Positions 1-64,000 of a DNA stretch of 64,000 nt are shown here, one piece after another (position 1 is the stretch's first letter; every line of letters begins with the position of its first letter). Source of the DNA: Alphaproteobacteria bacterium (GTDB taxonomy: Bacteria > Pseudomonadota > Alphaproteobacteria > Micropepsales > Micropepsaceae). The position numbers and the translations under genes were made by a program. The notes beneath the pieces are model-generated. The model was not told the origin of the DNA and did no database searches. It saw nothing but the letters and a program-made list of their open reading frames with translations. The stretch is from contig JAFBAL010000054.1 of assembly GCA_019247845.1 (NCBI GenBank), positions 62,001-126,000 on the forward strand, read 5' to 3'.

Positions 1-234
1 ATTGTCGGTGAGCGCGAACACGGTGCCGACGTTCTGCGCGCCGCCGTCGATCGTCATCCCGTAGAGCTTTCCCGACGCGCTCTTCAGCAGGCCGCCGGCG
101 GGGAGGTTGCCGTCGATGCAGCCGCTCTGCGGACAAAAGGAATACAGGATATCGAACGAAGCGGCGCGGGCGGACGACAGGCCCCCGACCGCGCAGCATG
201 CGACGGCGGCGGCGGTCAGGAAGAAGCGTCGCAT
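1..234 (-). CDS. GloVer-repeat secreted protein, N-terminal part (cut by window edge)
   Basis: Only the first 78 codons are in the window. The ATG at 234 opens a clear signal peptide: MRRFF, then an alanine-rich hydrophobic stretch ending SSARA-A. It is followed by the start of a first GloVer-type repeat with the hallmark YSFCPQSGCIDG and LYGMTIDGG...GTVFAL. The Cys-x(4)-Cys-x-Asp-Gly pattern matches the repeats of the protein encoded at 917-2281, so the two are paralogues. The start overlaps the end of the methyltransferase gene by 19 nt, which implies one transcript. GloVer repeats probably form a secreted beta-propeller-like fold. The function is unknown. Confidence 0.8.
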   Translation of the reverse strand, partial: MRRFFLTAAAVACCAVGGLSSARAASFDILYSFCPQSGCIDGNLPAGGLLKSASGKLYGMTIDGGAQNVGTVFALTDN

Positions 235-920
235 GGTTTCTCCTCGATGGCTCGGCGCGGCTTGAATTCGACCCTGCGCATGCGTCCGAATACCTGCTTG
301 AACGGCGTCGTCGTGGTCTGCGCGAGGAATTCGATCTCGACCGGAAAGGCGCGGCTGAAATCGTAGAGCGCCACAGCCTCTTCCTGGAAGAACTCGTCGA
401 AGAGGAAGTAATAGTCGTCGGCATGACGCCAGAGCTCGGCGAGCACGAACAGCGTCGAGCCGTAGAGGTCGGCGTCGTAATGCACCAGCAGCGGCGCTGC
501 GCCGCCGATGTCGTTCTCGTTCAGGAAGCCGGGCAGGGCATTCTGGAACCAGCCGGTGACGAAGCGCATGCGTGGGTCGCGCAGATCGGGCGGCTTGCCG
601 CCGGTCGAGAACCGTCCCTGAGGCTGGAACAGCCAGTCCTCGGGCAGGCCTTCGAAGCTGTCGAAGCCGATGAAGCGCGCATCGGCATGGGTGAAGCGCT
701 CGGCAATGCGCTTGAACGAGCGGCCGCCCTTGACCCCGAATTCGAGATAGGTGAGCGGCGCGTCGCCCAGGGTCGCGCGCACGTAGTCGCACAGCGCATC
801 GCGGTCCGGCAGCAGGACCGCCGGCGGCGGGTCGTAGATCGCCGCCAGCGCTTGTTTCAGCCTGCGTCGCGCCAGTGCTTTCGCATGGCGCTCCGAGACA
901 GGCCCGTCCTCCTCGTTCAT
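216..920 (-). CDS. TylF/macrocin-O-methyltransferase-like SAM methyltransferase
   Basis: The product is 234 aa. A Rossmann SAM motif is visible as YLEFGVKGGRSFKRIA (motif I), followed by RFIGFDSFEGLPEDW and LLVHYDADLYGSTLFVL. This order is characteristic of the TylF family (class I methyltransferases, many acting on sugar hydroxyls). I chose the ATG at 920 because its ATGA overlaps the stop of the upstream GloVer gene; the longer open frame above it has no methyltransferase-like sequence. The 3' end overlaps the next GloVer gene by 19 nt. Finding it between two secreted repeat-protein genes is unusual. The substrate cannot be told from sequence; a sugar or small secreted molecule is a guess. 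Confidence 0.75.
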   Translation of the reverse strand: MNEEDGPVSERHAKALARRRLKQALAAIYDPPPAVLLPDRDALCDYVRATLGDAPLTYLEFGVKGGRSFKRIAERFTHADARFIGFDSFEGLPEDWLFQPQGRFSTGGKPPDLRDPRMRFVTGWFQNALPGFLNENDIGGAAPLLVHYDADLYGSTLFVLAELWRHADDYYFLFDEFFQEEAVALYDFSRAFPVEIEFLAQTTTTPFKQVFGRMRRVEFKPRRAIEEKPCDASS

Positions 921-2281
921 GACCCCGTGGGCGAGAACTGGAACACCACGCCCTGGTTGACGTCCGGGTTGCGGCCGCCCTCGAGCAGGCTGCCGAACAG
1001 GCGGCCGTCGGGATGCTCGGCCATCGAGCCGGTCGAGGTGACGCCCTTGATGCAGCCTTTCGCGTTCTTGCACTTGATGTCGTAGAGCACCACGAAGGAC
1101 GCGTTCAGCTCGTAGATCGTGCCGTGGCCGCCTTTGCCGCCGCCATTGGTCGTGCCGAAGATGTTGCCGATCGAGTCGATCATCAGGCCCGAAGGCGCGA
1201 TGCCGTCGGCGCAGGAGTCCTGGGCGCAGAAGGCGTGCATGACCGTGGTATTGCCCGCGGGCGTGACCTTGTAGACGAGGCCGCAGCCGTCCGGGCAGGC
1301 ATCGGCGACGGTGCCGCCCTCGGCGGTCGAGCCGTAGACGTTGCCCGCGGCGTCGCCGATCACGCCGGCCACCGGCGTCTTGCCGTCGGCGCAGTTCTCG
1401 TCGTTGCAGAAGTCGTGCAGCACCGACTCCGCCCAATGGCCGCGCGCCGTCGGCACCAGGCGATAGACCACGCCCGCGCCGTTATGGCCGCCGGCCGCGG
1501 TCGTGCCGATGACGTTGCCGTGGCTGTCGACGAAGACGTTCTCGTTCGGCGTCTGGCCGTCGGTGCAGTCCTTGCCGATCGCGCAGAAGAAATAGAGCAC
1601 GCGGTGCGTCCAATGGCTCTGGTCGGAGTTCGGGGTCAGCGAGAAGACCACGCCGACATGCCTGCGGCCGCCCAGCGTGGTGACGCCGAACAGCGGCGAC
1701 ACGCCGTCATAGGCGGCGCCCGTCGCCGCGCCCTTGTAGGTCAGCCCGCCGACCGGCTGTGCGCCGTCCTCGCAGCCGCTGAACTGTTCGCAGAAGCTGT
1801 GGATCACGCGCTGGGTGTAGCGGGTGTGGCCCGCATTGGGGACCAGCATGAACACCGTGCCGTTGCCGGCGGTGCCGCCGTTCTGCGTCGTGCCGTAGAT
1901 CTGCCCCGCCTCGTCCATGATCAGCTTGTTGCGGACCGGGTTGCTGCCGTCGGTGCAGTTCACGACGTTGCAGAAATTGTAGAGCGTCCTGAAGCGGTAG
2001 ACGCCGGTGTCGCTGTTGTTGGCGAGCTCGTACACCGTGCCGCCGCCATGCGCGCCGCCGGTCTCGGCCGTGCCGTAGATGTTGTGCGCTTCGTCCATGA
2101 ACAGCGAGCCGGTCGGCGCCTTGCCGTCGATGCAGCCCGTCAGGCTGCAGAACGAGTGCAGCACCTTCATGTTCTTGCCTGCCGAAGCGGGCGAGGCCGC
2201 GGTCAGAAGCAGGGCGCCGGCGGCGAGCGCCAGGGCGAACGGGGTCTTAAGGCGGCGAAGCAGTTCCATGATCCTCTCCAT
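917..2281 (-). CDS. Secreted GloVer-repeat protein with paired cysteines
   Basis: The product is 454 aa. The N-terminus is a signal peptide (hydrophobic LALAAGALLLTAASPASA, cleavage near ASA-GK). The rest is about seven tandem repeats of roughly 55-60 aa. Each has an aromatic-F-C-x(4-6)-C-x-D-G opening (for example HSFCSLTGCIDG, YNFCNVVNCTDG, HDFCNDENCADG), then N-x-YGTxxxGG...GTVY/F. This is the GloVer repeat (choice-of-anchor tandem repeat) family, here with a cysteine pair in each blade that could form a disulfide in the periplasm or outside. A second ATG 12 nt downstream (MELLRR) is an equally good start. It is the first gene of the three-gene minus-strand unit. Role unknown. Confidence 0.85.
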   Translation of the reverse strand: MERIMELLRRLKTPFALALAAGALLLTAASPASAGKNMKVLHSFCSLTGCIDGKAPTGSLFMDEAHNIYGTAETGGAHGGGTVYELANNSDTGVYRFRTLYNFCNVVNCTDGSNPVRNKLIMDEAGQIYGTTQNGGTAGNGTVFMLVPNAGHTRYTQRVIHSFCEQFSGCEDGAQPVGGLTYKGAATGAAYDGVSPLFGVTTLGGRRHVGVVFSLTPNSDQSHWTHRVLYFFCAIGKDCTDGQTPNENVFVDSHGNVIGTTAAGGHNGAGVVYRLVPTARGHWAESVLHDFCNDENCADGKTPVAGVIGDAAGNVYGSTAEGGTVADACPDGCGLVYKVTPAGNTTVMHAFCAQDSCADGIAPSGLMIDSIGNIFGTTNGGGKGGHGTIYELNASFVVLYDIKCKNAKGCIKGVTSTGSMAEHPDGRLFGSLLEGGRNPDVNQGVVFQFSPTGS

Positions 2282-2762
2282 GACGCGGCTACATTACGGT
2301 TTGCGGTCTGCCGGGGCAGCGCGCGTTCGACCGTGCGGCGCGGACAGGGGTACAAGCTAACATACTGTTCCCCAAGCCCAAAACCGCGCTTTTCGCGGGA
2401 AAGTCCATTTGTCGCGGACGCCCGATGCCCTTCAAGCCGGTCCTTCATCGGCGGAAATCGCGACACTTTCATGAAGCCGGCGAAAAGGTCGCGGGAAGGC
2501 TGCGGAAAGGATCGCAAGTACGCCTGAGGCTCGCGCGTGGCCGGGCGCGGCTGGGCCTTGGCCCGCCGAACGCCGTTCATATAATCTGTACACGGATTGA
2601 CGCGATTCTCCGTCGTCTTCGTGACCTCTTGGTTACGCAAAGATAAGGCGCGTTCAGCAACGGAACGCGCGCGCGCGACGTTTATCCAGAGCCTGACGGC
2701 GCGGGGCGGATAACACGCACGCAATCACGCGTACATGAAACATTTGTTGGAGGAGTATCACG
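2282..2762. other. 481-nt divergent intergenic region
   Basis: This separates the GloVer operon (minus) from the outer-membrane barrel gene (plus). I see no convincing gene in it. It holds a candidate sigma-70 promoter for the barrel gene (2558-2585) and a short GC hairpin, CCGCG-loop-CGCGG, at 2384-2398 that would be followed by TTTT when read on the minus strand. Confidence 0.5.
2558..2585 (+). promoter_or_regulatory. Candidate sigma-70 promoter for the barrel protein gene
   Basis: A perfect TATAAT hexamer lies at 2580-2585 with TTGGCC at 2558-2563, spacing 16. A perfect -10 is uncommon in such GC-rich DNA. It lies about 180 nt upstream of the ATG at 2763, so the leader would be long. Confidence 0.35.
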
Positions 2763-3740
2763 ATGCGGTGGAAAACATCTCTCGCAGCGACGGGTCTGCT
2801 TGCCCTCGCTGCGCCGCAAGCCCAAGCCTTGGACGACACGCCCGATGCGACCCGCATCATCTCCGACCCGCTTTACCTCCCGTCGCAGGGGCAGTTGTAC
2901 GGCTCGACCGCCTATCGCTGGGGTTCGAGCAAGGCCGACGACTTCGACGCCACCGGCGCGCCGGACGGCTACACGCAATCGACCGGCAACGCGCTCGACC
3001 AGCAGCTTCAATACGGCCTCAGCGACGATCTCGCGCTACGTCTCGACTGGGGTTACGGCTGGCGCAGCACCAGCCGTCACACGCCCACGGATACTCTGGT
3101 GCGCTCGGCTTCGGGCTGGACCGATCCCACCTTCGGCGTCACGTGGCGCGCGATCGACCAGGCGGCCGGCGGCCCGCTCACCCTCGACCTGCGCGCGGAC
3201 TACGCGCCCGACGCCTTCCCCGCGAAGAACGCGACGATCGACGACGAGGGCACCATCGCGCGCGGCGGACAGTCGCTCGATCTCGGCGCCACCATCGGCC
3301 ACGAGACGCGCGACTACACGATCGCGGCCACCTTCGACGCCAACTGGCTCGGCACGCGCAAGGTCGAGCTGCAGAACAACGGCGGCTTCACCGATGCCGA
3401 CTCGCAGTGGAACTACCGCATCGGCCTCGACAGCCAGTGGCGCTTCGGCGAGGTGACCTCGCTGAACCTGGGCGCCGGCCACACCTTCACCAACAATTCG
3501 ACGGTGTTCAATTCCGCGACCGGCCTCACCCATATCTCGACCGGCGGCGACTTCACCGATCTGAGCGCGGCGCTGAACTACCACTTCGTGCCGAACACTA
3601 TCGTGGGCTCGCTCGGCTATCAGCACAATTTCTACGACGACGCGCGCTCGGTCTTCCCGACCTCGCCCGCCAGCGACACCTCGACCCGCAACAAGGACGA
3701 GGACGTCGTGGGCGTCACCATGCGGTATGTCTTGAACTGA
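2763..3740 (+). CDS. Predicted outer-membrane beta-barrel protein (secreted, hypothetical)
   Basis: The product is 325 aa. The start is supported by a strong GGAGGAG Shine-Dalgarno about 10 nt upstream. The signal peptide is MRWKTSLAATGLLALAAPQAQA. The mature part alternates hydrophobic and polar residues in many short amphipathic strands (LALRLDWGYGWRS, LTLDLRADYAPDAF, YTIAATFDANWLG, TSLNLGAGHTFTNN). It ends VVGVTMRYVLN, fitting the C-terminal strand of outer-membrane barrels, although the last residue is Asn rather than Phe. I do not recognise a named family; it resembles transporter-like or porin-like proteins of unknown function. An intrinsic terminator follows, so it is probably monocistronic. 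Confidence 0.7.
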   Translation: MRWKTSLAATGLLALAAPQAQALDDTPDATRIISDPLYLPSQGQLYGSTAYRWGSSKADDFDATGAPDGYTQSTGNALDQQLQYGLSDDLALRLDWGYGWRSTSRHTPTDTLVRSASGWTDPTFGVTWRAIDQAAGGPLTLDLRADYAPDAFPAKNATIDDEGTIARGGQSLDLGATIGHETRDYTIAATFDANWLGTRKVELQNNGGFTDADSQWNYRIGLDSQWRFGEVTSLNLGAGHTFTNNSTVFNSATGLTHISTGGDFTDLSAALNYHFVPNTIVGSLGYQHNFYDDARSVFPTSPASDTSTRNKDEDVVGVTMRYVLN

Positions 3741-3776
3741 CGACGGCCTGCGCCGCCCGATTTGACATTTCCTGCC

Positions 3777-3822
3777 GAACCGGGGTTCGTTGCGGATTGC
3801 AACTGAGCCCCGGTTCCTTTTT
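3777..3822 (+). terminator. Intrinsic terminator after the barrel protein gene
   Basis: A perfect 9-bp inverted repeat GAACCGGGG (3777-3785) / CCCCGGTTC (3808-3816) encloses a 22-nt loop and is followed by CTTTTT. It lies 37 nt after the stop at 3740. Oddly, its T-run overlaps the best start codon of the next gene. Confidence 0.75.
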
Positions 3823-4942
3823 GTCCCGATACGACTGGATCATCGTCGGCGCAGGCTATACCGGCGCGGTGCTGGCCGAGCGCATCGCATCGCAGCTGGA
3901 CCGCAAGGTGCTCATCGTGGACCGGCGCGACCACATCGCGGGCAATGCCCACGACCGTCCCGGCGCGCACGGCATCCTGGTCCACAAATACGGCCCGCAC
4001 ATCTTCCACACCAACAGCGACAAGGTCTGGACCTATCTCTCGCAGTTCACCGGCTGGCGCCCATACGAGCATCGCGTGCTGGGATCGATTGACGGCAGGC
4101 TGGTGCCGATCCCCTTCAACCTGGATTCGCTCGAGGCGCTGTTCGCGCCGGCGGAAGCCGCGTCGCTCGCCGGGCTGCTGGTCGACACCTATGGCCTCGA
4201 GAAGAACGTGCCGATCCTGAAGATGCGCGAGAGCGGCGGCCGGCTCAAGGACCTCGCGGATTTCATCTATGCCAAGGTGTTCGAGAACTACACCTTGAAA
4301 CAATGGTCGCTGCGCCCCGAGGAGCTCGACGCGAGCGTCAGCGCGCGCGTGCCGGTGCGCATCAGCCGCGACGGGCGCTATTTCCAGGACGTCCATCAGG
4401 CGATGCCCGACGCGGGATATACGAAGATGTTCGAGCGCATCCTCGACCATCCCAATATCGCGATCGCGACCGGCACCGACTACAAGAGCGTGGCGGGGCA
4501 GGCGGACAGGATCGTCTTCACCGGCCCCATCGACGAGTTCTTCGACTACCAGTTCGGGCCGCTGCCCTATCGCAGCCTGCGCTTCGAAGTCTTCGAGAAG
4601 GACGTCGCTGAGGCGCAGCCGGTCGGCACGGTCAACTATCCCAATGACCACGCCTATACCCGCATCACCGAGTTCAAGCATCTGACGGGCCAGCAGGCGC
4701 CGGGCACGGTGCTGGTCGAGGAATATCCGCAAGCCCACGCGCCGGGCGCGAACGAGCCTTACTATCCGATCCCCACACCCGGCACCGCCGAGCTGCTCAA
4801 GCCCTATCAGGCGGCGGCGCGTTCGCTGGAAGGCAAGGTATGGTTTGCGGGGCGGCTCGGCGACTACGCCTATTACAACATGGATCAGGCCTGCGCCCGT
4901 GCGCTCGCTCTGTTCGAGAAACAGATCGCGCATGCCCGCTAG
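3821..4942 (+). CDS. glf: UDP-galactopyranose mutase
   Basis: The product is 373 aa, normal for the family. The enzyme is an FAD-dependent mutase converting UDP-galactopyranose to UDP-galactofuranose for cell-surface glycans. Visible features are the N-terminal FAD motif IIVGAGYTGAVLAER (GxGxxG at residues 10-15), the family signature KYGPHIFHTN, the PYRSLRFE segment, and the C-terminal GRLGDYAYYNMDQ that closes the flavin site. No ATG precedes the FAD motif. The start is taken as TTG 3821; an alternative is TTG 3797. Both lie inside or beside the preceding terminator hairpin, which leaves no clear ribosome-binding site. The next gene overlaps by 11 nt. Confidence 0.9.
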   Translation: MSRYDWIIVGAGYTGAVLAERIASQLDRKVLIVDRRDHIAGNAHDRPGAHGILVHKYGPHIFHTNSDKVWTYLSQFTGWRPYEHRVLGSIDGRLVPIPFNLDSLEALFAPAEAASLAGLLVDTYGLEKNVPILKMRESGGRLKDLADFIYAKVFENYTLKQWSLRPEELDASVSARVPVRISRDGRYFQDVHQAMPDAGYTKMFERILDHPNIAIATGTDYKSVAGQADRIVFTGPIDEFFDYQFGPLPYRSLRFEVFEKDVAEAQPVGTVNYPNDHAYTRITEFKHLTGQQAPGTVLVEEYPQAHAPGANEPYYPIPTPGTAELLKPYQAAARSLEGKVWFAGRLGDYAYYNMDQACARALALFEKQIAHAR

Positions 4943-5732
4943 CCGTCTTCTCGTGGTGCGCGCCGGCGACCGCTCGCTGCATCCGGCCTGGCTGGACGGG
5001 CCGCGCGACTGGGATCTGCACATCTCGTATTTCGGCGACCGCGCGCAACCCTTCGTGCTGGGCAAGGGCGTGAGCCTGTCGCGCGAGAAGGGCCCGAAAT
5101 GGCTGGGCTTGAAGGAATGCCTGGGCAAGCATCCCGAATTCCTCGAGCGCTACGGCCATATCGGCTTCCCCGACGACGACCTCGCCTGCAACGCGGCGAC
5201 CTGGAACACCGCGTTCCAGGTGCTGGCCGAGATTGGCGCCGATCTCGGCCAGCCGGCGCTCGATCCGCGCTCGTTCTTCTCCTACGACATCACGCTCAAG
5301 CGCCGCGGCCTGAAATATCGCGAGACCGATTTCGTCGAGCTGATGTGCCCGATTTTCCGCGTCGCGTTCCTCAGCGAGGTGCTGCCGACCTGGACGCTCA
5401 ACAAGTCGAGCTGGGGCCTCGACATGGTGTGGCGCGAGCTGGCGCGGCGCGCGGGGCGCAAGCTCGCCATCATCGACGCTGCCGCGGTGCTGCATACCCG
5501 CGCCATCGGCAAGGGCACGCAGTACAGCGCCGCGAACATGCAAGGCGCGACGCCGGACGAGGAATACCGCGCGCTGCTTGGCGCCTATGGCATCACCGAT
5601 ACCTCGCGGCATTCGCTGCGCGGCGAGACGCTCGACGGAAGGACGGTGACGCGCGGCCTGAACCGGCATTTGAGATTGGCGGGCTTGCGCCGCAACTGGC
5701 GCGCCTGGCGCGGCACGGCTCAGATCGAATAG
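4932..5732 (+). CDS. DUF707-like protein, glycan-associated
   Basis: The product is 266 aa. The ATG at 4932 overlaps the glf stop by 11 nt, so the two are translationally linked. The sequence has LLVVRAGDRSLHPAWL, a WDLHISYFG segment, a GFPDDDLACN acidic motif and FVELMCPIF...WGLDMVW. This layout fits the DUF707 family, which has a GT-A-like core with a DDD metal motif. With glf next to it, a role in building or decorating a galactofuranose-containing surface polymer is likely but inferred. The end overlaps the convergent sulfotransferase gene by 13 nt. Confidence 0.6.
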   Translation: MPASRLLVVRAGDRSLHPAWLDGPRDWDLHISYFGDRAQPFVLGKGVSLSREKGPKWLGLKECLGKHPEFLERYGHIGFPDDDLACNAATWNTAFQVLAEIGADLGQPALDPRSFFSYDITLKRRGLKYRETDFVELMCPIFRVAFLSEVLPTWTLNKSSWGLDMVWRELARRAGRKLAIIDAAAVLHTRAIGKGTQYSAANMQGATPDEEYRALLGAYGITDTSRHSLRGETLDGRTVTRGLNRHLRLAGLRRNWRAWRGTAQIE

Positions 5733-6433
5733 CCGTAGCGCTTGAAGTCTTCGGCATAGATCTCGGCGATCAGCGCGCGCGCTTGCGTGCCGATCTCCTT
5801 CACCCGACCGGATGCGCCCGTGCGATGCTCGCGCGCGTCGGCGATCCAGCCCGCGTCGCGGCCGATGCGCGCGAGCACGGTCTCGAAATCGGTGCGGAAG
5901 TTCTCGAACCTGCCGACGAAATCGTATGGGATGACGTCCGGCCGGAGCAGGTCGACCTGCCGCGCCCAATGGATGTCGAAGCCCGGGCCGCGCCGGGCCA
6001 GCACCGTCAGGAATTCCTCGAAGCCCGGCGTTTGCGAGAAGCCGAGTTCTGCGAGCCGCATGTCGCGCTCGAAGTCATCGCCGGCAAGCTTCTCGATGTA
6101 GGCGGCCAGGATGCGCGAATAAGGGTCGCGCACGAAACAGAAGCGCAAAACGTCCTTTGCATGCAGCGCTTCCAGGAACTCCCGCGGCGCGGACAGCGGC
6201 GCCAGCAGCGGCGAGCGCGAGCGCGCATGCTTGTTCGCGGGCGTATAGTCCCTGTCGTCCAGCTCGATCCGCTGCAGGGTGAGCTTGATCGTCGAGCAGG
6301 CGGCCTTTGGTACCTCGACATAGACGAAGCGGTGCCTGCGCGACCAGTTGACCAGGTACTGCGCCTCGTCCAGCGATGGGCCGAACAGCCGTCCGACCGC
6401 GCGCGCCGATGGCGAGATGAGGAGCCGCGCCAT
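5720..6433 (-). CDS. Sulfotransferase family 2 (carbohydrate sulfotransferase-like)
   Basis: The product is 237 aa. The PAPS-binding signatures are clear: a 5'-phosphosulfate loop VPKAACSTIK at residues 41-50, and a 3'-phosphate motif RFCFVRDPYSRILAAY at 97-112. The order and spacing fit the Sulfotransfer_2 family, which sulfates carbohydrates using PAPS. It lies convergent to glf and the DUF707 gene, so sulfation of a surface polysaccharide or glycolipid is a reasonable inference. It follows the DUF4337 gene by 3 nt on the same strand. Confidence 0.8.
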   Translation of the reverse strand: MARLLISPSARAVGRLFGPSLDEAQYLVNWSRRHRFVYVEVPKAACSTIKLTLQRIELDDRDYTPANKHARSRSPLLAPLSAPREFLEALHAKDVLRFCFVRDPYSRILAAYIEKLAGDDFERDMRLAELGFSQTPGFEEFLTVLARRGPGFDIHWARQVDLLRPDVIPYDFVGRFENFRTDFETVLARIGRDAGWIADAREHRTGASGRVKEIGTQARALIAEIYAEDFKRYGYSI

Positions 6434-6436
6434 GCC

Positions 6437-7000
6437 TTACGCGAAGGCGAGCGCGCCCAGCGCCACGCCTACCACGCCGAGGCCGAGCGCCGCCGCCCAG
6501 AAGCTGCGCCGCTTGGTGATGATGGCCACCGTCGACAGCGCGATGCCGATCTCGACAAGGGTTGCAGCTCCCGTCAGCCAGTGATGGCGCCGCTCATGCG
6601 CGCCGCTCTCGGCGACCAGCCTGGCGCTTTCGTTCTCTTTCTCCTGGGCGCGCTCGCGGATGGGGTCCTGCTTCTCGCCCTGGGATTTGGATTCCTCGGC
6701 GAATTCGGCGGCGTGCGGCCCGCCTTCCTTGGCCGCGATGCCGTAGAGGTGCTTCTTGAGGCTGTCGGCCTGATACTCGTTCCAGGCGTCGGTGGCTTTG
6801 TCCTGTGCCAGCACGGCCTCGCTGGACGCGGTGATGGCGAGCCCGCCCTCGACCGTCTCCAGGCTGGTTGCGGCCGCCGCCAGCACCGCCAGGACCGCCA
6901 CCGTGATCGCCACCCGCGAGACGAACGGGTCCTCTTCGTGGGCCGCATGGTGGGCGTGCTCGGTATGCTCGTGGGCTTCCAAGGCGGGATTGTGCGACAT
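6437..7000 (-). CDS. DUF4337 membrane protein
   Basis: The product is 187 aa starting MSHNPALEAHEHTEHAHHAAHEED, a His-rich N-terminus that could bind metal. A transmembrane segment follows (VAITVAVLAVLAAAATSL). The middle is charged and probably helical (AQDKATDAWNEYQADSLKKHLYG to RERAQEKENESARL). Two more membrane helices lie near the C-terminus. This arrangement is that of DUF4337 proteins, whose function is unknown. I chose the internal ATG at 7000 over upstream starts because the extra N-terminal sequence looks non-coding. It is the first gene of a two-gene unit with the sulfotransferase. Confidence 0.7.
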   Translation of the reverse strand: MSHNPALEAHEHTEHAHHAAHEEDPFVSRVAITVAVLAVLAAAATSLETVEGGLAITASSEAVLAQDKATDAWNEYQADSLKKHLYGIAAKEGGPHAAEFAEESKSQGEKQDPIRERAQEKENESARLVAESGAHERRHHWLTGAATLVEIGIALSTVAIITKRRSFWAAALGLGVVGVALGALAFA

Positions 7001-7061
7001 GGTGGGGCTCGTGATGGGGGCGGTTGGCGCGTCGGTTGGGCCGGGCTGTAGCAGGTTCTGC

Positions 7062-7075
7062 GTGATTCGGGTCAC
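7062..7075. promoter_or_regulatory. CRP/FNR-type operator candidate
   Basis: GTGA-N6-TCAC palindrome flanked as CGTGATTCGGGTCACA, in the divergent region between the DUF4337 gene and ihfB. It matches the CRP-type half-site pattern. A single match of this length can occur by chance. Confidence 0.25.
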
Positions 7076-7143
7076 ATTTGAAGAAAATCCTTCGGTTTCA
7101 GTGACTTCCCTTTGACTGACCGTTGACGGAGATGCGGGCCTCT

Positions 7144-7160
7144 GACAGGTTAACCCTGTC
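7144..7160. promoter_or_regulatory. Inverted repeat upstream of ihfB
   Basis: Perfect arms GACAGG (7144-7149) and CCTGTC (7155-7160) around TTAAC, 59 nt upstream of the ihfB start. There is no T-run, so an operator or leader hairpin is more likely than a terminator. Known autoregulation of IHF genes makes an operator plausible. Confidence 0.25.
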
Positions 7161-7218
7161 GGAGTCGCGTTGGGATGCGTATTTCGATGGGAGGGCCGTC
7201 CCGGTTCGGGGGCAGGGG

Positions 7219-7512
7219 ATGATCAAATCGGAACTGGTTGCGCGCCTGACGGAGCGCTATCCGCACTTGTATCACCGCGACGTCGAGCGGATCGTGTCGA
7301 CCGTGCTCGACAAGATCACCGATGCGCTCGCGGCCGGACACCGCGTCGAGCTGCGTGGTTTCGGCGCGTTTTCCGTGAAGACCAGGCCGTCGCGCCTCGG
7401 CCGCAACCCGCGCACCGGCGAGCCGGTGGCCGTGGACGAGAAGCGCGCGCCGTTCTTCCGCACGGGCAAGGAGCTGCGCGAGCGGCTCAACGTCAACGGC
7501 TCCGGCGAATAG
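7219..7512 (+). CDS. ihfB: Integration host factor subunit beta
   Basis: The product is 97 aa, the usual length for IHF-beta. It bends DNA as a heterodimer with IHF-alpha. The ATG at 7219 gives [26 protein letters not shown], matching IHF-beta; a longer in-frame open region upstream (to 7123) has no homologous sequence. Conserved features are [14 protein letters not shown] and the DNA-intercalating arm region [10 protein letters not shown], followed by [17 protein letters not shown]. It opens the ihfB-pyrF-trp-accD-folC order common in alphaproteobacteria. The usual upstream rpsA is absent here. Confidence 0.92.
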
Positions 7513-7553
7513 CGCTTGTCGCGCGCCTTTGCGCGGCTTAAGACGGCGCCTCG

Positions 7554-8252
7554 ATGAACCCGTCGCGATTCCAGAACCCGGTTTTCGTCGCAATCGACAC
7601 GCCCGATCTCGACCGCGCTCTGGCCCTGGCCAAGGCCGTGGGCCCGCATGTCGGCGGGTTGAAGCTGGGGTTGGAGTTCCTGACCGCGCGCGGGCCGGAG
7701 GGGCTCGCCGCCATGGCCAAGCTCGGTCACCCGATCTTCGCCGACACCAAATTCCACGACATCCCGAATACCGTCGCGGGCGCGGCGCGCGAGATCGCCA
7801 GGCTCGGCATCGCCATCTTCAACATCCACGCGTCCGGCGGCGAGGCGATGATGCGCGCCGCGCGCAAGGCGGCGGGCGAAGGCGTCAAGCTCATCGCCGT
7901 GACGGTGCTGACCAGCCTCGACGACCGCGACCTGGATGCGGTCGGCCAGCGCGGCACCGCGGCCGAGCAGGTCGTGCGGCTCGCGAGCCTTGCTCAATCT
8001 TGCGGCCTGGACGGCGTGGTGTGCTCGGCGCACGAGATCGCCGCGATCCGCAAGGCCTGCGGCAAGGACTTCCTGCTGGTCGTGCCCGGCATCCGTCCGG
8101 CAGGCAGCGATCTCGCCGACCAGCGCCGGGTGATGACGCCGCGCGAGGCGCTGGACGCCGGCGCCGACATCCTGGTCGTCGGCCGCCCGATCACCGGCGC
8201 CGCCGATCCGACGCAGGCCGCTCGCGCCATCGCCGAGAGCCTTCATGGCTGA
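7554..8252 (+). CDS. pyrF: Orotidine 5'-phosphate decarboxylase
   Basis: The product is 232 aa. It catalyses the last step of UMP synthesis (OMP to UMP). The TIM-barrel active-site tetrad region is clear: VAIDTPDLDRAL for the first Asp, LKLGLEF for Lys, and ADTKFHDIPNTV for the D-x-K-x-x-D motif. The phosphate-binding end is VVPGIRPAGSDLADQRRVMTPREAL ... ILVVGRPIT. It sits 41 nt after ihfB and overlaps the next gene by 8 nt. Confidence 0.95.
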   Translation: MNPSRFQNPVFVAIDTPDLDRALALAKAVGPHVGGLKLGLEFLTARGPEGLAAMAKLGHPIFADTKFHDIPNTVAGAAREIARLGIAIFNIHASGGEAMMRAARKAAGEGVKLIAVTVLTSLDDRDLDAVGQRGTAAEQVVRLASLAQSCGLDGVVCSAHEIAAIRKACGKDFLLVVPGIRPAGSDLADQRRVMTPREALDAGADILVVGRPITGAADPTQAARAIAESLHG

Positions 8253-8640
8253 GAACAAGACCAAGGCAACCAAGGCCAGCGTCGCGGAGTTCATCGCGGC
8301 AGTGCCCGACGCGGCCAAGCGCGCCGATGCCAAGACGCTCGTCAAGATGATGCAGGCCGCGACCGGCGAGAAGGCCAGGATGTGGGGCCCGAGCATCGTC
8401 GGCTTCGGCAGCCGGCACTACGTCTATGAGAGCGGGCGCGAGGGCGACATGCCGGTCGTGGCGTTCTCGCCGCGCAAGCCCGCGATCGTCCTCTATATCG
8501 GCGCGGTCGGCGATCCGCAGCTGGCCAGGCTCGGCAAGCACACCACCGGCAAGGGCTGCCTCTACGTCAAGACGCTCGCCGACGTCGACGTGAAGGTGCT
8601 CGACAGGCTGATCGCGAACGCGGTCAAGAGGGGCAAATGA
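8245..8640 (+). CDS. DUF1801 domain protein
   Basis: The product is 131 aa. The sequence SVAEFIAAVPDAAKRADAKTLVKMMQAATG...MWGPSIVGFGSRHYVYESGREGDMPVVAFSPRKPAIVLYI matches DUF1801 (YdhG-like) proteins. These are small soluble proteins of unknown function. The start overlaps pyrF by 8 nt and the stop overlaps the GST start as ATGA, so it is co-expressed with both. Confidence 0.8.
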   Translation: MAENKTKATKASVAEFIAAVPDAAKRADAKTLVKMMQAATGEKARMWGPSIVGFGSRHYVYESGREGDMPVVAFSPRKPAIVLYIGAVGDPQLARLGKHTTGKGCLYVKTLADVDVKVLDRLIANAVKRGK

Positions 8641-9272
8641 CCTATACGCTCTACGGCTCTCCGGGAACGGCCAGCATGTGCGTCCATTGGATGCTGATCG
8701 AGCTCGGCGTGCCCTTCGAATTCGTCGCGCTCGATTTCGAGAAGAAGGCGCAGCGCGATCCGGCCTACCTCGAGATCAATCCCGCCGGCCACGTGCCGGC
8801 GCTGGTCGTCGACGGCAAGGCCTATAGCGAGACCGCGGCGCTATTGATGTGGCTCGCCGAGCGCCATCCCGAGCGCAACTTCGCGCCCGCGATCGGAGCC
8901 GCGGACCGCCCGCACTATCTGCAATGGATGATCACGCTCGCCAATTCGGTGATGCCGGCGTTCCGCCTGTTCTATTACGCGGACGAGGGCGCCGGGCCTG
9001 AGAATGCCGAGGCCACCAAGGCGCAAGCAGCAAGCCGCATCGCTTTGGTGTTCGAGCGCATCGACGCGCTGCTCGCCGACGGGCGGCCGTATCTCCTGGG
9101 GCACACGATGACCGCGGCCGATTTCCTGCTCGGCATGCTGGCGCGCTGGTCGCGCAACCTGCCGCGCACCGCGATGAATTGGCCGCATCTCAAGGCCTAT
9201 GTGGAGCGCGTCCGGGCGCTGCCGTCGTACCGCAAGACCCACGACGCGGAAGGCCTTTCGGGCTGGATTTGA
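8637..9272 (+). CDS. Glutathione S-transferase family protein
   Basis: The product is 211 aa. The N-terminal thioredoxin-like domain begins MTYTLYGSPGTASMCVHWMLIELGVPFE and contains the cis-proline/SNAIL-like stretch HVPALVVDGKAYSETAALLMWL. The C-terminal all-helical domain has the N-capping motif TMTAADFLLGML. The family conjugates glutathione to electrophiles or has related reductase roles; the substrate is unknown. Its ATGA overlap with DUF1801 places it at the end of the pyrF unit. Confidence 0.85.
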   Translation: MTYTLYGSPGTASMCVHWMLIELGVPFEFVALDFEKKAQRDPAYLEINPAGHVPALVVDGKAYSETAALLMWLAERHPERNFAPAIGAADRPHYLQWMITLANSVMPAFRLFYYADEGAGPENAEATKAQAASRIALVFERIDALLADGRPYLLGHTMTAADFLLGMLARWSRNLPRTAMNWPHLKAYVERVRALPSYRKTHDAEGLSGWI

Positions 9273-9287
9273 GAATCTTCCACTCTC

Positions 9288-9305
9288 GCGTGACGCCCGT
9301 CACGC
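9288..9305. promoter_or_regulatory. 18-bp perfect palindrome (CRP-like operator or hairpin)
   Basis: GCGTGACG-CC-CGTCACGC lies 16 nt after the GST stop and about 70 nt before the next gene. It contains GTGA-N6-TCAC, like a CRP-type site. It could also form a 7-bp stem with a GCCC loop, but no T-run follows directly. A second small hairpin, GCTTTT-ATTA-AAAAGC, lies shortly downstream. Confidence 0.3.
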
Positions 9306-9375
9306 TGCGATGGCCCGGCTTTTATTAAAAAGCTGCCGAGGACATTTGCGTCCCAACTCGCGAAGGAAGACTGCC

Positions 9376-10128
9376 ATGACGACCCAACTTGCCGCGCAGG
9401 CCGGTCAAGGCGGCGCGGTCACCATTGCGTGCATCAACAAGGCCAAGACGCCGCTGGGCGTTCCGTTCGATCGGCTGACCACGGCGCTGCAGAACTGCTA
9501 CGACCGGTTCTTCCTGCCGATCTGGGGCTATCCGGTCAGGCTCTACAACACCGACCGGCCGCGCCCGGGCGATTGGCGGCTGATCTATTTCGACGACGCC
9601 GAGCAGGCGGGTTTCCTCGGCTATCACGAGCTGACCGACGAGGGACAGCCGATCTCGAAGGTGTTCGTGAAGCCCACGCTCAAGAACGGCGACCAGATCA
9701 GCGTCACCGCCTCGCACGAGCTGTTCGAGATGGCCATCGATCCGATCGCCAATCTGTGGGCAGAGGGGCCGGACGGCATCGAGTACGCCTACGAGATGTC
9801 GGACGCGGTCGAGGAGGACGTCTTCGAGGTCGACGGAATGCAGATGTCGAACTTCGTGCATCCGGCCTGGTTCGAACCGTTCAAGCACGCCCACGGCACT
9901 AAGTTCGATCACCTGGGCCGGCTGACCGAGCCGTTCTCGATGAGCAAGGGCGGCTATCTCATCATCAAGAAGAACGGCAAAGTCGTGGAGAAGCACGGCT
10001 CGGCGGAGAAGGAAGCGCGCTTCCGGCTCGAGGACCGCTACGGCCATCGCAGCGAGTTCCGCAAGCCCGACGGCCTGCGGGCCTTGAGCGGGGTCAAGAA
10101 AGGGGACGCGCAGATCGCTGCGGAATGA
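9376..10128 (+). CDS. Uncharacterised protein with an HExxE motif (putative metal-dependent hydrolase)
   Basis: The product is 250 aa with no signal peptide. The ATG at 9376 has a GAAGGAAG Shine-Dalgarno; the frame stays open upstream but runs through GST. The striking feature is SVTASHELFEMAIDP, giving H114, E115 and E118 and a following D-P, with a downstream acidic stretch YAYEMSDAVEEDVFEVDGMQMSNFVHPAWF. HExx plus a nearby Glu resembles a gluzincin-type zinc site, and SHExxExxxDP is shared by a set of hypothetical bacterial proteins I recall, none with a solved function to my knowledge. Peptidase activity is inference. It runs 35 nt into the convergent small gene. Confidence 0.6.
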   Translation: MTTQLAAQAGQGGAVTIACINKAKTPLGVPFDRLTTALQNCYDRFFLPIWGYPVRLYNTDRPRPGDWRLIYFDDAEQAGFLGYHELTDEGQPISKVFVKPTLKNGDQISVTASHELFEMAIDPIANLWAEGPDGIEYAYEMSDAVEEDVFEVDGMQMSNFVHPAWFEPFKHAHGTKFDHLGRLTEPFSMSKGGYLIIKKNGKVVEKHGSAEKEARFRLEDRYGHRSEFRKPDGLRALSGVKKGDAQIAAE

Positions 10129-10378
10129 TATCCGGCGGCGTCCGCGTCGCGGAGCCCTCCTCGCGCGCATAGACCGTCGCGAGGTCCAGGTCGTGGACGC
10201 CCGCCTTGCGCGCCAGCGCGAGGTCGACAATGGGGACGCCCTTCTGATGCAGCTTCGGCGCAGTGACGGTCACCACCTCGGTGTTGCCGCTGAGCGGCGT
10301 GACCGTTTCACGAGACTGCGCCGAGGCCGCAGATGCCATGAGCATCGTGGCCAGCGCGACGAGGCCGAGATCCCTCAT
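10094..10378 (-). CDS. Small secreted protein, UrcA-like N-terminus
   Basis: The product is 94 aa. The signal peptide is MRDLGLVALATMLMASAASAQ, followed by EVVTVTAPK, a stretch common at the mature start of UrcA-family proteins. The remainder (VDLALARKAGVHDLDLATVYAREE) only weakly recalls the UrcA core and lacks its cysteine, so it may be a degenerate or unrelated small protein. A GAGGAA Shine-Dalgarno precedes the ATG and the start is 21 nt after the UrcA gene stop, so the two probably share a transcript. Confidence 0.55.
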   Translation of the reverse strand: MRDLGLVALATMLMASAASAQSRETVTPLSGNTEVVTVTAPKLHQKGVPIVDLALARKAGVHDLDLATVYAREEGSATRTPPDIIPQRSARPLS

Positions 10379-10399
10379 CCATTCCTCATCGCGGCGTCT

Positions 10400-10825
10400 T
10401 CAATATTCGTAAGCGTAGTTGCGGCGGTCACGCGCATCGCGGATGGCGATGTCGGCCCGGCGCATGCCGTCTTCCAGCGCGGTCTTGTAGCAGCTCGTGC
10501 CCGGCTGCTGCTTCACCGGATACTGCTCGGCGAGCTGGGTGCAGACGTCCTGCGCCGCGTCGCGGATACGCAGGCGGAGCTCGTGCGCACCCGAGCGGCT
10601 GCGCAGGTTCAGGTCGCTGTAGTTCACGTTCTGCGACAGCTTCAGCGTGCCGGGAGGCGCGTTCAACGGCGTGCGCTCGTAGTTGTAGCGCGGCGCGATG
10701 ACCTCGATCTGTTCGTTCGGGCCGTTGCTGTAGTATTGATCGTCGCCGTAGTCCTGTGCCGAGGCCGGCGCGGCCGTCAGCATGATGGCCAGCGCGCTGC
10801 CGGCAAGAAGCGAATATTTGAGCAT
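10400..10825 (-). CDS. UrcA family secreted protein
   Basis: The product is 141 aa. The signal peptide is MLKYSLLAGSALAIMLTAAPASAQ. The core VNYSDLNLRSRSGAHELRLRIRDAAQDVCTQL matches the UrcA family (Y-x-D-L-x-L ... L-x-x-R-I-x-x-A-A-x-x-V-C), and a second cysteine (TSCYKTAL) could pair with the first. UrcA proteins are small periplasmic proteins found mainly in sphingomonads and relatives; their function is not known. The ATG at 10825 is preceded by GGGAGACGG. It is divergent from trpF. Confidence 0.75.
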   Translation of the reverse strand: MLKYSLLAGSALAIMLTAAPASAQDYGDDQYYSNGPNEQIEVIAPRYNYERTPLNAPPGTLKLSQNVNYSDLNLRSRSGAHELRLRIRDAAQDVCTQLAEQYPVKQQPGTSCYKTALEDGMRRADIAIRDARDRRNYAYEY

Positions 10826-10869
10826 GGACCGTCTCCCGTCTTTGCCGCGCCAGCCGTTTAACCGTGCTT

Positions 10870-10887
10870 TGACAACGGCTTTTGTCA
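10870..10887. promoter_or_regulatory. TGACAA-N6-TTGTCA inverted repeat before trpF
   Basis: Perfect 6-bp arms in the 163-nt divergent region between the UrcA gene and trpF. It overlaps a TTGACA hexamer at 10869-10874 that could be a -35 box for the trp operon, but I could not find a matching -10. A trp leader peptide or attenuator was not seen. Confidence 0.25.
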
Positions 10888-10988
10888 GGGAGGGTTCCGG
10901 AAGTTCCAAAGGGCCGTTCCGTGGCCGAAATGCGGCCGGATGAGGGCCGGTTGATTTCGCGCCCAGCGAAGGCGATAAGCCCCCTCCC

Positions 10989-11605
10989 ATGGGCGTGCTC
11001 GTCAAGATCTGCGGCATCACCAGCGTCGAGGCGGCGGATGCCGCCGCGCGCGCGGGCGCGGATTTCGTAGGCCTGGTATTCCACAAGAAATCGCCGCGCA
11101 ATCTCGAGCTCGACCAGGCGTGCGCGCTGGCGGCCCGCTTGCGCGGACGGACGCGGCTGGTGGCGCTGTTCGCCGCTGCGAGCGACGACGAGATGGACAT
11201 GGCCGTCAAGGCCGTCGAGCCCGATTTCGTCCAGCTCCATGGCGGCGAGCTGCCGGGACGCGTGGCCGATGTCCGCGCGCGCTTCGGCGTGCCCGTGATC
11301 AAGGCATTTGCCGTCGCCGATGCGTCCGATCTGGCCGAGGTTGCAAGCCACGACGCCGAAATGTTCCTGTTCGATGCGAAGGGCGAGCGCGCCGGAGGCA
11401 ACGGCGCAGCCTTCGACTGGCAGTTGCTCCGTGGGCGGACGTTCGCGCGGCCCTGGCTGCTGGCCGGCGGCTTGAGCGCGGACAACGTCGCGCGCGCGAT
11501 CCAGGTTTCCGGCGCGCCCGGCGTCGACGTGTCTTCGGGCGTCGAGACCGCGCCCGGGCTGAAGAGTGCCGAGATGATCGTCAAATTCGTGAGCGAAGCG
11601 CGCCT

Positions 11606-11609
<4 letters not shown>
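10989..11609 (+). CDS. trpF: Phosphoribosylanthranilate isomerase
   Basis: The product is 206 aa. It catalyses the Amadori rearrangement of PRA to CdRP in tryptophan synthesis. The catalytic Cys is in [15 protein letters not shown] at the N-terminus. The catalytic Asp is in [19 protein letters not shown]. The phosphate-binding end is [15 protein letters not shown]...[16 protein letters not shown]. Its stop overlaps the trpB start by 4 nt. Confidence 0.95.
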
Positions 11610-12816
<1,207 letters not shown>

Positions 12817-12820
<4 letters not shown>

Positions 12821-13641
12821 GCCGCATCGCCGACCGCTTCGCGGCGCTGAGACGCGACAACCGCGCCGCTTTCGTACCCTTCATCACCGCGGGCGATCCC
12901 GATTTCGAGACCGCGCTGGCGCTGCTGCAGGCGCTGCCCGAGGCGGGCGCGGACCTGATCGAGCTCGGCATCCCGTTCTCCGATCCGATGGCCGACGGGC
13001 CGGTGAACCAGGCGTCGTACCTACGCGCGCTGGCCTCGGGCATGACCTTGCCCAAGGTGCTCGACATGGTGCGCAAGTTCCGCAAGGGCGACGCGAAGAC
13101 GCCGATCGTGCTGATGGGCTCCTACAATCCGATCCATGCCTACGGCACCGCCCGCTTCGCCAAGGACGCGGCCGAAGCCGGCATCGACGGGCTGCTCATC
13201 GTCGACCTGCCGCCCGAGGAGGACGAGGTGCTGCGCGCCCCCGCGGCGCTGCACGGGCTCGACGTCGTGCGCTTCGTGACGCCGACCAGCGACGCCAAGC
13301 GGCTCGACACCATCCTCGACGGCGCCAGCGGCTATCTCTACTACGTCTCGATGGCGGGCATCACCGGCACCAAGGTGATCTCGTCCGACGAGACCGAGGC
13401 CGCGGTGGCGCGGCTGCGCGCGCGCACCCGGCTGCCCGCGACGGTGGGCTTCGGCATCAAGACGCCGGAACAGGCCGCCGCGGTCGCGCGTTTTGCCGAC
13501 GGCGTGGTGGTCGGCACCGCCATCGTCGCGCGTGTTTACGAGAATGTTAACGCGAAACGTGCCGCGCTGGTCGCGAATGTGGCGGAATTTTGCAGCGAGC
13601 TCGCAAATTCCGTGCATGCGGCGCGCGGCAAAGACGTGTAG
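12817..13641 (+). CDS. trpA: Tryptophan synthase alpha chain
   Basis: The product is 274 aa. It cleaves indole-3-glycerol phosphate. Catalytic Glu and Asp regions are visible: [20 protein letters not shown] for Glu, and [11 protein letters not shown] for the second acidic region. The phosphate-binding loop is [15 protein letters not shown] ... GVVVGTAIV. The start overlaps trpB by 4 nt; accD follows after 9 nt. Confidence 0.97.
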
Positions 13642-13650
13642 TATCGGGCC

Positions 13651-14595
13651 ATGAACTGGATCGCCAATTTCGTCCGCCCACGGATCAAAAGCCTGATGGG
13701 CGGGCAGAAGACCGACACGCCCGAGAACCTGTGGAAGAAGTGCCCGAGCTGCGGCGAGATGATCTTCCACCGCGACCTGGTCGCGGCGCAGAACGTCTGC
13801 CCCAATTGCGGCCATCACCTGCGCATCGGCCCGGCGGAGCGCTTCGCCGCGACCTTCGACGCCGGCCAGTTCGACGAGCTGCCGGTGCCCAGCGTGGCCG
13901 CCGATCCGCTGAAGTTCCGCGGCGAGAAGAAATATCCCGACGAGATGAAATCGGCGCGCACCAAGACCGCGCGGGTCGAGGCGCTGAACGCCGCGCGCGG
14001 CACGCTCGAAGGCATGCCCGTGCTGGTCGCGGTGCAGCCTTTCGACTTCCTGGGCGGCTCGCTCGGCATGGGCGTGGGCGAGGGCCTGGTCGCCGCCATC
14101 AAGGTCGCGGTCGACGAGAAGCGGCCGTTCATCCTGTTCGTCTCGTCCGGCGGCGCGCGCATGCAGGAGGGCATCCTGTCGCTGATGCAGATGCCGCGCG
14201 TGACCATCATGGTCGACATGCTGCGCGAGGCGGGGCTGCCCTATATCGTCGTGCTGACCGATCCGACGTTCGGCGGCGTCAGCGCGTCCTATGCCATGCT
14301 GGGCGACGTGCAGATCGCCGAGCCCGGCGCGCAGATCGGCTTCACCGGCGCGCGCGTCATCGCCCAGACCATCCGCGCGCAGCTGCCCGACGGCTTCCAG
14401 CGCGCCGAATATCTGCTCGAGCACGGCATGCTCGACATGGTCGTGCACCGCCACCAGATGCGCGAGACCTTGTCGCGGCTGGTGCATCTTCTGATGAAGC
14501 GCTCGCGGCCCAAGAAGGCCTCGGCGGCGCCGGCGGTCGTCGCGGTACAGGCGTCGCGCGGCGGCAACGGCCACGACAGGGCGGGACATTCGTGA
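13651..14595 (+). CDS. accD: Acetyl-CoA carboxylase carboxyltransferase subunit beta
   Basis: The product is 314 aa. It is the beta half of the carboxyltransferase that forms malonyl-CoA. An N-terminal four-cysteine zinc ribbon is seen as KCPSCGEMIFHRD...NVCPNCGHHL. The crotonase-like core has PFILFVSSGGARMQEGILSLMQM and GGVSASYAMLGDVQIAEPGAQIGFTGARVI. A basic, alanine-rich tail (KRSRPKKASAAPAVVAVQASRG) extends past the usual domain. The stop overlaps the folC GTG as GTGA. Confidence 0.95.
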   Translation: MNWIANFVRPRIKSLMGGQKTDTPENLWKKCPSCGEMIFHRDLVAAQNVCPNCGHHLRIGPAERFAATFDAGQFDELPVPSVAADPLKFRGEKKYPDEMKSARTKTARVEALNAARGTLEGMPVLVAVQPFDFLGGSLGMGVGEGLVAAIKVAVDEKRPFILFVSSGGARMQEGILSLMQMPRVTIMVDMLREAGLPYIVVLTDPTFGGVSASYAMLGDVQIAEPGAQIGFTGARVIAQTIRAQLPDGFQRAEYLLEHGMLDMVVHRHQMRETLSRLVHLLMKRSRPKKASAAPAVVAVQASRGGNGHDRAGHS

Positions 14596-15902
14596 GCGTC
14601 CGCACCGACGCGGTTCTCACGCGTCTGCTCAGCCTGCATCCCAAGAAGATCGACCTGGTGCTGGACCGCATCCAGCGCCTGCTCGGTCAGCTCGGACACC
14701 CCGAGAAGAAGCTTCCGCCCGTCATCCACGTCGCGGGCACCAACGGCAAGGGCTCCACCTGCGCCTTCAGCCGCGCGATGCTCGAAGCGCAGGGTCTCAA
14801 AGTTCACGTCTACACCTCGCCGCATCTGGTCGAGTTCCGCGAGCGCATCCGCCTGGCCGGCCAGCTGATCTCGGAGGAAGAGCTCTCCGACACGCTGGAG
14901 GAATGCGAGCGCGTCAACGGCGGCGAGCCGATCACCTTCTTCGAGATCACCACGGCCGCGGCGTTCCTGGCCTTCGCGCGCCACCGCGCCGACGCGCTGG
15001 TGCTCGAGGTGGGGCTCGGCGGCAAGTACGACGCGACCAACGTCATCGCAAAGCCGCGCGTCGCCGTCATCACGCCCATCGGGCTGGATCACGCGGAGTT
15101 CCTGGGCGAACAGATCGAAGGCATCGCCGCGGAGAAGGCGGGCATCGTCAAGCCCGGCGTGCCCTTGATCGTGGGGCCGCAGGACGACGCGCCGCGCGAC
15201 GTGATCCTGCGCCGTGCCGACGCGCTGTCGGCGCCGGCCTATGTCTTCGGCCAGGACTTCTTCGCGCATCAGGAACACGGCCGCATGGTCTATCAGGACA
15301 CCGACGGCCTGCTAGACCTGCCGCTGCCCAAGCTGATCGGGCGCCACCAGATCGAGAACGCGGCGACCGCCATCGCAGGCTTGCGCCGCTGCGGGCCCGA
15401 TTGGAGCCGCGACGCCGGAATCGAGCGCGGGCTGCGCAGCGTCGAATGGCCGGCGCGGCTGCAGCGCCTCACGCGCGGACCGCTAATCGAGGCGGGGCCG
15501 GAAGGCGCGGAGGTCTGGCTCGACGGCGGGCACAATCCGCATTGCGCCGCCGCCGTCGCGACCGCCATCGCCGACCTGGAAGAGCGCGGCGAGCGCGCGC
15601 TCTATCTGATCAGCGGCATGCTGCGCACCAAGGACGCGCTCGGCTTCTTCGCCCAGTTCCGCGGGCTGGCGCGCCACGTTGCCACCGTCGACATTCCAGG
15701 CGAGACGATGAGCTTCGGCGCCGGCGAGCTTTACGACCGCGCGCGCGCGGCCGGTCTCGACGCAGCTCCGGCCGAGGACGTCGAGGACGCGATGCTGCAG
15801 ATCTCCGCCTGGGCGCGCGCGCATCCGAAAGAGCCGCCGCCGCGGATTCTCATCTGCGGCTCGCTCTATCTGGCAGGAACGATCCTGAGCAGGAACAGCT
15901 AA
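14592..15902 (+). CDS. folC: Bifunctional dihydrofolate synthase / folylpolyglutamate synthase
   Basis: The product is 436 aa. It adds glutamate to dihydropteroate or folates using ATP. The P-loop is VIHVAGTNGKGSTCAF, then YTSPHLVEFRERI, VLEVGLGGKYDATNVI and the ATP/metal site ITPIGLDHAEFLG. The C-terminal domain has VWLDGGHNPHCAAAV and ends ILICGSLYLAGTIL. GTG start at 14592 inside the accD stop gives VSVRTDAVLTRLL. Last gene of the plus-strand trp-accD-folC operon; it overlaps the convergent gene by 4 nt. Confidence 0.93.
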   Translation: MSVRTDAVLTRLLSLHPKKIDLVLDRIQRLLGQLGHPEKKLPPVIHVAGTNGKGSTCAFSRAMLEAQGLKVHVYTSPHLVEFRERIRLAGQLISEEELSDTLEECERVNGGEPITFFEITTAAAFLAFARHRADALVLEVGLGGKYDATNVIAKPRVAVITPIGLDHAEFLGEQIEGIAAEKAGIVKPGVPLIVGPQDDAPRDVILRRADALSAPAYVFGQDFFAHQEHGRMVYQDTDGLLDLPLPKLIGRHQIENAATAIAGLRRCGPDWSRDAGIERGLRSVEWPARLQRLTRGPLIEAGPEGAEVWLDGGHNPHCAAAVATAIADLEERGERALYLISGMLRTKDALGFFAQFRGLARHVATVDIPGETMSFGAGELYDRARAAGLDAAPAEDVEDAMLQISAWARAHPKEPPPRILICGSLYLAGTILSRNS

Positions 15903-16300
15903 CGGTTCTTGAGGCCCGCCAGCATATCTCCGCCGGGCTGCTTCGCGTGGCGTCGCACCAGGTGATAGGTGCCCGCGCCGAGCACGGCGTTTGTGCTGCC
16001 GTTGGATCCCGTGACGTAGACCTTGCCGCTGCCGTCGACGGGCGTGGTGAAGTACCATGTCACGACGATGCCTTCGATCGTCTCGCTGGCGACGACGCCG
16101 CGCTTGTGGTCGACGCGCGCGACCGAGCCGCCCAGAACGCCCGCGGGACCGCAGCCGCCGCGCGTTCCGGCGACGAGCAGGCCGGTCACGTTGATCTGAA
16201 AGGTGTTGCAGTGGCCGTCGATGGCGACGTTGAAGGTGTCGGCTTGCGCGGCGGAGCCGCAAACGGCCAAGGAGGCCGCGAGAGCCAGTTTCTTGATCAT
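15899..16300 (-). CDS. Small secreted protein of unknown function
   Basis: The product is 133 aa. The signal peptide is MIKKLALAASLAVCGSAAQA, with cleavage before DTFNVAIDGHCNTFQINV. The mature part has two cysteines (GHCNTF, RGGCGPAG) that could pair, and short beta-type segments (ASETIEGIVVTWYFTTPVDGSGKVYV). No family recognised. The longer open frame above the ATG has no sensible coding content. Confidence 0.6.
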   Translation of the reverse strand: MIKKLALAASLAVCGSAAQADTFNVAIDGHCNTFQINVTGLLVAGTRGGCGPAGVLGGSVARVDHKRGVVASETIEGIVVTWYFTTPVDGSGKVYVTGSNGSTNAVLGAGTYHLVRRHAKQPGGDMLAGLKNR

Positions 16301-16419
16301 GTCGTTCCCCACGCTTTTTTTGAGATGGGCCGCACCCACACGCGGCTTGGTTGAGTTCAACTCAACATTTAGGCAAAGGCAATGCGTCGGAACGACTGAA
16401 GGATTGCTTTTAATCCATG

Positions 16420-16794
16420 CTACCGCGCCATGCGGCCCACGATCACCGGCACGATCGCCAGCGAGCTCAGGAACGTCAGGTGATACCAGACGGGGAATTT
16501 CGGCCACAGGCCGTAGTGTATCGGGATGAAGATCGCGAGCAGGACGACAGCCAGGACCCATGGCGCCGCCGACGCGCCTTTCGCCAGCCGCGCGGTGACG
16601 ACGGCCGCCACGGTCAACGCGACGGTGCTCTCGATCAGCCGCGCCGCCATCATCGGCACGGTGAAGCTCATCGACGGCTCTGCTTCGTGATATCCGGGCA
16701 TGAAATAGCGAAGCCCGAAATTCAGGATCGTGGCGACCACCATCCACGCGATCACGCCCGCGATGGCGCTCAACGCCGTCCTGATCATGCTCAT
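16420..16794 (-). CDS. Four-helix membrane protein, hypothetical
   Basis: The product is 124 aa. Four hydrophobic segments are visible: TALSAIAGVIAWMVVATILNF, MMAARLIESTVALTVAAVVTARL, WVLAVVLLAIFIPIHYGL and LTFLSSLAIVPVIVGRM. It is a small inner-membrane protein of no clear family. It lies 16 nt downstream of the di-heme cytochrome gene on the same strand, so it may be co-transcribed with it. Confidence 0.55.
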   Translation of the reverse strand: MSMIRTALSAIAGVIAWMVVATILNFGLRYFMPGYHEAEPSMSFTVPMMAARLIESTVALTVAAVVTARLAKGASAAPWVLAVVLLAIFIPIHYGLWPKFPVWYHLTFLSSLAIVPVIVGRMAR

Positions 16795-16810
16795 CCCTTC
16801 TTGGCCCCGC

Positions 16811-18829
16811 TTACAGGCTCTTCAGATACTCTACCAGAGCCCAGCGCTCCTTGTCGTCGAGGGCGACGCCGTAATAGTGGCCGTTGTTGTAGTTGCCGAG
16901 AACCGGCTCGCCGTCCGCCTGATAGACGTGGAATTCCGAAGTGCCGGGCAGGTTGGGCGTCGAGACGAAGCCCGCGAGCCTGGGATCGTATTCGCGGCTG
17001 CCGACGGAGAAGTCGTCGGGCCGCGTACACGCCTTGTCGGCGCCGTCGCGGTCGCACTGAACCGGCGCCGGCGGCGGCTTGTCGCTCTCGTTCATGACGG
17101 TCGCCGGCAGCAGCAGATCGTAGAGCGTGGGCACCGAGCCGTTGTGCAGATAGGGCGCCGTCGCCCAGATTCCGTCGAGCGGACGCGCCTTGTAGTGCAG
17201 GTTGAAGCTGTCCGCCGCAGCGTTCTGCGTCAGGCACTCCTTCGCCTGGTTCTGCTTGGCGCGGTTGGCCACCGTGTCCTTGAGGCCGGGCAGATAGACG
17301 ACGCGAGAAGGCGGCGGCGCGCGCAGCAGGTTGGATTTGTATCTCTGCCCGACAAGGTCGTGCCACGCCTTCGCGGCGAGGTCGCCCGCGTCGCCGGCGA
17401 TCGCCTCGACCACGGTGTGCTTGAGCATCTTGGCGACGCTGACATTGGTGGCGCCGAACCGTTCGGACGACAGCGGCAGCACGCGCCGCCCGTCGAGCCA
17501 GCCGGAATCCGACTGGAAGCGATAGGTGTTGCAGGCGAGCCAGATATCGGTCTGGCCTTCCTGCAGCGGCTGGAACGACACGGTGATCGACGTGTACTTG
17601 CCCTCGGTGTTCTTCACGTCCTTCTGGTTCTCGTGGCAGGAGGCGCAGTTGCCGAGCGCCATGTCGTGATAGTTGCGGCCCGTCGCGGAATCCGTGCCGC
17701 CTTCATAGATCGTCTTGCCGAGCGCGAGCTTGGCGTCGTCGAGCTTGCCCAGCCAATCCGGCCATTTCGGCGGATCCAGCGTGATCAGCCTGCGCTCCAG
17801 GTCGATCAGATTGCTGATCTGGACGGTGGAGTTGTAGCCCTGGATCAAGGTCGGGGTCTTGGTGTCGACCTGACCGAAGACGCCGATCACCTCGCCGATG
17901 TTGCGCCCCAGCGCCCCGATATTCGTGACGTTGCCGCGGATCGTGTATTCGGGGCTGTTGGCGACGATGCCGTTGTACTGGACGACGTCTTCGATCGGCG
18001 CGTCCCAGATGAAGGGATAGGACGCCGGCGCGTCGGACGGCGTCGCGATCGCCACCTGCTTGCCGACCTCGGCCGTGGGCTTGGCCAGCACCGCCAGCAT
18101 CTCGATCTTGTTGAGGATGTGGCCCTGCGCGTCGAGGCGGCCATGGCCGTAGCGCAGCGGCGTGTCGTTCTTGGCGGCGAGGTTGGCTTCCCAGGCGATG
18201 AGCTCGCCCAGTTCCCGGCGCAGCGTCGTTTTTTGCGCGTCGGTGGCCGAGCCGCCCAGGACGGCGGTGGCGAAGCGGTCGAACTTGGCGCCGTCGGTGC
18301 TCGTCTCCTTCAGCCCATCGAGCATCTCTTCCAGCATGGTCTGGAAGTCGCCGAGCGTCGGCGCGCCGTCCAGGCGCATCGTGTGGCCCTGATAGGTCAT
18401 GTCGTTGGTGTGGCAGGCCGAGCAGTTGAGCCCGAACCACGGCTTCTCGAGGTCGCCGTTCGCCGCCATCGTCGGATAGGTCAGCTTGGCGCCCGATAGG
18501 CGGCTCTGGTCGGATTGCGTGTCGACGACGAAGCCGATCGGCCAGCCGCTTGTATTGTGCTCGGTGATGTAGTTGAGGCTCTTGAGGTTGTCGTCGCCGA
18601 AGACCTTGTCGGTCGAGCCCTTCTTCTCCAGCGCCTTGGCCCAGGATTCGGGAAGCAGGCGCGAGCCCTGGGTGGTGCTGTACCACCAGCTCTGCTCCTG
18701 CTTGGTCCAGCCCTGCCATTTCTCCGGCGGCTTGGGCGGTTCCTGCGGCTTGTTGGTCGTCGTCTGCTGCTGCGAGCAGCCGATCAGACTGGCGAGCGCG
18801 AATCCGGCGATGACGAGCGTGATCTTCAT
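16811..18829 (-). CDS. Di-heme cytochrome c lipoprotein (CcpA/MauG/RoxA-like)
   Basis: The product is 672 aa. The signal peptide ends in a lipobox (ALASLIGC, Cys18), so it should be an outer-membrane or periplasmic lipoprotein. A Pro/Gln-rich linker (NKPQEPPKPPEKW) follows. There are two c-type heme sites, CSACH at 136-140 and CASCH at 395-399. The late segment APYLHNGSVPTLYDLL is shared with di-heme peroxidase-like proteins. The CSACH/CASCH pair and about 70 kDa size recall the rubber oxygenase RoxA group, but the heme spacing (259 residues) appears wider than I remember for RoxA. Peroxidase or oxygenase activity is inference. The ATG at 18829 is chosen over an upstream start because it begins the signal peptide. 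Confidence 0.75.
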   Translation of the reverse strand: MKITLVIAGFALASLIGCSQQQTTTNKPQEPPKPPEKWQGWTKQEQSWWYSTTQGSRLLPESWAKALEKKGSTDKVFGDDNLKSLNYITEHNTSGWPIGFVVDTQSDQSRLSGAKLTYPTMAANGDLEKPWFGLNCSACHTNDMTYQGHTMRLDGAPTLGDFQTMLEEMLDGLKETSTDGAKFDRFATAVLGGSATDAQKTTLRRELGELIAWEANLAAKNDTPLRYGHGRLDAQGHILNKIEMLAVLAKPTAEVGKQVAIATPSDAPASYPFIWDAPIEDVVQYNGIVANSPEYTIRGNVTNIGALGRNIGEVIGVFGQVDTKTPTLIQGYNSTVQISNLIDLERRLITLDPPKWPDWLGKLDDAKLALGKTIYEGGTDSATGRNYHDMALGNCASCHENQKDVKNTEGKYTSITVSFQPLQEGQTDIWLACNTYRFQSDSGWLDGRRVLPLSSERFGATNVSVAKMLKHTVVEAIAGDAGDLAAKAWHDLVGQRYKSNLLRAPPPSRVVYLPGLKDTVANRAKQNQAKECLTQNAAADSFNLHYKARPLDGIWATAPYLHNGSVPTLYDLLLPATVMNESDKPPPAPVQCDRDGADKACTRPDDFSVGSREYDPRLAGFVSTPNLPGTSEFHVYQADGEPVLGNYNNGHYYGVALDDKERWALVEYLKSL

Positions 18830-18928
18830 GCGAGCCCCCGAGAACAGCCGCTTGGAGGCTAGCACAACTGAAGGCGGAATCCTGACTTTTTGACCGGAAA
18901 GCGAATCGCCTGAGGCGACCGGAGGTTC

Positions 18929-19279
18929 TCAGCCGCGGCCGGACGAGACCGCGGGGACGTCGATCGAGCTCTCGATCCACTCCTTGATCTTCGACTTGGG
19001 CAGCGCGCCCACCTTGGTGGCCGCGACCTGGCCGCCCTGGAAGATCATCATGGTGGGGATGCCGCGCACGCCGTATTTCTGCGGCACGTGCGGGTTCTCG
19101 TCGATGTTGATCTTGGCGATGGTCACGCGGCCGTTCATCTCGGCCGACAGCTCGTCCAGCGCCGGCGCGATCATCTTGCAGGGGCCGCACCATTCCGCCC
19201 AGAAATCCACCACCACCGGACCCTTGGCGTTGAGGACGTCGTTCTGGAAAGAGGCATCGGAGACCTTGATCGGCTGCAT
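18929..19279 (-). CDS. trxA: Thioredoxin
   Basis: The product is 116 aa. Cytoplasmic dithiol reductase. Active site WCGPCK in [23 protein letters not shown]; cis-proline in [14 protein letters not shown]. The short tail ([10 protein letters not shown]) is slightly longer than usual. It sits 54 nt downstream of addA, the typical addB-addA-trxA order of alphaproteobacteria, and convergent to the accD-folC block apart from the inserted genes 15899-18829. Confidence 0.95.
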
Positions 19280-19333
19280 GGCGTATCCTTCGGTTGCTGC
19301 TGGACCTGAATCTAGGAACGCACGGGCACGAAA

Positions 19334-22300
19334 TCAATCTTCGCCGCTTTCGGAAGAAATCCGCGCCGCGATCCGGGACATTTCGGCGTCCAGAAGGCCG
19401 TCCGAGAGCGGCATCAGGCTCGGCCCCTCGGTCCAGACCAGGGCGCAGGCGATTCGTTTTCCTTTGAAAACCTTGGCCGCCGCGGCGCGGTAGAGCGCCA
19501 TTTGCGTTTTATAGAGACGCGCCAGCTCGGCCTCGCTGGCCGGCGGCGGGCGGTTGGTCTTGTAGTCGACGATCAACACCTCGTTTTCTGTGATTGCCAG
19601 CCGGTCGATGCGGCCGTTGACCCGGGCCGTGGGGCCGAGCTCGGGAAGCTTGGCGGTCAGGCCGACCTCGGCGCGGCTTCCGCGCGCAAAGGCCGCCGCA
19701 AAGCGCGGATCGTTCAGTACACGGAGCGTCTCGCGGGCGAGCTGCTCGCCGTCCTCCACGCCGCGCGCCTTCAGAAAGCGCAACGCCATGGCCTCGCGTT
19801 TCTCCTCCGGAATCTCGGGCAGACGTGCCAGCAGCGTGTGCACCAGCTGGCCGCGGCGGAAGCGCGTCGCGGGACGCCTCGACGGCGCGGGCTCGTCCTC
19901 GCCGCTGGCTTCGGAGGGTTGGATCATGCGCGGGTCTGCGCGCTCCTTGGCCACCGGACGGTCGAGCCACGGCTTCAAGGTCAGCGGCGGCGCCTCGAAC
20001 GGCAGGCGCGGCTCGGCCGCTTCGTCTGTCAAATCGCCCAGCACGCGCACCGTCTCGCCGTCGCGCTCGACCTGCGTGCCGACGGCCTGGGCGGCGCGGG
20101 CGCAGAGCGCGTACCACGAGCCTTCCCTGGTGCCGCGCTTGTTCTCGAACCCCGCGACATAGAGCCGGTCTTTGGCGCGGGTGAGCGCGACATAGAGCAG
20201 GCGGCGATGCTCCTTCAGCGTCTCTTCGGATGCCTCGGTCTTGGCGCGCTTGACGGCATCGGGCGCGATGTCGTCGGCGACGGGGAACAGCGCGGCGTCG
20301 CCGCTATAGAGCAGATGGCCCTTCTTGCCCGGCGGCTCGGGCAGGGTGGTGGTATCGGCCAGGATGACGATCTCGGCCTCAAGCCCCTTGGCGCCGTGCA
20401 CGGTCATCACGCGCACCTCGTTGCGGCCGCGCTCCATGTCGCGCTTGACCTCGGCGCCGCCGCGCTCGACCCAATGCAGGAAACCTTCCAGCGACGGCGT
20501 GTTCTGGCTCTCATGCGCCAGCGCGTGCGACAGGAACTCGTCGATCGCGTCACCCGCCTCGTGGCCGAGCCGCGCCAGCAGCTTCATGCGCATGCCGCGC
20601 GGGCCCAGCGCATGGGCGTAGAACTCGAACGGCGGCATATAGTCCGCGCGCCCGCGCATATCGGCCAGAAAGTCGTGGCTCGCGCCGCCTTGGCGCGTGA
20701 GCGCGCTCCACAGCCGGCCTTCGCGGCCATGCGCGAGCTCGAACAACTCCTCCTCGCTCATGCCGATCATCGGCGAGCGCAGGAGCGCCGCGAGATTCAG
20801 GTCGTCCTCCGGCAGCAGCACGAAGCGGCCGAGCGCGATCAGGTCCATCACCGCGATCTGCTCGGTCAAGCGGATGCGGTCGGCGCCCGCCACCGCGATG
20901 CCGCGTTCCTTCAGGCGGCGGATCACCTCGCTGCCGAAGGGCTCGCGCCGCGGCAGCAGGATCATGATGTCGCCCGGCGCGATGGCCTCGTCGCGGCCGG
21001 GAAGGCGCGTGCTGCCGTCGGTCCAGCGCTTGATCTTGTCGGCGATCTTGGTCGCGAGCCGCACCACGGGGCTGGTGCGCGACTCCACGTCGACGGGACG
21101 CCAGACGTCCGGCTCGGGCGCTTCGGACGGTTTGATCGGCGGCCACACCTCGACGCGGCCCTTTGCGGACTCGCGCAGCGGCGTGTGATGGATAGGCTCG
21201 TTCTGCGAGGTCAGACCGGCGCTGGCCTCGGGCGTGGAGAAGACCTCATCGACGAAGCGCAATATCTCGGGCGCCGAGCGCCGCGAGGTTTGCAGCCGCT
21301 CGTCGGCGAAGTCGTGACGCGCAGCGTCCGCGCGGGCCTTGAAATAGACGCGGTTGACGTCGAACTGCTTCGGCTCCGCGCCCTGGAAGCTGAAGATCGA
21401 TTGCTTCTCGTCGCCGACCGCGAAGACGGTGCGCGTGCCTTCGTGGCTTCCGGCGCCGGCGAAGAACTCCTCGGTCAGCTTGCGCACGATGGCCCATTGC
21501 TCGGGGCTGGTGTCCTGCGCTTCGTCGATCAATATGTGATCGAGCCCGCCGTCGAGCTTGAACAGCACCCACTGCGCCGCGTCGCCGCGTTCCAGCAGCT
21601 TCAGCGTCTCGGCGATGAGGTCGTCGTAGTCGAGCACGCCGCGCGCGCGCTTCATGCTGGCATAGATGTCGCGCACCGCGTCGGCGACGATGAGCATCGC
21701 TTCGGCCAGGGCTGCGGCCTGCGCGGCGCGATGGCATTGCTCGGCGGAGAGGAACTCGCTGCAGAAACCTTCGAGCGCGGCGAGCAGGTCGGGCCGCGCC
21801 TTGGCCAGCGCGGCGGTGGCAAGGCGCGCGCGACGCTCGCCGCTCTGGGTCAGCACGACGTCGCGGAACAGCGCGAACCGCGAAAGCGCATCGCTCGCGG
21901 CGAGAGCGTCGGCGAGCTCCTGTCCGCGCTCGATGTCGGTCTTGCTTCCCGTGGCGAGCCAGGCCGCGATCTCGGCGAGCGGCATCGTCTCGGCAAGCAC
22001 GACGAAGCGTTCGGCGACGCCGCGCGGCGTGTCGGTGGCCGCCGCGCCATGCGCCACGCGCAGCCGCCCGGTCAACGCATCCGCGTGGCCGAAGAAGCGG
22101 TCGAGCTTGCGCCGGTCGGTGCTCAGCGCGGCGTCGAGCAACTGCTGCATGCGGCCTTCGCTGGTCTGGGTGACGAGATGGGCGACTGCTGCCGCCAGCG
22201 CCGCGTCGCCGGTGCCGGCGCGCTCCAGCACGCGCGCACGCGCTTCGGCCAAAAGGTCGCGCGCGGTGCGGTCGTCGAGCACCCGGAACGACGGCGGCAC

Positions 22301-22735
22301 GCCCGCCTCGATGGGAAAGCGCGCCAGCAGGTTCTGGCAGAAGGCGTGGATTGTCTGGATCTTCAAGCCGCCCGGCGTCTCTAGCGCCTGCGCGAACAGG
22401 CGCCGCGCCTGGGCAAGGTCGCTTGACGTGCTGGCGGTCGCTCCGACCTCGGCGATCTTCTGCTTGAGCTCGGTATCGGGAAGCATCGCCCATTGGCCGA
22501 GCTGCCGGAACAGCCGGTCCTGCATCTCGGCCGCCGCGGCCTTCGTATAGGTGAGGCAGAGGATGCGCTCGGGCCTCGCCTCGGCGAACAACAGCCGAGT
22601 CACCCGATTGGCCAAGGTGTGCGTCTTGCCTGCGCCGGCATTGGCCGCCACCCAGGCAGAGCGGTCCGGGTCGGCCGCGCGAAGAGACGGGTCGTGGATT
22701 TGCGATGGCGGATTGCGCACGGACGGGTCGCTCAT
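19334..22735 (-). CDS. addA: Double-strand break repair helicase AddA
   Basis: The product is 1133 aa. It is the UvrD-like helicase-nuclease subunit of AddAB, which resects double-strand breaks for RecA loading. Walker A is WVAANAGAGKTHTLANRV. Walker B/motif II is HILIDEAQDTSPEQW, followed by VGDEKQSIFSFQGA. Motifs V/VI are VMTVHGAKGLEAEIVILAD and RLLYVALTRAKDRLYV. The RecB-type nuclease motif LIVDYKTNRPP lies near the C-terminus. The ATG at 22735 (MSDPSVRNPP) is chosen because it gives an ATGA overlap with addB. Confidence 0.95.
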   Translation of the reverse strand: MSDPSVRNPPSQIHDPSLRAADPDRSAWVAANAGAGKTHTLANRVTRLLFAEARPERILCLTYTKAAAAEMQDRLFRQLGQWAMLPDTELKQKIAEVGATASTSSDLAQARRLFAQALETPGGLKIQTIHAFCQNLLARFPIEAGVPPSFRVLDDRTARDLLAEARARVLERAGTGDAALAAAVAHLVTQTSEGRMQQLLDAALSTDRRKLDRFFGHADALTGRLRVAHGAAATDTPRGVAERFVVLAETMPLAEIAAWLATGSKTDIERGQELADALAASDALSRFALFRDVVLTQSGERRARLATAALAKARPDLLAALEGFCSEFLSAEQCHRAAQAAALAEAMLIVADAVRDIYASMKRARGVLDYDDLIAETLKLLERGDAAQWVLFKLDGGLDHILIDEAQDTSPEQWAIVRKLTEEFFAGAGSHEGTRTVFAVGDEKQSIFSFQGAEPKQFDVNRVYFKARADAARHDFADERLQTSRRSAPEILRFVDEVFSTPEASAGLTSQNEPIHHTPLRESAKGRVEVWPPIKPSEAPEPDVWRPVDVESRTSPVVRLATKIADKIKRWTDGSTRLPGRDEAIAPGDIMILLPRREPFGSEVIRRLKERGIAVAGADRIRLTEQIAVMDLIALGRFVLLPEDDLNLAALLRSPMIGMSEEELFELAHGREGRLWSALTRQGGASHDFLADMRGRADYMPPFEFYAHALGPRGMRMKLLARLGHEAGDAIDEFLSHALAHESQNTPSLEGFLHWVERGGAEVKRDMERGRNEVRVMTVHGAKGLEAEIVILADTTTLPEPPGKKGHLLYSGDAALFPVADDIAPDAVKRAKTEASEETLKEHRRLLYVALTRAKDRLYVAGFENKRGTREGSWYALCARAAQAVGTQVERDGETVRVLGDLTDEAAEPRLPFEAPPLTLKPWLDRPVAKERADPRMIQPSEASGEDEPAPSRRPATRFRRGQLVHTLLARLPEIPEEKREAMALRFLKARGVEDGEQLARETLRVLNDPRFAAAFARGSRAEVGLTAKLPELGPTARVNGRIDRLAITENEVLIVDYKTNRPPPASEAELARLYKTQMALYRAAAAKVFKGKRIACALVWTEGPSLMPLSDGLLDAEMSRIAARISSESGED

Positions 22736-25626
22736 TCGTCCGCCTCGTTCCAGCCGCCGAGCGACCATTCGCGCACGCGCGCCAGGTGATCGTAGTCGCC
22801 CGCTAGGTCGGCGCGATAGGGCTGCACGCGCGAATGATAGGGCGTGCTCGCATCGTCGAAGAGCGCGATGCGCTGCGCCAGCCGCGCTTTCGCCTCGGCC
22901 GCGAGCGCATGCGCGTCCACCTTCACCTGGCGAAGCTCGCCGGGCTTGGCGCCGCCGGCGAAGCGGATATAGACGAGCTGCGAGGCCTCGCGCGGCGCCA
23001 CGCCTTCGAAGCCGCCGGCCTCCAGCATCGCCGCTTCCAGCGGCAGCTGCGGGGTGAGCAGCTCCTTGACCTGTTTGTCGGAGGGCGGCGCGCCGGTCTT
23101 GTAGTCGAGGATCGCCGCGGTCCCGTCACGCAGTTCGTCGATGCGGTCGGCGCGGCCGCGCAACGTGAAAGTGCCGCCGGAAGACGCAAACGCCAGCTGG
23201 CCGCCGATCTCCAGATGCGCGCGTGCAATGCCGGCGCGGCGCTCACGCTCCTTGGTCACGAACCAGCGCGCGGCATTCAGGAAGCGCGGCCGCCACAAGG
23301 CCAAGGTCGCGCTCGGCAGGCCGGCGAACAATTCGTCGGCGATCTCGACCAGCCGCAGCTCCGCGCCGGGTGGGATCAGTTGCGGGAATTCGCGGATGAA
23401 ATTCTCCAGCGCCTTGTGCACCACGCTGCCGCGCTCGAGCGGCCCGATCTCGGCATCGAGCGGATCGAGCGGCCTCAAGCCCAGCACGTGCTTGGCATAG
23501 ATCGCGTAAGGATCGCGCAGCCAGGTCTCGATCTCGGTGACGGTCAGGCTGCGCGGACGTGCGGCGACGGGCGGCGTGGGGGCAGGGCGCGCGATGCGCG
23601 GCGCGGGCACCGGCTCCTCCCACGCCTTGTGCAGCGCGATGTAATCCGTCGGCGCGTCGAGCTTGTGGCCGAGGCCCAGGCCGCCGGTCAGCTGCATCAG
23701 CCTTTGCAGCCAGCGCGAGGCGATGGTCGGCGCGCCGTCCGCCTTCATCGCCCGCGTCAGCAGCACTTCGTGCCCCGAGGCCAAGGTTGCGAAGTCGTGG
23801 GCGCTAAGGCCGATGGCGCGCTCCGGCGCTTCCAGGCCGATGGCCTTGCGCATCGGGCGCGAGAACCAGGGGTCGGCGGCGGCTCCGCCGGGCCAGCTGC
23901 CTTCGTTGAGGCTGCCCAGGATCACCAGGTCGAAATGCAGCAGGCGCGCTTCCTGGGGGCCCAGGATCGCAAGCCTGGGATGCTTGCCGAACGGCGGACG
24001 CACCGCGACCGCGCCCATCATCTCGCGGAACAGGGGCGCATAGGCGCTGGCCTCGACGGATGGAAGCGCGGCCGCGTCGCGCGCCAGCTCTTGCACGAAG
24101 CCGTGCGCGGTATTGCCTGCCTCGCCGCGCCACAGCTCTGGCGCCAAGGTCTCGGCGGCTTCGAGATGCAGCGCGAGCGTCCGTGCGATATCGATGGCGG
24201 ACGCAGCGAGCGTCTCTTCCAGCGGCCGCAGCACGCACGCGATTTGCTCGAACCACGGCGCCTTCGCCACGATGCCGTCGAGGCCCGCATCGGGCCTGGG
24301 CCCGCGCAACGCGATGTCGAGCGCGCGCGCATCGGAACGGAACGCCGCCGCGTCGCCCATCGTCGCCAGCGGATGCTTGAGCAGCGCCAGCAGCGGTGCC
24401 GGCGCGAAGCGCGCATCGGCGGCCTCGGCAAGCAGCGAGAGGAACGTGCCGGGCGGGGTGTGCGACAATGGCCGCCCGGCAGAATCGTCGATGGCGATCT
24501 GCCAGCGCTCCAACTCGGACGCGACGCGACGCGCCAGCCCGCGGTCGGGCGTGATCAACGCCGCGGTCTTGTCGGCGGTCTCCAGCGCCTCGCGCAGCGC
24601 GAGCGCGATCACCGCGGCTTCCTCGGCCGGATCGGCAGCGTGGACGAGCGAAAGTCCGTTCAGCCCTTCGGAAATCTCGCCGCCGCCGTGCTCTGCCAGC
24701 GCGCGCCAGGCGTCGGTGGTCGGCGCGGGACGCAAGGTCTCGCGCAGCAGCTGCTCGCGCGCCAGCATCGGCTCGCCGTCCCAGTCGCGCACCGCGGCGC
24801 GCGCCGCACCGATGCGCCCCAGCAGCTGCTTCATGCCGTATTGCGGATGACCTTCGTCGAGATCGTCCCAGCTTTTCTCGTCCAGCGCCTTGTCGAGGCC
24901 GGGCAACACGACCATGCCACGCGGCAGCCGCGCGATGACCTTGAGCAGCTCGCCGGTCGCGGGGATGCTGCCCGTCGAGCCCGCCGCAATGACCGGGCCG
25001 TCCGGCGGATGGGCTTCGAGGCGCTTGGCCAGCGTGCGCAACAGCGCGTTGCGCCGCGCGGCAGGATCGACCGCGCCTTCCTTTTCCAGAAGCTCCGGCC
25101 ATGCGACGCGCAGCACCTCGAGCAGGCCGAGCACGTCGTCCCAATGCGCGGCGAGGGCTTTGGGCGCGAGCGTTTCGAGCGTTTCGAGCTTGCAGCCTTG
25201 CGTCGCGAACTCGTCCATCAGCCGAGCCAGCCCGCCGGCGAGCGACGCGGCCTGTGCGAAGCCCAAGGTTCCGAGCCGCCGCGCTTCGTCCCAGCGGCGC
25301 ACCAGCGTCGCGAGCAACAGGCGCCGCCGCATCGGCGCGATGGCGGGCTTGGCGTCGAGGTCGTCGTCGCCGAACAGCAGCTCGTCCTCGTCGACGTCGC
25401 CCAGCGGCTTGAAATCGGGCAGCAGCGCAGCCCCGCCCAGGACGCGCGCGAAGCCGTCGGCGAAGGTGCGTGCCGCGCGCCGCGTCGGCAGGTAGATGGT
25501 GGCGGCCGCCAGCGCCAGCGGATCGCGCTCGGCGCCCAGCTCGGCGATCATGCCTCGCGCCAGCGTTTCGGCGAAAGGCAGGCTTGCCGCGATGGTGACG
25601 ACGTTCGGGCGGCGCTCAGGCGACAA
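22732..25626 (-). CDS. addB: Double-strand break repair protein AddB
   Basis: The product is 964 aa. Partner of AddA. It has an inactivated helicase-like fold with no Walker A at the N-terminus (begins VVTIAASLPFAETLARGM, then IYLPTRRAARTFADGF), as in alphaproteobacterial AddB. A C-terminal RecB-family nuclease domain carries GRADRIDELRDGTAAILDYKTGAPPSDKQVKELLTPQLPLEA. The end overlaps addA by 4 nt; the start overlaps the murU gene by 11 nt. Confidence 0.93.
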   Translation of the reverse strand: MSPERRPNVVTIAASLPFAETLARGMIAELGAERDPLALAAATIYLPTRRAARTFADGFARVLGGAALLPDFKPLGDVDEDELLFGDDDLDAKPAIAPMRRRLLLATLVRRWDEARRLGTLGFAQAASLAGGLARLMDEFATQGCKLETLETLAPKALAAHWDDVLGLLEVLRVAWPELLEKEGAVDPAARRNALLRTLAKRLEAHPPDGPVIAAGSTGSIPATGELLKVIARLPRGMVVLPGLDKALDEKSWDDLDEGHPQYGMKQLLGRIGAARAAVRDWDGEPMLAREQLLRETLRPAPTTDAWRALAEHGGGEISEGLNGLSLVHAADPAEEAAVIALALREALETADKTAALITPDRGLARRVASELERWQIAIDDSAGRPLSHTPPGTFLSLLAEAADARFAPAPLLALLKHPLATMGDAAAFRSDARALDIALRGPRPDAGLDGIVAKAPWFEQIACVLRPLEETLAASAIDIARTLALHLEAAETLAPELWRGEAGNTAHGFVQELARDAAALPSVEASAYAPLFREMMGAVAVRPPFGKHPRLAILGPQEARLLHFDLVILGSLNEGSWPGGAAADPWFSRPMRKAIGLEAPERAIGLSAHDFATLASGHEVLLTRAMKADGAPTIASRWLQRLMQLTGGLGLGHKLDAPTDYIALHKAWEEPVPAPRIARPAPTPPVAARPRSLTVTEIETWLRDPYAIYAKHVLGLRPLDPLDAEIGPLERGSVVHKALENFIREFPQLIPPGAELRLVEIADELFAGLPSATLALWRPRFLNAARWFVTKERERRAGIARAHLEIGGQLAFASSGGTFTLRGRADRIDELRDGTAAILDYKTGAPPSDKQVKELLTPQLPLEAAMLEAGGFEGVAPREASQLVYIRFAGGAKPGELRQVKVDAHALAAEAKARLAQRIALFDDASTPYHSRVQPYRADLAGDYDHLARVREWSLGGWNEADE

Positions 25627-26335
25627 GGTCGCTCAGGTAGTCGTCGGCGTCGCGCACGGCCTCGGGCGTGCCGACATGCATCCACACGCCGTCGAGGCGG
25701 ATGCCGTAGAGCCGCCCCTTCTCGATCGCCACGTCCCACAGCTTGTTCATCGAGAACGAGGCGCCGGGCGCGGCGTCGAAGATGCGCGGATGGACGATCT
25801 GCACGCCCGGATAGGCGAAGGGCGAGACGCGCCGCGCCGCGACGCGGCTCAAATGGCCGTCCGAGTCCATGTTGAAGTCGCCGGTGCCCTCGAAGCCCAG
25901 CGCCGTCACCATCGAGGCCATGAGCAGCAGCGCGTCCATCCGCTCGCCGTCCCAGCGCTCCTTCATGCGCTCCAGTGCGCGGCCCAGCCCCTCGACCCAC
26001 AGCGAGTCCGAATTGTGCACGAAGAACGGCTCGCCTTCGAAGTTGGGCAAGGCTTTGAGGATGCCGCCGCCGGTGCCCAGGATCTCGTCGTTCTCTTCGG
26101 AGATGCGGATATCGACGTCCTTGCGCCTGGCGAGATGCGCTTTGAGCATGTCGGCCTTGTAATGCGCGTTGACGACGATCATCGTCACGCCGGCCGCGAC
26201 GAGGCGGTCGATGGCGTGGTCGATCAGCGCCTTGCCGCGCACCTCGACCAGCGGCTTCGGCCTGTCGTCGGTCAAGGGCCGCATGCGCGTGCCCAGGCCC
26301 GCCGCCATCACCATCGCACGCGTGATCGTAGTCAA
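25616..26335 (-). CDS. murU: Nucleotidyltransferase, N-acetylmuramate-1-phosphate uridylyltransferase (MurU-like)
   Basis: The product is 239 aa. The nucleotidyltransferase signature is AMVMAAGLGTRMRPLTDDRPKPLVEVRGKALIDHAIDRL, followed by PFFVHNSDSLWVEG for the metal-binding region. Together with the adjacent AmgK-like kinase this is the MurU/AmgK pair that converts recycled MurNAc to UDP-MurNAc, bypassing de novo synthesis. That pathway conferring fosfomycin tolerance is established in Pseudomonas; here it is assigned by homology and adjacency. It overlaps the kinase by 4 nt and addB by 11 nt. Confidence 0.82.
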   Translation of the reverse strand: MTTITRAMVMAAGLGTRMRPLTDDRPKPLVEVRGKALIDHAIDRLVAAGVTMIVVNAHYKADMLKAHLARRKDVDIRISEENDEILGTGGGILKALPNFEGEPFFVHNSDSLWVEGLGRALERMKERWDGERMDALLLMASMVTALGFEGTGDFNMDSDGHLSRVAARRVSPFAYPGVQIVHPRIFDAAPGASFSMNKLWDVAIEKGRLYGIRLDGVWMHVGTPEAVRDADDYLSDLVA

Positions 26336-27435
26336 GCCGTCGCTCCATCGATTGCCCCGCGAGCCTCGCGCGGGATCGTCCTGTCATACCACGATTTGAG
26401 CCGCGCCAACGCCGGATGGTCGAGGTCGCGGTTCAAATAGCCCCAGACGCGGGGCAGGTAGCTCAGATAGCGCGGCTTGCCGTCACGTTTGTGAAGCCGC
26501 GCGAAGATGCCCGCGATCTTGGCATTGCGCTGCGCCGCCATGACCGCCATCTGGGCGCGGTAGGCGTCCTCGTCGCGGCCGGCGGCGTCGAGGTAGTGAC
26601 GGGTGGTGGCTTCGGCGATCTCCGGCGCCACGTCGCGGCGCGCATCCTCGATCAGCGAGATCAGGTCGTAGGAGCGCGCCCCCGCCACGGCGTCCTGGAA
26701 GTCGATCAGGCCGACGCGGGCGACGCCGTCGCGCTTGGGCAGCCAGATCAGGTTCTGAGCATGATAGTCGCGGTGCACGAAGACCGGCGCCGCGTCGCGC
26801 GCCCGGGCGATGGCCTCGCGCCACAGCGCGCGATGCTCGTCGACTTCGTCCGGCCGCGTCTCGCGCTTGAGCGCCAGCGGCAGGAACCACTGCGTCATCA
26901 GTTCGATCTCGGCCAGCAGCGCGGTCTCGTCATAGGCATAAAGCGGACGGTCGCCCATCGCGTCCGGCGCGCCACCGTCATGCAGGCGCGCCAGCACCTC
27001 GGCGGCGGCTTCATAGAGCTCGCGCTCGTCGCCGCCCGCACGCAAGACCTCGGCATAAAGGTCGTCGCCCAGGTCTTCGATCAGCACAAGGCCGCGCCCG
27101 CAGTCGGCGGCATAGATCTCCGGCGCCGAGAGGCCGAGCCCGCGCAGGTAGTTCGACACCGCGATGAAGCGCCCGCAATCGGCGCCGGCCAGCCGCGCCA
27201 CCGCGTTGTAGCCCAGCGCGTGACGCTCCGCCGGCGTCGCGTCGGCGGGCGCCGCCGGCGCCTCGGCCGACTGCGGCTGGTCCATCAGCATCGCGGTCCT
27301 GCCGTTCAGATGCACCCGCGCATAGGAGCGCGTGGAGGCGTCGCCGGGGCGCGGCACGATCTCGCCCCCGCGCCAGCCGCTTGCGTCGACGAATTCGCGG
27401 CGTTGCCGGTTGCGTTCAAATTCGCGCTCAGACAT
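26332..27435 (-). CDS. amgK: AmgK-like N-acetylmuramate/N-acetylglucosamine kinase
   Basis: The product is 367 aa, an aminoglycoside-phosphotransferase fold. The N-lobe has GGEIVPRPGDASTRSYARV, LMDQPQSAE and GLGLSAPEIYAADCGRGLVLIEDLG. The catalytic loop is VFVHRDYHAQNLIWLP and the metal-binding DFG-equivalent is VGLIDFQDAVAGARSYDLISLIEDARRD. Its position between tsaE and murU is the standard alphaproteobacterial order and supports the recycling kinase assignment over drug resistance. Overlaps tsaE by 8 nt. Confidence 0.82.
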   Translation of the reverse strand: MSEREFERNRQRREFVDASGWRGGEIVPRPGDASTRSYARVHLNGRTAMLMDQPQSAEAPAAPADATPAERHALGYNAVARLAGADCGRFIAVSNYLRGLGLSAPEIYAADCGRGLVLIEDLGDDLYAEVLRAGGDERELYEAAAEVLARLHDGGAPDAMGDRPLYAYDETALLAEIELMTQWFLPLALKRETRPDEVDEHRALWREAIARARDAAPVFVHRDYHAQNLIWLPKRDGVARVGLIDFQDAVAGARSYDLISLIEDARRDVAPEIAEATTRHYLDAAGRDEDAYRAQMAVMAAQRNAKIAGIFARLHKRDGKPRYLSYLPRVWGYLNRDLDHPALARLKSWYDRTIPREARGAIDGATA

Positions 27436-27889
27436 GTGCCGCCCACTTCTTGGGGCCCGACAGCTTCGCGCGGCGCGCGGTCGCTGCGGTGATGGTCAGC
27501 GCCACGTGCAGCGCGTCCGCGGGCAGGTGCGCGCCGGCGCGCTCCGGCCATTCGATCAGCGCCGCGCCTTCGTCCAACGCGTCGTCGAGGCCGAGCTCGG
27601 CGATCTCGGCTTCGCTCGCCACGCGATAGAGATCGAAGTGCCGCACGGTGAGCGTGGGCGTGTCGTATTGCTGGACCAGGGTGAAGGTCGGGCTCGGCAC
27701 CTCTTCGGCGACGCCCAGCGCATGCAGGATGGCGCGGGCCAAGGTGGTCTTGCCGGCGCCCAGGTCGCCTTCCAGCGCCACCGCGTCGCCCACGGCCAGG
27801 CCGCGCGCGATCGCCGCGCCCAGGGCCTCGGTTTCCGCCCCGTCAGCCAGCGCGACCTCCCGTTCAAAACCTTGAGAATCCTTCATCAT
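27428..27889 (-). CDS. tsaE: tRNA threonylcarbamoyladenosine biosynthesis ATPase TsaE
   Basis: The product is 153 aa. ATPase of the TsaB-TsaD-TsaE complex that makes t6A37 in tRNA. The Walker A is LEGDLGAGKTTLARAIL. SPTFTLVQQYD and the HFDLYRVAS motif follow, then a conserved LIEWPERAG. Two adjacent ATGs (27889 and 27886) are possible starts. First gene of the tsaE-amgK-murU-addB-addA-trxA run, all with overlaps or short gaps. Confidence 0.92.
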   Translation of the reverse strand: MMKDSQGFEREVALADGAETEALGAAIARGLAVGDAVALEGDLGAGKTTLARAILHALGVAEEVPSPTFTLVQQYDTPTLTVRHFDLYRVASEAEIAELGLDDALDEGAALIEWPERAGAHLPADALHVALTITAATARRAKLSGPKKWAAHV

Positions 27890-27903
27890 TGCCGATCTTG
27901 TAG

Positions 27904-29517
<1,614 letters not shown>

Positions 29518-29519
29518 CG

Positions 29520-29834
29520 GTGGCGGATCGGCCCGTCAGATGGACCGCTGTGGCCGCAGCCTATGCGGGCTGGAACGCGCTGGTCTTCCCGATGCTGATC
29601 CCGCTGATGAACGGCGGATGGTCGGACTACAACCATTTCCTCGCGCTCTGCGCCACGCTCGCGCCGCTGTCGCTCTTCGCCTTCGTCATAGCGGTGAAGT
29701 ATCTGCCGCCAGTCCAAAACCTGTTCCTGCGCGACGGTCACTCCGTCGTTGAGATTCTTCCCGTCTTGAATACGCTGATCATCGTCGCAGGCGTGTTGCT
29801 CGCGGCCTGCATCTGCGCGCTGATCACGGTTTAG
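29520..29834 (+). CDS. Small three-helix membrane protein, hypothetical
   Basis: The product is about 104 aa from GTG 29520 (an in-frame TTG at 29514 overlaps the ferredoxin stop). Three hydrophobic stretches: AVAAAYAGWNALVFPMLIPLM, FLALCATLAPLSLFAFVIAV and ILPVLNTLIIVAGVLLAACICALI. No family recognised. Tight spacing suggests co-transcription with the reductase and ferredoxin. Confidence 0.5.
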   Translation: MADRPVRWTAVAAAYAGWNALVFPMLIPLMNGGWSDYNHFLALCATLAPLSLFAFVIAVKYLPPVQNLFLRDGHSVVEILPVLNTLIIVAGVLLAACICALITV

Positions 29835-29844
29835 GAGGTGTCCC

Positions 29845-30627
29845 ATGCATGACGATTTCGGCGGATTGAAGCGCGACCTTTCTCTCATCGCTCGGCGCCG
29901 TGCGTTGGGGCTGTTCGGTGCGGGCGCCGGAGAGCTGCTGCTGCGGCCCGGTCAGCTGCTCGCCGCGGGGACCTGCGTCGCCGACGCGCCGGAGACCGCC
30001 GGGCCCTATCCGGCGGACGGCACCAACCATGCGGGCGGCGAGACCTCGGACGTGCTCACCCAATCGGGCGTGGTGCGCCGCGACATCCGCTACAGCTTCC
30101 TGTCGACGACCACCAAGGCGAAGGGCGTGCCCGTCAAGCTGAAGCTCAAGCTCGTCAATTCGAAGGATGCCTGCGCGCCGCTGGCGGGCTATGCGGTCTA
30201 TGCCTGGCAATGCGACCGCGATGCGAAGTATTCGCTCTACACGCTTCCCGGCGAGAGCTACCTGCGTGGCGTGCAGGTGACCGACGAGAAGGGGCACCTG
30301 ACCTTCACGACGATCTTCCCGGCCTGTTATCCCGGGCGCTATCCGCACATCCACCTGGAGATCTTCTCGAGCCTGGCGGCGGCAACCACCGGCCGCAACG
30401 CGATCCTGACCACGCAGCTCGCGCTTCCGGCGGACGCGTGCAACGAGGTCTACGACAACGCCCGCGGATATCAGTCGTCGATCGCGAACTTCAAGAACAT
30501 CTCGCTGCAGCAGGACAGCGTCTTCGGCGACGACACGCCCGCGCAGCTCGCCGCGATGACGCCCAAGATGAAGGGCAGCGTGGCCGACGGCTACTCGGCA
30601 GTGGCAACCGTCGGCGTGGCTGTCTGA
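29845..30627 (+). CDS. Intradiol ring-cleavage dioxygenase-like protein
   Basis: The product is 260 aa. The N-terminus has a twin-arginine-like stretch (IARRRALGLFGAGAG), so Tat export is possible but the motif is not canonical. The core shows APETAGPYPADG, CAPLAGYAVYAWQCDRDAKYSLY and YLRGVQVTDEKGHLTFTTIFPACYPGRYPHIHLEIF. These match the catechol/protocatechuate dioxygenase beta-sandwich. The Tyr and the two His (residues 168 and 170) are plausible iron ligands. The group closest in layout is the exported hypothetical dioxygenases; an aromatic substrate is inferred. A GGAGG Shine-Dalgarno lies before the ATG. Confidence 0.75.
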   Translation: MHDDFGGLKRDLSLIARRRALGLFGAGAGELLLRPGQLLAAGTCVADAPETAGPYPADGTNHAGGETSDVLTQSGVVRRDIRYSFLSTTTKAKGVPVKLKLKLVNSKDACAPLAGYAVYAWQCDRDAKYSLYTLPGESYLRGVQVTDEKGHLTFTTIFPACYPGRYPHIHLEIFSSLAAATTGRNAILTTQLALPADACNEVYDNARGYQSSIANFKNISLQQDSVFGDDTPAQLAAMTPKMKGSVADGYSAVATVGVAV

Positions 30628-30631
30628 TAGA

Positions 30632-31219
30632 TCAGCTCCCCTCGCGCTGCACGTCGCCGCCGCCCTGCACGGCCTCATTGACCTGCGGGTTGCCGCGATA
30701 GCTGATGTCGCCGCCGCCCGAGACCGCGGCATTGAGCGCGCGCGTCGCTGTCAGGTGGATGTCGCCGCCGCCGTTCACCGCGGCGTCGACCTCGGCCGCC
30801 TTGATCGGGCGCATGTCGATGTCGCCGCCGCCGTTGACGGCGAGCGCGAGACGGTCGCGGCCGGGGAAGCTGCCCTGCGCCACGATCTCGCCGCCGCCGT
30901 CGATGGCCGCGGCATCGAGGTCGGGCGACACGATCTCGATCTCGAGGTCGTAGCTGTTGGGGCAATGGTCGTTGCAGGCATCAATCACCAGCTTGCGGCC
31001 CTCGCGGATTTTGAAGCTGGTGTATTGCGTGCTGCCTTTGACGAGGGTGACGCTCTGGGTGGCGCCGTGCTTGACGACGACATGGCCGCCGCCGCGCAGC
31101 TCGACCTGGGTGAAATGCCCGACCGAGATATTCTCGGTGGCGAGCGCGGGGCCCGCGAACATGGCGGCGGTGGCGACGGCGGATGCGAGACGGATGGCAA
31201 GACGCGGGGCAAGATGCAT
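30632..31219 (-). CDS. DUF2807 (auto-transporter adhesin head GIN) secreted protein
   Basis: The product is 195 aa. The signal peptide ends AMFAGPALA. The mature part begins ENISVGHFTQVELRGGGHVVVKHG, the usual DUF2807 start. It then shows repeated right-handed beta-helix turns with a Gly-Gly-Gly-Asp-Ile signature (AIDGGGEI, AVNGGGDI, AVNGGGDI, AVSGGGDI, AVQGGGDV). Start at 31219 is supported by an AGGAGG Shine-Dalgarno nine nt upstream. Convergent with the dioxygenase gene. Confidence 0.8.
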   Translation of the reverse strand: MHLAPRLAIRLASAVATAAMFAGPALATENISVGHFTQVELRGGGHVVVKHGATQSVTLVKGSTQYTSFKIREGRKLVIDACNDHCPNSYDLEIEIVSPDLDAAAIDGGGEIVAQGSFPGRDRLALAVNGGGDIDMRPIKAAEVDAAVNGGGDIHLTATRALNAAVSGGGDISYRGNPQVNEAVQGGGDVQREGS

Positions 31220-31324
31220 TGGGGTTCCTCCTGGCTGCTGCCAGGGAAGATAGGTGCCGTCCACTAGTTTTACCGCATTGCGCGTCCGGAGCCCCGCCAT
31301 GCGGGCGGCGTGTGGCTGGAAAAA

Positions 31325-33706
31325 TCAGGCCAGTTTGCGATCCGCGTCCTGAAGGCGCCGGGGCAGATGGCAGCGCACGATCGTTCCATTGTCCGACTCG
31401 ATCTCGACCCAGCCGTCATGCAGCTCGACGAAGCGGTTCACGAGCGCCAGCCCCAGCCCGGCGCCGGCGCGCTGGCCCGAGCGCGCCTTGGCGGCGAAGC
31501 GCTCGAAGACGTTTGCCTTCACCTCGGGCGCGATGCCGGGGCCGGTATCGGCGACGGCGATCTGCACGTCCTCGCCCTCGATGCGGCCGGACAGCGTGAT
31601 CGTGCCGCCGCTGGGCGTGAACTTGCAGGCATTGGAGAGCAGGTTGAACACGACCTGGCGCAGCCGCCGGTCGTCGGCGCGGAACTCGCCCGGTTGCGCC
31701 TCGACGACGAGCGCGAGCCCCGCTTTCGCCGCCATGTCGCCGGCGAGCCCGGCGACGTCCTCGAGCAGCGCCTTCATGTCGATGCGCGTCAGCTCGAGGC
31801 GCAGCGCGCCGGATTCGATCAGCGACAGGTCGAGGATGTCGCTGATCAGCTGCTTGAGCGTATTGGCGCCGGCCACGATGTCGCCGACATATTCCGTCTG
31901 CCGCTTGTTCAGCTCGCCCGGGATGCCGCTCGCGAGGTGTTCGCCGAACCCCAGGATCGTGTTCAGCGGCGTGCGCAGCTCGTAGGAGACGTGCTTGATG
32001 AAGTCGGACTTGAGGCGGTCCGCGGCCTCCAGTGCGTCGTTGCGGTCGCGCAGCGCGCTTTCGATGCGGAAGCGGTCGGTGACGTCGACGAAGGTGACGA
32101 GGATGGCGCCGTCGGGCAGCGCCGACAGGGTCAGCGACAGGATGGTGCGGTCGTTGCGCTCGATCTCGCCCAGGTCGCGGCGGTCGCCCGAGCCCGAGAC
32201 AATGGCCTGGATCAATCCCTCCCACACCTCGGTATCGCCGAACTTCTCGACGCAGGCCGCCGCGATGGCGCGTACATGCGGCTCGCCGGCGAGGTCCTTG
32301 GGCGCAAGCTCCCACAGCCGCGCGAAGCAGGCATTGTGCAGCTTGAGCCGCCCGTCGGGGCCGAACACCGCCACACCCTCGCTCAAGGTGTCCAGCGTCG
32401 CCGACTGCACCTTGATCAGCGTGTTGTAGGAGCTCTCGAGCGTGATGCGCGCGGTCACGTCCTCGTAGAGGAACGTCAGCCCGCCGAAGGGGTGCGGCTG
32501 GGCCACGACGCGCAAGGTCTTGCCGCCCGGAACGTGCCACAGCTCCTCGGGCAGGTATTCCTGCGCCGCGCCGTAGAGCGACAACCGCTCGCGCTTCCAG
32601 GCCTGATAGTCGCGATGCTCCTGCAGCTTTCGCATCTCGCGCAGCCGGTCGAGGATCTCGCCGTCGCTGGGATGGGTGTCGAGCCAGGTCTCCGACAGGC
32701 CCCAGAGCTGCGCATAGGCGCGGTTGTAGAAGGAAAGCTTCTGGTCGCGGCCGAAGATCGCGACCGCGGTGGCGAGGCGATCGAGCGTGTCGGAATGCGC
32801 GTCCAGATGCTGCTGCAGCTTGGCATCGGCCTGGACATTCTCGGTGACGTCGACGGCACTGCCCACGATGGCGCCGTCGTCCATCGGCTGGTGCGTGAAG
32901 GCGAGCGCGCGGCGCTGGCCGCCGATGACGGCGAAGCGGCGCGTCTCCTGCACCTGACGGCTGTTGCGCGCCATGGCGGCGAGGTCGGGCTCGGAACGCT
33001 CCAGCGTCGGCTCCGCGCCCTTGGCGTCGGCGAAGGCGGTGTTGTTCCAGACCAGCTGCAGCGCGCGGTCGCGCACCCAGACCGGGATCGGCAGCGCGTC
33101 GAGCACGGCGCGGTAGTCGAGCGATTGGCCCTTCACCGCGCGCTCGGGCTCGAGCCACACCGCCGCCATGCCGCCGACGGCGCGGCCGCGGAAATGGATC
33201 GGATGGCCGTTCCTGTCATGCGCCGAGAGCGCGAAGGATTCGGCGCGCTCGCTCAAGCCGTCGAGCGCGCGGCTCAGCGCCAGCGCGTCGGGGCCGGCGA
33301 GGCAGGAATCCACCACCGCCTCGGCGCCGCCGTAGGAATAGGGGCCCGAGCCGTCGCGGCCCCACACCACCAGCGCCTCCTTGCCGGCGCCGAGCAGCGC
33401 GTCGCGCTCGCCCACCGCGGCGCGGGTGCGCGCGCCCGCGAGCTTGAGCGCGCGCTTGAGGCGAAAGCTGATCTTCTGCTCGGCCACGGCCCACAGGCCC
33501 GCGGCGATGGCCAGTGCGACCGCGCCCGCGGTCACCGCCGCCAGCACCATGTCGCGCTCGCCGAGGACGGGGAGGAGGCCGGAAGCGGCCGGCACGGCGG
33601 CGGATGCCGAGGTCACGGACGCGGCCGACAGGGCGGCAAAGGTCGCGGCCGCCAGCGTCAGCGCCCCCGTCAATCCCTTCCTGGCAACCCCCGATTCCCG
33701 TCGCAT
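31325..33706 (-). CDS. divL: DivL-type PAS sensor kinase with Tyr in place of the phospho-acceptor His
   Basis: The product is 793 aa. An N-terminal hydrophobic anchor (residues ~10-75) precedes several PAS-like segments (SLDYRAVLDALPIPVWVRDRALQLVWNN; DRLATAVAIFGRDQKLSFYNRAYAQLW; LDTLSEGVAVFGPDGRLKLHNACFARLW). The DHp helix reads FIKHVSYELRTPLNTI, with Tyr575 (TAC, complement of 31982-31984) where kinases have His. N box NLLSNACKFTPSGG, G1 DTGPGIAPE and G2 GAGLGLALVNRF are intact. Tyr-containing HVSYELRTPL is the hallmark of DivL, which in Caulobacter controls CckA/CtrA and cell division. Its place in the ahcY...tsaE neighbourhood agrees. Confidence 0.85.
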   Translation of the reverse strand: MRRESGVARKGLTGALTLAAATFAALSAASVTSASAAVPAASGLLPVLGERDMVLAAVTAGAVALAIAAGLWAVAEQKISFRLKRALKLAGARTRAAVGERDALLGAGKEALVVWGRDGSGPYSYGGAEAVVDSCLAGPDALALSRALDGLSERAESFALSAHDRNGHPIHFRGRAVGGMAAVWLEPERAVKGQSLDYRAVLDALPIPVWVRDRALQLVWNNTAFADAKGAEPTLERSEPDLAAMARNSRQVQETRRFAVIGGQRRALAFTHQPMDDGAIVGSAVDVTENVQADAKLQQHLDAHSDTLDRLATAVAIFGRDQKLSFYNRAYAQLWGLSETWLDTHPSDGEILDRLREMRKLQEHRDYQAWKRERLSLYGAAQEYLPEELWHVPGGKTLRVVAQPHPFGGLTFLYEDVTARITLESSYNTLIKVQSATLDTLSEGVAVFGPDGRLKLHNACFARLWELAPKDLAGEPHVRAIAAACVEKFGDTEVWEGLIQAIVSGSGDRRDLGEIERNDRTILSLTLSALPDGAILVTFVDVTDRFRIESALRDRNDALEAADRLKSDFIKHVSYELRTPLNTILGFGEHLASGIPGELNKRQTEYVGDIVAGANTLKQLISDILDLSLIESGALRLELTRIDMKALLEDVAGLAGDMAAKAGLALVVEAQPGEFRADDRRLRQVVFNLLSNACKFTPSGGTITLSGRIEGEDVQIAVADTGPGIAPEVKANVFERFAAKARSGQRAGAGLGLALVNRFVELHDGWVEIESDNGTIVRCHLPRRLQDADRKLA

Positions 33707-33755
33707 GTTCCGCGAATCACTGTGGAATCAATACGGTACCCACATTGGGTGAGTC
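33693..33755. promoter_or_regulatory. Cluster of four GANTC (CcrM-type) sites at the divL start
   Basis: GATTC 33693-33697, GAATC 33714-33718, GAATC 33725-33729 and GAGTC 33751-33755, spanning the divL start codon and its upstream region. GANTC is the CcrM methylation target in alphaproteobacteria and marks GcrA/CcrM-controlled promoters. Four in 63 nt is dense for GC-rich DNA. Confidence 0.55.
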
Positions 33756-33771
33756 CGCATAGGGATTGTGG

Positions 33772-33786
33772 TTAACAAATCGTAAA
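33772..33786. promoter_or_regulatory. CtrA-box-like site TTAA-N7-TAAA
   Basis: One mismatch from the CtrA consensus TTAA-N7-TTAA, 66 nt upstream of divL and 83 nt upstream of the divergent GloVer gene. Both AT-rich halves stand out against the GC-rich background. A 9-nt direct repeat TAGGGATTG (33760-33768 and 33811-33819) surrounds it. Confidence 0.4.
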
Positions 33787-33868
33787 AAGCCTAGTGGTTG
33801 TGAAACCGCCTAGGGATTGCCGGTGTGGACAAGCTTGACCACGGCGGCGCAATCTCCACCCTGTCCCG

Positions 33869-35038
33869 ATGGACAGATCATGGCTTGGAGCGATCGCCGC
33901 CGCTCTGATCTCCTTCGGCGCCCAGGCGGACGATTTCCACACCCTCTATGCCTTCGCCGGCGGTCTGGACGGCGAGGCGGTCGCCGGCATTGTCCAGGAC
34001 GCGGCCGGAAATCTCTACGGCACCACGTCCGCGGGCGGCGATGGGGCTTGCGATTGCGGGACGATCTTCAAGCTCGCGCCCGACGGCACCAAGACGCTCT
34101 ATTCCTTTACAGGCGCAAGCGACGGCGCATACCCGCTCACGGGCCTGGCCATCGACCGCGCCGGAAATCTCTACGGCACCACGAGCAAGCCGGACCGCGG
34201 CACGGTGTTCAGGCTCGACGCTAGCGGCCGCCTTACGACGCTGCATGCCTTCGCGGGCGCGGAAGACGGCGACGCGCCGCTCGGCAGCCCGATCCTGGAC
34301 CGCAAGGGCAAGCTCTACGGCACCACCGTGCGCGGCGGGCATTGGGGCCGCGGCACGGTCTACAAGATCACGCCCGACGGACGCGAGCGCGTGCTCCATG
34401 CCTTCGGCGGCACGACCAGGGATGGCGACGGCGACGGCCCGGCCTCATCGCTGATCCTGAACCGCGACGGCAACCTGTACGGCGCCACCGGCTATGGCGG
34501 CAGCAGCGCCTGCAACGACCGCGGCTGCTGCGCGACGCCCGGCTGCGGCACCGTGTTCAAGGTCGCGCCGGACGGGACGACGACCATCCTCTATCGCTTT
34601 CCTGGGGGCAGCCAGGGCGAGCTTCCCGTCGGCGCCGTCGCGATGGACAAGGCGGGCAACCTGTTCGGCGCGACCGAGCAGGGCGGCGTCGGCGCCGGCA
34701 ACGGCGGCGGACTGGTCTACAAGCTGACTCCGGACGGCGTGAAGTCGGACCTGCATGCTTTCCAGATCGCGACCGGCGCCGTGCCGCATGTGGGCGTGAT
34801 CGTCGACCGGCGCGGCAACCTTTATGGCACGGCGAGTGGCGGCGCGTTCGGCCAGGGCGTCGCCTATGCGCTGACGCGGCGCGGCAGGTACACGGTGCTG
34901 CACGACTTCACCGACGACAACGATCCTTCCGCCAACGCGCTTATTTTGGGCGTTGGCGGGGATCTGATCGGCTCGACCAGGGCCTACTCGTTCGAGTGCC
35001 CCAGCGCCTGCGGCACGGTATTCAGAATCGCGCGCTGA
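33869..35038 (+). CDS. Secreted GloVer-repeat protein without repeat cysteines
   Basis: The product is 389 aa. Short signal peptide (WLGAIAAALISFGAQA-DD). About seven GloVer repeats follow, each ending in NLYGTTSxGG...GTIFKLxPDGxxxxLYxF (e.g. HTLYAFAGGLDGEAVAGIVQDAAGNLYGTTS, TTLHAFAGAEDGDAPLGSPILDRKGKLYGTT). Unlike the 917-2281 paralogue, most repeats lack the Cys pair; the few cysteines lie together in one insertion (ACNDRGCCATPGCGTVF). Function unknown. Divergent from divL; convergent and directly abutting the hydroxylase gene. Confidence 0.85.
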   Translation: MDRSWLGAIAAALISFGAQADDFHTLYAFAGGLDGEAVAGIVQDAAGNLYGTTSAGGDGACDCGTIFKLAPDGTKTLYSFTGASDGAYPLTGLAIDRAGNLYGTTSKPDRGTVFRLDASGRLTTLHAFAGAEDGDAPLGSPILDRKGKLYGTTVRGGHWGRGTVYKITPDGRERVLHAFGGTTRDGDGDGPASSLILNRDGNLYGATGYGGSSACNDRGCCATPGCGTVFKVAPDGTTTILYRFPGGSQGELPVGAVAMDKAGNLFGATEQGGVGAGNGGGLVYKLTPDGVKSDLHAFQIATGAVPHVGVIVDRRGNLYGTASGGAFGQGVAYALTRRGRYTVLHDFTDDNDPSANALILGVGGDLIGSTRAYSFECPSACGTVFRIAR

Positions 35039-35596
35039 TCACGACGCCGACAAACGGCCTGGCGGATTGAACATCACGTCGGTGCGCAGCACGTATTTGC
35101 GGCCCTTGGTGACCGCGCTGCCCTCGTGGAACAGCGCGTGGCGGAACAGCAGGGCCATGCCGCGCTCGGGTGCCACGACGACGTCGCGGAACGCGGTCGC
35201 GCCGCCCTCGAAGCCGTCGTTCAGATAGATCATGAAGGTGATGAGGCTCTGCTCGCCGTTGTCGCGGCGGAACGGCGCGTCCTCGTGGCCCGCGAACCGC
35301 TCCGCCGGGTCGTAACGATAGAAGCGGAAGCGCTCGTTGACGCCGATCGCCTGGCGGCCGGCGAGGAAGGGCGGCACGTGCTGGCGCACGCGGTGCCACA
35401 ACGCGGCGGCGCGCGCGTGGTCGTCCTCGATCGCGCGGGCATTGTTGCGGATGGAGCGGGCGAGCTCGGCTCCGCCGCCGCTCTGGATCGCCGCCGGCTC
35501 GTAGCCGATGCGTTCGGAATGGCGGATGAGCTGCGCACATTCCGCCGCATCGGCGAAGCCGGGGATCGTGACGATGCCGTCGGCCAGCTCGGGCAC
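35039..35596 (-). CDS. Prolyl 4-hydroxylase-like 2-oxoglutarate/Fe(II) dioxygenase
   Basis: The product is 185 aa from a GTG start at 35596, one nt after the ahcY stop. The double-stranded beta-helix iron site reads FAGHEDAPF (H-x-D) with a distal His in LFHEGSAVTKGRKYVLRTD, where the Lys/Arg can bind 2-oxoglutarate. SLITFMIYLNDGFEGGATAF is typical of P4H-like proteins. It hydroxylates a protein or small-molecule target; the substrate is unknown. Coupling to ahcY may only reflect transcription. Confidence 0.8.
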   Translation of the reverse strand: MPELADGIVTIPGFADAAECAQLIRHSERIGYEPAAIQSGGGAELARSIRNNARAIEDDHARAAALWHRVRQHVPPFLAGRQAIGVNERFRFYRYDPAERFAGHEDAPFRRDNGEQSLITFMIYLNDGFEGGATAFRDVVVAPERGMALLFRHALFHEGSAVTKGRKYVLRTDVMFNPPGRLSAS

Positions 35597-35597
35597 G

Positions 35598-37004
35598 TCA
35601 GTAGCGGTAGTGATCCGGCTTGAACGGGCCGGCCTCGGGCACCGAGATGTAGTCCGCCTGCTTCTTGCTGAGCTTGGTCAGCTTCACGCCGATCTTGTCG
35701 AGATGCAGGCGCGCGACCTTCTCGTCCAGCGCCTTGGGCAGGGTATAGACCTTCTTCTGGTACTTGCCCTGGTCCTTGAACAGCTCGATCTGCGCCAAGG
35801 TCTGGTTCGTGAACGACGAGCTCATCACGAAGCTCGGATGGCCCATGGCGTTGCCGAGGTTCACCAGGCGCCCTTCGGAGAGAAGGATGAGGCGCTTGCC
35901 GTCGGCGAACTCGATCTCGTCGACCTGCGGCTTGATGTTGTTCCACTTGAGGTTCTTGAGCGCGGCGACCTGGATCTCGCTGTCGAAGTGGCCGATGTTG
36001 CAGACGATGGCGCGGTCCTTCATCGCGCGCATATGCTCGATCGTGATGACATCCACGTTGCCGGTGGCGGTGACGAAGATGTCGGCGCGGGGAGCGGCGT
36101 CCTCCATCGTCACGACCTCGTAGCCTTCCATCGCGGCCTGGAGCGCGCAGATCGGATCGATCTCGCTCACCAGCACGCGGCAGCCGGCCTGGCGCAGCGA
36201 AGCGGCCGAGCCCTTGCCGACGTCGCCGAAGCCCGCGACCATCGCGACCTTGCCGGCCATCATCACGTCGGTGCCGCGGCGGATGCCGTCGACGAGCGAC
36301 TCGCGGCAGCCGTAGAGGTTGTCGAACTTCGACTTGGTGACGCTGTCGTTGACGTTGATCGCGGGGAAGAGGAGCTTGCCCTCCTTCTCCATGATGTAGA
36401 GGCGGTGCACGCCAGTCGTCGTCTCTTCCGACACGCCCTTGATGTTGGCCGCGACCTGGGCGAACCAGCCCTTGGGCTTCTCGGTGAGCAGGCGTTTGAT
36501 CAGCGCGTAGAAGACCTCTTCCTCCTCGTTCTCGGGCTTGTCGAGGAAGGCCGTGTCGCCCTTCTCCGCGCGCAGGCCGTGATGGACGAGCATCGTGGCG
36601 TCGCCGCCGTCGTCCAGGATCATGTTGGGATAGCCGCCGCCGTGCCAGTCGAAGAGCTTGGCGGTGTAGTCCCAATAGTCCTTCAGGCTCTCGCCCTTGA
36701 TCGCGAAGACCGGCGTGCCGCCGGCGGCGATGGCTGCCGCGGCGTGATCCTGCGTCGAATAGATGTTGCACGACACCCAGCGCACGTCGGCGCCCAGGGC
36801 CTTCAAGGTCTCGATCAACACCGCGGTCTGGATCGTCATGTGCAGCGAGCCCGCGATGCGCGCGCCCTTCAGCGGTTGCGACGCGCCGTATTCCTCGCGC
36901 GTGGCCATCAGGCCGGGCATCTCGGTCTCGGCGATGGAGATCTCCTTGCGGCCGAAATCGGCGAGCTTGATGTCGGCAACGGCATAATCGGGGGCGGCGG
37001 CCAT
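35598..37004 (-). CDS. ahcY: S-adenosylhomocysteinase
   Basis: The product is 468 aa. Hydrolyses SAH to homocysteine and adenosine, clearing product inhibition of methyltransferases. Features: NAD-binding [17 protein letters not shown], substrate region [28 protein letters not shown], the lysine region [24 protein letters not shown], and the C-terminal KPDHYRY that reaches the partner subunit. ATG at 37004 ([22 protein letters not shown]) is chosen over a longer start. A candidate promoter and a palindromic operator lie directly upstream. Confidence 0.96.
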
Positions 37005-37037
37005 GGGCGGAATCCTTCGATGGAGCAAAGCGCGCGC

Positions 37038-37066
37038 GATATAGCAGGGCCGCGGGAGCGGGGCAA
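37038..37066 (-). promoter_or_regulatory. ahcY: Candidate ahcY promoter
   Basis: On the minus strand, TTGCCC (37066-37061) and an extended -10 TGC-TATATC (hexamer 37043-37038) are spaced by exactly 17 nt, 34 nt before the ahcY ATG. Confidence 0.5.
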
Positions 37067-37070
37067 GGAG

Positions 37071-37092
37071 GATATAAAGAAATCTTTATGTC
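37071..37092. promoter_or_regulatory. Near-perfect palindrome upstream of ahcY (SahR-like operator candidate)
   Basis: Ten-nt arms GATATAAAGA and TCTTTATGTC around AA, one mismatch. It abuts the -35 box of the ahcY promoter. AT-rich palindromes before SAM-cycle genes are bound by the ArsR-type SahR regulator in some proteobacteria; assigning SahR here is inference. Confidence 0.45.
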
Positions 37093-37093
37093 T

Positions 37094-38077
37094 TTATTTG
37101 TTCTGCGCCCGATCGGCCATGTCGGGGTTGAGCCGCTTCATCTCCAGGAACGCGAGCCCGTGACGTAGGCCGTAGCCGCTTACGCGGATGATGTCGTAGC
37201 CAAGCCTCATGGCGATCAGCATGAGGAACGCCGAACCGGCGATGATACGGGGAGCTTCGTCTTCGCTTCCGGACCGCGAATCCACATATCTGCGTGCCCG
37301 GACCGGGTCCTTCTCGTACATCTTCAGTATTTGAGCACGTTCTTGAAATATCCGGTTGAGCTCCAGGCAGGTGTCGTTGACCAGATGCGGCTTGTAGAAA
37401 TCCGCTTCGTTTTCGCGCACTTTCAGCCACGCCAGCTTTGTCGCGACGCTGCCAAGAGCATAAAGGATGTGGTCACTGCCGCCCCTGTGCTTGCGGAGCA
37501 CGTCCTCGTAGCTCGACATCGCGTCTTGAAAGGCACGTAGATAGTTCGCACTCGACGACAGGAACATGTCCACGGCCTTCTGTGCTCCGAAGTCGATGCT
37601 GTCGAGAGTCGGAGCGTCCAGCCCCTGTCCGGACCAGGTGGCGGAAATGAACTCCGTGCTGCCGCCGCCCTGATCGACCACGGTGATGCGGCGCCCCACG
37701 GTCCGCCCGCGCAAGCACATGAAGCCCGCCGCCCAGGACGCGGTCGCCTCCTCGGCCGGGCTCAACACCTTCAAATAGGGCCTCAGGCTCATGCCGCGCT
37801 GCGCGATGCGCCGGCACAAGGCCGTGCCATATACCATCGTCGAGTCGCATTCGAACTTTTCGATCTCATCGCGGTAGGCATCGAGCTGCATGCCGAGCGC
37901 GGCGAGATCCGCATCGCCGATGTTGTCGATATTGATGTTGTGAAGCTGCGAGTCCGTGCGCAGCGCCTTGAAGGAACCGTCGGCGTCGAAGTCGGCGATC
38001 ATCAGCCGAAGGGAGCGGCTTCCCACCTCGGCAACGCCGATCTTCAAGTGCTTCCCCGCCTGCAACCGATTCGGCAT
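37094..38077 (-). CDS. Ppx/GppA-family phosphatase-like protein, partner of the TIR-STAND gene
   Basis: The product is 327 aa from ATG 38077 (MPNRLQAGKHLKIGVAEVGSRS), four nt after the TIR gene stop; an upstream in-frame start at 38155 would overlap that gene by 74 nt. Only the ASKHA N-terminal type core is present. Phosphate-1 loop IGVAEVGSRSLRLMIADF is at 13-30, GTALCRRIAQ at 84-93, catalytic acidic motif VLSPAEEATASWAAGF around E109/E110, and phosphate-2 loop VVDQGGGSTEF at 133-143. Housekeeping Ppx is about 500 aa with extra domains, so this is a short, specialised version. Substrate could be polyphosphate, (p)ppGpp or another nucleotide; not determinable here. Confidence 0.75.
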   Translation of the reverse strand: MPNRLQAGKHLKIGVAEVGSRSLRLMIADFDADGSFKALRTDSQLHNINIDNIGDADLAALGMQLDAYRDEIEKFECDSTMVYGTALCRRIAQRGMSLRPYLKVLSPAEEATASWAAGFMCLRGRTVGRRITVVDQGGGSTEFISATWSGQGLDAPTLDSIDFGAQKAVDMFLSSSANYLRAFQDAMSSYEDVLRKHRGGSDHILYALGSVATKLAWLKVRENEADFYKPHLVNDTCLELNRIFQERAQILKMYEKDPVRARRYVDSRSGSEDEAPRIIAGSAFLMLIAMRLGYDIIRVSGYGLRHGLAFLEMKRLNPDMADRAQNK

Positions 38078-38081
38078 CGCA

Positions 38082-40568
38082 TCACGTTCCGTTGCTTGCC
38101 GCTTGCGGCGGTTTGGGCTCAAGAACGGATTCGACGCGGCCGAATGTCCTTTCAAAGCTGTCGCGGGCCTTGTTGAAGTCTTTGGCCCAAGCCGCTCGAT
38201 GGGGCCGGCGCCTGAGTTCGATCTCGGCCGACTTCAATAGTTGTGCCTTCATCCGTCTATTGTATTCTGTTTCCACAGGCACGACGTCGGCCCATTGGAG
38301 CAGATTTCCGACGTCGAGATGAAGTTCTTTTCCTCGAAATTGCCTGTCGGCATGTGCATAGAGCGCGCCGATGCGTTTCTTCCCTTCCGGCCCAGGCTCA
38401 GATTTGTTACCCCATCTCGCCCTCTCGAAAAGCACATAGGCATGAAGAAGCGCGTTGCAGCGCAGCTCGGTATCGGGCGAGCTCACTGCGACTTGCGCCG
38501 TCAGAACGCGCTCGAAGTTCGAGAACGCAACAATCTTGTCCGTCAAGTTCAATATATCCCCGCCGTTCCCGTACACTTTCGCCAGCTGGCGTGCCGCGCG
38601 CAACACCATGGTCAGGGTCTTGGGGTCCCTGATATGCGCTCCGTCGTCTCCGACGGCACGCTCGCAGAGGCGGCGAACCTCGACGGCCAAGGACTTGTCG
38701 CGCATTCTGAACGACCGTAGCATGCACAGCGTGCCGGCCCACTGCGCGTACAGCCGCTCATCGGCCGCGCGATGGAGAATGTCGATGATACGGCTTCCGA
38801 AATCCGCGATGAGCGCGTCGGCGATGTCCAGCCGGTCTTCATTCTTGACTTCCGGGATAGGGTAGAATTGCATTTTCGTCAGGCGCTGGAAAATGTGCCT
38901 TATGTATTCGACTTCTTGAACGACCCATGCCTGGGTGTTCGCCTCCGCGAATTCGATCGAGCTCCGCATGGTTTCACGAAAGGTGGCGAGAATGAAGTCC
39001 TTGTCCAGCTTGCCCAGGCTGCGCAGGACAATCTGCGCGCGGTAGCCCGAGGTAAGCGCGAAGCCCGGCCAGTCGCCTTTGACCCTGCTTATGCGATGCG
39101 AAAGCCGCGCAATCGCGTTGGCATCGCCCCGGATGCCCTCGTTCGCAAGGGCGGCCGACGTCAGGCGGTGTGGGACGGCCAAGCCGAAAATCTGCGAAGC
39201 CGCTAGGAACGCGATGGCGCGCTGCGCCGCATCAGATTCCTGCTGGATGTCGCTGAACCAGCTTTCGCGGAACTGGGGTGCGGGCGTGGAATTCTTGAGT
39301 ACATATTCTATGAAGCTAGGGACGTCATTTTCATAGTCGCGCTTACGCGGATGCCGCAGAAGCATGTCGGCATAGGTGTCGAATCTTTTGTAGGCGACGA
39401 TCGGCGGAGCCTCGGTCAGGGCATGGAATACCCGCTCTTCTTCCGCGGGTGTTAGCATGAGCTGGACGAGGTTCTCGCTGGCGCTTGCAAGCGTGACCTC
39501 GTCATCGATCGTCGCGGTCACGATCGACACGCTCGCGCCGATCGCATCCGAGAAAGCCTTCGCCTTGCTGTAGAAGCGGAACAGGCAGCCCGCCTCTTCA
39601 TTGTTCGAAATATTGTCGATGACGAACGTTACTTTTCTCGGCATCGCGCCCGCCTTGCGGAACGCGTCGTATAGAGCATCGAGCTCGGTTTGACGGTCGA
39701 GCGGCGGTAGATCGTGTTGGTCGAGGCGCCAGAACGTGACGAGCCCGGGCTCGCGACAAAGCCTCGCCACGATCTGCGCCAGGGCAATGGTCTTGCCTTG
39801 GCCGGGTCTTGCCAGGATGGTGTACGCTGAAAAACCCCCAGGTTGCGCGATGATCGACGCGGCGATGTGATGCGCACTGTCGCGCTTGAACGTCAGCTGC
39901 GCAGCTTCCATCTCGAGCACCGAAAGATTGAGCACTGTGGCGGGCGTAAAGCCGCCATAGAGGATGAACTTCTGCTGTTGTGCGATATCTATGATCGAAG
40001 CCGTGGGAAAGACGTATTCGAAGAGGTTTGGAATTTCGAGGTGGCCGGACCCGGGACGCAAGCGCATGGCGTCGAGCAGGGGCCAGAAGCCGCCGCTTTT
40101 CTGCTGGCGGAAATCGATTTGCTTGCCGTCATATGTTCGCGCTTCGATCGCGTTGCCTGGCCACGGCAGCAAGGCGTTTGCGACTGTCTGCGCGGCAGCT
40201 TGCGGGTCGAGGCCCTTCACGTCGATGTAGCTTATGGGCGCGCTCAGCGGCAGCATCGACGTCTCTGCAAGCATTACCGGGATAAGCTTGCGGCTGGCGC
40301 CAAGAGGATCCTGCCACCACGCCGCATGAATTTCGGCCTGGGAGTAGACGGCGCTCTCCGCGACGTAGTTCGGCGAATAGAGCGCCAGCGTCTGCGTGCT
40401 GTTCGCCAGCGCGGCGCCCATCCACATCGGGATGTTGCCGCCGGGCTTGAGGTCGCGCGGGTGGTAGTAGGTCGTGAACCCCGCGGTGCGCAGCGCGGCG
40501 TCGATCGCTTGGGCATAGGCGAGGTCGGCGCTGTTGAAACTGATGAAGAAATCGCGCCTATCGGTCAT
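38082..40568 (-). CDS. TIR domain - STAND/AAA NTPase protein (candidate immune sensor-effector)
   Basis: The product is 828 aa. An N-terminal TIR domain (residues ~6-135) is recognisable from FFISFNSADLAYAQAIDAALRTAGFTTYYHPRDLKPG, then LALYSPNYVAESAVYSQAEIHAAWW, where E79 sits at the position of the NADase catalytic glutamate. A P-loop NTPase follows: Walker A ARPGQGKT at 253-260, Walker B KVTFVIDNI with D318. The C-terminal ~400 residues are mainly helical with no named repeat, fitting a sensor or oligomerisation region. GAGGTGG precedes the ATG. Base composition is lower in GC than neighbours in places. TIR-STAND proteins are known antiphage effectors; the pairing with a Ppx-like gene is what is unusual. 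Confidence 0.8.
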   Translation of the reverse strand: MTDRRDFFISFNSADLAYAQAIDAALRTAGFTTYYHPRDLKPGGNIPMWMGAALANSTQTLALYSPNYVAESAVYSQAEIHAAWWQDPLGASRKLIPVMLAETSMLPLSAPISYIDVKGLDPQAAAQTVANALLPWPGNAIEARTYDGKQIDFRQQKSGGFWPLLDAMRLRPGSGHLEIPNLFEYVFPTASIIDIAQQQKFILYGGFTPATVLNLSVLEMEAAQLTFKRDSAHHIAASIIAQPGGFSAYTILARPGQGKTIALAQIVARLCREPGLVTFWRLDQHDLPPLDRQTELDALYDAFRKAGAMPRKVTFVIDNISNNEEAGCLFRFYSKAKAFSDAIGASVSIVTATIDDEVTLASASENLVQLMLTPAEEERVFHALTEAPPIVAYKRFDTYADMLLRHPRKRDYENDVPSFIEYVLKNSTPAPQFRESWFSDIQQESDAAQRAIAFLAASQIFGLAVPHRLTSAALANEGIRGDANAIARLSHRISRVKGDWPGFALTSGYRAQIVLRSLGKLDKDFILATFRETMRSSIEFAEANTQAWVVQEVEYIRHIFQRLTKMQFYPIPEVKNEDRLDIADALIADFGSRIIDILHRAADERLYAQWAGTLCMLRSFRMRDKSLAVEVRRLCERAVGDDGAHIRDPKTLTMVLRAARQLAKVYGNGGDILNLTDKIVAFSNFERVLTAQVAVSSPDTELRCNALLHAYVLFERARWGNKSEPGPEGKKRIGALYAHADRQFRGKELHLDVGNLLQWADVVPVETEYNRRMKAQLLKSAEIELRRRPHRAAWAKDFNKARDSFERTFGRVESVLEPKPPQAASNGT

Positions 40569-40646
40569 CTATTCCACCTCGTCCCGCGGTTGAAAGCTGG
40601 CAGAGGCACGCGAAGCAGGCAAGGCCCGAATAGTCGGAAGGTTCCT

Positions 40647-41585
40647 CTACGGCCCCTTCACCCTATATCCCCTGCGTCTGAGCAGGTTCGGCACGCCGCC
40701 CGGGCCCACGAGATGCGCGGCGCCGACGGTGACGAAATAGGTCTTGTCGTCGTTGTCGAGCATGCTTGCGAGCTTTTCGGCCCAGGCCTGGTTGCGGTCG
40801 TCGAGCAGCGCCTTGCGCGCGGCCGGATAGTTCTTGAACGCCTTGCCCATCAGCGCATCGAGCCGGTCGGTCTTGGCGTGCATCCAGGCATCGAGCATCG
40901 GGCCGACGTCGTCGCCCTGGGCTTCCGTCTTCGAGCTCTTCAGCGAAGCCTCGAAGGATTCGAGCTCGACCTTGGGATCGCTCGGCACGATCAGCGCCAT
41001 CTGCTGCTCGATGGTCTCGAGCCCGATCACCGGCTTCTGCGCCGCGCCGCCGTCGCCGTCCTTGAGACTCATCTCGACGCCGGCGGCCGAGCTGTAGTTC
41101 TTCTTCTTCATCTCGGCGATGTCGAACATCAGCGAGGCGAGCCACGGCCGCAAATGGTCGACCGCGGCCGGCGCGATGGAAAGGTTCTCGAGCTCGGCGT
41201 CGAACTCGCCTTTCGCCTCGGGCGAGAGCATGTCGCGCAGGTGCTGGCCCTCGGGCAGCTTGCCGCGCGTCTGGATGTAGGACTGGACTTCGCCCTGCAG
41301 CTTGTCGCCGAAGGCCAGCTCGAAGACCATCACGTCGGACCTGGCCATCGCGGCGTCGATCTCCTTTGTGTGCCAGTCGACGTTGGCGGGCAGCACATGG
41401 ATCGAGCCGAACAGATAGGCGGTACCTTTGCGTCCATGCGCCGTCCACATCGCCGGATGCGCCGGCATCTTGGCGTAGACCACGCCGCCTCCGGTCGTGG
41501 CGTCGTCCGCGAACGCCGGCAGCGCGAGGACGATGACGAGCGCGGCGAGCAGCTTGCGCACCGATGGGAGGAACATCTTCTGCAT
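40647..41585 (-). CDS. TraB/GumN family secreted protein
   Basis: The product is 312 aa. Signal peptide LLAALVIVLALPAFA. The TraB/GumN signature is present: TAYLFGSIHVLP near the N-terminus, VFELAFGD, and YFVTVGAAHLVGPGGVPNLLRRRGYRV at the C-terminus, providing the conserved GxxH motifs and Glu. Some family members (Tiki-like) are metalloproteases; others are uncharacterised. The start overlaps the amidohydrolase stop by one nt (TGATG), so the gene belongs to the amidohydrolase unit. Confidence 0.85.
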   Translation of the reverse strand: MQKMFLPSVRKLLAALVIVLALPAFADDATTGGGVVYAKMPAHPAMWTAHGRKGTAYLFGSIHVLPANVDWHTKEIDAAMARSDVMVFELAFGDKLQGEVQSYIQTRGKLPEGQHLRDMLSPEAKGEFDAELENLSIAPAAVDHLRPWLASLMFDIAEMKKKNYSSAAGVEMSLKDGDGGAAQKPVIGLETIEQQMALIVPSDPKVELESFEASLKSSKTEAQGDDVGPMLDAWMHAKTDRLDALMGKAFKNYPAARKALLDDRNQAWAEKLASMLDNDDKTYFVTVGAAHLVGPGGVPNLLRRRGYRVKGP

Positions 41586-42942
41586 CAACGATAGCCGAGC
41601 GACGGGGCGTGCTTGCCGAGGTCGCGGTAGCGGTCGCGCAGCTCGGTCTGGCGCGAGGTCCTCGGCATCTGCACGCCCTTGATGAACACCGCCGTCGGCG
41701 CGCTGGTGACGTCGAGCGGATCGCCGTCCCAGATCACCACGTCGCCGTCCTTGCCGGGCTCCAGCGTGCCGTAGCCGTCGATGCCCAATGCTTGCGCCGG
41801 GTTCTTCGTGATCGCGGCCAGCGCATGCTCCCAGTTCATGCCGTTGGCGACCGCATTGCCCGCGATCTGCGTGATGGTGCGCGCGTAATGCGAGGCGGCG
41901 CCGAACTGCGGCATGAAGATCACGCTGACGCCAGCCGCGTCGAGCCGCGCCGCGTTCTTCAAGGTCGAGCCGAGCTCGGCGAAGTTCGCGGGCAGGTTCT
42001 TGTTGTTGTCGATGACGACCGGCACATGCGCCGCGGCGAGATCGCCCGCCACGCGCCATGCCTCGGCGCCACCCAGGATGATGAGCTTGATCTTGTTTCC
42101 TTGCGCATATTGCACCACCTGCCGGATGGTCGAGGCGCGCTCGACATGCACCAGCAACGGCTCGCGGCCCTGGATCACCGGGCCCAGCGCGTCGAGATCG
42201 ACGCGGTTGCTGCGCTGGTCGCGGCTGCCGCCGGGACGGTGATAGCCGCCGCGCTGCGCCCAATATTCTCGCGCGTCGTCGAGCGTCTCGCGGAACTTGG
42301 TCCAGAGATCGGGGCGCGAGTTCTTCTGGCCCGTGCCGCCCACCGGCTCGAGCACCGCGAGCACGCCCGCCTGGCGCTTGTCGATCAGGTCGGGTCCGTT
42401 GCCCAGATCGATCACCGCCGAGGTGCCGCAGAACACGTCGCCGCAATCGCCGGGCGTGGTCAGCGAGCGCGTGACGCCGCGGATGCGCGCCACCGGGATC
42501 AGGCTCGACGACGGATTGACCGCGTCGGCGACGTCGAAGGCCGCGCCCTCGAAGGCCGTGTTCGGCGTGGTGTCGTTGCCTTCGCTGACGAGATCGATCT
42601 CCAGGATGCCGAGCTGCGTCCACGACGCCATCAGCCCCGGCGTCACCGGCTTGCCCTTGGCGTCGATGACCTTGGTCTCGGGCGTGACGGGAAGGTTCTG
42701 TCCGACCTGTTCGATCTTGCCGTTCCGGATCAGTACGTCGCCATCGGGCAGCGTGCCGGCCGCGCCGACGGTATAGACGCGCGCGTGCTTGATCAGCGTG
42801 CCGTTGACGTTGCCCGAGACCGGCAATTGCGTTCCGCCGGGCACGCGGATTTCGTAATGCATGCGGGGTTGGCTTGCCGGTTGCGCGATGGCTGCCGTCG
42901 TGGACAGCAGGATGACCGCGAAAATATTCTTCATTGCCCGGT

Positions 42943-42946
<4 letters not shown>
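41585..42946 (-). CDS. Amidohydrolase-family protein lacking the HxH metal motif
   Basis: The product is 453 aa with a signal peptide (FAVILLSTTAAIAQ). The amidohydrolase framework is clear: LIKHARVYTVGAAGTLPDGDVLIRNGKIEQVG at the N-terminus and ALAAITKNPAQALGIDGYGTLEPGKDGDVVIWDGDPLDV at the C-terminus. However the first metal motif, normally PGxIDxHxH, reads VTPGLMASWTQLGILEI, and later sites have VIDNNKNLP where His is expected. It is probably inactive, or a non-catalytic partner of the adjacent amidohydrolase. Start at 42946 overlaps the upstream gene as ATGA. Confidence 0.8.
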
Positions 42947-44376
<1,430 letters not shown>

Positions 44377-44445
44377 CCCATGCCCCTCAGAGAAAGCCGG
44401 CGAAGAGTGGCGCGCGGGCGTCCGGGGTGCAAGCGGGGTGGGACC

Positions 44446-44715
44446 TTAGTCCTCGCCGAACTTGGCCTCGGCCAGCGCCACGATCGCCTTGAGCGCCTCG
44501 ACCGCGTCGGCGCCTTCGGCACAGACCTCGACCTCGGTGCCGAAGCTCGCCTCCAGCATCATCAGTCCCATGATCGAGCGGCCGTCGACGGTCTGCCCGC
44601 CCTTGCTCACGGTGACGTGCGACTGGAACCGCGCCGAGGCTTCTACGATCTTGGCGCTGGCGCGCGCGTGCAGCCCCTTCTTGTTGACGATCCTGACGAC
44701 GGCGCAATGACGCAC
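44446..44715 (-). CDS. ptsH: Phosphocarrier protein HPr
   Basis: The product is 89 aa, read from GTG 44715 four nt after the EIIA stop; a longer frame upstream lies wholly inside EIIA. The active-site His is in IVNKKGLHARASAKIV and the regulatory Ser region is DGRSIMGLMML, the target of HprK. In alphaproteobacteria lacking sugar EIIBC components here, this HPr is mainly regulatory. Confidence 0.93.
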   Translation of the reverse strand: MRHCAVVRIVNKKGLHARASAKIVEASARFQSHVTVSKGGQTVDGRSIMGLMMLEASFGTEVEVCAEGADAVEALKAIVALAEAKFGED

Positions 44716-44719
44716 GGTT

Positions 44720-45118
44720 CTAGTGCCCCAGCTCGATCGAGCCGGCGCGCATGTATTTGCGGCCCGCCTCGATGGCATCCTTCACCGCCTGCTCGAGCGG
44801 CACGCGGCCGCGCACCTCGATCAGCTTGATCAGGCTCGGCAGGTTGACGCCCGCCAGCACCTCGACCTTGCCGCGCTCGAGCAGCGTGAGCGCCAGGTTG
44901 CACGGCGTGCCGCCGAACATGTCGGTGGCGATGACGACGCCCTGGCCCTGGTCGATGGCCTTGGCGGCGGCCGCGATCTCGCGCTGGCGCCGCTCGATGT
45001 CGTCCTCGGGCCCTATGCAGACGGCGCGCAGCGACGTCTGCGGGCCGACCATGTGCTCCATCGCCGAGATGAATTCCTGCGCCAGCCGGCCATGGGTGAC
45101 CAGAACGATGCCGATCAT
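44720..45118 (-). CDS. manX: PTS EIIA component, mannose-family (regulatory)
   Basis: The product is 132 aa from ATG 45118 (MIGIVLVTHGRLAQEF). The phosphorylatable His is in VLVTHGRLA. VVIATDMFGGTPCNLAL is the EIIA-Man signature. It accepts phosphate from HPr; no EIIB/C/D gene is near, so its role is probably signalling. An upstream start at 45148 would overlap hprK and is less likely. Confidence 0.9.
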   Translation of the reverse strand: MIGIVLVTHGRLAQEFISAMEHMVGPQTSLRAVCIGPEDDIERRQREIAAAAKAIDQGQGVVIATDMFGGTPCNLALTLLERGKVEVLAGVNLPSLIKLIEVRGRVPLEQAVKDAIEAGRKYMRAGSIELGH

Positions 45119-45128
45119 GTGGACTGGG

Positions 45129-45617
45129 TCATTTGGATTGGGCCCCATCGCGGAACAGATTGCGCTCGAAGGCGGCGACGGCGAGCGCGATCTTCTCGGG
45201 CGCCGAGCTTTCGAAGGCGGCGAGTCTTAACAGAGGCACGGGCACCGGCAAGTCCCAGGGCGCTTTGTAATGTTCTTCACGCGGCAGCCGCGGAACCTTC
45301 TGGTCGAGCTGCACGGCGAGCGCGACCCGCGCCTTGTGCGCATGCGGCAGCGCCACGATGCCGACGCCGCGCGCCTCGATCAGCCCGCGCAGATTTGCCG
45401 GCGGCTTGGCCACGAGATGCCCGCCTTGCTCGCTCAACTCGGTGCGGTCGTCGCTGACCAGGATGGCGCCGCGCGAGATCAGCCGCAGCGCGAGGTCGGA
45501 CTTGCCCGAGCCGCTCTTGCCGAGCAGCAGCACGCCCGCGTCGCGCGAGGCGCCGAAAGTGCCGCCGGCGTGCGCGAGCACGACGCAGGTCGCGTGGACA
45601 TTGATTGTGTTCGGCAT
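45129..45617 (-). CDS. hprK: HPr kinase/phosphorylase, short alphaproteobacterial form
   Basis: The product is 162 aa, about half the Gram-positive protein, consisting of the C-terminal kinase domain only, as usual in alphaproteobacteria. Begins NVHATCVVL; Walker A is VLLLGKSGSGKSDLALRLI, followed by AILVSDDRTEL. It phosphorylates or dephosphorylates HPr on Ser. Its start overlaps the chvG stop by one nt. Confidence 0.92.
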   Translation of the reverse strand: MPNTINVHATCVVLAHAGGTFGASRDAGVLLLGKSGSGKSDLALRLISRGAILVSDDRTELSEQGGHLVAKPPANLRGLIEARGVGIVALPHAHKARVALAVQLDQKVPRLPREEHYKAPWDLPVPVPLLRLAAFESSAPEKIALAVAAFERNLFRDGAQSK

Positions 45618-47236
45618 CAGACGCTCTTCATCAAAGGCAGCACGACGATGAAACGCGCGCCCCCCCCGTCGCGGTTCTCGGCCCAGATGCGCCCGCCGGT
45701 GTTGAGCACGATCTGGCGGGCGATGGAGAGGCCGAGGCCCGAGTTCTTGCCGAAGCCGTGCTCCTGCGGCCGCTCGGTGTAGAAGCGTTCGAAGATGCTT
45801 TCGAGGTTCTCCTCCGGGATGCCGGGCCCGCGGTCCTCGACCGCGATCCGCGCGAAGCCCGTGCCCTCCGGCCGTGCCGTGATCGTGATCGGCATGCCGT
45901 CGGGGCTGAACGAGACCGCGTTGTCGATGAGGTTGCGGATCACCTGGCCCAGGCGCTCGTCGCGGCCCATGACCTTCGCGTCCCTGGGCAGATCGATCTT
46001 CAGCTCCATCGGCACGCGATGCGACAGGTCGGTGAAGTTGTAGACCTCGACGATGGTCTCGAGCAGATGCGTCAGGTCGATGGGCGCGTTGGACTCGCGG
46101 CTGAGCTCGGCATCGAGGCGCGAGGCGTCGGAGATGTCGGTGATCAGCCGGTCGATGCGCCGCACGTCGTTCTTGACGATGCCCATCAGCCGCTCGCGCG
46201 CGACGTCGTCCTTGGAGCGGGCGAGCATCTCGACCGCGCTCTTGAGCGAGGTCAGCGGGTTCTTGATCTCGTGCGCGACGTCGGCGGCGAAGCTCTCGAT
46301 GGCGTCGATGCGGTCGTAGAGCGCGCGCGTCATCGCCGAGAAGCTCTGCGCCAGGTCGCCGATCTCGTCGCCGCGCTCGGCCATGGTGGGGATGGTCTCG
46401 CGGCCCGAGCGGCCGCTGCGCACGCGGTCGGCGGCGGCGGCCAGCGTCAGGACCGGCCGCGCGATGAAGCGTGACAGGAACAGCGACGAGGCCAACATCA
46501 CGCCGATGGCGATGACGAAGACCTCGAGCAGCGTGGCACGCTCTTCCCGCAGCACGTCGTCGATGTCGCCGCCCTCGGTCGAGACCATCAAGACGCCGTA
46601 GATCGCCTTGAAGCGCTGCACGGGCGCCGCGACCGACAGCACCAGCTTGTTCTGCTGGTTCACGCGCTCGGCGCTCGCCACGTCGCCGGCCATCGCGGCG
46701 TTGACCTCTTTATAGACGCGTCCGTTGTCGCCGCCCTCGAAATAGGGATCGAGCTTGGAGAAGGGGCGCACGCCGGTGACGCTGTCATAGACCCGGTTCC
46801 AGAAGTCCTGGACCTGGCTCCAGGTGTCGATCGCGGGCAGGTCCTGGGTCTGCACCAGATTGCGCGCGAGCAGGTCGCGCGTGTCGATGGCGAGGGTACC
46901 GTTGGTCATGAAGAGCCGGCCGCGCAGCTTGGTCGGCGCGATGAGCTGGCGCAGCAAAGGCTCGGCCTGGCGCAGGTTCAGCGTGTGGGTGTCGGGGTCG
47001 GTGGCGTATTCGGCGAGGGTGGAGGCGACGATGCGCGCCTGGTTCTCGATGCCTTCCAGCCGCTCGTCGACGAGGCCGACGCGCGAACGCTCCACGGCGA
47101 CGACGCCGCCGATCAGGCCGAGCAGCACCACCACGTTCACGACGACGATGCGCCGGGTCAGCGCCGAGTAGCGCGCGCGCCGCTTCGGCTGTGCCGGCAT
47201 CACGGGGGTGAGGGCGCCTCGCTCGTCCGCAGCCAC
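45617..47236 (-). CDS. chvG: Two-component sensor histidine kinase ChvG
   Basis: The product is 539 aa. Two membrane helices (about 30-48 and 238-256) flank a periplasmic domain of about 190 residues; then HAMP (FIARPVLTLAAAADRVRSG). DHp reads FAADVAHEIKNPLTSL with His322. N box VIRNLIDNAVSFSPDG, G1 VEDRGPGIPEE, G2 GLGLSIARQI. ChvG senses acid or envelope stress together with ExoR in rhizobia; exoR is not in the window. It lies six nt after chvI and translationally abuts hprK, the classic order. Confidence 0.92.
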   Translation of the reverse strand: MAADERGALTPVMPAQPKRRARYSALTRRIVVVNVVVLLGLIGGVVAVERSRVGLVDERLEGIENQARIVASTLAEYATDPDTHTLNLRQAEPLLRQLIAPTKLRGRLFMTNGTLAIDTRDLLARNLVQTQDLPAIDTWSQVQDFWNRVYDSVTGVRPFSKLDPYFEGGDNGRVYKEVNAAMAGDVASAERVNQQNKLVLSVAAPVQRFKAIYGVLMVSTEGGDIDDVLREERATLLEVFVIAIGVMLASSLFLSRFIARPVLTLAAAADRVRSGRSGRETIPTMAERGDEIGDLAQSFSAMTRALYDRIDAIESFAADVAHEIKNPLTSLKSAVEMLARSKDDVARERLMGIVKNDVRRIDRLITDISDASRLDAELSRESNAPIDLTHLLETIVEVYNFTDLSHRVPMELKIDLPRDAKVMGRDERLGQVIRNLIDNAVSFSPDGMPITITARPEGTGFARIAVEDRGPGIPEENLESIFERFYTERPQEHGFGKNSGLGLSIARQIVLNTGGRIWAENRDGGGARFIVVLPLMKSV

Positions 47237-47242
47237 GATCGC

Positions 47243-47950
47243 CTAGGACTCGCGATAGCGGTAGCCGACGCCGTAAAGCGTCTCGATGGCGTCGAAGTCG
47301 TCGTCGACCTGCTTGAACTTCTTGCGCAGCCGCTTGATGTGGCTGTCGATGGTGCGGTCGTCGACATAGACCTGGTCGTCATAGGCCGCGTCCATCAGGC
47401 TGTCGCGGCTCTTCACGAAGCCGGGACGCTGGGCGAGGCTCTGCAGGATCAGGAACTCGGTGACGGTCAGCCGCACCGGCTTGCCGTCCCAGGTGCATTC
47501 GTGGCGCTGCGGGTCGAGCGCGAGCTTGCCGCGCACCAAGGCTTCCTTCTTGCCTTCGATGCCGGCCGCGGCGGCCTGGCCCTTGTGCTGATCCGAACGG
47601 CGCAGCACCGCCTTGACGCGCTCGAGCAGCAGGCGCTGGGAGAAGGGCTTGCGGATGTAGTCGTCGGCGCCCGCGTTCAGGCCCATCAATTCGTCGATCT
47701 CCTCGTCCTTCGAGGTCAGCAGGATCACCGGCAGATCGCCGTTCTGGCGCAGCCGTCGCAGCAGCTCGAGCCCGTCCATGCGCGGCATCTTGATGTCGAG
47801 GATGACGAGGTCGGGCGGCGCGGCGGTCAGCCCCGTCAGCGCCGAGGCGCCGTCGGAGAAGGTGCGCACGTGATAGCCTTCCTGCTCCAGCAGCATGCTG
47901 ACGGAGGTCAGGATGTTCTTATCGTCGTCGACCAGTGCGATATTGGCCAT
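47243..47950 (-). CDS. chvI: Two-component response regulator ChvI
   Basis: The product is 235 aa. Receiver domain [23 protein letters not shown] with phospho-acceptor Asp52 ([13 protein letters not shown]) and Lys in [10 protein letters not shown]. The OmpR/PhoB-type winged-helix domain ends in [44 protein letters not shown]. It is the first gene of the five-gene chvI-chvG-hprK-manX-ptsH unit. Confidence 0.94.
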
Positions 47951-47980
47951 GCTCTCCCAGCCCGCTGTGCAACGCGCCCC

Positions 47981-48007
47981 AATATAAGGCCCTTAGTTCC
48001 AAATCAA
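47981..48007 (-). promoter_or_regulatory. Candidate chvI promoter
   Basis: On the minus strand TTGATT (48007-48002) and TATATT (47986-47981), spacing 15, about 31 nt upstream of the chvI ATG. AT-rich against a GC-rich surround; spacing is short. Confidence 0.3.
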
Positions 48008-48068
48008 AATGCGCCTGAATGATGGCCCGGGCGGGGCGGCGCGGTGGTCGGGATGCGGCTTATCGAAT

Positions 48069-48137
48069 GCCGGCGCATGGACGCCGGCGGCGGCCGGCGC
48101 GATGACCGCCGCTGCCGGCGCGCATACGCCCGCGGCG
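48069..48137. repeat. Three imperfect 21-24 nt tandem repeats
   Basis: Units 48069-48092, 48093-48113 and 48114-48137 all begin GCCGGCGC and share an ACSGCC core. Read on plus they would encode AGA-x-T-(P)-AA three times, within a short open frame (48009-48353) that I do not believe is a gene. Confidence 0.45.
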
Positions 48138-48157
48138 GCGGTCGACGCAGCGACGCG

Positions 48158-49675
48158 TCACGGCCGGTTGGCGATCAGAAAGGGCAGCCCGCCGTGGGTC
48201 AGGCCGTTCTCGGCCCATACCGTCGGATCGAATCCGGCAGGCAGGCCGGACTTCAACTGGCTGTGCGACAGCGCCATCAGGCCCGGATCGTTCGCGACGT
48301 CGCCAGCGCCCTTGCTCGGATCGGTGATGCCGCTGGTCTTCGTGTCCCAATAGACCTGCTTGTTGCTCCCGGCAGGGCAGAGGTCGCTTCCGAGCACGCC
48401 GCCGACCTTGCTTCCCGCGCCGCCCTTGGGAATTCCCAGCGCGTAGGATGCCGTGATCGTGCTGGCGATGCCGAAATTGGGCTGATCCCTTCCGACCAGG
48501 GGGCCGACGATGGAGCCGTCCACGCCGGTGACGTTGCCGCTCGCATAGGAGTCGTAGATCTTGTCGCTGTTGGTGGCGACGAGACCGCCCACCGTCACGT
48601 GGTTCGGGCCGCGGCTGGTTACGTTGCCCATCGCAAAGCACTGTATGATCGGTCCCTGGTTCCACCCCACAAGACCGCCCGCATTCGCCGACGTGCCGCC
48701 CTGCACCTTGCCGCGCGCGCTGCAGCGCAGGAGGGATGCATGGCTCTCGCCGACGAGGCCGCCCGCATATCCGCCCTGCTGGTTCCTGATCTTCACCGAG
48801 ACGTCGGCGTGCAGGTTTTCGGTATCGGCTCCGGCGTTGCCGATCATGCCGCCCGCGGTCATCGTGCCGCCGCCCGCGCCCAGGACCTTGCCGGTCACGG
48901 TCACGTTCCTGACGTTGCCGCCCGCCACGGTGCCGGCCAGGATCCCGACCCAATGGCTGTCGCCTTGCGACATCGCGGCCACCACGCTGGCGTTCGTGAT
49001 GTTCAGGTTGTGAACCGAGCCGAAATAGACCGTCCCGAACAGGCCAACGGCCGGGTTGGCGATGTCCCTGACGTGGAGATTCGAGATCGTGTTGCCGAAG
49101 CCTTCGAAGTGACGATCGAGCTCGTGCACCGGCGAATGGGGGTAGGTACCGTCGGGCTTGGCGTCGTAGTCGTTCGCGAGCGCCATGTTGTCTCCGGACT
49201 TGGCGATGATCGAGGCGACGCTGTTCACCAGCTGATAGGGATCGCCGTCGATGACGACATCGCTGCCGGTATCCCAGAACTGAACCTTGCCCGTGGTGAT
49301 GCTGAAGCGTCCGTCCTGTCCGCCGTCGTTGGTCACGATATGCAGGCCGGACTTTCCCTCTGCCCTGATCGAGCTCTGCACGACGATGGAGCGATAGGCC
49401 TTCAAGGTGAGGATGGAGGTGCTCGCCCACCGGACCGGCGTCGCGACGACGATGTCCTGCGCCTGGCTTTCGCCGATCACCGTGACGGGGCCGGCGCTCA
49501 GGAGCCGTTCGAGGTCGGCCACGTCGAGCTGGGCATTCGCCGTGGTCGACTGGCATATCCCTCCCGAGCAGGTCACCCCCTGCGTGGTGTCGGGCAGGAT
49601 GACCAGCGCGGCCTTTGCCGGCGCCAGCGCGGCGCCCAGGCCCGCGAGCGCGGCCAGCAGAACCATCTTCGACAT
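48158..49675 (-). CDS. Secreted GLUG-repeat protein
   Basis: The product is 505 aa. Signal peptide MSKMVLLAALAGLGAALAPAKA. The N-terminal part resembles the haemagglutination-activity type beta-helix (ILTLKAYRSIVVQSSIRAEGKSGLHIVTND). The middle contains GLUG motif repeats (TAGGMIGNAG, YAGGLVGESHAS, NAGGLVGWNQGP, TVGGLVATNSD, KVGGVLGSD), with IxxSYAxGNVxG turns. A surface-exposed, adhesin-like beta-helix is likely; no autotransporter or TpsB partner is in the window. Confidence 0.75.
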   Translation of the reverse strand: MSKMVLLAALAGLGAALAPAKAALVILPDTTQGVTCSGGICQSTTANAQLDVADLERLLSAGPVTVIGESQAQDIVVATPVRWASTSILTLKAYRSIVVQSSIRAEGKSGLHIVTNDGGQDGRFSITTGKVQFWDTGSDVVIDGDPYQLVNSVASIIAKSGDNMALANDYDAKPDGTYPHSPVHELDRHFEGFGNTISNLHVRDIANPAVGLFGTVYFGSVHNLNITNASVVAAMSQGDSHWVGILAGTVAGGNVRNVTVTGKVLGAGGGTMTAGGMIGNAGADTENLHADVSVKIRNQQGGYAGGLVGESHASLLRCSARGKVQGGTSANAGGLVGWNQGPIIQCFAMGNVTSRGPNHVTVGGLVATNSDKIYDSYASGNVTGVDGSIVGPLVGRDQPNFGIASTITASYALGIPKGGAGSKVGGVLGSDLCPAGSNKQVYWDTKTSGITDPSKGAGDVANDPGLMALSHSQLKSGLPAGFDPTVWAENGLTHGGLPFLIANRP

Positions 49676-49702
49676 TGTACGTCCCCCACGATGCCGGCGA
49701 TG

Positions 49703-50698
49703 TCAGTGTGGCGGCGGCGGCTCCGGATTGGCCAGTGCCTTTTGGTCGCGGCCTTCCTTGATAAGATCGTCGACGACGGCGACGAAATCCTGTCCGGTCA
49801 TATCCTTAACGATGGCGGCGCGGCGGCGCAGTTCCTTGGCATAGGCCTCGTCGAGATAGATTTCGGGCGAGGGGAACAGGCTGCTGTTGCCGCCGACATA
49901 GAGGATGCCGTCGGCCACCTCTGCGATGGCGAAGCCCGTGGCGGGCGCGGCCGGCGTCCAGCCTTCCTTGGTCATCGCGAACGGCGCGTCCTTGGGCGCC
50001 ATCAGGAAGCTCGGCGCCGGGCCCATGTGCAGCGTCGCGGCGGCTTGCGCCGCGGGCACGGTCACGACGACGAACAGGCTGCCCGGATGGCGGCGCTCGA
50101 TGATCTGCGCGGTGCGCAGGCCGTCGGCTTCGTCGGACGTCTTCTTCTCGGCGTGGAACTCGCCGGTGATCAGGAAGGCATGGCGGTGCTTGGCCAGCAC
50201 CTCGCGCTCCACCGTGTCGGCCATCGCCGTGTCGCGGTCGGCGAAAGGCTCGAGGTCTTTCGGGCCCGCGATCTTCGACCAGTCGAGCGGCGCATCCGCC
50301 AGCGCCAGGCGCAGCGGGTGCTTGCAGAGATGCGTCCGGTTGATCTCGCGCACCGCGTCGTAGACCGCGCGATAGACGGGCGTGTTCCAGGTCAGCGGCA
50401 CCGAGGTCTCGCGCCACATGCCGGCGATCTGGGCCTCGGTCAGCATGCCGCCGGATGCGTAGGCGTCGGCCAAGCCCTGCAGCCGCGAATTGCCGAACTC
50501 CACGACCACGTCGTCGACGCGGCAGACGAAGCGCGGATCGTGCAGCAGCTGCTGGATGAAGCCGTGGATCTGGAGGCTGCGGTGGTACTCGCCGAGCTGG
50601 ATGACGGAATGCGTGTCGAGCTGCCTGGCGATGTCGGCGACGGGGTCGGCCGCGGCCGGCGCCGCCAGCAGGAGCAGCGCCGTGAGGATCGCGCGCAT
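49703..50698 (-). CDS. ChaN/Tiki-superfamily-like secreted protein
   Basis: The product is 331 aa. Signal peptide MRAILTALLLLAAPAAA. The sequence DTHSVIQLGEYHRSLQIHGFIQQLLHDPRF...VDDVVVEFGNSRLQ and later FLITGEFHAEKKTSDE have paired GExH/EFx motifs, as in the ChaN (haem-binding) / EreA / TraB superfamily. I cannot assign a function. The C-terminus ends in a short Pro/His run. Start at 50698 is chosen because it begins the signal peptide; the open frame continues upstream without coding features. Confidence 0.5.
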   Translation of the reverse strand: MRAILTALLLLAAPAAADPVADIARQLDTHSVIQLGEYHRSLQIHGFIQQLLHDPRFVCRVDDVVVEFGNSRLQGLADAYASGGMLTEAQIAGMWRETSVPLTWNTPVYRAVYDAVREINRTHLCKHPLRLALADAPLDWSKIAGPKDLEPFADRDTAMADTVEREVLAKHRHAFLITGEFHAEKKTSDEADGLRTAQIIERRHPGSLFVVVTVPAAQAAATLHMGPAPSFLMAPKDAPFAMTKEGWTPAAPATGFAIAEVADGILYVGGNSSLFPSPEIYLDEAYAKELRRRAAIVKDMTGQDFVAVVDDLIKEGRDQKALANPEPPPPH

Positions 50699-50715
50699 CG
50701 TCAGCCGTGCTCCAT

Positions 50716-51542
50716 CTAGGGTGTTCGGATGAACAACAGGTCCGTGTCGTTGCAGCCGCCGGCAACCGTGCCGGCGGCATTGATGGCCTGCGCCCAGCTG
50801 TGGCGGCAGCCCGGCGTCTTGATGCTCCCGTTCGAAAATCGAATGAAGCCGGTGAAGTAGTACCGGTTCGGCGTCTCGTAATATCCAATAACGGTGCCTT
50901 CGGCGTTGATGGCGATGGGAAGCGTGTTCATGCCGCTCGCAGCATCGAATGTGGATATCGTGCCGTCGGCGGTCCGCACGAAACCGTGCGCCAGCGCATC
51001 GTCGTTGTCGTAATAGTAGCCCGCGATTTCGTTGCCGGCGTTGATGCCGCTCGGCGCGGTCTCCCAGGCGCCGGGGACGTCGAACATCGTGAAGCTGCCA
51101 CCGGGATCGCGCAGGAAGGCATGGTCGCCCCACAGGGTCTCGCCCGCGATCGCGCCGGCGGCGTTGATGGCGGTCGCGATCGCGCCGTCGACACCCGGCG
51201 GATCGAGCGTCGTGATCGTTCCGTCCGCTTTCCTGAGAAAGGCATGCAGCACGCGTCCGTCGGTGAGGAAGTTGCCGACGACGTCTGCGCCCGCGTTGAT
51301 GGCCATGGGATAGGTGGTGCTGGCGCCTTCGGGGTCGAACTTCGCAATCGTCCCGTCGGTCGATCTCACGAAGCCGTGGACGCGGCCGCCTTTCGTGCCG
51401 TAGCTGCCCAGCACGACGCCGCTGTCGTTGAGCCCGACGACTTCAAAGTGCCGCTCCCCGGGGACGGTGAACGTCGTATAGGTCGGATCGGCGAACGCGG
51501 GCGCCGTCAGCACGAGCAGTGCCGCGAGCGCAGCCGCCGCAT
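50716..51542 (-). pseudogene. HAF-repeat secreted protein gene with an apparent frameshift in the signal peptide
   Basis: The uninterrupted frame (GTG 51513 to 50716, 265 aa) starts mid-signal peptide (LTAPAFADPTYTTF). The body has about five HAF-type repeats (AINAxGxVxG...HGFxRxxDGTIxxFDxxGA). A proper ATG at 51542 overlaps the greA stop as TGATG and reads Met-Arg-Arg-Leu, but then runs out of frame and stops after 11 codons. Inserting one base near 51531-51533 would give MRRLALAALLVLTAPAFA, an ideal signal peptide. So this is either a real one-base loss or a sequencing error. If real, export is lost. Confidence 0.6.
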
Positions 51543-52015
51543 CACACGAACTCGACCTTCAGGATTTCGTAGGAGCGCGCGCCGCCGGGGGCCGCGACCT
51601 CGACCGTGTCGCCTTTGGCCTTGCCGATGAGCGCGCGCGCGATCGGCGAGGAGATCGAGATGCGGCCGCTCTTGGCGTCGGATTCGTGGTCGCCGACGAT
51701 CTGGTACTTGCGCTTCTGGTCGGTGTCCTCGTCGACCAAGGTGACGGTGGCGCCGAACTTCACGGTGGCGCCCGACAGGCGCGAGACGTCGATCACCTCG
51801 GCGCGGCCGATCAGGTCCTCGAGCTCGATCACCCGGCCCTCGATGAAGGCCTGGCGCTCTTTGGCCGCGTGATATTCCGCGTTCTCGGACAAATCGCCGT
51901 GCGCGCGCGCTTCCGCGATCATCTTGATGATCGCCGGGCGCTCGACCGCTTTCAGCTCGTTGACCTCTTCTTCCAGGGCCTTGTAGCCCGAGGCCGTCAT
52001 TGGGATGCGTTCCAT
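51542..52015 (-). CDS. greA: Transcription elongation factor GreA
   Basis: The product is 157 aa. Rescues backtracked RNA polymerase by stimulating transcript cleavage. The N-terminal coiled coil has the acidic tip [27 protein letters not shown]. The C-terminal domain has [32 protein letters not shown]. It lies 109 nt after carB on the same strand, the carB-greA order usual in alphaproteobacteria. Confidence 0.96.
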
Positions 52016-52124
52016 GGCAGTCTCAATTCCTCAAGAAACAAAAACGTTCCATCCGGCCGGGACTTGCCCTTGGCCGGTTCGGACGCTTGGGTGCTTGACC
52101 TAACCCCTTGATTTAAAAGCCGAT

Positions 52125-55100
52125 CTATTCGGCCGGACGGCGGGGAGGGGCAGTATTATAAGATTGCAGGGGAGCAACTTCAAGCGAGCCCGCCCGGAGC
52201 GCGGCGATGGCCTGGGTTGCGGCCACCGCGCTGGCCATCGTGGTGTAGTAGGGCACCTTCATGGTCACCGAGGTGCGCCGGATCGAGGCGGAGTCGCCCA
52301 GCGCCTGCGCGCCCTTGGTCGTGTTGAAGACCAGCTGGATGTCGCCGTTCTTGAGCGCGTCGACGACGTGCGGCCGGCCCTCCAGCACCTTGTTGATCCG
52401 CGCCACCGGCAGGCCCGCTTCCTCCAGCGCCTTCGCGGTGCCGCGCGTGGCGATGAGCTTGAAGCCCATGTCGACGAGGGCGTGCGCAGACTCGATCACG
52501 TCGGCCTTGTCCTCGTCCTTGAGCGAGATGAACACGGTTCCTTCGGTCGGCAGGCGCAGGCCCGCACCGACCTGGCTCTTGGCGAAGGCGCGGCCGAAGC
52601 TCGCGTCCAATCCCATCACCTCGCCGGTCGAACGCATCTCGGGCCCGAGCACCGCGTCGACGCCGGGGAAGCGCGCGAAGGGCATCACCGCCTCCTTGAC
52701 CGAGATGTGCTTCGGGCGCGGCTTGGCGAGGTGGAAGCTCGCAAGCCGCTCGCCCGCCATCACCCGGGCCGCGACCGCGGCGACGGGGATGCCGATCGCC
52801 TTGGCGACGAAGGGCACGGTGCGGCTGGCGCGCGGATTGACCTCGAGCACAAAGATATCGTCGCCCTGGACGGCGTATTGCACGTTCATCAGGCCACGGA
52901 CTTTCAGCGCCCGGGCCAGCGCGACGGTCTGGCGCTCGATCTCGTCGATGATCGCCTGCTTGAGGGAATGCGGCGGCAGCGAGCAGGCGCTGTCGCCCGA
53001 ATGCACGCCGGCCTCCTCGATATGCTCCATGATGCCGGCGATGAAGACGTCGCCGGCATGATCGCAGATCGCATCGACGTCGATCTCGATGGCGCGGTGC
53101 AGGAAGGCGTCGATCAGGACCGGGTTGTCGCCCGAGATCTTGAACAGCTCGCCGGAAGCGACCTGCGCCTTGAGCTGGGTCTCGTCGGTGACGACGACCA
53201 TGCCGCGCCCGCCGAGCACATAGGACGGACGCAGGATGACGGGGAAGCCGATCTGCTCGGCCGCCGCGACGGTGTCCTGCGCCGTCAGCGCGGTCGCATT
53301 GCGCGGCTGCTTCAGGCCGAGCTCGTTGAGCAGGACCTGGAAGCGCTTGCGGTCTTCCGCCAGGTCGATGGCGTCGGCGCTGGTGCCCAAGATCGGCACG
53401 CCGGCCTCGACCAGGGTGTTGGCGAGCTTGAGCGGCGTCTGGCCGCCGAACTGCACGATCACACCGGCGAGCGTGCCCTCCGATTGCCCGATGCGTACGA
53501 TCTCCAGCACGTCCTCGGCGGTGAGCGGTTCGAAATACAGCCGGTCCGAGGTGTCGTAGTCGGTCGAGACGGTCTCCGGGTTGCAGTTGACCATGACGGT
53601 CTCGAAGCCCTGTTCGGACAGCGAGAACGCCGCGTGGCAGCAGCAATAGTCGAACTCGATGCCTTGGCCGATGCGGTTCGGCCCGCCGCCCAGGATGATG
53701 ATCTTCTTCTTGTCCGACGGCCGCGCCTCGCACTCCATCTCATAAGTCGCGTACATGTACGGCGTCAGCGCCGCGAATTCGGCGGCGCAGGTGTCGATGC
53801 GCTTGAAAACGGGATGCACGTCGAGCGCGGCGCGGTGCGCGCGCACTTCGGCTTCCTTTTTGCCGGCGAGGATCGCCAGCCGCGCATCCGAGAAACCCAT
53901 GGCTTTGAGGCGATGCATCTCCGCCGCGTCCTCGGGCAGGCCGTTCTTCCTTATCTCCGCTTCGGTCGCGACGATGGCCTCGATTTCCCCCAGGAACCAC
54001 GGATCGTATTTGGTGATCTGCGCGATCTCCGGCGTCGGGAAGCCCAGCCGCATCGCCTGCGCCGCGATGCGCAGGCGGTCGGGGGTGGGCCGCGCCAGCG
54101 CCATGCGGATCGCGGTCTCGTCGGAGGAGAGCGCGATCTCGTCCAGCCCGGTCAAGCCGGTCTCCATCGAGCGCAGCGCCTTCTGCAGCGATTCCGCGAA
54201 GGTGCGGCCGATGGCCATGGCCTCGCCGACCGACTTCATCGAGGTCGTCAGCAGCGGCTCGGCGCCGGGGAACTTCTCGAAGGCGAAGCGCGGGATCTTG
54301 GTGACGACGTAGTCGATGGTGGGCTCGAACGAGGCCGGCGTCGCCTTGGTGATGTCGTTGTCGAGCTCGTCCAGCGTATAGCCGATGGCGAGCTTGGCCG
54401 CGATCTTGGCGATCGGGAAGCCGGTGGCCTTCGAAGCGAGCGCGGAGGAGCGCGACACGCGCGGGTTCATCTCGATGACGACCATGCGCCCGTCTTGCGG
54501 ATTGACCGCGAACTGCACGTTCGAGCCGCCGGTCTCCACGCCGATCTCGCGCAGCACCGCGATCGAGGCGGTGCGCATGCGCTGGTATTCCTTGTCGGTC
54601 AAGGTGAGCGCGGGCGCGACCGTGATCGAGTCGCCGGTATGGATGCCCATCGGGTCGATGTTCTCGATGGAGCAGACGATGATGGCGTTGTCGGCGCGGT
54701 CGCGCACGACCTCCATCTCGAACTCCTTCCAGCCGAGAACCGACTCCTCGATCAGCACCTCGTTGGTCGGCGAGGCCTCGAGGCCGGCTTGCACGATGGC
54801 GAAGAATTCCTCGCGGTTGTAGGCGATGCCGCCGCCGGTGCCGCCGAGCGTGAACGACGGGCGGATCACCGCGGGCAGGCCCACCAGCTTCAGCGCGTCC
54901 TTGGCGCCGGCCTGGCTGTCGGGTGCCAGCGCCATCACCGGATTGTTCTGCGCGTCATAGAGGAAGTTGCCGTCGGCGTCCTTCTTGTGGCGCAGCTCGC
55001 CCTTGAGCGTGACGCCTTTGGGCACGTCGAGGCCGATGCTCATCATCGCGCGGCGGAACAGCTCGCGGTCCTCGGCCTTGTCGATGGCCTCGGCGCTCGC

Positions 55101-55472
55101 GCCGATCAGCTCGACGTCGTATTTCTCCAAGGTGCCGCGCTTGCGCAGCGACAGCGCGGTATTGAGCGCGGTCTGGCCGCCCATGGTGGGAAGCAGCGCG
55201 AAGACGCGGCCCTTGGGCACGTTGGGCCGCTCGCGGGCGATGATCTTCTCGACGAAGTCGGGCGTGATCGGCTCGATATAGGTCGCGTCCGCCATGTCGG
55301 GATCGGTCATGATGGTGGCGGGGTTCGAGTTGACCAGCACCACGCGATAGCCTTCCTCGCGCAGCGCCTTGCAGGCCTGGGCGCCGGAATAGTCGAACTC
55401 GCAAGCCTGACCGATGACGATGGGCCCCGCGCCGATGATCAGGACGGTGTGGATGTCGGTACGCTTGGGCAT
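52125..55472 (-). CDS. carB: Carbamoyl-phosphate synthase large subunit
   Basis: The product is 1115 aa. Makes carbamoyl phosphate for arginine and pyrimidines. Two homologous ATP-grasp halves are visible: the N-terminal half starts [28 protein letters not shown]; the second half starts [26 protein letters not shown]. Each has the ATP-grasp segment [17 protein letters not shown] or [18 protein letters not shown]-terminal MGS-like allosteric domain ([39 protein letters not shown]) ends in a short Pro/Arg tail. carA is not in the window. Confidence 0.97.
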
Positions 55473-55580
55473 GGCATCTCGCGCGCGCGGGCCGGCCCGC
55501 GCAAAACGCGCGGCATCCGGCCGAATTGCAGGTTAAGGGGATCGTTTAGCGGGGAGGGGGCGGGGCCGCAACCCCGATTC

Positions 55581-56621
55581 TCAACTCTTCCACCGCAGCG
55601 TGGTTTCCTTCAGGGGATTCGCAAAAGGCGCCCCCGTCGCCGCCGACTCGGCCCAGGCTTTCTTCAGCCGGTGGTACCACATGGCGGGCACGTCGGCGTC
55701 CTGGATGAGCATCAGGCGCGGGTCGAACTTGAGGCCTTCGCGCTGCAGCTCGACCATGCGGCGGTCGTCGCCCAGGAAGGTCGGGCCCATGGCCCAGAAG
55801 AACGGCTTGATGAAGCCGAGCCAGGCGGGCCAGTAGAAGATCTGCGTCACCTGTGTCGTCTGCTCGTCGACCGGCGTGCAGGTGGTCAGCCCCGTCACCG
55901 CGATCGGCCGCCCCAGGAACGAGCCGGTGATGTTCTCGAACCGGATCGACGGCAGCTCGAAGGTGATCTCGGTCGAGACGTCGGCGCCGAGCAGCTTGTA
56001 TGCGGCCTTGCTCGGCGCGTGGCGCGTCATCACGAAACCGGTCGGCAGCGGAGCGTAGCGCTTCTCCTTCACGCGCGGCTTCACGCGCCACCACCAGCGG
56101 CCGTGCACGTAAGGCGCATGCGCCGGGTCCATCAGGCCGATCACGGCATGGTCGATGGCGCAGCGGAAGGTCTGGCTCTCGCTCCAGCGCGGGCGCGCGT
56201 TCGGGACCGGCACGCGCGGGGGCTCGCTCCGCGGCGGCGCGGCCTCTCGGCCCTGCGCCGCCATGTAGACCCAGATCAGGCCGTCCTGCTCGCGCACGGG
56301 ATAGCTGCGCACGCGGATGCTCTCCGCCTTGATCGCTTCGCCGCCGACGAGCGAGGGGATCAGCGAGCATTGCCCGTCGGGTTTGAAGCGCCAGCCGTGA
56401 TAGGGGCACTCGACCGCGTTCTCCGGCATCACCTTGCCGGCCGAGAGCGGCACGCCGCGGTGCGGGCAGATATCGCGCAGCGCAAAGGCCTCGCCGTCCT
56501 TCATGCGCCCGATCAGCACCGGCTCGCCCAGCAGCATCTCGCGGCGCATCGCCCCGCGTTTCAGGCTCGCGCCTTGCACCGCCATGTACCAGAGGTCGCG
56601 GAGGAACGGGTCGTCGCTCAT
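55581..56621 (-). CDS. Rieske-type aromatic ring-hydroxylating / demethylating oxygenase
   Basis: The product is 346 aa. The Rieske [2Fe-2S] site is C-x-H-x17-C-x2-H: DICPHRGVPLSAGKV...ECPYHGWRF near residues 50-80. The mononuclear iron site is GLMDPAHAPYVHG (D-x2-H-x4-H). This is the single-component alpha-subunit layout of VanA / pheophorbide a oxygenase / PobA-type enzymes. It needs an electron donor; no reductase gene is adjacent, though the ferredoxin pair at 27971-29517 could in principle serve it. The substrate is unknown. Confidence 0.85.
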   Translation of the reverse strand: MSDDPFLRDLWYMAVQGASLKRGAMRREMLLGEPVLIGRMKDGEAFALRDICPHRGVPLSAGKVMPENAVECPYHGWRFKPDGQCSLIPSLVGGEAIKAESIRVRSYPVREQDGLIWVYMAAQGREAAPPRSEPPRVPVPNARPRWSESQTFRCAIDHAVIGLMDPAHAPYVHGRWWWRVKPRVKEKRYAPLPTGFVMTRHAPSKAAYKLLGADVSTEITFELPSIRFENITGSFLGRPIAVTGLTTCTPVDEQTTQVTQIFYWPAWLGFIKPFFWAMGPTFLGDDRRMVELQREGLKFDPRLMLIQDADVPAMWYHRLKKAWAESAATGAPFANPLKETTLRWKS

Positions 56622-56662
56622 CGCTTACGACCTAGCGCCTTTCGGGGCGGATTGTCGATGCG

Positions 56663-57817
56663 CTACTCGTCCCCGCCGCCGGGAGGGGGCTGCATGCCGG
56701 GCGGGAGCTGCGTCCCGGGCGGAAGGCCCCCAGGAAACCCATTCGCGTCGGCCGGCGCGCCCTTGGGCTTGAGCAGGCTTTCGAGCGTGGCGGTGAGCTG
56801 GCCGCCTTTGAAGCCCGCGACCTTGAAGGCCCAGCCGTTGGCGCGCGCGTCGATGGTGCGCGCCTCCTTGGCGATATCGGGCTTGCTGGAAAGATCGGTC
56901 GCGGCAACCTCTACCCAGTAGTCCTCGCCCTTGTGCGCGATCTCGAGATTCAGGCTGAGCCCGTCGAAGGTGCGCACGGTGAGCCGCACCGGATTGGCGA
57001 AGTCGATCTCGCGCGCGGGCTTGACGTCCTCGACCGTGAAGTCGCTCAGCGCGTTCGCGACCTCGTCGGGCGCGTCCTCGCTCGACAGCTCGCGGCCGGC
57101 GGGCACGGTCGAGAGCTTGAAATGCGGCTCCTTGCTGGTCGCGCGGCTGACCTCGTAGGACGAGCCGTCGGGCTGGTCGACGACCGCGGTCTGGACGCGC
57201 GTCTGGTCGAGGGTGAACACGTTCTTGTCCATCCAGTCGGACGGCGCGCCGCGGATCTCGGCCTCGGCCTTCACCAGCCAGCTCTGCGTCTCGTCCGGGC
57301 GGCGCACGAAAAGGCCGACGGCACCGGTGGAATCGCCGATGTCCTCGCTCTTGCCCACGATCAGGTGCGCGAGCTCGTGGCCGCGGTCGTCGCTGACGGC
57401 GATCTCGGTGCCGTCGCCGCGCTTGCCCGGCGCATCGAGCGCCACGGCGTGCAGCCATTCGGGGCTCGCGGTCTTGGGCTCGATGGTGGTGAGAGCCGCG
57501 AGCGTCACCAGCGTCTTGTTCACCTCGGAGAACGAGGCGGGATAGTCGTTCTTGCCCGGCAGCACCCAGCCCTTGGACGGCTTGAAGGCGACATCGAAGG
57601 CGCCGTTCTTCTTCGACACGATATGGATGCGCGCGGCCTGACGGACATGCGAAGCGAAGCCGGGCAGGAACTCGGTCGGCGCGGTCTTGGGCGCGACGCT
57701 GGCCGACTGTTCGTACACGGAGCACATCGCGAGCGCGATCGAGATCGCGGCGGCGCCGCCCAGGATGGCGAGGTTGCGCCGGCGGGGATCGGCGAGGAAG
57801 GCGTTGGTGCTGCTCAT
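56663..57817 (-). CDS. DUF4340 domain protein
   Basis: The product is 384 aa. An N-terminal membrane anchor (NLAILGGAAAISIALAMCSVY) precedes a soluble region with repeated DUF4340-type beta modules (GKNDYPASFSEVNKTLVTLAALTTIEPKTASPEWL; GDGTEIAVSDDRGHELAHLIVGKS). A disordered Gly/Pro/Gln-rich tail (GFPGGLPPGTQLPPGMQPPPGGG) ends the protein. DUF4340 proteins accompany GldF/GldG-like ABC transporters. The start at 57817 overlaps the GldG-like gene as ATGA. Confidence 0.82.
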   Translation of the reverse strand: MSSTNAFLADPRRRNLAILGGAAAISIALAMCSVYEQSASVAPKTAPTEFLPGFASHVRQAARIHIVSKKNGAFDVAFKPSKGWVLPGKNDYPASFSEVNKTLVTLAALTTIEPKTASPEWLHAVALDAPGKRGDGTEIAVSDDRGHELAHLIVGKSEDIGDSTGAVGLFVRRPDETQSWLVKAEAEIRGAPSDWMDKNVFTLDQTRVQTAVVDQPDGSSYEVSRATSKEPHFKLSTVPAGRELSSEDAPDEVANALSDFTVEDVKPAREIDFANPVRLTVRTFDGLSLNLEIAHKGEDYWVEVAATDLSSKPDIAKEARTIDARANGWAFKVAGFKGGQLTATLESLLKPKGAPADANGFPGGLPPGTQLPPGMQPPPGGGDE

Positions 57818-59694
57818 GTCGAGGCCCGGGCTTGCAAGCGCTTGCGCCGGCGCAGCGACGCCAGAACGATGGCGAAGATCGCGATCAGGATCGGCACCAG
57901 CGCGATGTTGATGAAGGCGAGCCAGCTGCCCAGCGAGTCGATGTCCTTGCGCAGGTTGTGCTGCACGTCGCGCAGCTGGTTGCGCGTGTCGCGCGCGTCG
58001 CGGCGGAAGCGCTCGATCTCGGCCTGCTGCGCGGGGGTCAGGCCCGCCTCGGTGCCGCTCTGGGTATTTCCGCCCTGCTCGAGCTCGTGCAGGCGTTGCT
58101 GCGTCTCGGTCAGGTGCTGCTGCAGGCTCTTTTCCTTTTGCTGGAACTGCTCCTGGGCCTTGGCCTGGAGGTCCTGCACGACGGTGAAGGGCCGCTGCAC
58201 GGTCTCGCGCGTGCGCAAGCTGATGAGATCGCCCGAGCCGGTCAGGTTCTCGACCGCGTTCAAGACCAGCCCGCCGTTGTCGGCGAAGGGGGCCGCGATC
58301 TTCTTGCCCAGCACGTTCTGCACCCGCACCCAGAAGCGGTCGTCGAACACGTCGGTGTCGGCGATGACGACGACGTTGACCTTGCCGGACTTGGTCTTGG
58401 CCGTCGCCGGGAAGGCGGTCTTGGCCTCGCCCGAGATGCGCGCGGCAATGGTGAACTTCTCGCCGGTCGGCTCGACCATGGCCATTAGGTCGTTGGGGTT
58501 CTGCGTCGCGCGCACCGTGCTCGCGTCGAGCAGCGAAGCCTGGTCGGACGACCAGATCAGCGGCGTGAAGCTCGTGGTCGCGCCTTTCAGCGGATGCAGC
58601 GCGCCCACGCTCGCCAGGTTCAGCGATTGAAGGCTCGCGGTGACGGTGTCCTTCTTGTCGAAGCCTTCCGCGGGCACGTGCAGCCATACCGGATAGAGCG
58701 CGACCGGGTTCATCGGATCGCGCACCTGCACGCGCTGGGCGTATTTGCGGTCGGCAACGACCTTGTTCGGGTCGTAGGCAACGCCCCAGGCCTTGAGCAG
58801 CGCCGGCATGTCGGACGACGGCGAGGGCGGCACGGGGTTGTACGGGTTGGGCTGCGTCTGGCTCGCGATGTCCGACGACGGATCGACGAACAGCAGCACG
58901 CGGCCGCCGTTCAGCGCGAACTGGTCGATGGCCTGGAGCTGCTCGGGCGTGAAGTTCGTCGGATGCGCAATCAGGAGCACGTCGATCGACTTCGGGATCT
59001 CCTTGAACACCGGGGGCACGACCTGGGTCTGGAAGATCTGCTGCATCTCCAGATAGACCGTGTAGGGCTGGCTCTGGCCCTGCATCATCGCGGCGAGGCC
59101 GCCGGGCCCGGTGGCGAGCTGGATCGAGCCCAGCAAACCGATCAGCGGCTTCTTCGGCGTCGACAGGCGGTAGATCAGCGATGTGAGGTCGTATTCGAGA
59201 TATTCCTCGCGCTCCGCCGTGAAGTAGGGGATCACCTCGCGGCCGTCGACCGCGTTGGTGCCGACCAGTCCGAAATAGACGACGTCGCCGGAATCGGTCG
59301 GCGCGCCGGTGATGCCGGCCGCGGTCGCCTGGTCCTCGGCTTCGGTAAAGGGCTCGGGATCGACTTCCTCGAGCACGATCTTGCCGTGGCTCGATGCGGC
59401 ATACTCGCTCAGGAGATCGCGCACGCGCTTGGCGAATTGCGCGGTCTGGGCGTATTCGGCCGCGGTCTGCTTGGAATAGTAGAACTTGAGCGTCACCGGC
59501 TCTTTCAGGCCCGCGACGATGTTGCGCGTGCCTTGGGACAGCGTGAACTGGCCGTTGGCGGTCAGGTCGAGCTTGGCCGTGGTGAGGCCGTTGTCGGCGG
59601 CGATGTTGATCGCGACGAAGATCACGACCGCAAGCGCGACCGCGATCAGTGCATAGAGCCGGCGGGACATTGTCGGGGAAGATGGGGGACGCAT
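57814..59694 (-). CDS. GldG-like ABC transporter auxiliary protein
   Basis: The product is 626 aa. One N-terminal membrane helix (LYALIAVALAVVIFVAINIAA), a large periplasmic domain with the GldG/ABC_transp_aux pattern (LDLTANGQFTLSQGTRNIVAGLKEPVTLKFYYSKQ; IDVLLIAHPTNFTPEQLQAIDQFALNGGRVLLFVDP), a coiled-coil stretch (QEQFQQKEKSLQQHLTETQQRLHELEQ) and a final helix (FINIALVPILIAIFAIVLASL). Despite the gliding-motility name, these occur widely in non-gliding bacteria. An internal ATG at 59670 is another possible start. Three nt after the permease gene. Confidence 0.85.
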   Translation of the reverse strand: MRPPSSPTMSRRLYALIAVALAVVIFVAINIAADNGLTTAKLDLTANGQFTLSQGTRNIVAGLKEPVTLKFYYSKQTAAEYAQTAQFAKRVRDLLSEYAASSHGKIVLEEVDPEPFTEAEDQATAAGITGAPTDSGDVVYFGLVGTNAVDGREVIPYFTAEREEYLEYDLTSLIYRLSTPKKPLIGLLGSIQLATGPGGLAAMMQGQSQPYTVYLEMQQIFQTQVVPPVFKEIPKSIDVLLIAHPTNFTPEQLQAIDQFALNGGRVLLFVDPSSDIASQTQPNPYNPVPPSPSSDMPALLKAWGVAYDPNKVVADRKYAQRVQVRDPMNPVALYPVWLHVPAEGFDKKDTVTASLQSLNLASVGALHPLKGATTSFTPLIWSSDQASLLDASTVRATQNPNDLMAMVEPTGEKFTIAARISGEAKTAFPATAKTKSGKVNVVVIADTDVFDDRFWVRVQNVLGKKIAAPFADNGGLVLNAVENLTGSGDLISLRTRETVQRPFTVVQDLQAKAQEQFQQKEKSLQQHLTETQQRLHELEQGGNTQSGTEAGLTPAQQAEIERFRRDARDTRNQLRDVQHNLRKDIDSLGSWLAFINIALVPILIAIFAIVLASLRRRKRLQARAST

Positions 59695-59697
59695 GGC

Positions 59698-60432
59698 TCA
59701 GCCCGTCTTCTTCAGGTCGATGATGACGACATTGGCGGTCAGGAACAGCGCGATCAGCGAGACGAAGAAGATCAGGTCGCGCAGGTCGATCACGCCCGCC
59801 TGGATCGCGTTGAAATGCGAGATGAAGCTGAAGGACGAGATCGCGCTGACCAGCGCGTAAGGCGCCCAGCCGCGGAACAGGTCGATCACCATCGGCGCGC
59901 CGGAGATCGTGAACAGAAAGCAGACCACCACGGTCACCACGAAGGCGATCACCTGATTGCCGGTCGTGGCCGACAGGCAGGCGCCGATGGCGAGATACCC
60001 GCCCGCCATCAGGAAGCTTCCGACATAGCTCGCCAGGATCACGCCGTTGTCGGGGTTGCCCAGATAGTTGACGGTGATCCAGATCGGGCAGGTCAGCGCC
60101 AACGCCAGCCCCGTGAAAGCCCAGGCCGCGAGATATTTGCCGACCACCGTCGCCCAGAGCGGCGTCGGCAGCGTGAGCAGGAGCTCCATCGTGCCGGTGC
60201 GGCGCTCCTCCGCCCAAAGCCGCATCGACAGCGCCGGCACCAGGAACAGATAGAGCCAGGGATGATAGGTGAAGAACACGCCCAAGTCGGCGTTGCCGGT
60301 GTCGTAGAAGCGGCCGACATAGAAGGTGAACACGCCCATCGCGAACAGGAAGATCACGATGAAGACGTAGGCCAAGGGCGTCGCGAAATAGGCGGCGAAC
60401 TCGCGCTTGAAGATGGGCCAGAGCTGGTTCAT
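59698..60432 (-). CDS. ABC-2 type permease (GldF-like)
   Basis: The product is 244 aa with six hydrophobic segments, beginning WPIFKREFAAYFATPLAYVFIVIFLFAMGVFTF, typical of ABC-2 permeases. AEERRTGTMELLLTLPTPLWATVVGKYLAAW matches the conserved cytoplasmic coupling region. It forms the membrane part with the ATPase encoded upstream (39-nt gap) and the GldG-like protein downstream. Confidence 0.88.
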   Translation of the reverse strand: MNQLWPIFKREFAAYFATPLAYVFIVIFLFAMGVFTFYVGRFYDTGNADLGVFFTYHPWLYLFLVPALSMRLWAEERRTGTMELLLTLPTPLWATVVGKYLAAWAFTGLALALTCPIWITVNYLGNPDNGVILASYVGSFLMAGGYLAIGACLSATTGNQVIAFVVTVVVCFLFTISGAPMVIDLFRGWAPYALVSAISSFSFISHFNAIQAGVIDLRDLIFFVSLIALFLTANVVIIDLKKTG

Positions 60433-60471
60433 GCGGCGGCTTTCATGCGCTGATGGATAGGCTGGAGCCGC

Positions 60472-61431
60472 TCATGCCACGGCCTTCGCGCGCTGGGTGT
60501 CGGTGGTGGTGATGGCGCGGAACACCTCGTCCAGGCGGCCGGCCTCGGCATAGAGCTCGCGCAGGTCCCACTTCTCGCGAGCCGCAAGAGCGCTCACGTC
60601 TTCGATGAGGAGGGCGCCGGATTTCGGGAACGCCGTCATCTGCACGAAGCCGTCGTCGCGGCCCTGCTGCTCGACGTTCGCAACGGTAGACAGCGTCTTG
60701 ATCTTGGCCTGCGCGTCGGCGGCCTGCGCCGCGGGCAAGGTCAGCGTCACCGCATTGTGATGGCGCGAGCGCGCCAGCAGCTCGGCCGGCGTGCCGTCGG
60801 CGACGATGCCGCCGCGGTCGATGATCACGGCGCGGGTGCAGATCGCGTCGACCTCCTCCAGCAGGTGGGTCGAGATGATGATCGCCTTGCTCGGCGCCAT
60901 CGCCTTGATCAGCGAGCGCACGGCGAATTTCTGGTTCGGGTCCAGGCCGTCGGTCGGCTCGTCCATGATGAGCACCGGCGGATCGTGCAGGATCGCCTGG
61001 GCGACGCCGACGCGGCGCTTGAAGCCCTTGGACAGCGTCTCGATCGGCTGGTCGAGCACGCCGGCCAGCTCGGTCTTGGCGACCGACTTCGCCACCGCCT
61101 GGTCCGCCGCGTCGCCGCGAAAGCCGCGGATTTCGGCGATGAAGCGCAGGAATTGGCGGGGGGTCATGTCGCCGTAAGCGGGCGCGCCTTCCGGCAGATA
61201 GCCGATATTCGCCTGGGCCGCGATCGGGTCGGTCTCGACGTCATGGCCGCAGATGCTGACCCGGCCCGCGGTCGGCGCCAGATAGCCGGTCACCATCTTC
61301 ATGGTGGTGGACTTGCCGGCGCCGTTGGGGCCGAGGAAGCCGAGGACCTCGCCCTTGCCCACCGAAAGGCTCAAATCGGCAACCGCCGTCATCTGGCCGA
61401 AGCGCTTGGTCAGTCCGTCGATTTCGATCAT
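60472..61431 (-). CDS. ABC transporter ATP-binding protein (GldA-like)
   Basis: The product is 319 aa from ATG 61431 (MIEIDGLTKRFGQMTAV). Walker A is LGFLGPNGAGKSTTMKMV, the ABC signature region is LSKGFKRRVGVAQAILHDP (SKGFKRR form), Walker B is VLIMDEPTDGLDPNQ and the H-loop is IIISTHLLEEV. Its C-terminal extra domain (about 80 aa) is usual for ABC-2 ATPases. First gene of the four-gene ABC operon. Confidence 0.9.
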   Translation of the reverse strand: MIEIDGLTKRFGQMTAVADLSLSVGKGEVLGFLGPNGAGKSTTMKMVTGYLAPTAGRVSICGHDVETDPIAAQANIGYLPEGAPAYGDMTPRQFLRFIAEIRGFRGDAADQAVAKSVAKTELAGVLDQPIETLSKGFKRRVGVAQAILHDPPVLIMDEPTDGLDPNQKFAVRSLIKAMAPSKAIIISTHLLEEVDAICTRAVIIDRGGIVADGTPAELLARSRHHNAVTLTLPAAQAADAQAKIKTLSTVANVEQQGRDDGFVQMTAFPKSGALLIEDVSALAAREKWDLRELYAEAGRLDEVFRAITTTDTQRAKAVA

Positions 61432-61571
61432 GGAGCGGATTGGGTCGAAAGGGCTGCTTTCCTTAGAGAAATCGCGACCGTCTCGCAAGATTGTCCAAAG
61501 TTAAAGCTGGGTCACATCGCGGTCCGGCGGCTGTGTCCATTGGACGCTCCAGTCGCGCCCTCTTGACTTAG

Positions 61572-61587
61572 TTGAATGATCAATCAA
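61572..61587. promoter_or_regulatory. TetR-type operator candidate
   Basis: TTGA-A-TGATCA-A-TCAA, a palindrome centred on TGATCA with one asymmetric pair, just after a TTGACT (-35-like) at 61563-61568 and 30 nt before the tetR ATG. Typical position for autoregulation by the TetR-family protein encoded downstream. Confidence 0.5.
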
Positions 61588-61616
61588 TAAGGATGGCAAG
61601 GAGCGGCAGCGGTGCC

Positions 61617-62213
61617 ATGGCAGACGACACGAAAACCCGGCTGGTGATGACCGCAATGCGGTTGTTTTCCGAGAAGGGATACGAGTCGACCAGCGTGTCC
61701 GACATCCTCAAGGCCGCGGGCGCCAACAGCGGCAGCCTCTATTACTTCTTCCAGACCAAGCAGGATCTGCTGCTCGAGGTGCTGCGGCGCTATCGCGACG
61801 GCATCGGGCCGATGCTGCTGGGGCCCGCCTGGGAGGGGATCGACGATCCTATCGCGCGGGTCTTCGCGCTGCTGGCGCGGTACCGCCTGGCGCTGACGGG
61901 GAGCGACTGCGTCTATGGCTGCCCGATCGGCAACCTGGCGCTGGAGCTGCACGAGCCCGATCCGCCGGTGCGCGAGCTCCTGTCTGTCAACTTCGACGGC
62001 TGGGTCGACGCGATCGAGCGCTGCTACCGCGATGCGGGGCCGCGGCTGCCCGCCGAACTCGACCGCCGCGGGCTCGCGGTCTTCACCCTCACCACGATGG
62101 AGGGCGGCGTTATGCAGGCGCGCACCCACCGCACCATCGACGCCTTCGACCGCTCCGTCGCGATGCTGCGCGACTACGTCAATCGTCTAGAACAACAAGC
62201 AAAGGGGAGTTGA
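61617..62213 (+). CDS. TetR/AcrR family transcriptional regulator
   Basis: The product is 198 aa from ATG 61617 (MADDTKTRLVMTAMRLFSEKGY); an in-frame ATG at 61593 would overlap the likely promoter region. The N-terminal HTH is ESTSVSDILKAAGANSGSLYYFFQTKQDLLLEVL. The C-terminal ligand domain has a CVYGCPIGNLALEL segment as in TetR_C_33-like regulators. It probably represses its own operon (SRPBCC protein and membrane protein follow) and perhaps the divergent ABC operon. Confidence 0.88.
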   Translation: MADDTKTRLVMTAMRLFSEKGYESTSVSDILKAAGANSGSLYYFFQTKQDLLLEVLRRYRDGIGPMLLGPAWEGIDDPIARVFALLARYRLALTGSDCVYGCPIGNLALELHEPDPPVRELLSVNFDGWVDAIERCYRDAGPRLPAELDRRGLAVFTLTTMEGGVMQARTHRTIDAFDRSVAMLRDYVNRLEQQAKGS

Positions 62214-62215
62214 AC

Positions 62216-62833
62216 ATGAGGATGATTTTGATTGCGGCGCTGCTGTGCACGACGGCGGCATTTGGCGGCACGGACGGCCAAGCACCAGCAGTTGCGTCAG
62301 CCGCCGCAACAGCCCCAGTGAAGGACACCTCCTTCGTGGATGCCTCCGGCCATCGCGTGCAGCAGCTCGAGGCGGTCATCGAGGCGCCGGTCGCCAAGGT
62401 GTGGGAGGCGTTCATCACCGACGCCGGCTTCTCGAGCTGGGCAGCCCCGATGGCGCATGTCACGCTCGGCAACGACGGCATGATCGAGGCGTCCTACAGC
62501 CTGACCGCGAAGGTCGGCGATCCCGACAACATCAGGAACCGCATCGTCGCCTATGTGCCCGAGCATCTTCTGGTCCTGGCCAACGAGCACGCGCCCAAGG
62601 GTGCGCCGTTCGACGCCGAGGCGTTCTCGAAGATCCGCACCGTCATCGAGTTCCAGGACCTGGGCGCGGGTCGCACAAAGGTGATCGAATCCGGCGTGGG
62701 CTATGGCGACGGTCCCGCGTTCGACTCGGTGTACAAGCACTTCCACTGGGGTAATGCTTACGAGTTCCAGCTGCTCGGCGACCGCTTCACCAAGGGGCCC
62801 GTGGACTGGAAGAAGGAAATGGCCGCCAAATAG
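62216..62833 (+). CDS. Secreted SRPBCC/AHSA1-like protein
   Basis: The product is 205 aa. Signal peptide MRMILIAALLCTTAAFGG. The mature domain has the START-like pattern VQQLEAVIEAPVAKVWEAFITDAGFSSWAAP ... GMIEASYSLTAKVGDPDNIRNRIVAYVPEHLLVLANEH ... TVIEFQDLGAGRTKVIESGVGYGDG, a hydrophobic ligand-binding cavity fold. ATG 62216 is chosen, with a GGGGAG Shine-Dalgarno inside the tetR stop region. Ligand unknown. Confidence 0.82.
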   Translation: MRMILIAALLCTTAAFGGTDGQAPAVASAAATAPVKDTSFVDASGHRVQQLEAVIEAPVAKVWEAFITDAGFSSWAAPMAHVTLGNDGMIEASYSLTAKVGDPDNIRNRIVAYVPEHLLVLANEHAPKGAPFDAEAFSKIRTVIEFQDLGAGRTKVIESGVGYGDGPAFDSVYKHFHWGNAYEFQLLGDRFTKGPVDWKKEMAAK

Positions 62834-62841
62834 GGTCCCGC

Positions 62842-63219
62842 ATGATCGAGCCGAGAATCCTGCAACGCGCAACGATTGTCGGCACGGTCTTGCAGATCGG
62901 CTGGGTCCTGATCGGCCATTTCTTCCCCGCGGTGCGCGGGATGGCCAACCTGTTCCTGTTCGGCGTGATGATGATCTCGGCGCTGGCCGGCTATCTCTAC
63001 GCGGTCGATTACGCGTCGGGATTCGGCCGCGGCATCCTGGGCGGCGCGATCGCGGGCGGCGTCTGTGCGCTGATCGGCGTCGCGGGCGCGGTGCTCATCG
63101 GCGACGCGCCGTTCGCGACGCTGGCGCTTTGGACCGCGATATCGGTGGTGACGGGTGCCGCGGGCGGCTTCTGGGGTCAGATCGCCGCCCGCATGCAGGG
63201 CCGTACACCTCGTCGTTAG
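62842..63219 (+). CDS. Four-helix membrane protein, hypothetical
   Basis: The product is 125 aa. Hydrophobic segments: ATIVGTVLQIGWVLIGHFF, ANLFLFGVMMISALAGYLY, ILGGAIAGGVCALIGVAGAVLIG and LALWTAISVVTGAAGGFWGQIA. No family recognised. Eight nt after the SRPBCC gene, so part of the TetR-regulated unit. It overlaps the convergent gene by 4 nt. Confidence 0.6.
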   Translation: MIEPRILQRATIVGTVLQIGWVLIGHFFPAVRGMANLFLFGVMMISALAGYLYAVDYASGFGRGILGGAIAGGVCALIGVAGAVLIGDAPFATLALWTAISVVTGAAGGFWGQIAARMQGRTPRR

Positions 63220-64000
63220 TTCACCGTCACGTCGACCGGGGTCGAGGCGATGCCGTTGGCGACGACGACCAGCTTGGACGCGCCCGTCTCCATGCCGGCC
63301 GGCACGTCGACATGCGTCGAGACCGGCATCGAGCCCGTCGCCACGCCCATCGAGCTGTGGTCGTGGGTGCGGGCATAGAAGACGTGACCCGTCGCGTTGT
63401 TGGTGATGCGCACCAGGGGATAGTTGGTGAAGGTCTCGAGCTCGTCGCCGAACGAGTTCGCCTGGCTGAGGCCGTTGAACTGCGTGCCGTTGATCGTGAA
63501 GCTCGAGCCGCGCGTCAGCGTGGACGGGCAGTTGGTGATCGTGGGCGCCCAGGATGGATCGGGATTGCCCGGCGAGGCATAGACCGCCTGTCCGCCGATC
63601 AGCACTTCGCCGGTGGGCAGCACCATCAGGCTGTTGCCCGAGCCGTTGAAAGACGTGCTCTTGATCTGGCTGACGCCGTCATACTCGTACAGCCGGCCGC
63701 TGATGCCCTGCATCACGACGTGACCGTTGGGCAGCAGCGAAGCGAAGTTGTCGCCCATGTCGTCGTGGTTGGGGACGTCGGGACCCTGCGTCCACACGCC
63801 GTTCTTGTAGACAGCGGTGTGGGCGGTGTTCTCGCCCTTGGGGATGCCGCCGGTGGCGAAGACCGAGCCGTCCGGCATCAGGATCGACGGGCCGATCTCG
63901 CCCGGCGGGTGATAGAGATGCTTGCCGCCGTAGTCGATGCCCTTGCAGCATTTCGGTCCCTTGAGGCTGACCGGCGTCTTGGGCAGGTCGGTCCAGACGC
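63216..64000 (-). CDS. Galactose-oxidase/kelch-like secreted protein, C-terminal part (cut by window edge)
   Basis: At least 261 codons are present and the frame is open to the edge (begins VWTDLPKTPVSLKGPKCCKGIDYGGKHLYHPPGEIGPSILMPDGSVFATGG). Kelch-like blades alternate PDGSVFATGG, LPNGHVVMQG and LPTGEVLIGGQ. The last ~100 residues form an Ig-like/DUF1929-type domain (PTITNCPSTLTRGSSFTINGTQFNGLSQANSFGDE...YPLVRITNNATGHVFYARTHDHSSMGVATG...VDVPAGMETGASKLVVVANGIAS), as at the C-terminus of galactose/glyoxal oxidase-like proteins. The copper-site Tyr/Cys cannot be judged from the fragment. Confidence 0.7.
   Translation of the reverse strand, partial: VWTDLPKTPVSLKGPKCCKGIDYGGKHLYHPPGEIGPSILMPDGSVFATGGIPKGENTAHTAVYKNGVWTQGPDVPNHDDMGDNFASLLPNGHVVMQGISGRLYEYDGVSQIKSTSFNGSGNSLMVLPTGEVLIGGQAVYASPGNPDPSWAPTITNCPSTLTRGSSFTINGTQFNGLSQANSFGDELETFTNYPLVRITNNATGHVFYARTHDHSSMGVATGSMPVSTHVDVPAGMETGASKLVVVANGIASTPVDVTVN

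What the first reader, a model, noticed from the sequence alone, without database searches (positions are those of the whole stretch)
31325..33706. DivL orthologue: Tyr replaces the histidine of the kinase H box
Seen: the DHp helix reads FIKHVSYELRTPLN, with TAC at the phospho-acceptor codon (31984-31982 on minus), while N, G1 and G2 boxes are intact. Known: Caulobacter DivL has exactly this substitution and works as an allosteric regulator of CckA, not as a classic kinase. So the organism probably uses the DivK-DivL-CckA-CtrA circuit.
Basis: partly seen in the sequence, partly recalled or inferred. Interest (0 to 1): 0.65.

Follow-up and report, generated by a model that had tools for sequence, protein, structure and literature searches.

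The report
Ordinary DivL cell-cycle pseudokinase
The gene encodes the alphaproteobacterial version of DivL, a disabled histidine kinase that helps control the cell cycle; its tyrosine in place of histidine is what almost all DivL proteins have, so the find is real but ordinary, though relatives carry an interesting kinase-less copy.

Summary
The minus-strand ORF 31325-33706 encodes a 793-aa membrane-anchored, four-PAS protein with DHp and CA domains. Codon 575 (TAC, 31984-31982) puts Tyr where kinases have the phospho-acceptor His, and the N, G1, F and G2 boxes are intact. Tree, structure match (4q20) and synteny (ahcY-divL-tsaE-amgK) make it a DivL orthologue. The host genome (a 92%-complete MAG) encodes CckA, ChpT, CtrA, DivK, CpdR, PleD, GcrA and DivJ-like kinases. 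A CtrA-box-like site precedes divL and is conserved in the genus.

It is not surprising. Tyr is the state in 68 of 78 DivLs sampled across the class and 24 of 30 in the genus, and was already described as conserved. One limit: three of the four tested Caulobacter DivK-docking residues differ here, matching the class consensus, so DivK~P binding is inferred.

Two things seen in relatives are less ordinary. One group in the genus has Phe plus further H-box decay (SFLFRDPL). About a quarter to a third of the genus also carries a kinase-less, PAS-only DivL paralogue, usually right behind a FixK/FNR-type gene; none was found in the window's own genome.

The parts
31325..33706 (-). divL ORF, 793 aa: N-terminal membrane helix, four PAS domains, DHp, CA
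31982..31984 (-). TAC codon for Tyr575 (= Caulobacter Tyr550), at the phospho-acceptor position
31961..32002 (-). H-box region FIKHVSYELRTPLN (residues 569-582)
33389..33559 (-). long N-terminal helix, residues 50-106, predicted membrane anchor (first part) running into a coiled stalk
   Evidence: model; membrane role inferred from hydrophobicity
33146..33376 (-). PAS-like fold 1 (residues 111-187)
32849..33082 (-). PAS-like fold 2 (residues 209-286)
32441..32785 (-). PAS fold 3 (PAS_7, residues 308-422)
32072..32395 (-). PAS fold 4 (PAS_4/PAS_8, residues 438-545)
31808..32011 (-). DHp domain (HisKA, residues 566-633)
31355..31675 (-). CA domain (HATPase_c, residues 678-784), ATP-binding boxes intact
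33771..33786 (-). CtrA-box-like site TTTACGATTTGTTAAC (8 of 9 to TTAA-N7-TTAAC), 65-80 nt before the ATG, conserved in most promoters of the genus
35598..37028 (-). ahcY, upstream syntenic neighbour
27428..27880 (-). tsaE, downstream syntenic neighbour
26332..27435 (-). APH-family kinase (amgK-like), syntenic
25616..26335 (-). nucleotidyltransferase (murU-like), next gene of the block
   Evidence: the name murU is from general knowledge
19334..25626 (-). addB-like and addA-like nuclease/helicase genes following the block
   Evidence: the names addB/addA are from general knowledge

Best explanation
This is the DivL orthologue of an alphaproteobacterium, probably Micropepsaceae (Rhizomicrobium or close). 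It is a membrane-anchored pseudo-histidine kinase. The four PAS domains tune a DHp-CA core that cannot autophosphorylate because its acceptor is Tyr. The core still docks the response regulator DivK~P. In the unbound state DivL favours the kinase mode of CckA, which feeds ChpT and then CtrA and CpdR; DivK~P binding favours the phosphatase mode. Shown here: orthology, domain anatomy, the Tyr and its generality, presence of the other pathway genes, and a conserved CtrA-box-like site before divL. Inferred from Caulobacter work: loss of kinase activity, DivK~P sensing, CckA activation, and CtrA control of divL.
For: Best solved-structure match is DivL 4q20 by sequence (E 1.8e-47) and by fold (Z 22.7, rmsd 4.3, 220 residues aligned, 34% identity). 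DivL group split from 17 own kinases at 99 SH-aLRT. Synteny: tsaE near divL in 60 and ahcY in 48 of 80 named loci. Tyr in 68/78 class and 24/30 genus orthologues. CtrA, DivK, ChpT, CckA type, CpdR, GcrA and DivJ-like kinases in the same genome. CtrA-box-like site: 3 such sites with at most one mismatch in 64 kb against 0.28 expected, one of them here, with a TT[TC]A-N7-TTAAC site in about 25 of 29 genus promoters. Literature: Tyr conserved in alphaproteobacterial DivL, core repurposed as DivK~P sensor, no kinase activity (PMC4211667).
Against: Of four Caulobacter residues whose mutation lowers DivK~P binding (R553, T557, Y562, H579), only R553 is kept. The window has N582, F587 and Y606, and in Caulobacter T557N was among four substitutions that weakened binding 8-15-fold (PMC4211667). 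These are, however, the class-consensus residues and those of ordinary kinases, so Caulobacter is the outlier. The circuit may also be wired differently: in Hyphomonas neptunium DivK is dispensable although DivL is essential (PMC7200025). ChpT and CckA score below NCBIfam's clade-specific cut-offs.
Confidence: 0.93

Rival explanations
1. It is a DivL orthologue by descent, but in this lineage it does not read DivK~P; it passes PAS-sensed or other signals to CckA, with DivK acting elsewhere.
For: Three of four tested Caulobacter docking residues differ. The kinase-less paralogues and the Phe-type DivLs of the same genus show that this lineage tolerates loss of the core in a second copy and decay of the H box. 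DivK is dispensable in H. neptunium (PMC7200025).
Against: DivK is retained and very close to Caulobacter DivK. R553 and its DHp surroundings are conserved class-wide, and the substituted residues are those of the ordinary kinases of the same genome.
Confidence: 0.15
2. The Tyr is an active phospho-acceptor, making this a bacterial tyrosine kinase, as first proposed for Caulobacter DivL in 1999 (reference 17 in PMC4211667).
For: ATP-binding boxes are intact and the Glu after the Tyr is kept.
Against: Caulobacter DivL shows no kinase activity (PMC4211667). Close relatives in the same genus have Phe there, with that Glu replaced by Leu.
Confidence: 0.02
3. It is a PleC/DivJ-type or other histidine kinase that lost its His on its own and resembles DivL by convergence.
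For: NCBIfam gives only generic kinase matches and a weak DivJ match.
Against: The tree puts all 17 own kinases on the other side of a 99% branch; synteny and homology to DivLs over the PAS region agree.
Confidence: 0.01

Closest known systems
Caulobacter crescentus DivL (PDB 4q20; PMC4211667)
   Same: Tyr at the acceptor, PAS array plus DHp-CA, intact ATP boxes, pathway partners in the genome
   Different: Docking residues T557, Y562 and H579 are N, F and Y here
DivL of Rhizobiales such as Rhizobium, Labrenzia and Microvirga (loci L246, L210, L212)
   Same: Tyr; ahcY upstream and tsaE-amgK downstream
   Different: About 35-39% identity overall; several extra genes sit between divL and tsaE in the window
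Short DivL of Rhodobacterales (PMC9430884)
   Same: Same PAS region
   Different: Lacks the pseudokinase core and goes with loss of DivK; the window protein keeps the core and the genome keeps DivK. The kinase-less paralogue in related genomes resembles it but coexists with full-length DivL

Membership tests
DivL pseudo-histidine kinase | Tyr (non-His) at the DHp acceptor position | tested here: met
   Tyr575 aligned with Tyr550
DivL pseudo-histidine kinase | Membrane anchor, multiple PAS domains, DHp and CA with N, G1, F, G2 boxes | tested here: met
   membrane insertion itself inferred
DivL pseudo-histidine kinase | Phylogenetic placement with Caulobacter DivL, apart from the genome's PleC/DivJ-type kinases | tested here: met
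   99 SH-aLRT
DivL pseudo-histidine kinase | Gene neighbourhood shared with other alphaproteobacterial divL loci | tested here: met
   ahcY and tsaE-amgK shared with most named loci
DivL pseudo-histidine kinase | Residues shown to dock DivK~P in Caulobacter (R553, T557, Y562, H579) | tested here: inconclusive
   R kept, the other three differ but match the class consensus (PMC4211667)
DivL pseudo-histidine kinase | No kinase activity; binds DivK~P; modulates CckA | not testable with these tools
   needs biochemistry
DivK-DivL-CckA-ChpT-CtrA circuit | All component genes in the same genome | tested here: met
   CtrA, DivK (66), ChpT (9, 61), CckA type (14, 61), CpdR (61), GcrA (73), DivJ-like (65)
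DivK-DivL-CckA-ChpT-CtrA circuit | CtrA-box-like sequence before a circuit gene | tested here: met
   one-mismatch site before divL, conserved in the genus; CtrA binding itself not shown

The most novel reading that the evidence does not exclude
In this genus the divL gene was duplicated once, on the stem of the genus. One copy kept the pseudokinase core. The other lost DHp-CA, kept anchor and PAS domains, and became linked to a FixK/FNR-type regulator gene, often near FixL/FixJ-type genes. The short copy could be a DivK-blind, oxygen-linked second input to CckA-CtrA, either as a stand-alone PAS activator or as a hetero-partner of full-length DivL. Nothing here shows its function, and it was not found in the window's own genome.
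Probability: 0.3. Interest if true: 0.5.

Novelty: new member of a known kind. Interest (0 to 1): 0.25.

Why it matters
It extends the DivL circuit to a poorly studied alphaproteobacterial lineage and confirms with a wide sample that Tyr is the class-wide norm in DivL. The survey also shows that three of the four tested Caulobacter DivK-docking residues are atypical for DivL, so docking rules drawn from Caulobacter may not carry over. Natural Phe-type DivLs with a decayed H box, and a kinase-less paralogue in the same genus, are natural experiments on which part of DivL does the work.

Tried and rejected
(1) The 821-codon antisense open frame over divL (31310-33775, +) was taken as a by-product of high-GC codon structure, because the minus frame has homologues along nearly its whole length. 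(2) PleC/DivJ or other kinase identity: rejected by the tree. (3) The idea that N582 makes this DivL unable to bind DivK was dropped as a strong claim, since N is the class consensus (58 of 78). (4) A kinase-less paralogue in the window's own genome: none found, nor a close FixK homologue, but the assembly is only 92% complete. (5) Whether Phe-type DivLs are ancestral in the genus is unsettled: the PAS-region tree shows them as early branches, partly with weak support, while the DHp-CA tree without the H box makes them one clade (99/99) with one Tyr-type row outside (Y group as one clade: p-AU 0.051). (6) FNR-box and CtrA-box scans before the FixK-type gene gave only weak, mixed signals. (8) The first two PAS folds rest on the predicted model only; the fold search covered mainly residues 548-786. 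(9) A first attempt at an alignment used wrong coordinates and was redone.

Full report
Observation. Pfam finds PAS folds, HisKA and HATPase_c. An AlphaFold2 model (mean pLDDT 82, pTM 0.39, so domain arrangement is unsure) shows a long N-terminal helix, four PAS-like folds, the two DHp helices and a CA domain.

Identity. By sequence the best solved structure is Caulobacter DivL, 4q20 (E 1.8e-47), and by fold it is again 4q20 (Z 22.7, 220 residues, rmsd 4.3), though other kinases follow closely, as expected for one fold. A tree of the DHp-CA region puts the window protein, 33 DivLs of the class and 4q20 together against 17 other kinases of the same genome (SH-aLRT 99, quick method). Several long branches are present, but the window protein is not one of them. 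Gene order agrees: ahcY upstream, tsaE and an amgK-like gene downstream, then a nucleotidyltransferase and addB/addA-like genes. Of 80 named loci, tsaE lies near divL in 60 and ahcY in 48; some of the rest are cut by contig or flank ends.

How general is the Tyr? In 78 orthologues from outside the genus the residue is Tyr in 68, His in 3, Phe in 2, with V, C, E, G and W once each; the W comes from a broken frame (L175). In 30 genomes of the genus it is Tyr in 24 and Phe in 6 (from loci fetched). The literature already states that the Tyr is conserved in alphaproteobacterial DivL, with Ala in Magnetospirillum magneticum (PMC4211667). The substitution is therefore the rule for DivL.

Pathway. 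The window lies in a 3.9-Mb draft genome, 92% complete. It holds CtrA (425.6 bits to NF045991, cut-off 350), DivK (E 1e-59 to 1m5t) next to a PleD-type protein, ChpT (PF10090 over its cut-off), a CckA-type hybrid kinase (643 bits to the Brucella CckA model, below its strict cut-off), CpdR (over cut-off), GcrA and DivJ-like kinases. A site TTTACGATTTGTTAAC lies 65-80 nt before the divL ATG. It is one mismatch from TTAA-N7-TTAAC, the motif reported for CtrA (PMC7200025); 3 such sites occur in the window against 0.28 expected, and a TT[TC]A-N7-TTAAC site recurs in about 25 of 29 promoters of the genus. The genomes are related, so the recurrence is not fully independent evidence.

Mechanism. From Caulobacter (PMC4211667): DivL has no kinase activity, its core binds DivK~P at the usual regulator-docking surface, and its PAS domains give the preference for DivK~P. 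In the window protein R553 is kept, while T557, Y562 and H579 are N, F and Y. These are the residues of 58, 73 and 75 of 78 class DivLs and of the ordinary kinases of the same genome, so it is Caulobacter that is unusual. The simplest reading is that docking works through the canonical kinase surface, but this is untested.

Relatives. Two side findings came out. First, six DivLs of the genus, plus named ones such as Rhizomicrobium sp. CRAIB_MAG71 (L182), read F[VI]xHASFLFR[DN]PL: Phe at the acceptor, Leu for the following Glu, Asp or Asn for Thr; their ATP boxes are intact. Second, 18 of 69 genomes of the genus hold a near-complete second DivL-like gene of about 530-600 codons that stops right after the last PAS domain (about 22 with fragments). 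These short proteins form one clade (100/99) beside the DivLs of the genus, which points to one duplication on the stem of the genus. In 15 of 19 loci a FixK/FNR-type gene lies directly upstream on the same strand, and FixL/FixJ-type genes are near several. In a 386-genome class sample no genome outside the genus showed a full-length DivL together with a short one, with at most three candidates scored per genome. The window's genome shows neither the short copy nor the FixK-type gene. Kinase-less DivL is known in Rhodobacterales, where DivK is lost (PMC9430884), and two divL homologues have been reported in many Rhizobiales (PMC8116508), so only the combination and the FixK link look new.

Taxon. 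Related named loci include a Rhizomicrobium sp. at 63% identity over most of the protein (lineage), so Micropepsaceae is likely but not proven.

Verdict.

Noticed in passing
L083-L095 and L258-L275 (same-genus genomes): A kinase-less, PAS-only DivL paralogue of about 550 aa coexists with full-length DivL in about a quarter to a third of the genus; single clade, sister to the genus DivLs.
   Followed up: partly
L092:2292-3041, L085:4739-5518, L089:2262-2996 and others: A FixK/FNR-type regulator gene lies directly upstream, same strand, of the kinase-less DivL in 15 of 19 loci; FixL/FixJ-type genes are nearby in several.
   Followed up: partly
L073, L078, L079, L080, L082, L171, L182-L185, L187: A group of DivLs with Phe at the acceptor and a decayed H box (SFLFRDPL) but intact ATP-binding boxes where checked. 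PAS-region and core trees disagree on its place.
   Followed up: partly
L090:901-1581 (-): A CtrA-like response regulator (263 bits to the CtrA model, below its 350 cut-off) close to a kinase-less DivL gene.
   Followed up: no
L098 (same family, other genus): A DivL with HVSYQLIVPL: Tyr kept, but the highly conserved Arg and Thr of the H box are Ile and Val.
   Followed up: no
window 45617-47950 (-): A ChvG/ExoS-like sensor kinase (Stimulus_sens_1, Sensor_TM1) next to a ChvI-like response regulator.
   Followed up: no
window 27934-31300: Several genes (ferredoxin reductase-like and ferredoxin-like on the + strand among them) lie between divL and tsaE, which are neighbours in many other alphaproteobacteria.
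   Followed up: no
L169 and L170 (G099): One class genome carries two full-length Tyr-type DivL copies.
   Followed up: no

What the first reader, a model, noticed from the sequence alone, without database searches (positions are those of the whole stretch)
37094..40568. TIR-STAND NTPase paired with a short Ppx/GppA-like phosphatase: candidate undescribed defence system
Seen: an 828-aa protein with a TIR domain (putative catalytic E79), a P-loop NTPase (Walker A 253-260, D318) and a long helical C-terminus. Four nt later comes a 327-aa Ppx/GppA-like protein with intact phosphate loops and a candidate catalytic Glu. The pair sits alone in an otherwise conserved core block. GC dips locally: I counted 29 of 60 at 38521-38580. 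Known: TIR domains cleave NAD+ or make signal nucleotides, and STAND NTPases act as phage sensors. Inference: the Ppx-like enzyme could degrade the signal, act on (p)ppGpp or polyphosphate as an alarm input, or be a second effector. I do not know of a named system with this composition.
Basis: partly seen in the sequence, partly recalled or inferred. Interest (0 to 1): 0.85.

Follow-up and report, generated by a model that had tools for sequence, protein, structure and literature searches.

The report
TIR-STAND immune protein beside Ppx-like enzyme
A two-gene insert in a bacterial genome encodes a probable infection-sensing protein that may shut the cell down by destroying NAD, followed directly by a divergent phosphatase whose partnership with it is suggestive but, for lack of a second example, unproven.

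Summary
On the minus strand, 38082-40568 encodes an 828-aa protein (TIR, nSTAND5-type P-loop NTPase, probably helical C-terminus) and 37094-38077 a 327-aa two-domain Ppx/GppA-like protein, 4 nt apart. The pair is the lowest-GC 3.5 kb of the 126 kb of contig read. It lies between ahcY and a TraB-family gene; no match to either gene was found at ahcY in 17 of 17 relatives fetched. TIR E79 aligns with a glutamate of bacterial TIR structures. The phosphatase keeps Thr85, Arg89, Glu110, Asp135 and Glu142, but the magnesium Asp is Glu17 and REG is RHG. It is not the only ppx: the genome has two others, one beside ppk.

Strong nSTAND5 proteins elsewhere carry SIR2 or metallophosphoesterase domains where this one has TIR, so it is best read as a TIR variant of effector-STAND (Avs/NLR-like) defence proteins. 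Recurrence of the pair was sought and not found; the one broken sensor relative has no Ppx beside it, and 0 of 20 other nSTAND5 loci do. A new two-component system stays possible (about 0.25). No function was tested.

The parts
38082..40568 (-). TIR-nSTAND5-type protein, 828 aa: TIR about residues 7-123 (E79), P-loop NTPase with Walker A 253-260 (K259) and Walker B D318, probably helical C-terminus
   Evidence: helix assignment from a low-confidence model
37094..38077 (-). Ppx/GppA-like phosphatase, 327 aa, two-domain form, third member of the family found in this genome
38078..38081 (-). 4-nt gap between the TIR-STAND stop and the Ppx ATG: likely one operon with translational coupling (inferred)
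37074..37089 (-). palindrome (7-bp arms, 2-nt centre) of the ahcY upstream region, 4 nt past the Ppx stop; belongs to ahcY and marks the limit of the insert

Best explanation
A horizontally acquired two-gene cassette. The first gene encodes an Avs/NLR-like abortive-infection protein: the C-terminus binds a phage product (inferred), the nSTAND5 NTPase oligomerises with ATP (inferred from the family), and the clustered TIR domains cleave NAD+ through E79 (inferred from conserved residues), which stops growth before phage release. The second gene, probably co-translated, encodes a divergent but probably active Ppx/GppA-type phosphoanhydride hydrolase. It most likely serves the first as an accessory, by trimming a nucleotide or polyphosphate that modulates the response, or is carried with it. 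Shown: domains, catalytic residues, gene spacing, foreign base composition, absence from the same site in the relatives fetched. Inferred: every activity, phage defence itself, and the functional link between the two genes (about 0.45 on its own).
For: TIR_2 and nSTAND5 matches. E79 invariant in 6 of 6 TIR rows and on a Glu of 7uxr, 3h16 and 6wt6. Seven strong nSTAND5 proteins were scanned by Pfam: three carry SIR2 (818, 839, 818 aa), one a calcineurin-like phosphoesterase (952 aa), all four with the NTPase between residues 300 and 513; so TIR sits where other effectors sit. The other three (L061, L062, L064) have no recognised N-terminal domain but a same-strand gene of 270-300 aa directly upstream, so nSTAND5 proteins with a separate partner gene do occur, though not with Ppx. 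P0002 keeps T85, R89, E110, D135, G137-S140 and E142, which by motif correspond to DrPPX T82, R86, E114, D136 and E143 (PMC11234463, passages). 4-nt spacing. Lowest GC of the contig read. No TIR or Ppx match in 17 of 17 relatives' ahcY stretches.
Against: No second example of the pair in any collection searched; 0 of 20 nSTAND5 loci with Ppx. No defence island: of nine neighbouring genes scanned, eight have no PADLOC match and one matches only a general 2OG-oxygenase model. nSTAND5 score is at the Pfam cut-off. Structure models were poor (mean pLDDT 43 and 40), so no fold was checked. Ppx Mg-ligand Asp is Glu and REG is RHG.
Confidence: 0.55

Rival explanations
1. The TIR-STAND protein is a complete one-gene defence system; the Ppx-like gene is a passenger beside it with a separate role, for example in phosphate or alarmone metabolism.
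For: Other nSTAND5 loci have no Ppx nearby: 0 of 20 over-cut-off loci, of 21 besides the window. The remnant of a C-terminal relative in G038 has no Ppx beside it, and G038 has no P0002 match at E<=1e-3. TIR-NLR is described as one protein that protects (PMC9122126, passages).
Against: 4-nt spacing on one strand, shared low GC and joint absence from relatives suggest that the two travel together. The G038 relative is a remnant (three stops in the 561-811 match) beside transposase-like ORFs in a fragmented assembly, so loss of a partner cannot be excluded.
Confidence: 0.33
2. The Ppx-like protein is the input side: it reads or degrades (p)ppGpp or polyphosphate, and phage-induced change of that pool releases the TIR-STAND protein.
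For: The genome has a RelA/SpoT protein and a PPK1-type kinase, so both compounds can exist. The two-domain form with changed metal ligand and pocket residues (E17, R21, H306) could suit binding rather than turnover.
Against: Two other Ppx/GppA proteins can serve these pools. STAND proteins normally sense through their own C-terminus (recalled). No direct evidence.
Confidence: 0.12
3. Not phage defence: a stress or developmental signalling cassette that uses TIR chemistry.
For: No defence genes among the nine neighbours scanned and a site beside housekeeping genes.
Against: Patchy presence, foreign composition and an effector-STAND architecture whose family members carry SIR2 are typical of defence genes.
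Confidence: 0.1

Closest known systems
SIR2-nSTAND5 and metallophosphoesterase-nSTAND5 proteins (unnamed; L060, L063, L065, L059)
   Same: N-terminal effector, nSTAND5 NTPase, C-terminal region, 818-952 aa
   Different: Effector is TIR here; a Ppx-like gene follows; nSTAND5 score lower here (30.5 bits, against 49-110 bits)
TIR-NLR of P4-like satellites (Rousset et al. 2022, PMC9122126)
   Same: TIR plus central STAND NTPase in one protein, proposed to degrade NAD+ (passages)
   Different: That one has C-terminal TPRs; P0001 has no TPR match at E<=1, and a second gene follows
AVAST/Avs STAND defence proteins
   Same: Effector-STAND-sensor layout (recalled; AVAST is mentioned in the PMC9122126 passages)
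   Different: No Avs model matched P0001; only two weak models over the TIR region did
Aquifex-type short Ppx/GppA (1t6c, 1t6d, 2j4r)
   Same: Nearly full-length alignment, best E 7.7e-6, catalytic motifs
   Different: DxGS is ExGS, REG is RHG
TIR-STAND-TPR plus NTase-conflict pair (L030, G344)
   Same: TIR-STAND protein followed by a nucleotide-acting enzyme gene 23 nt downstream
   Different: Partner is a Pol-beta-type nucleotidyltransferase, not Ppx; the protein has AAA_16/NB-ARC and TPR matches

Membership tests
TIR NADase | TIR fold | tested here: met
   TIR_2 E 1.2e-21; a profile that includes it finds 49 solved sequences at E<=0.001, nearly all TIR proteins; by sequence, no reliable model
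TIR NADase | catalytic glutamate | tested here: met
   E79 invariant in 6 of 6 rows and on a Glu in 3 of 5 solved alignments shown (7uxr, 6wt6, 3h16; not 4w8h, 4w8g); that this Glu is catalytic is recalled
TIR NADase | NAD+ cleavage | not testable with these tools
   needs an enzyme assay
STAND NTPase (nSTAND5) | profile match over the curated cut-off | tested here: inconclusive
   30.5 of 34 bits; 34.1 bits 'with its neighbours in the frame'
STAND NTPase (nSTAND5) | Walker A and Walker B motifs | tested here: met
   ARPGQGKT 253-260, FVIDN with D318
TIR-NLR (Rousset 2022) | C-terminal TPR repeats | tested here: not met
   no TPR family at E<=1 in P0001
Avs | match to a described Avs protein model | tested here: not met
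   PADLOC at E<=1: only SAVED_TIR and PDC-S66, TIR region
Avs | activation by a phage protein through the C-terminus | not testable with these tools
   needs co-expression tests
Ppx/GppA | Pfam match over cut-off | tested here: met
   PF02541 42.8 bits against 27
Ppx/GppA | catalytic Glu, Asp, Glu and GGGS loop | tested here: met
   E110, D135, E142, G137-S140, mapped by motif to DrPPX
Ppx/GppA | Mg-binding Asp of the first loop | tested here: not met
   Glu17 in its place; a conservative change
Ppx/GppA | REG motif | tested here: not met
   RHG 305-307
Thoeris | ThsA effector gene next to the TIR gene | tested here: not met
   the adjacent genes are Ppx-like and TraB family, then ahcY

The most novel reading that the evidence does not exclude
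A two-component abortive-infection system not yet described: a TIR-nSTAND5 sensor makes an ADP-ribose- or NAD-derived signal, or depletes NAD+, and a dedicated Ppx/GppA-derived enzyme with an altered active site sets the threshold, by destroying the signal or by acting on (p)ppGpp or polyphosphate. It would be the first Ppx/GppA-family member wired into phage defence that I know of.
Probability: 0.25. Interest if true: 0.75.

Novelty: new variant of a known kind. Interest (0 to 1): 0.42.

Why it matters
The TIR-nSTAND5 protein extends the effectors seen on one STAND module (SIR2, metallophosphoesterase, now TIR), which supports effector exchange. If the Ppx-like enzyme proves to be a partner, it would tie the stringent-response and polyphosphate enzyme family to NAD-based immunity, a link testable with two genes in a laboratory E. 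coli strain.

Tried and rejected
Structure prediction from single sequences gave mean pLDDT 43.3 (P0001) and 40.2 (P0002); no fold search was run on such models. Weak P0003 matches L035 and L036 (E 0.004 and 0.008) were read as chance after viewing ORFs of their surroundings. The plasmid match H10 (E 2e-3) is a 497-aa ORF with a Ppx-type part and no evident TIR-STAND neighbour, by inspection. TIR matches in G344, G218, G096, G037 and G031 share only the TIR domain with P0001; no Ppx match in the eight stretches checked. L095 and L096 are Ppx genes without a TIR match nearby. In alignment A3 row L001 was on the wrong strand; A4 replaced it. One search tested Ppx on 1.5-kb flanks that often end inside or near the gene; searches repeated it on larger stretches. 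The PADLOC scan of 48 window proteins shows 25 of 57 families and not which protein each matches; a GajB-rich set comes from 19337-22768, a UvrD helicase with a PD-(D/E)XK nuclease (AddA-like); the other matches were not all traced, so absence of further defence genes in the window is shown only for the nine neighbours. The 48 were 47 of 57 ORFs kept plus the TraB gene.

Papers: PMC7159879 and PMC8195603 were searched by term: ppx, gppa, exopolyphosphatase and nSTAND5 occur zero times in the main text of either. Library searches combining GppA or exopolyphosphatase with TIR, STAND or phage-defence terms: 20 of 78 listed; 20 of 24; 2 of 2; 8 of 8, without the Ppx term; none; 15 of 163. Nothing listed describes such a pair, judged from titles, counts and abstract openings. 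One search was swamped by unrelated 'tir-' words. This is absence in that open-licence library only.

Not done: fold comparison; a tree of Ppx/GppA; metagenome contigs (no quota); a genome-contig scan with P0001 itself (the two scans used P0002 and A1).
Full report
WHAT IS THERE. Both ORFs exist as described. The upstream gene (38082-40568, minus) starts with a TIR domain (TIR_2, residues 7-123, E 1.2e-21), carries a P-loop NTPase that best fits Pfam nSTAND_NTPase5 (30.5 bits, cut-off 34; 34.1 bits 'with its neighbours in the frame'), and ends in a region that a low-confidence model shows as helical. The downstream gene (37094-38077, minus) matches Ppx/GppA (42.8 bits, cut-off 27), aligns with TIGR03706 over residues 13-310, and among solved proteins aligns best with short exopolyphosphatases 1t6d, 2j4r and 1t6c (2j4r is Aquifex aeolicus, an N-domain-only form, according to PMC11234463). 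The TGA of the first and the ATG of the second are 4 nt apart. A TTG start would give 353 aa overlapping the first gene; I take the ATG as likelier (judgement).

ACTIVE SITES. In an alignment of six TIR domains E79 is invariant. Against solved proteins, a profile of these six puts it on a glutamate in 7uxr, 3h16 and metazoan TIR-STING 6wt6, but not in 4w8h and 4w8g, an animal Toll-related receptor (5 alignments shown of 49 matches). That this is the NADase glutamate in bacterial TIRs is recalled. For the Ppx-like protein I used the residues that PMC11234463 reports for DrPPX (passages): D7 (Mg), T10, N11, S12, T82, R86, E114, D136, E143 and the REG motif. By motif (the DrPPX sequence itself was not seen) they correspond to E17, S20, R21, S22, T85, R89, E110, D135, E142 and R305-H306-G307. 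So the catalytic core is kept, while the metal ligand, a pocket residue and the REG motif have changed. Identity to six other Ppx/GppA fragments is 22-25%, so it is not a recent copy of the two other family members of this genome. One of those lies beside the one PPK1-type kinase found (C36: ppk match 31910-32443, Ppx match 33735-34562; PPK2 was not searched). One RelA/SpoT match is present. The assembly is 92% complete.

SITE AND HISTORY. Of 41 genomes searched for ahcY, 34 match. I fetched the region from 17 of them, the closest matches with enough contig. None of the 17 stretches has a TIR or Ppx match at E<=1e-5. In 12 of 17 HPr and EIIA lie on the 5' side of ahcY as in the window; in 7 of 17 a TraB-family gene lies there, in three of these (L047, L049, L050) within about 100-160 bp of ahcY. 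L043 has the window's order without the cassette (ahcY, TraB, two amidohydrolases, HPr, EIIA), with a 113-aa ORF in its 571-bp gap. In five (L044, L055-L058) HPr and EIIA were not found in the stretch, some of which end at a contig end. Several relatives have other ORFs in this gap, so it is a place of gene turnover rather than a frozen block. Four nt past the Ppx stop lies ATAAAGATTTCTTTAT (37074-37089; none expected by chance with up to one mismatch), part of a stretch with recognisable counterparts before ahcY in the relatives (by eye); the cassette thus ends just outside the ahcY upstream region. The pair has 60.3% GC against 66.8% and is the lowest stretch of its size in the 126,000 of 128,546 bases read. 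I infer acquisition by horizontal transfer.

RELATIVES. P0002: family, 9 of 96 genomes at E<=1e-3, namely the window's and 8 with weak matches of 26-31% identity; class, 1 of 385 at 1e-6, the window's own; phylum, 3 of 195 at 1e-5, the window's own and two Ppx genes without a TIR match nearby; phages none at 0.01; plasmids none at 1e-5, one weak match at 0.1; scans of genome contigs and viral contigs none. P0001: order, 4 of 96, namely its own, a C-terminal relative in G038 and two TIR-only; class, 5 of 385, namely its own and four TIR-only; phylum with residues 141-828, 3 of 398 at 0.01, of which two were read as chance; plasmids, 9 records over the TIR region only, none for 141-828 at 0.1; phages none at 1e-3; viral contigs none. 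The genome sets overlap, and pattern scans find close relatives only. The one C-terminal relative, G038 (the same stretch came back as JAFECN010000008.1, MAG 'Proteobacteria bacterium isolate SZAS-34'), matches P0001 residues 561-811 at 30% with three stops, or 563-718 at 36% without. Transposase-like and recombinase-like ORFs lie upstream (named by eye). No Ppx match lies in that stretch.

FAMILY CONTEXT. A search with nSTAND5 over 398 genomes was noisy (394 of 398 have some match at E<=0.001; the 14 control genomes all ring, none over the cut-off), but 22 of 398 pass the cut-off, the window's included. Seven strong ones scanned by Pfam: SIR2-nSTAND5 (3), metallophosphoesterase-nSTAND5 (1), and three without a recognised N-terminal domain that follow a same-strand gene of 270-300 aa with no Pfam match (L061, L062, L064). 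So nSTAND5 proteins take exchangeable effectors, and some have a separate partner gene, which keeps the pair reading alive. Larger stretches around 20 of the 21 other over-cut-off matches hold no Ppx and no TIR match (0 of 20, E<=1). As a control the same Ppx profile finds six of six Ppx genes that were not in its alignment (L037; L007, L010, L012, L095, L096). Several stretches end at a contig end and many of the 20 score only just over the cut-off, so the test is fair but not exhaustive.

SURROUNDINGS. Of nine neighbouring genes (33869-45617, the pair itself apart), eight have no PADLOC match at E<=0.001 and one matches only a general 2OG-oxygenase model. There is no defence island at hand.

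HOW IT MOST LIKELY WORKS. By analogy to effector-STAND proteins, including the TIR-NLR of P4-like satellites (PMC9122126, passages), the C-terminus senses infection, the NTPase oligomerises, TIR consumes NAD+ and the cell stops. I hold this at about 0.75 for the first protein alone (judgement). The Ppx-like enzyme may be an accessory (0.45) or a passenger. I commit to accessory as slightly more likely because of the 4-nt spacing, shared composition and joint absence from relatives, but one locus cannot separate the two.

VERDICT. The finding is real. The first protein is a new variant of a known kind. The claim of a new two-component system is unproven; its main predicted evidence, recurrence, was sought and not found.

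Noticed in passing
window 37074-37089: Palindrome ATAAAGATTTCTTTAT upstream of ahcY, part of a stretch with counterparts in relatives; resembles an SAH-responsive (SahR-like) operator, a recalled resemblance.
   Followed up: partly
5' side of ahcY in L042-L058: In the 12 relatives that keep HPr/EIIA, a gap of about 0.1 to 3.3 kb to the next shared gene, often with different ORFs: a turnover site.
   Followed up: partly
L061, L062, L064: nSTAND5 proteins directly preceded by a same-strand gene of 270-300 aa that looks alike in the three and has no Pfam match: possibly another two-gene nSTAND5 module; its start recalls DarT-like proteins (recalled).
   Followed up: partly
L030 1397-4929 (G344:C19): TIR-STAND-TPR protein followed 23 nt later by an NTase-conflict nucleotidyltransferase gene.
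   Followed up: no
L017 about 7530-10700 (G038:C389): Remnant of the only C-terminal relative of P0001, downstream of recombinase-like and transposase-like ORFs named by eye.
   Followed up: partly
G000 contigs C26, C17, C38, C12: Four further TIR_2 proteins in the same genome (open frames 554-1472 aa); no Ppx match in the three stretches checked.
   Followed up: partly
G000:C36:31910-34562: PPK1-type kinase match next to a Ppx/GppA match: the likely housekeeping pair.
   Followed up: partly
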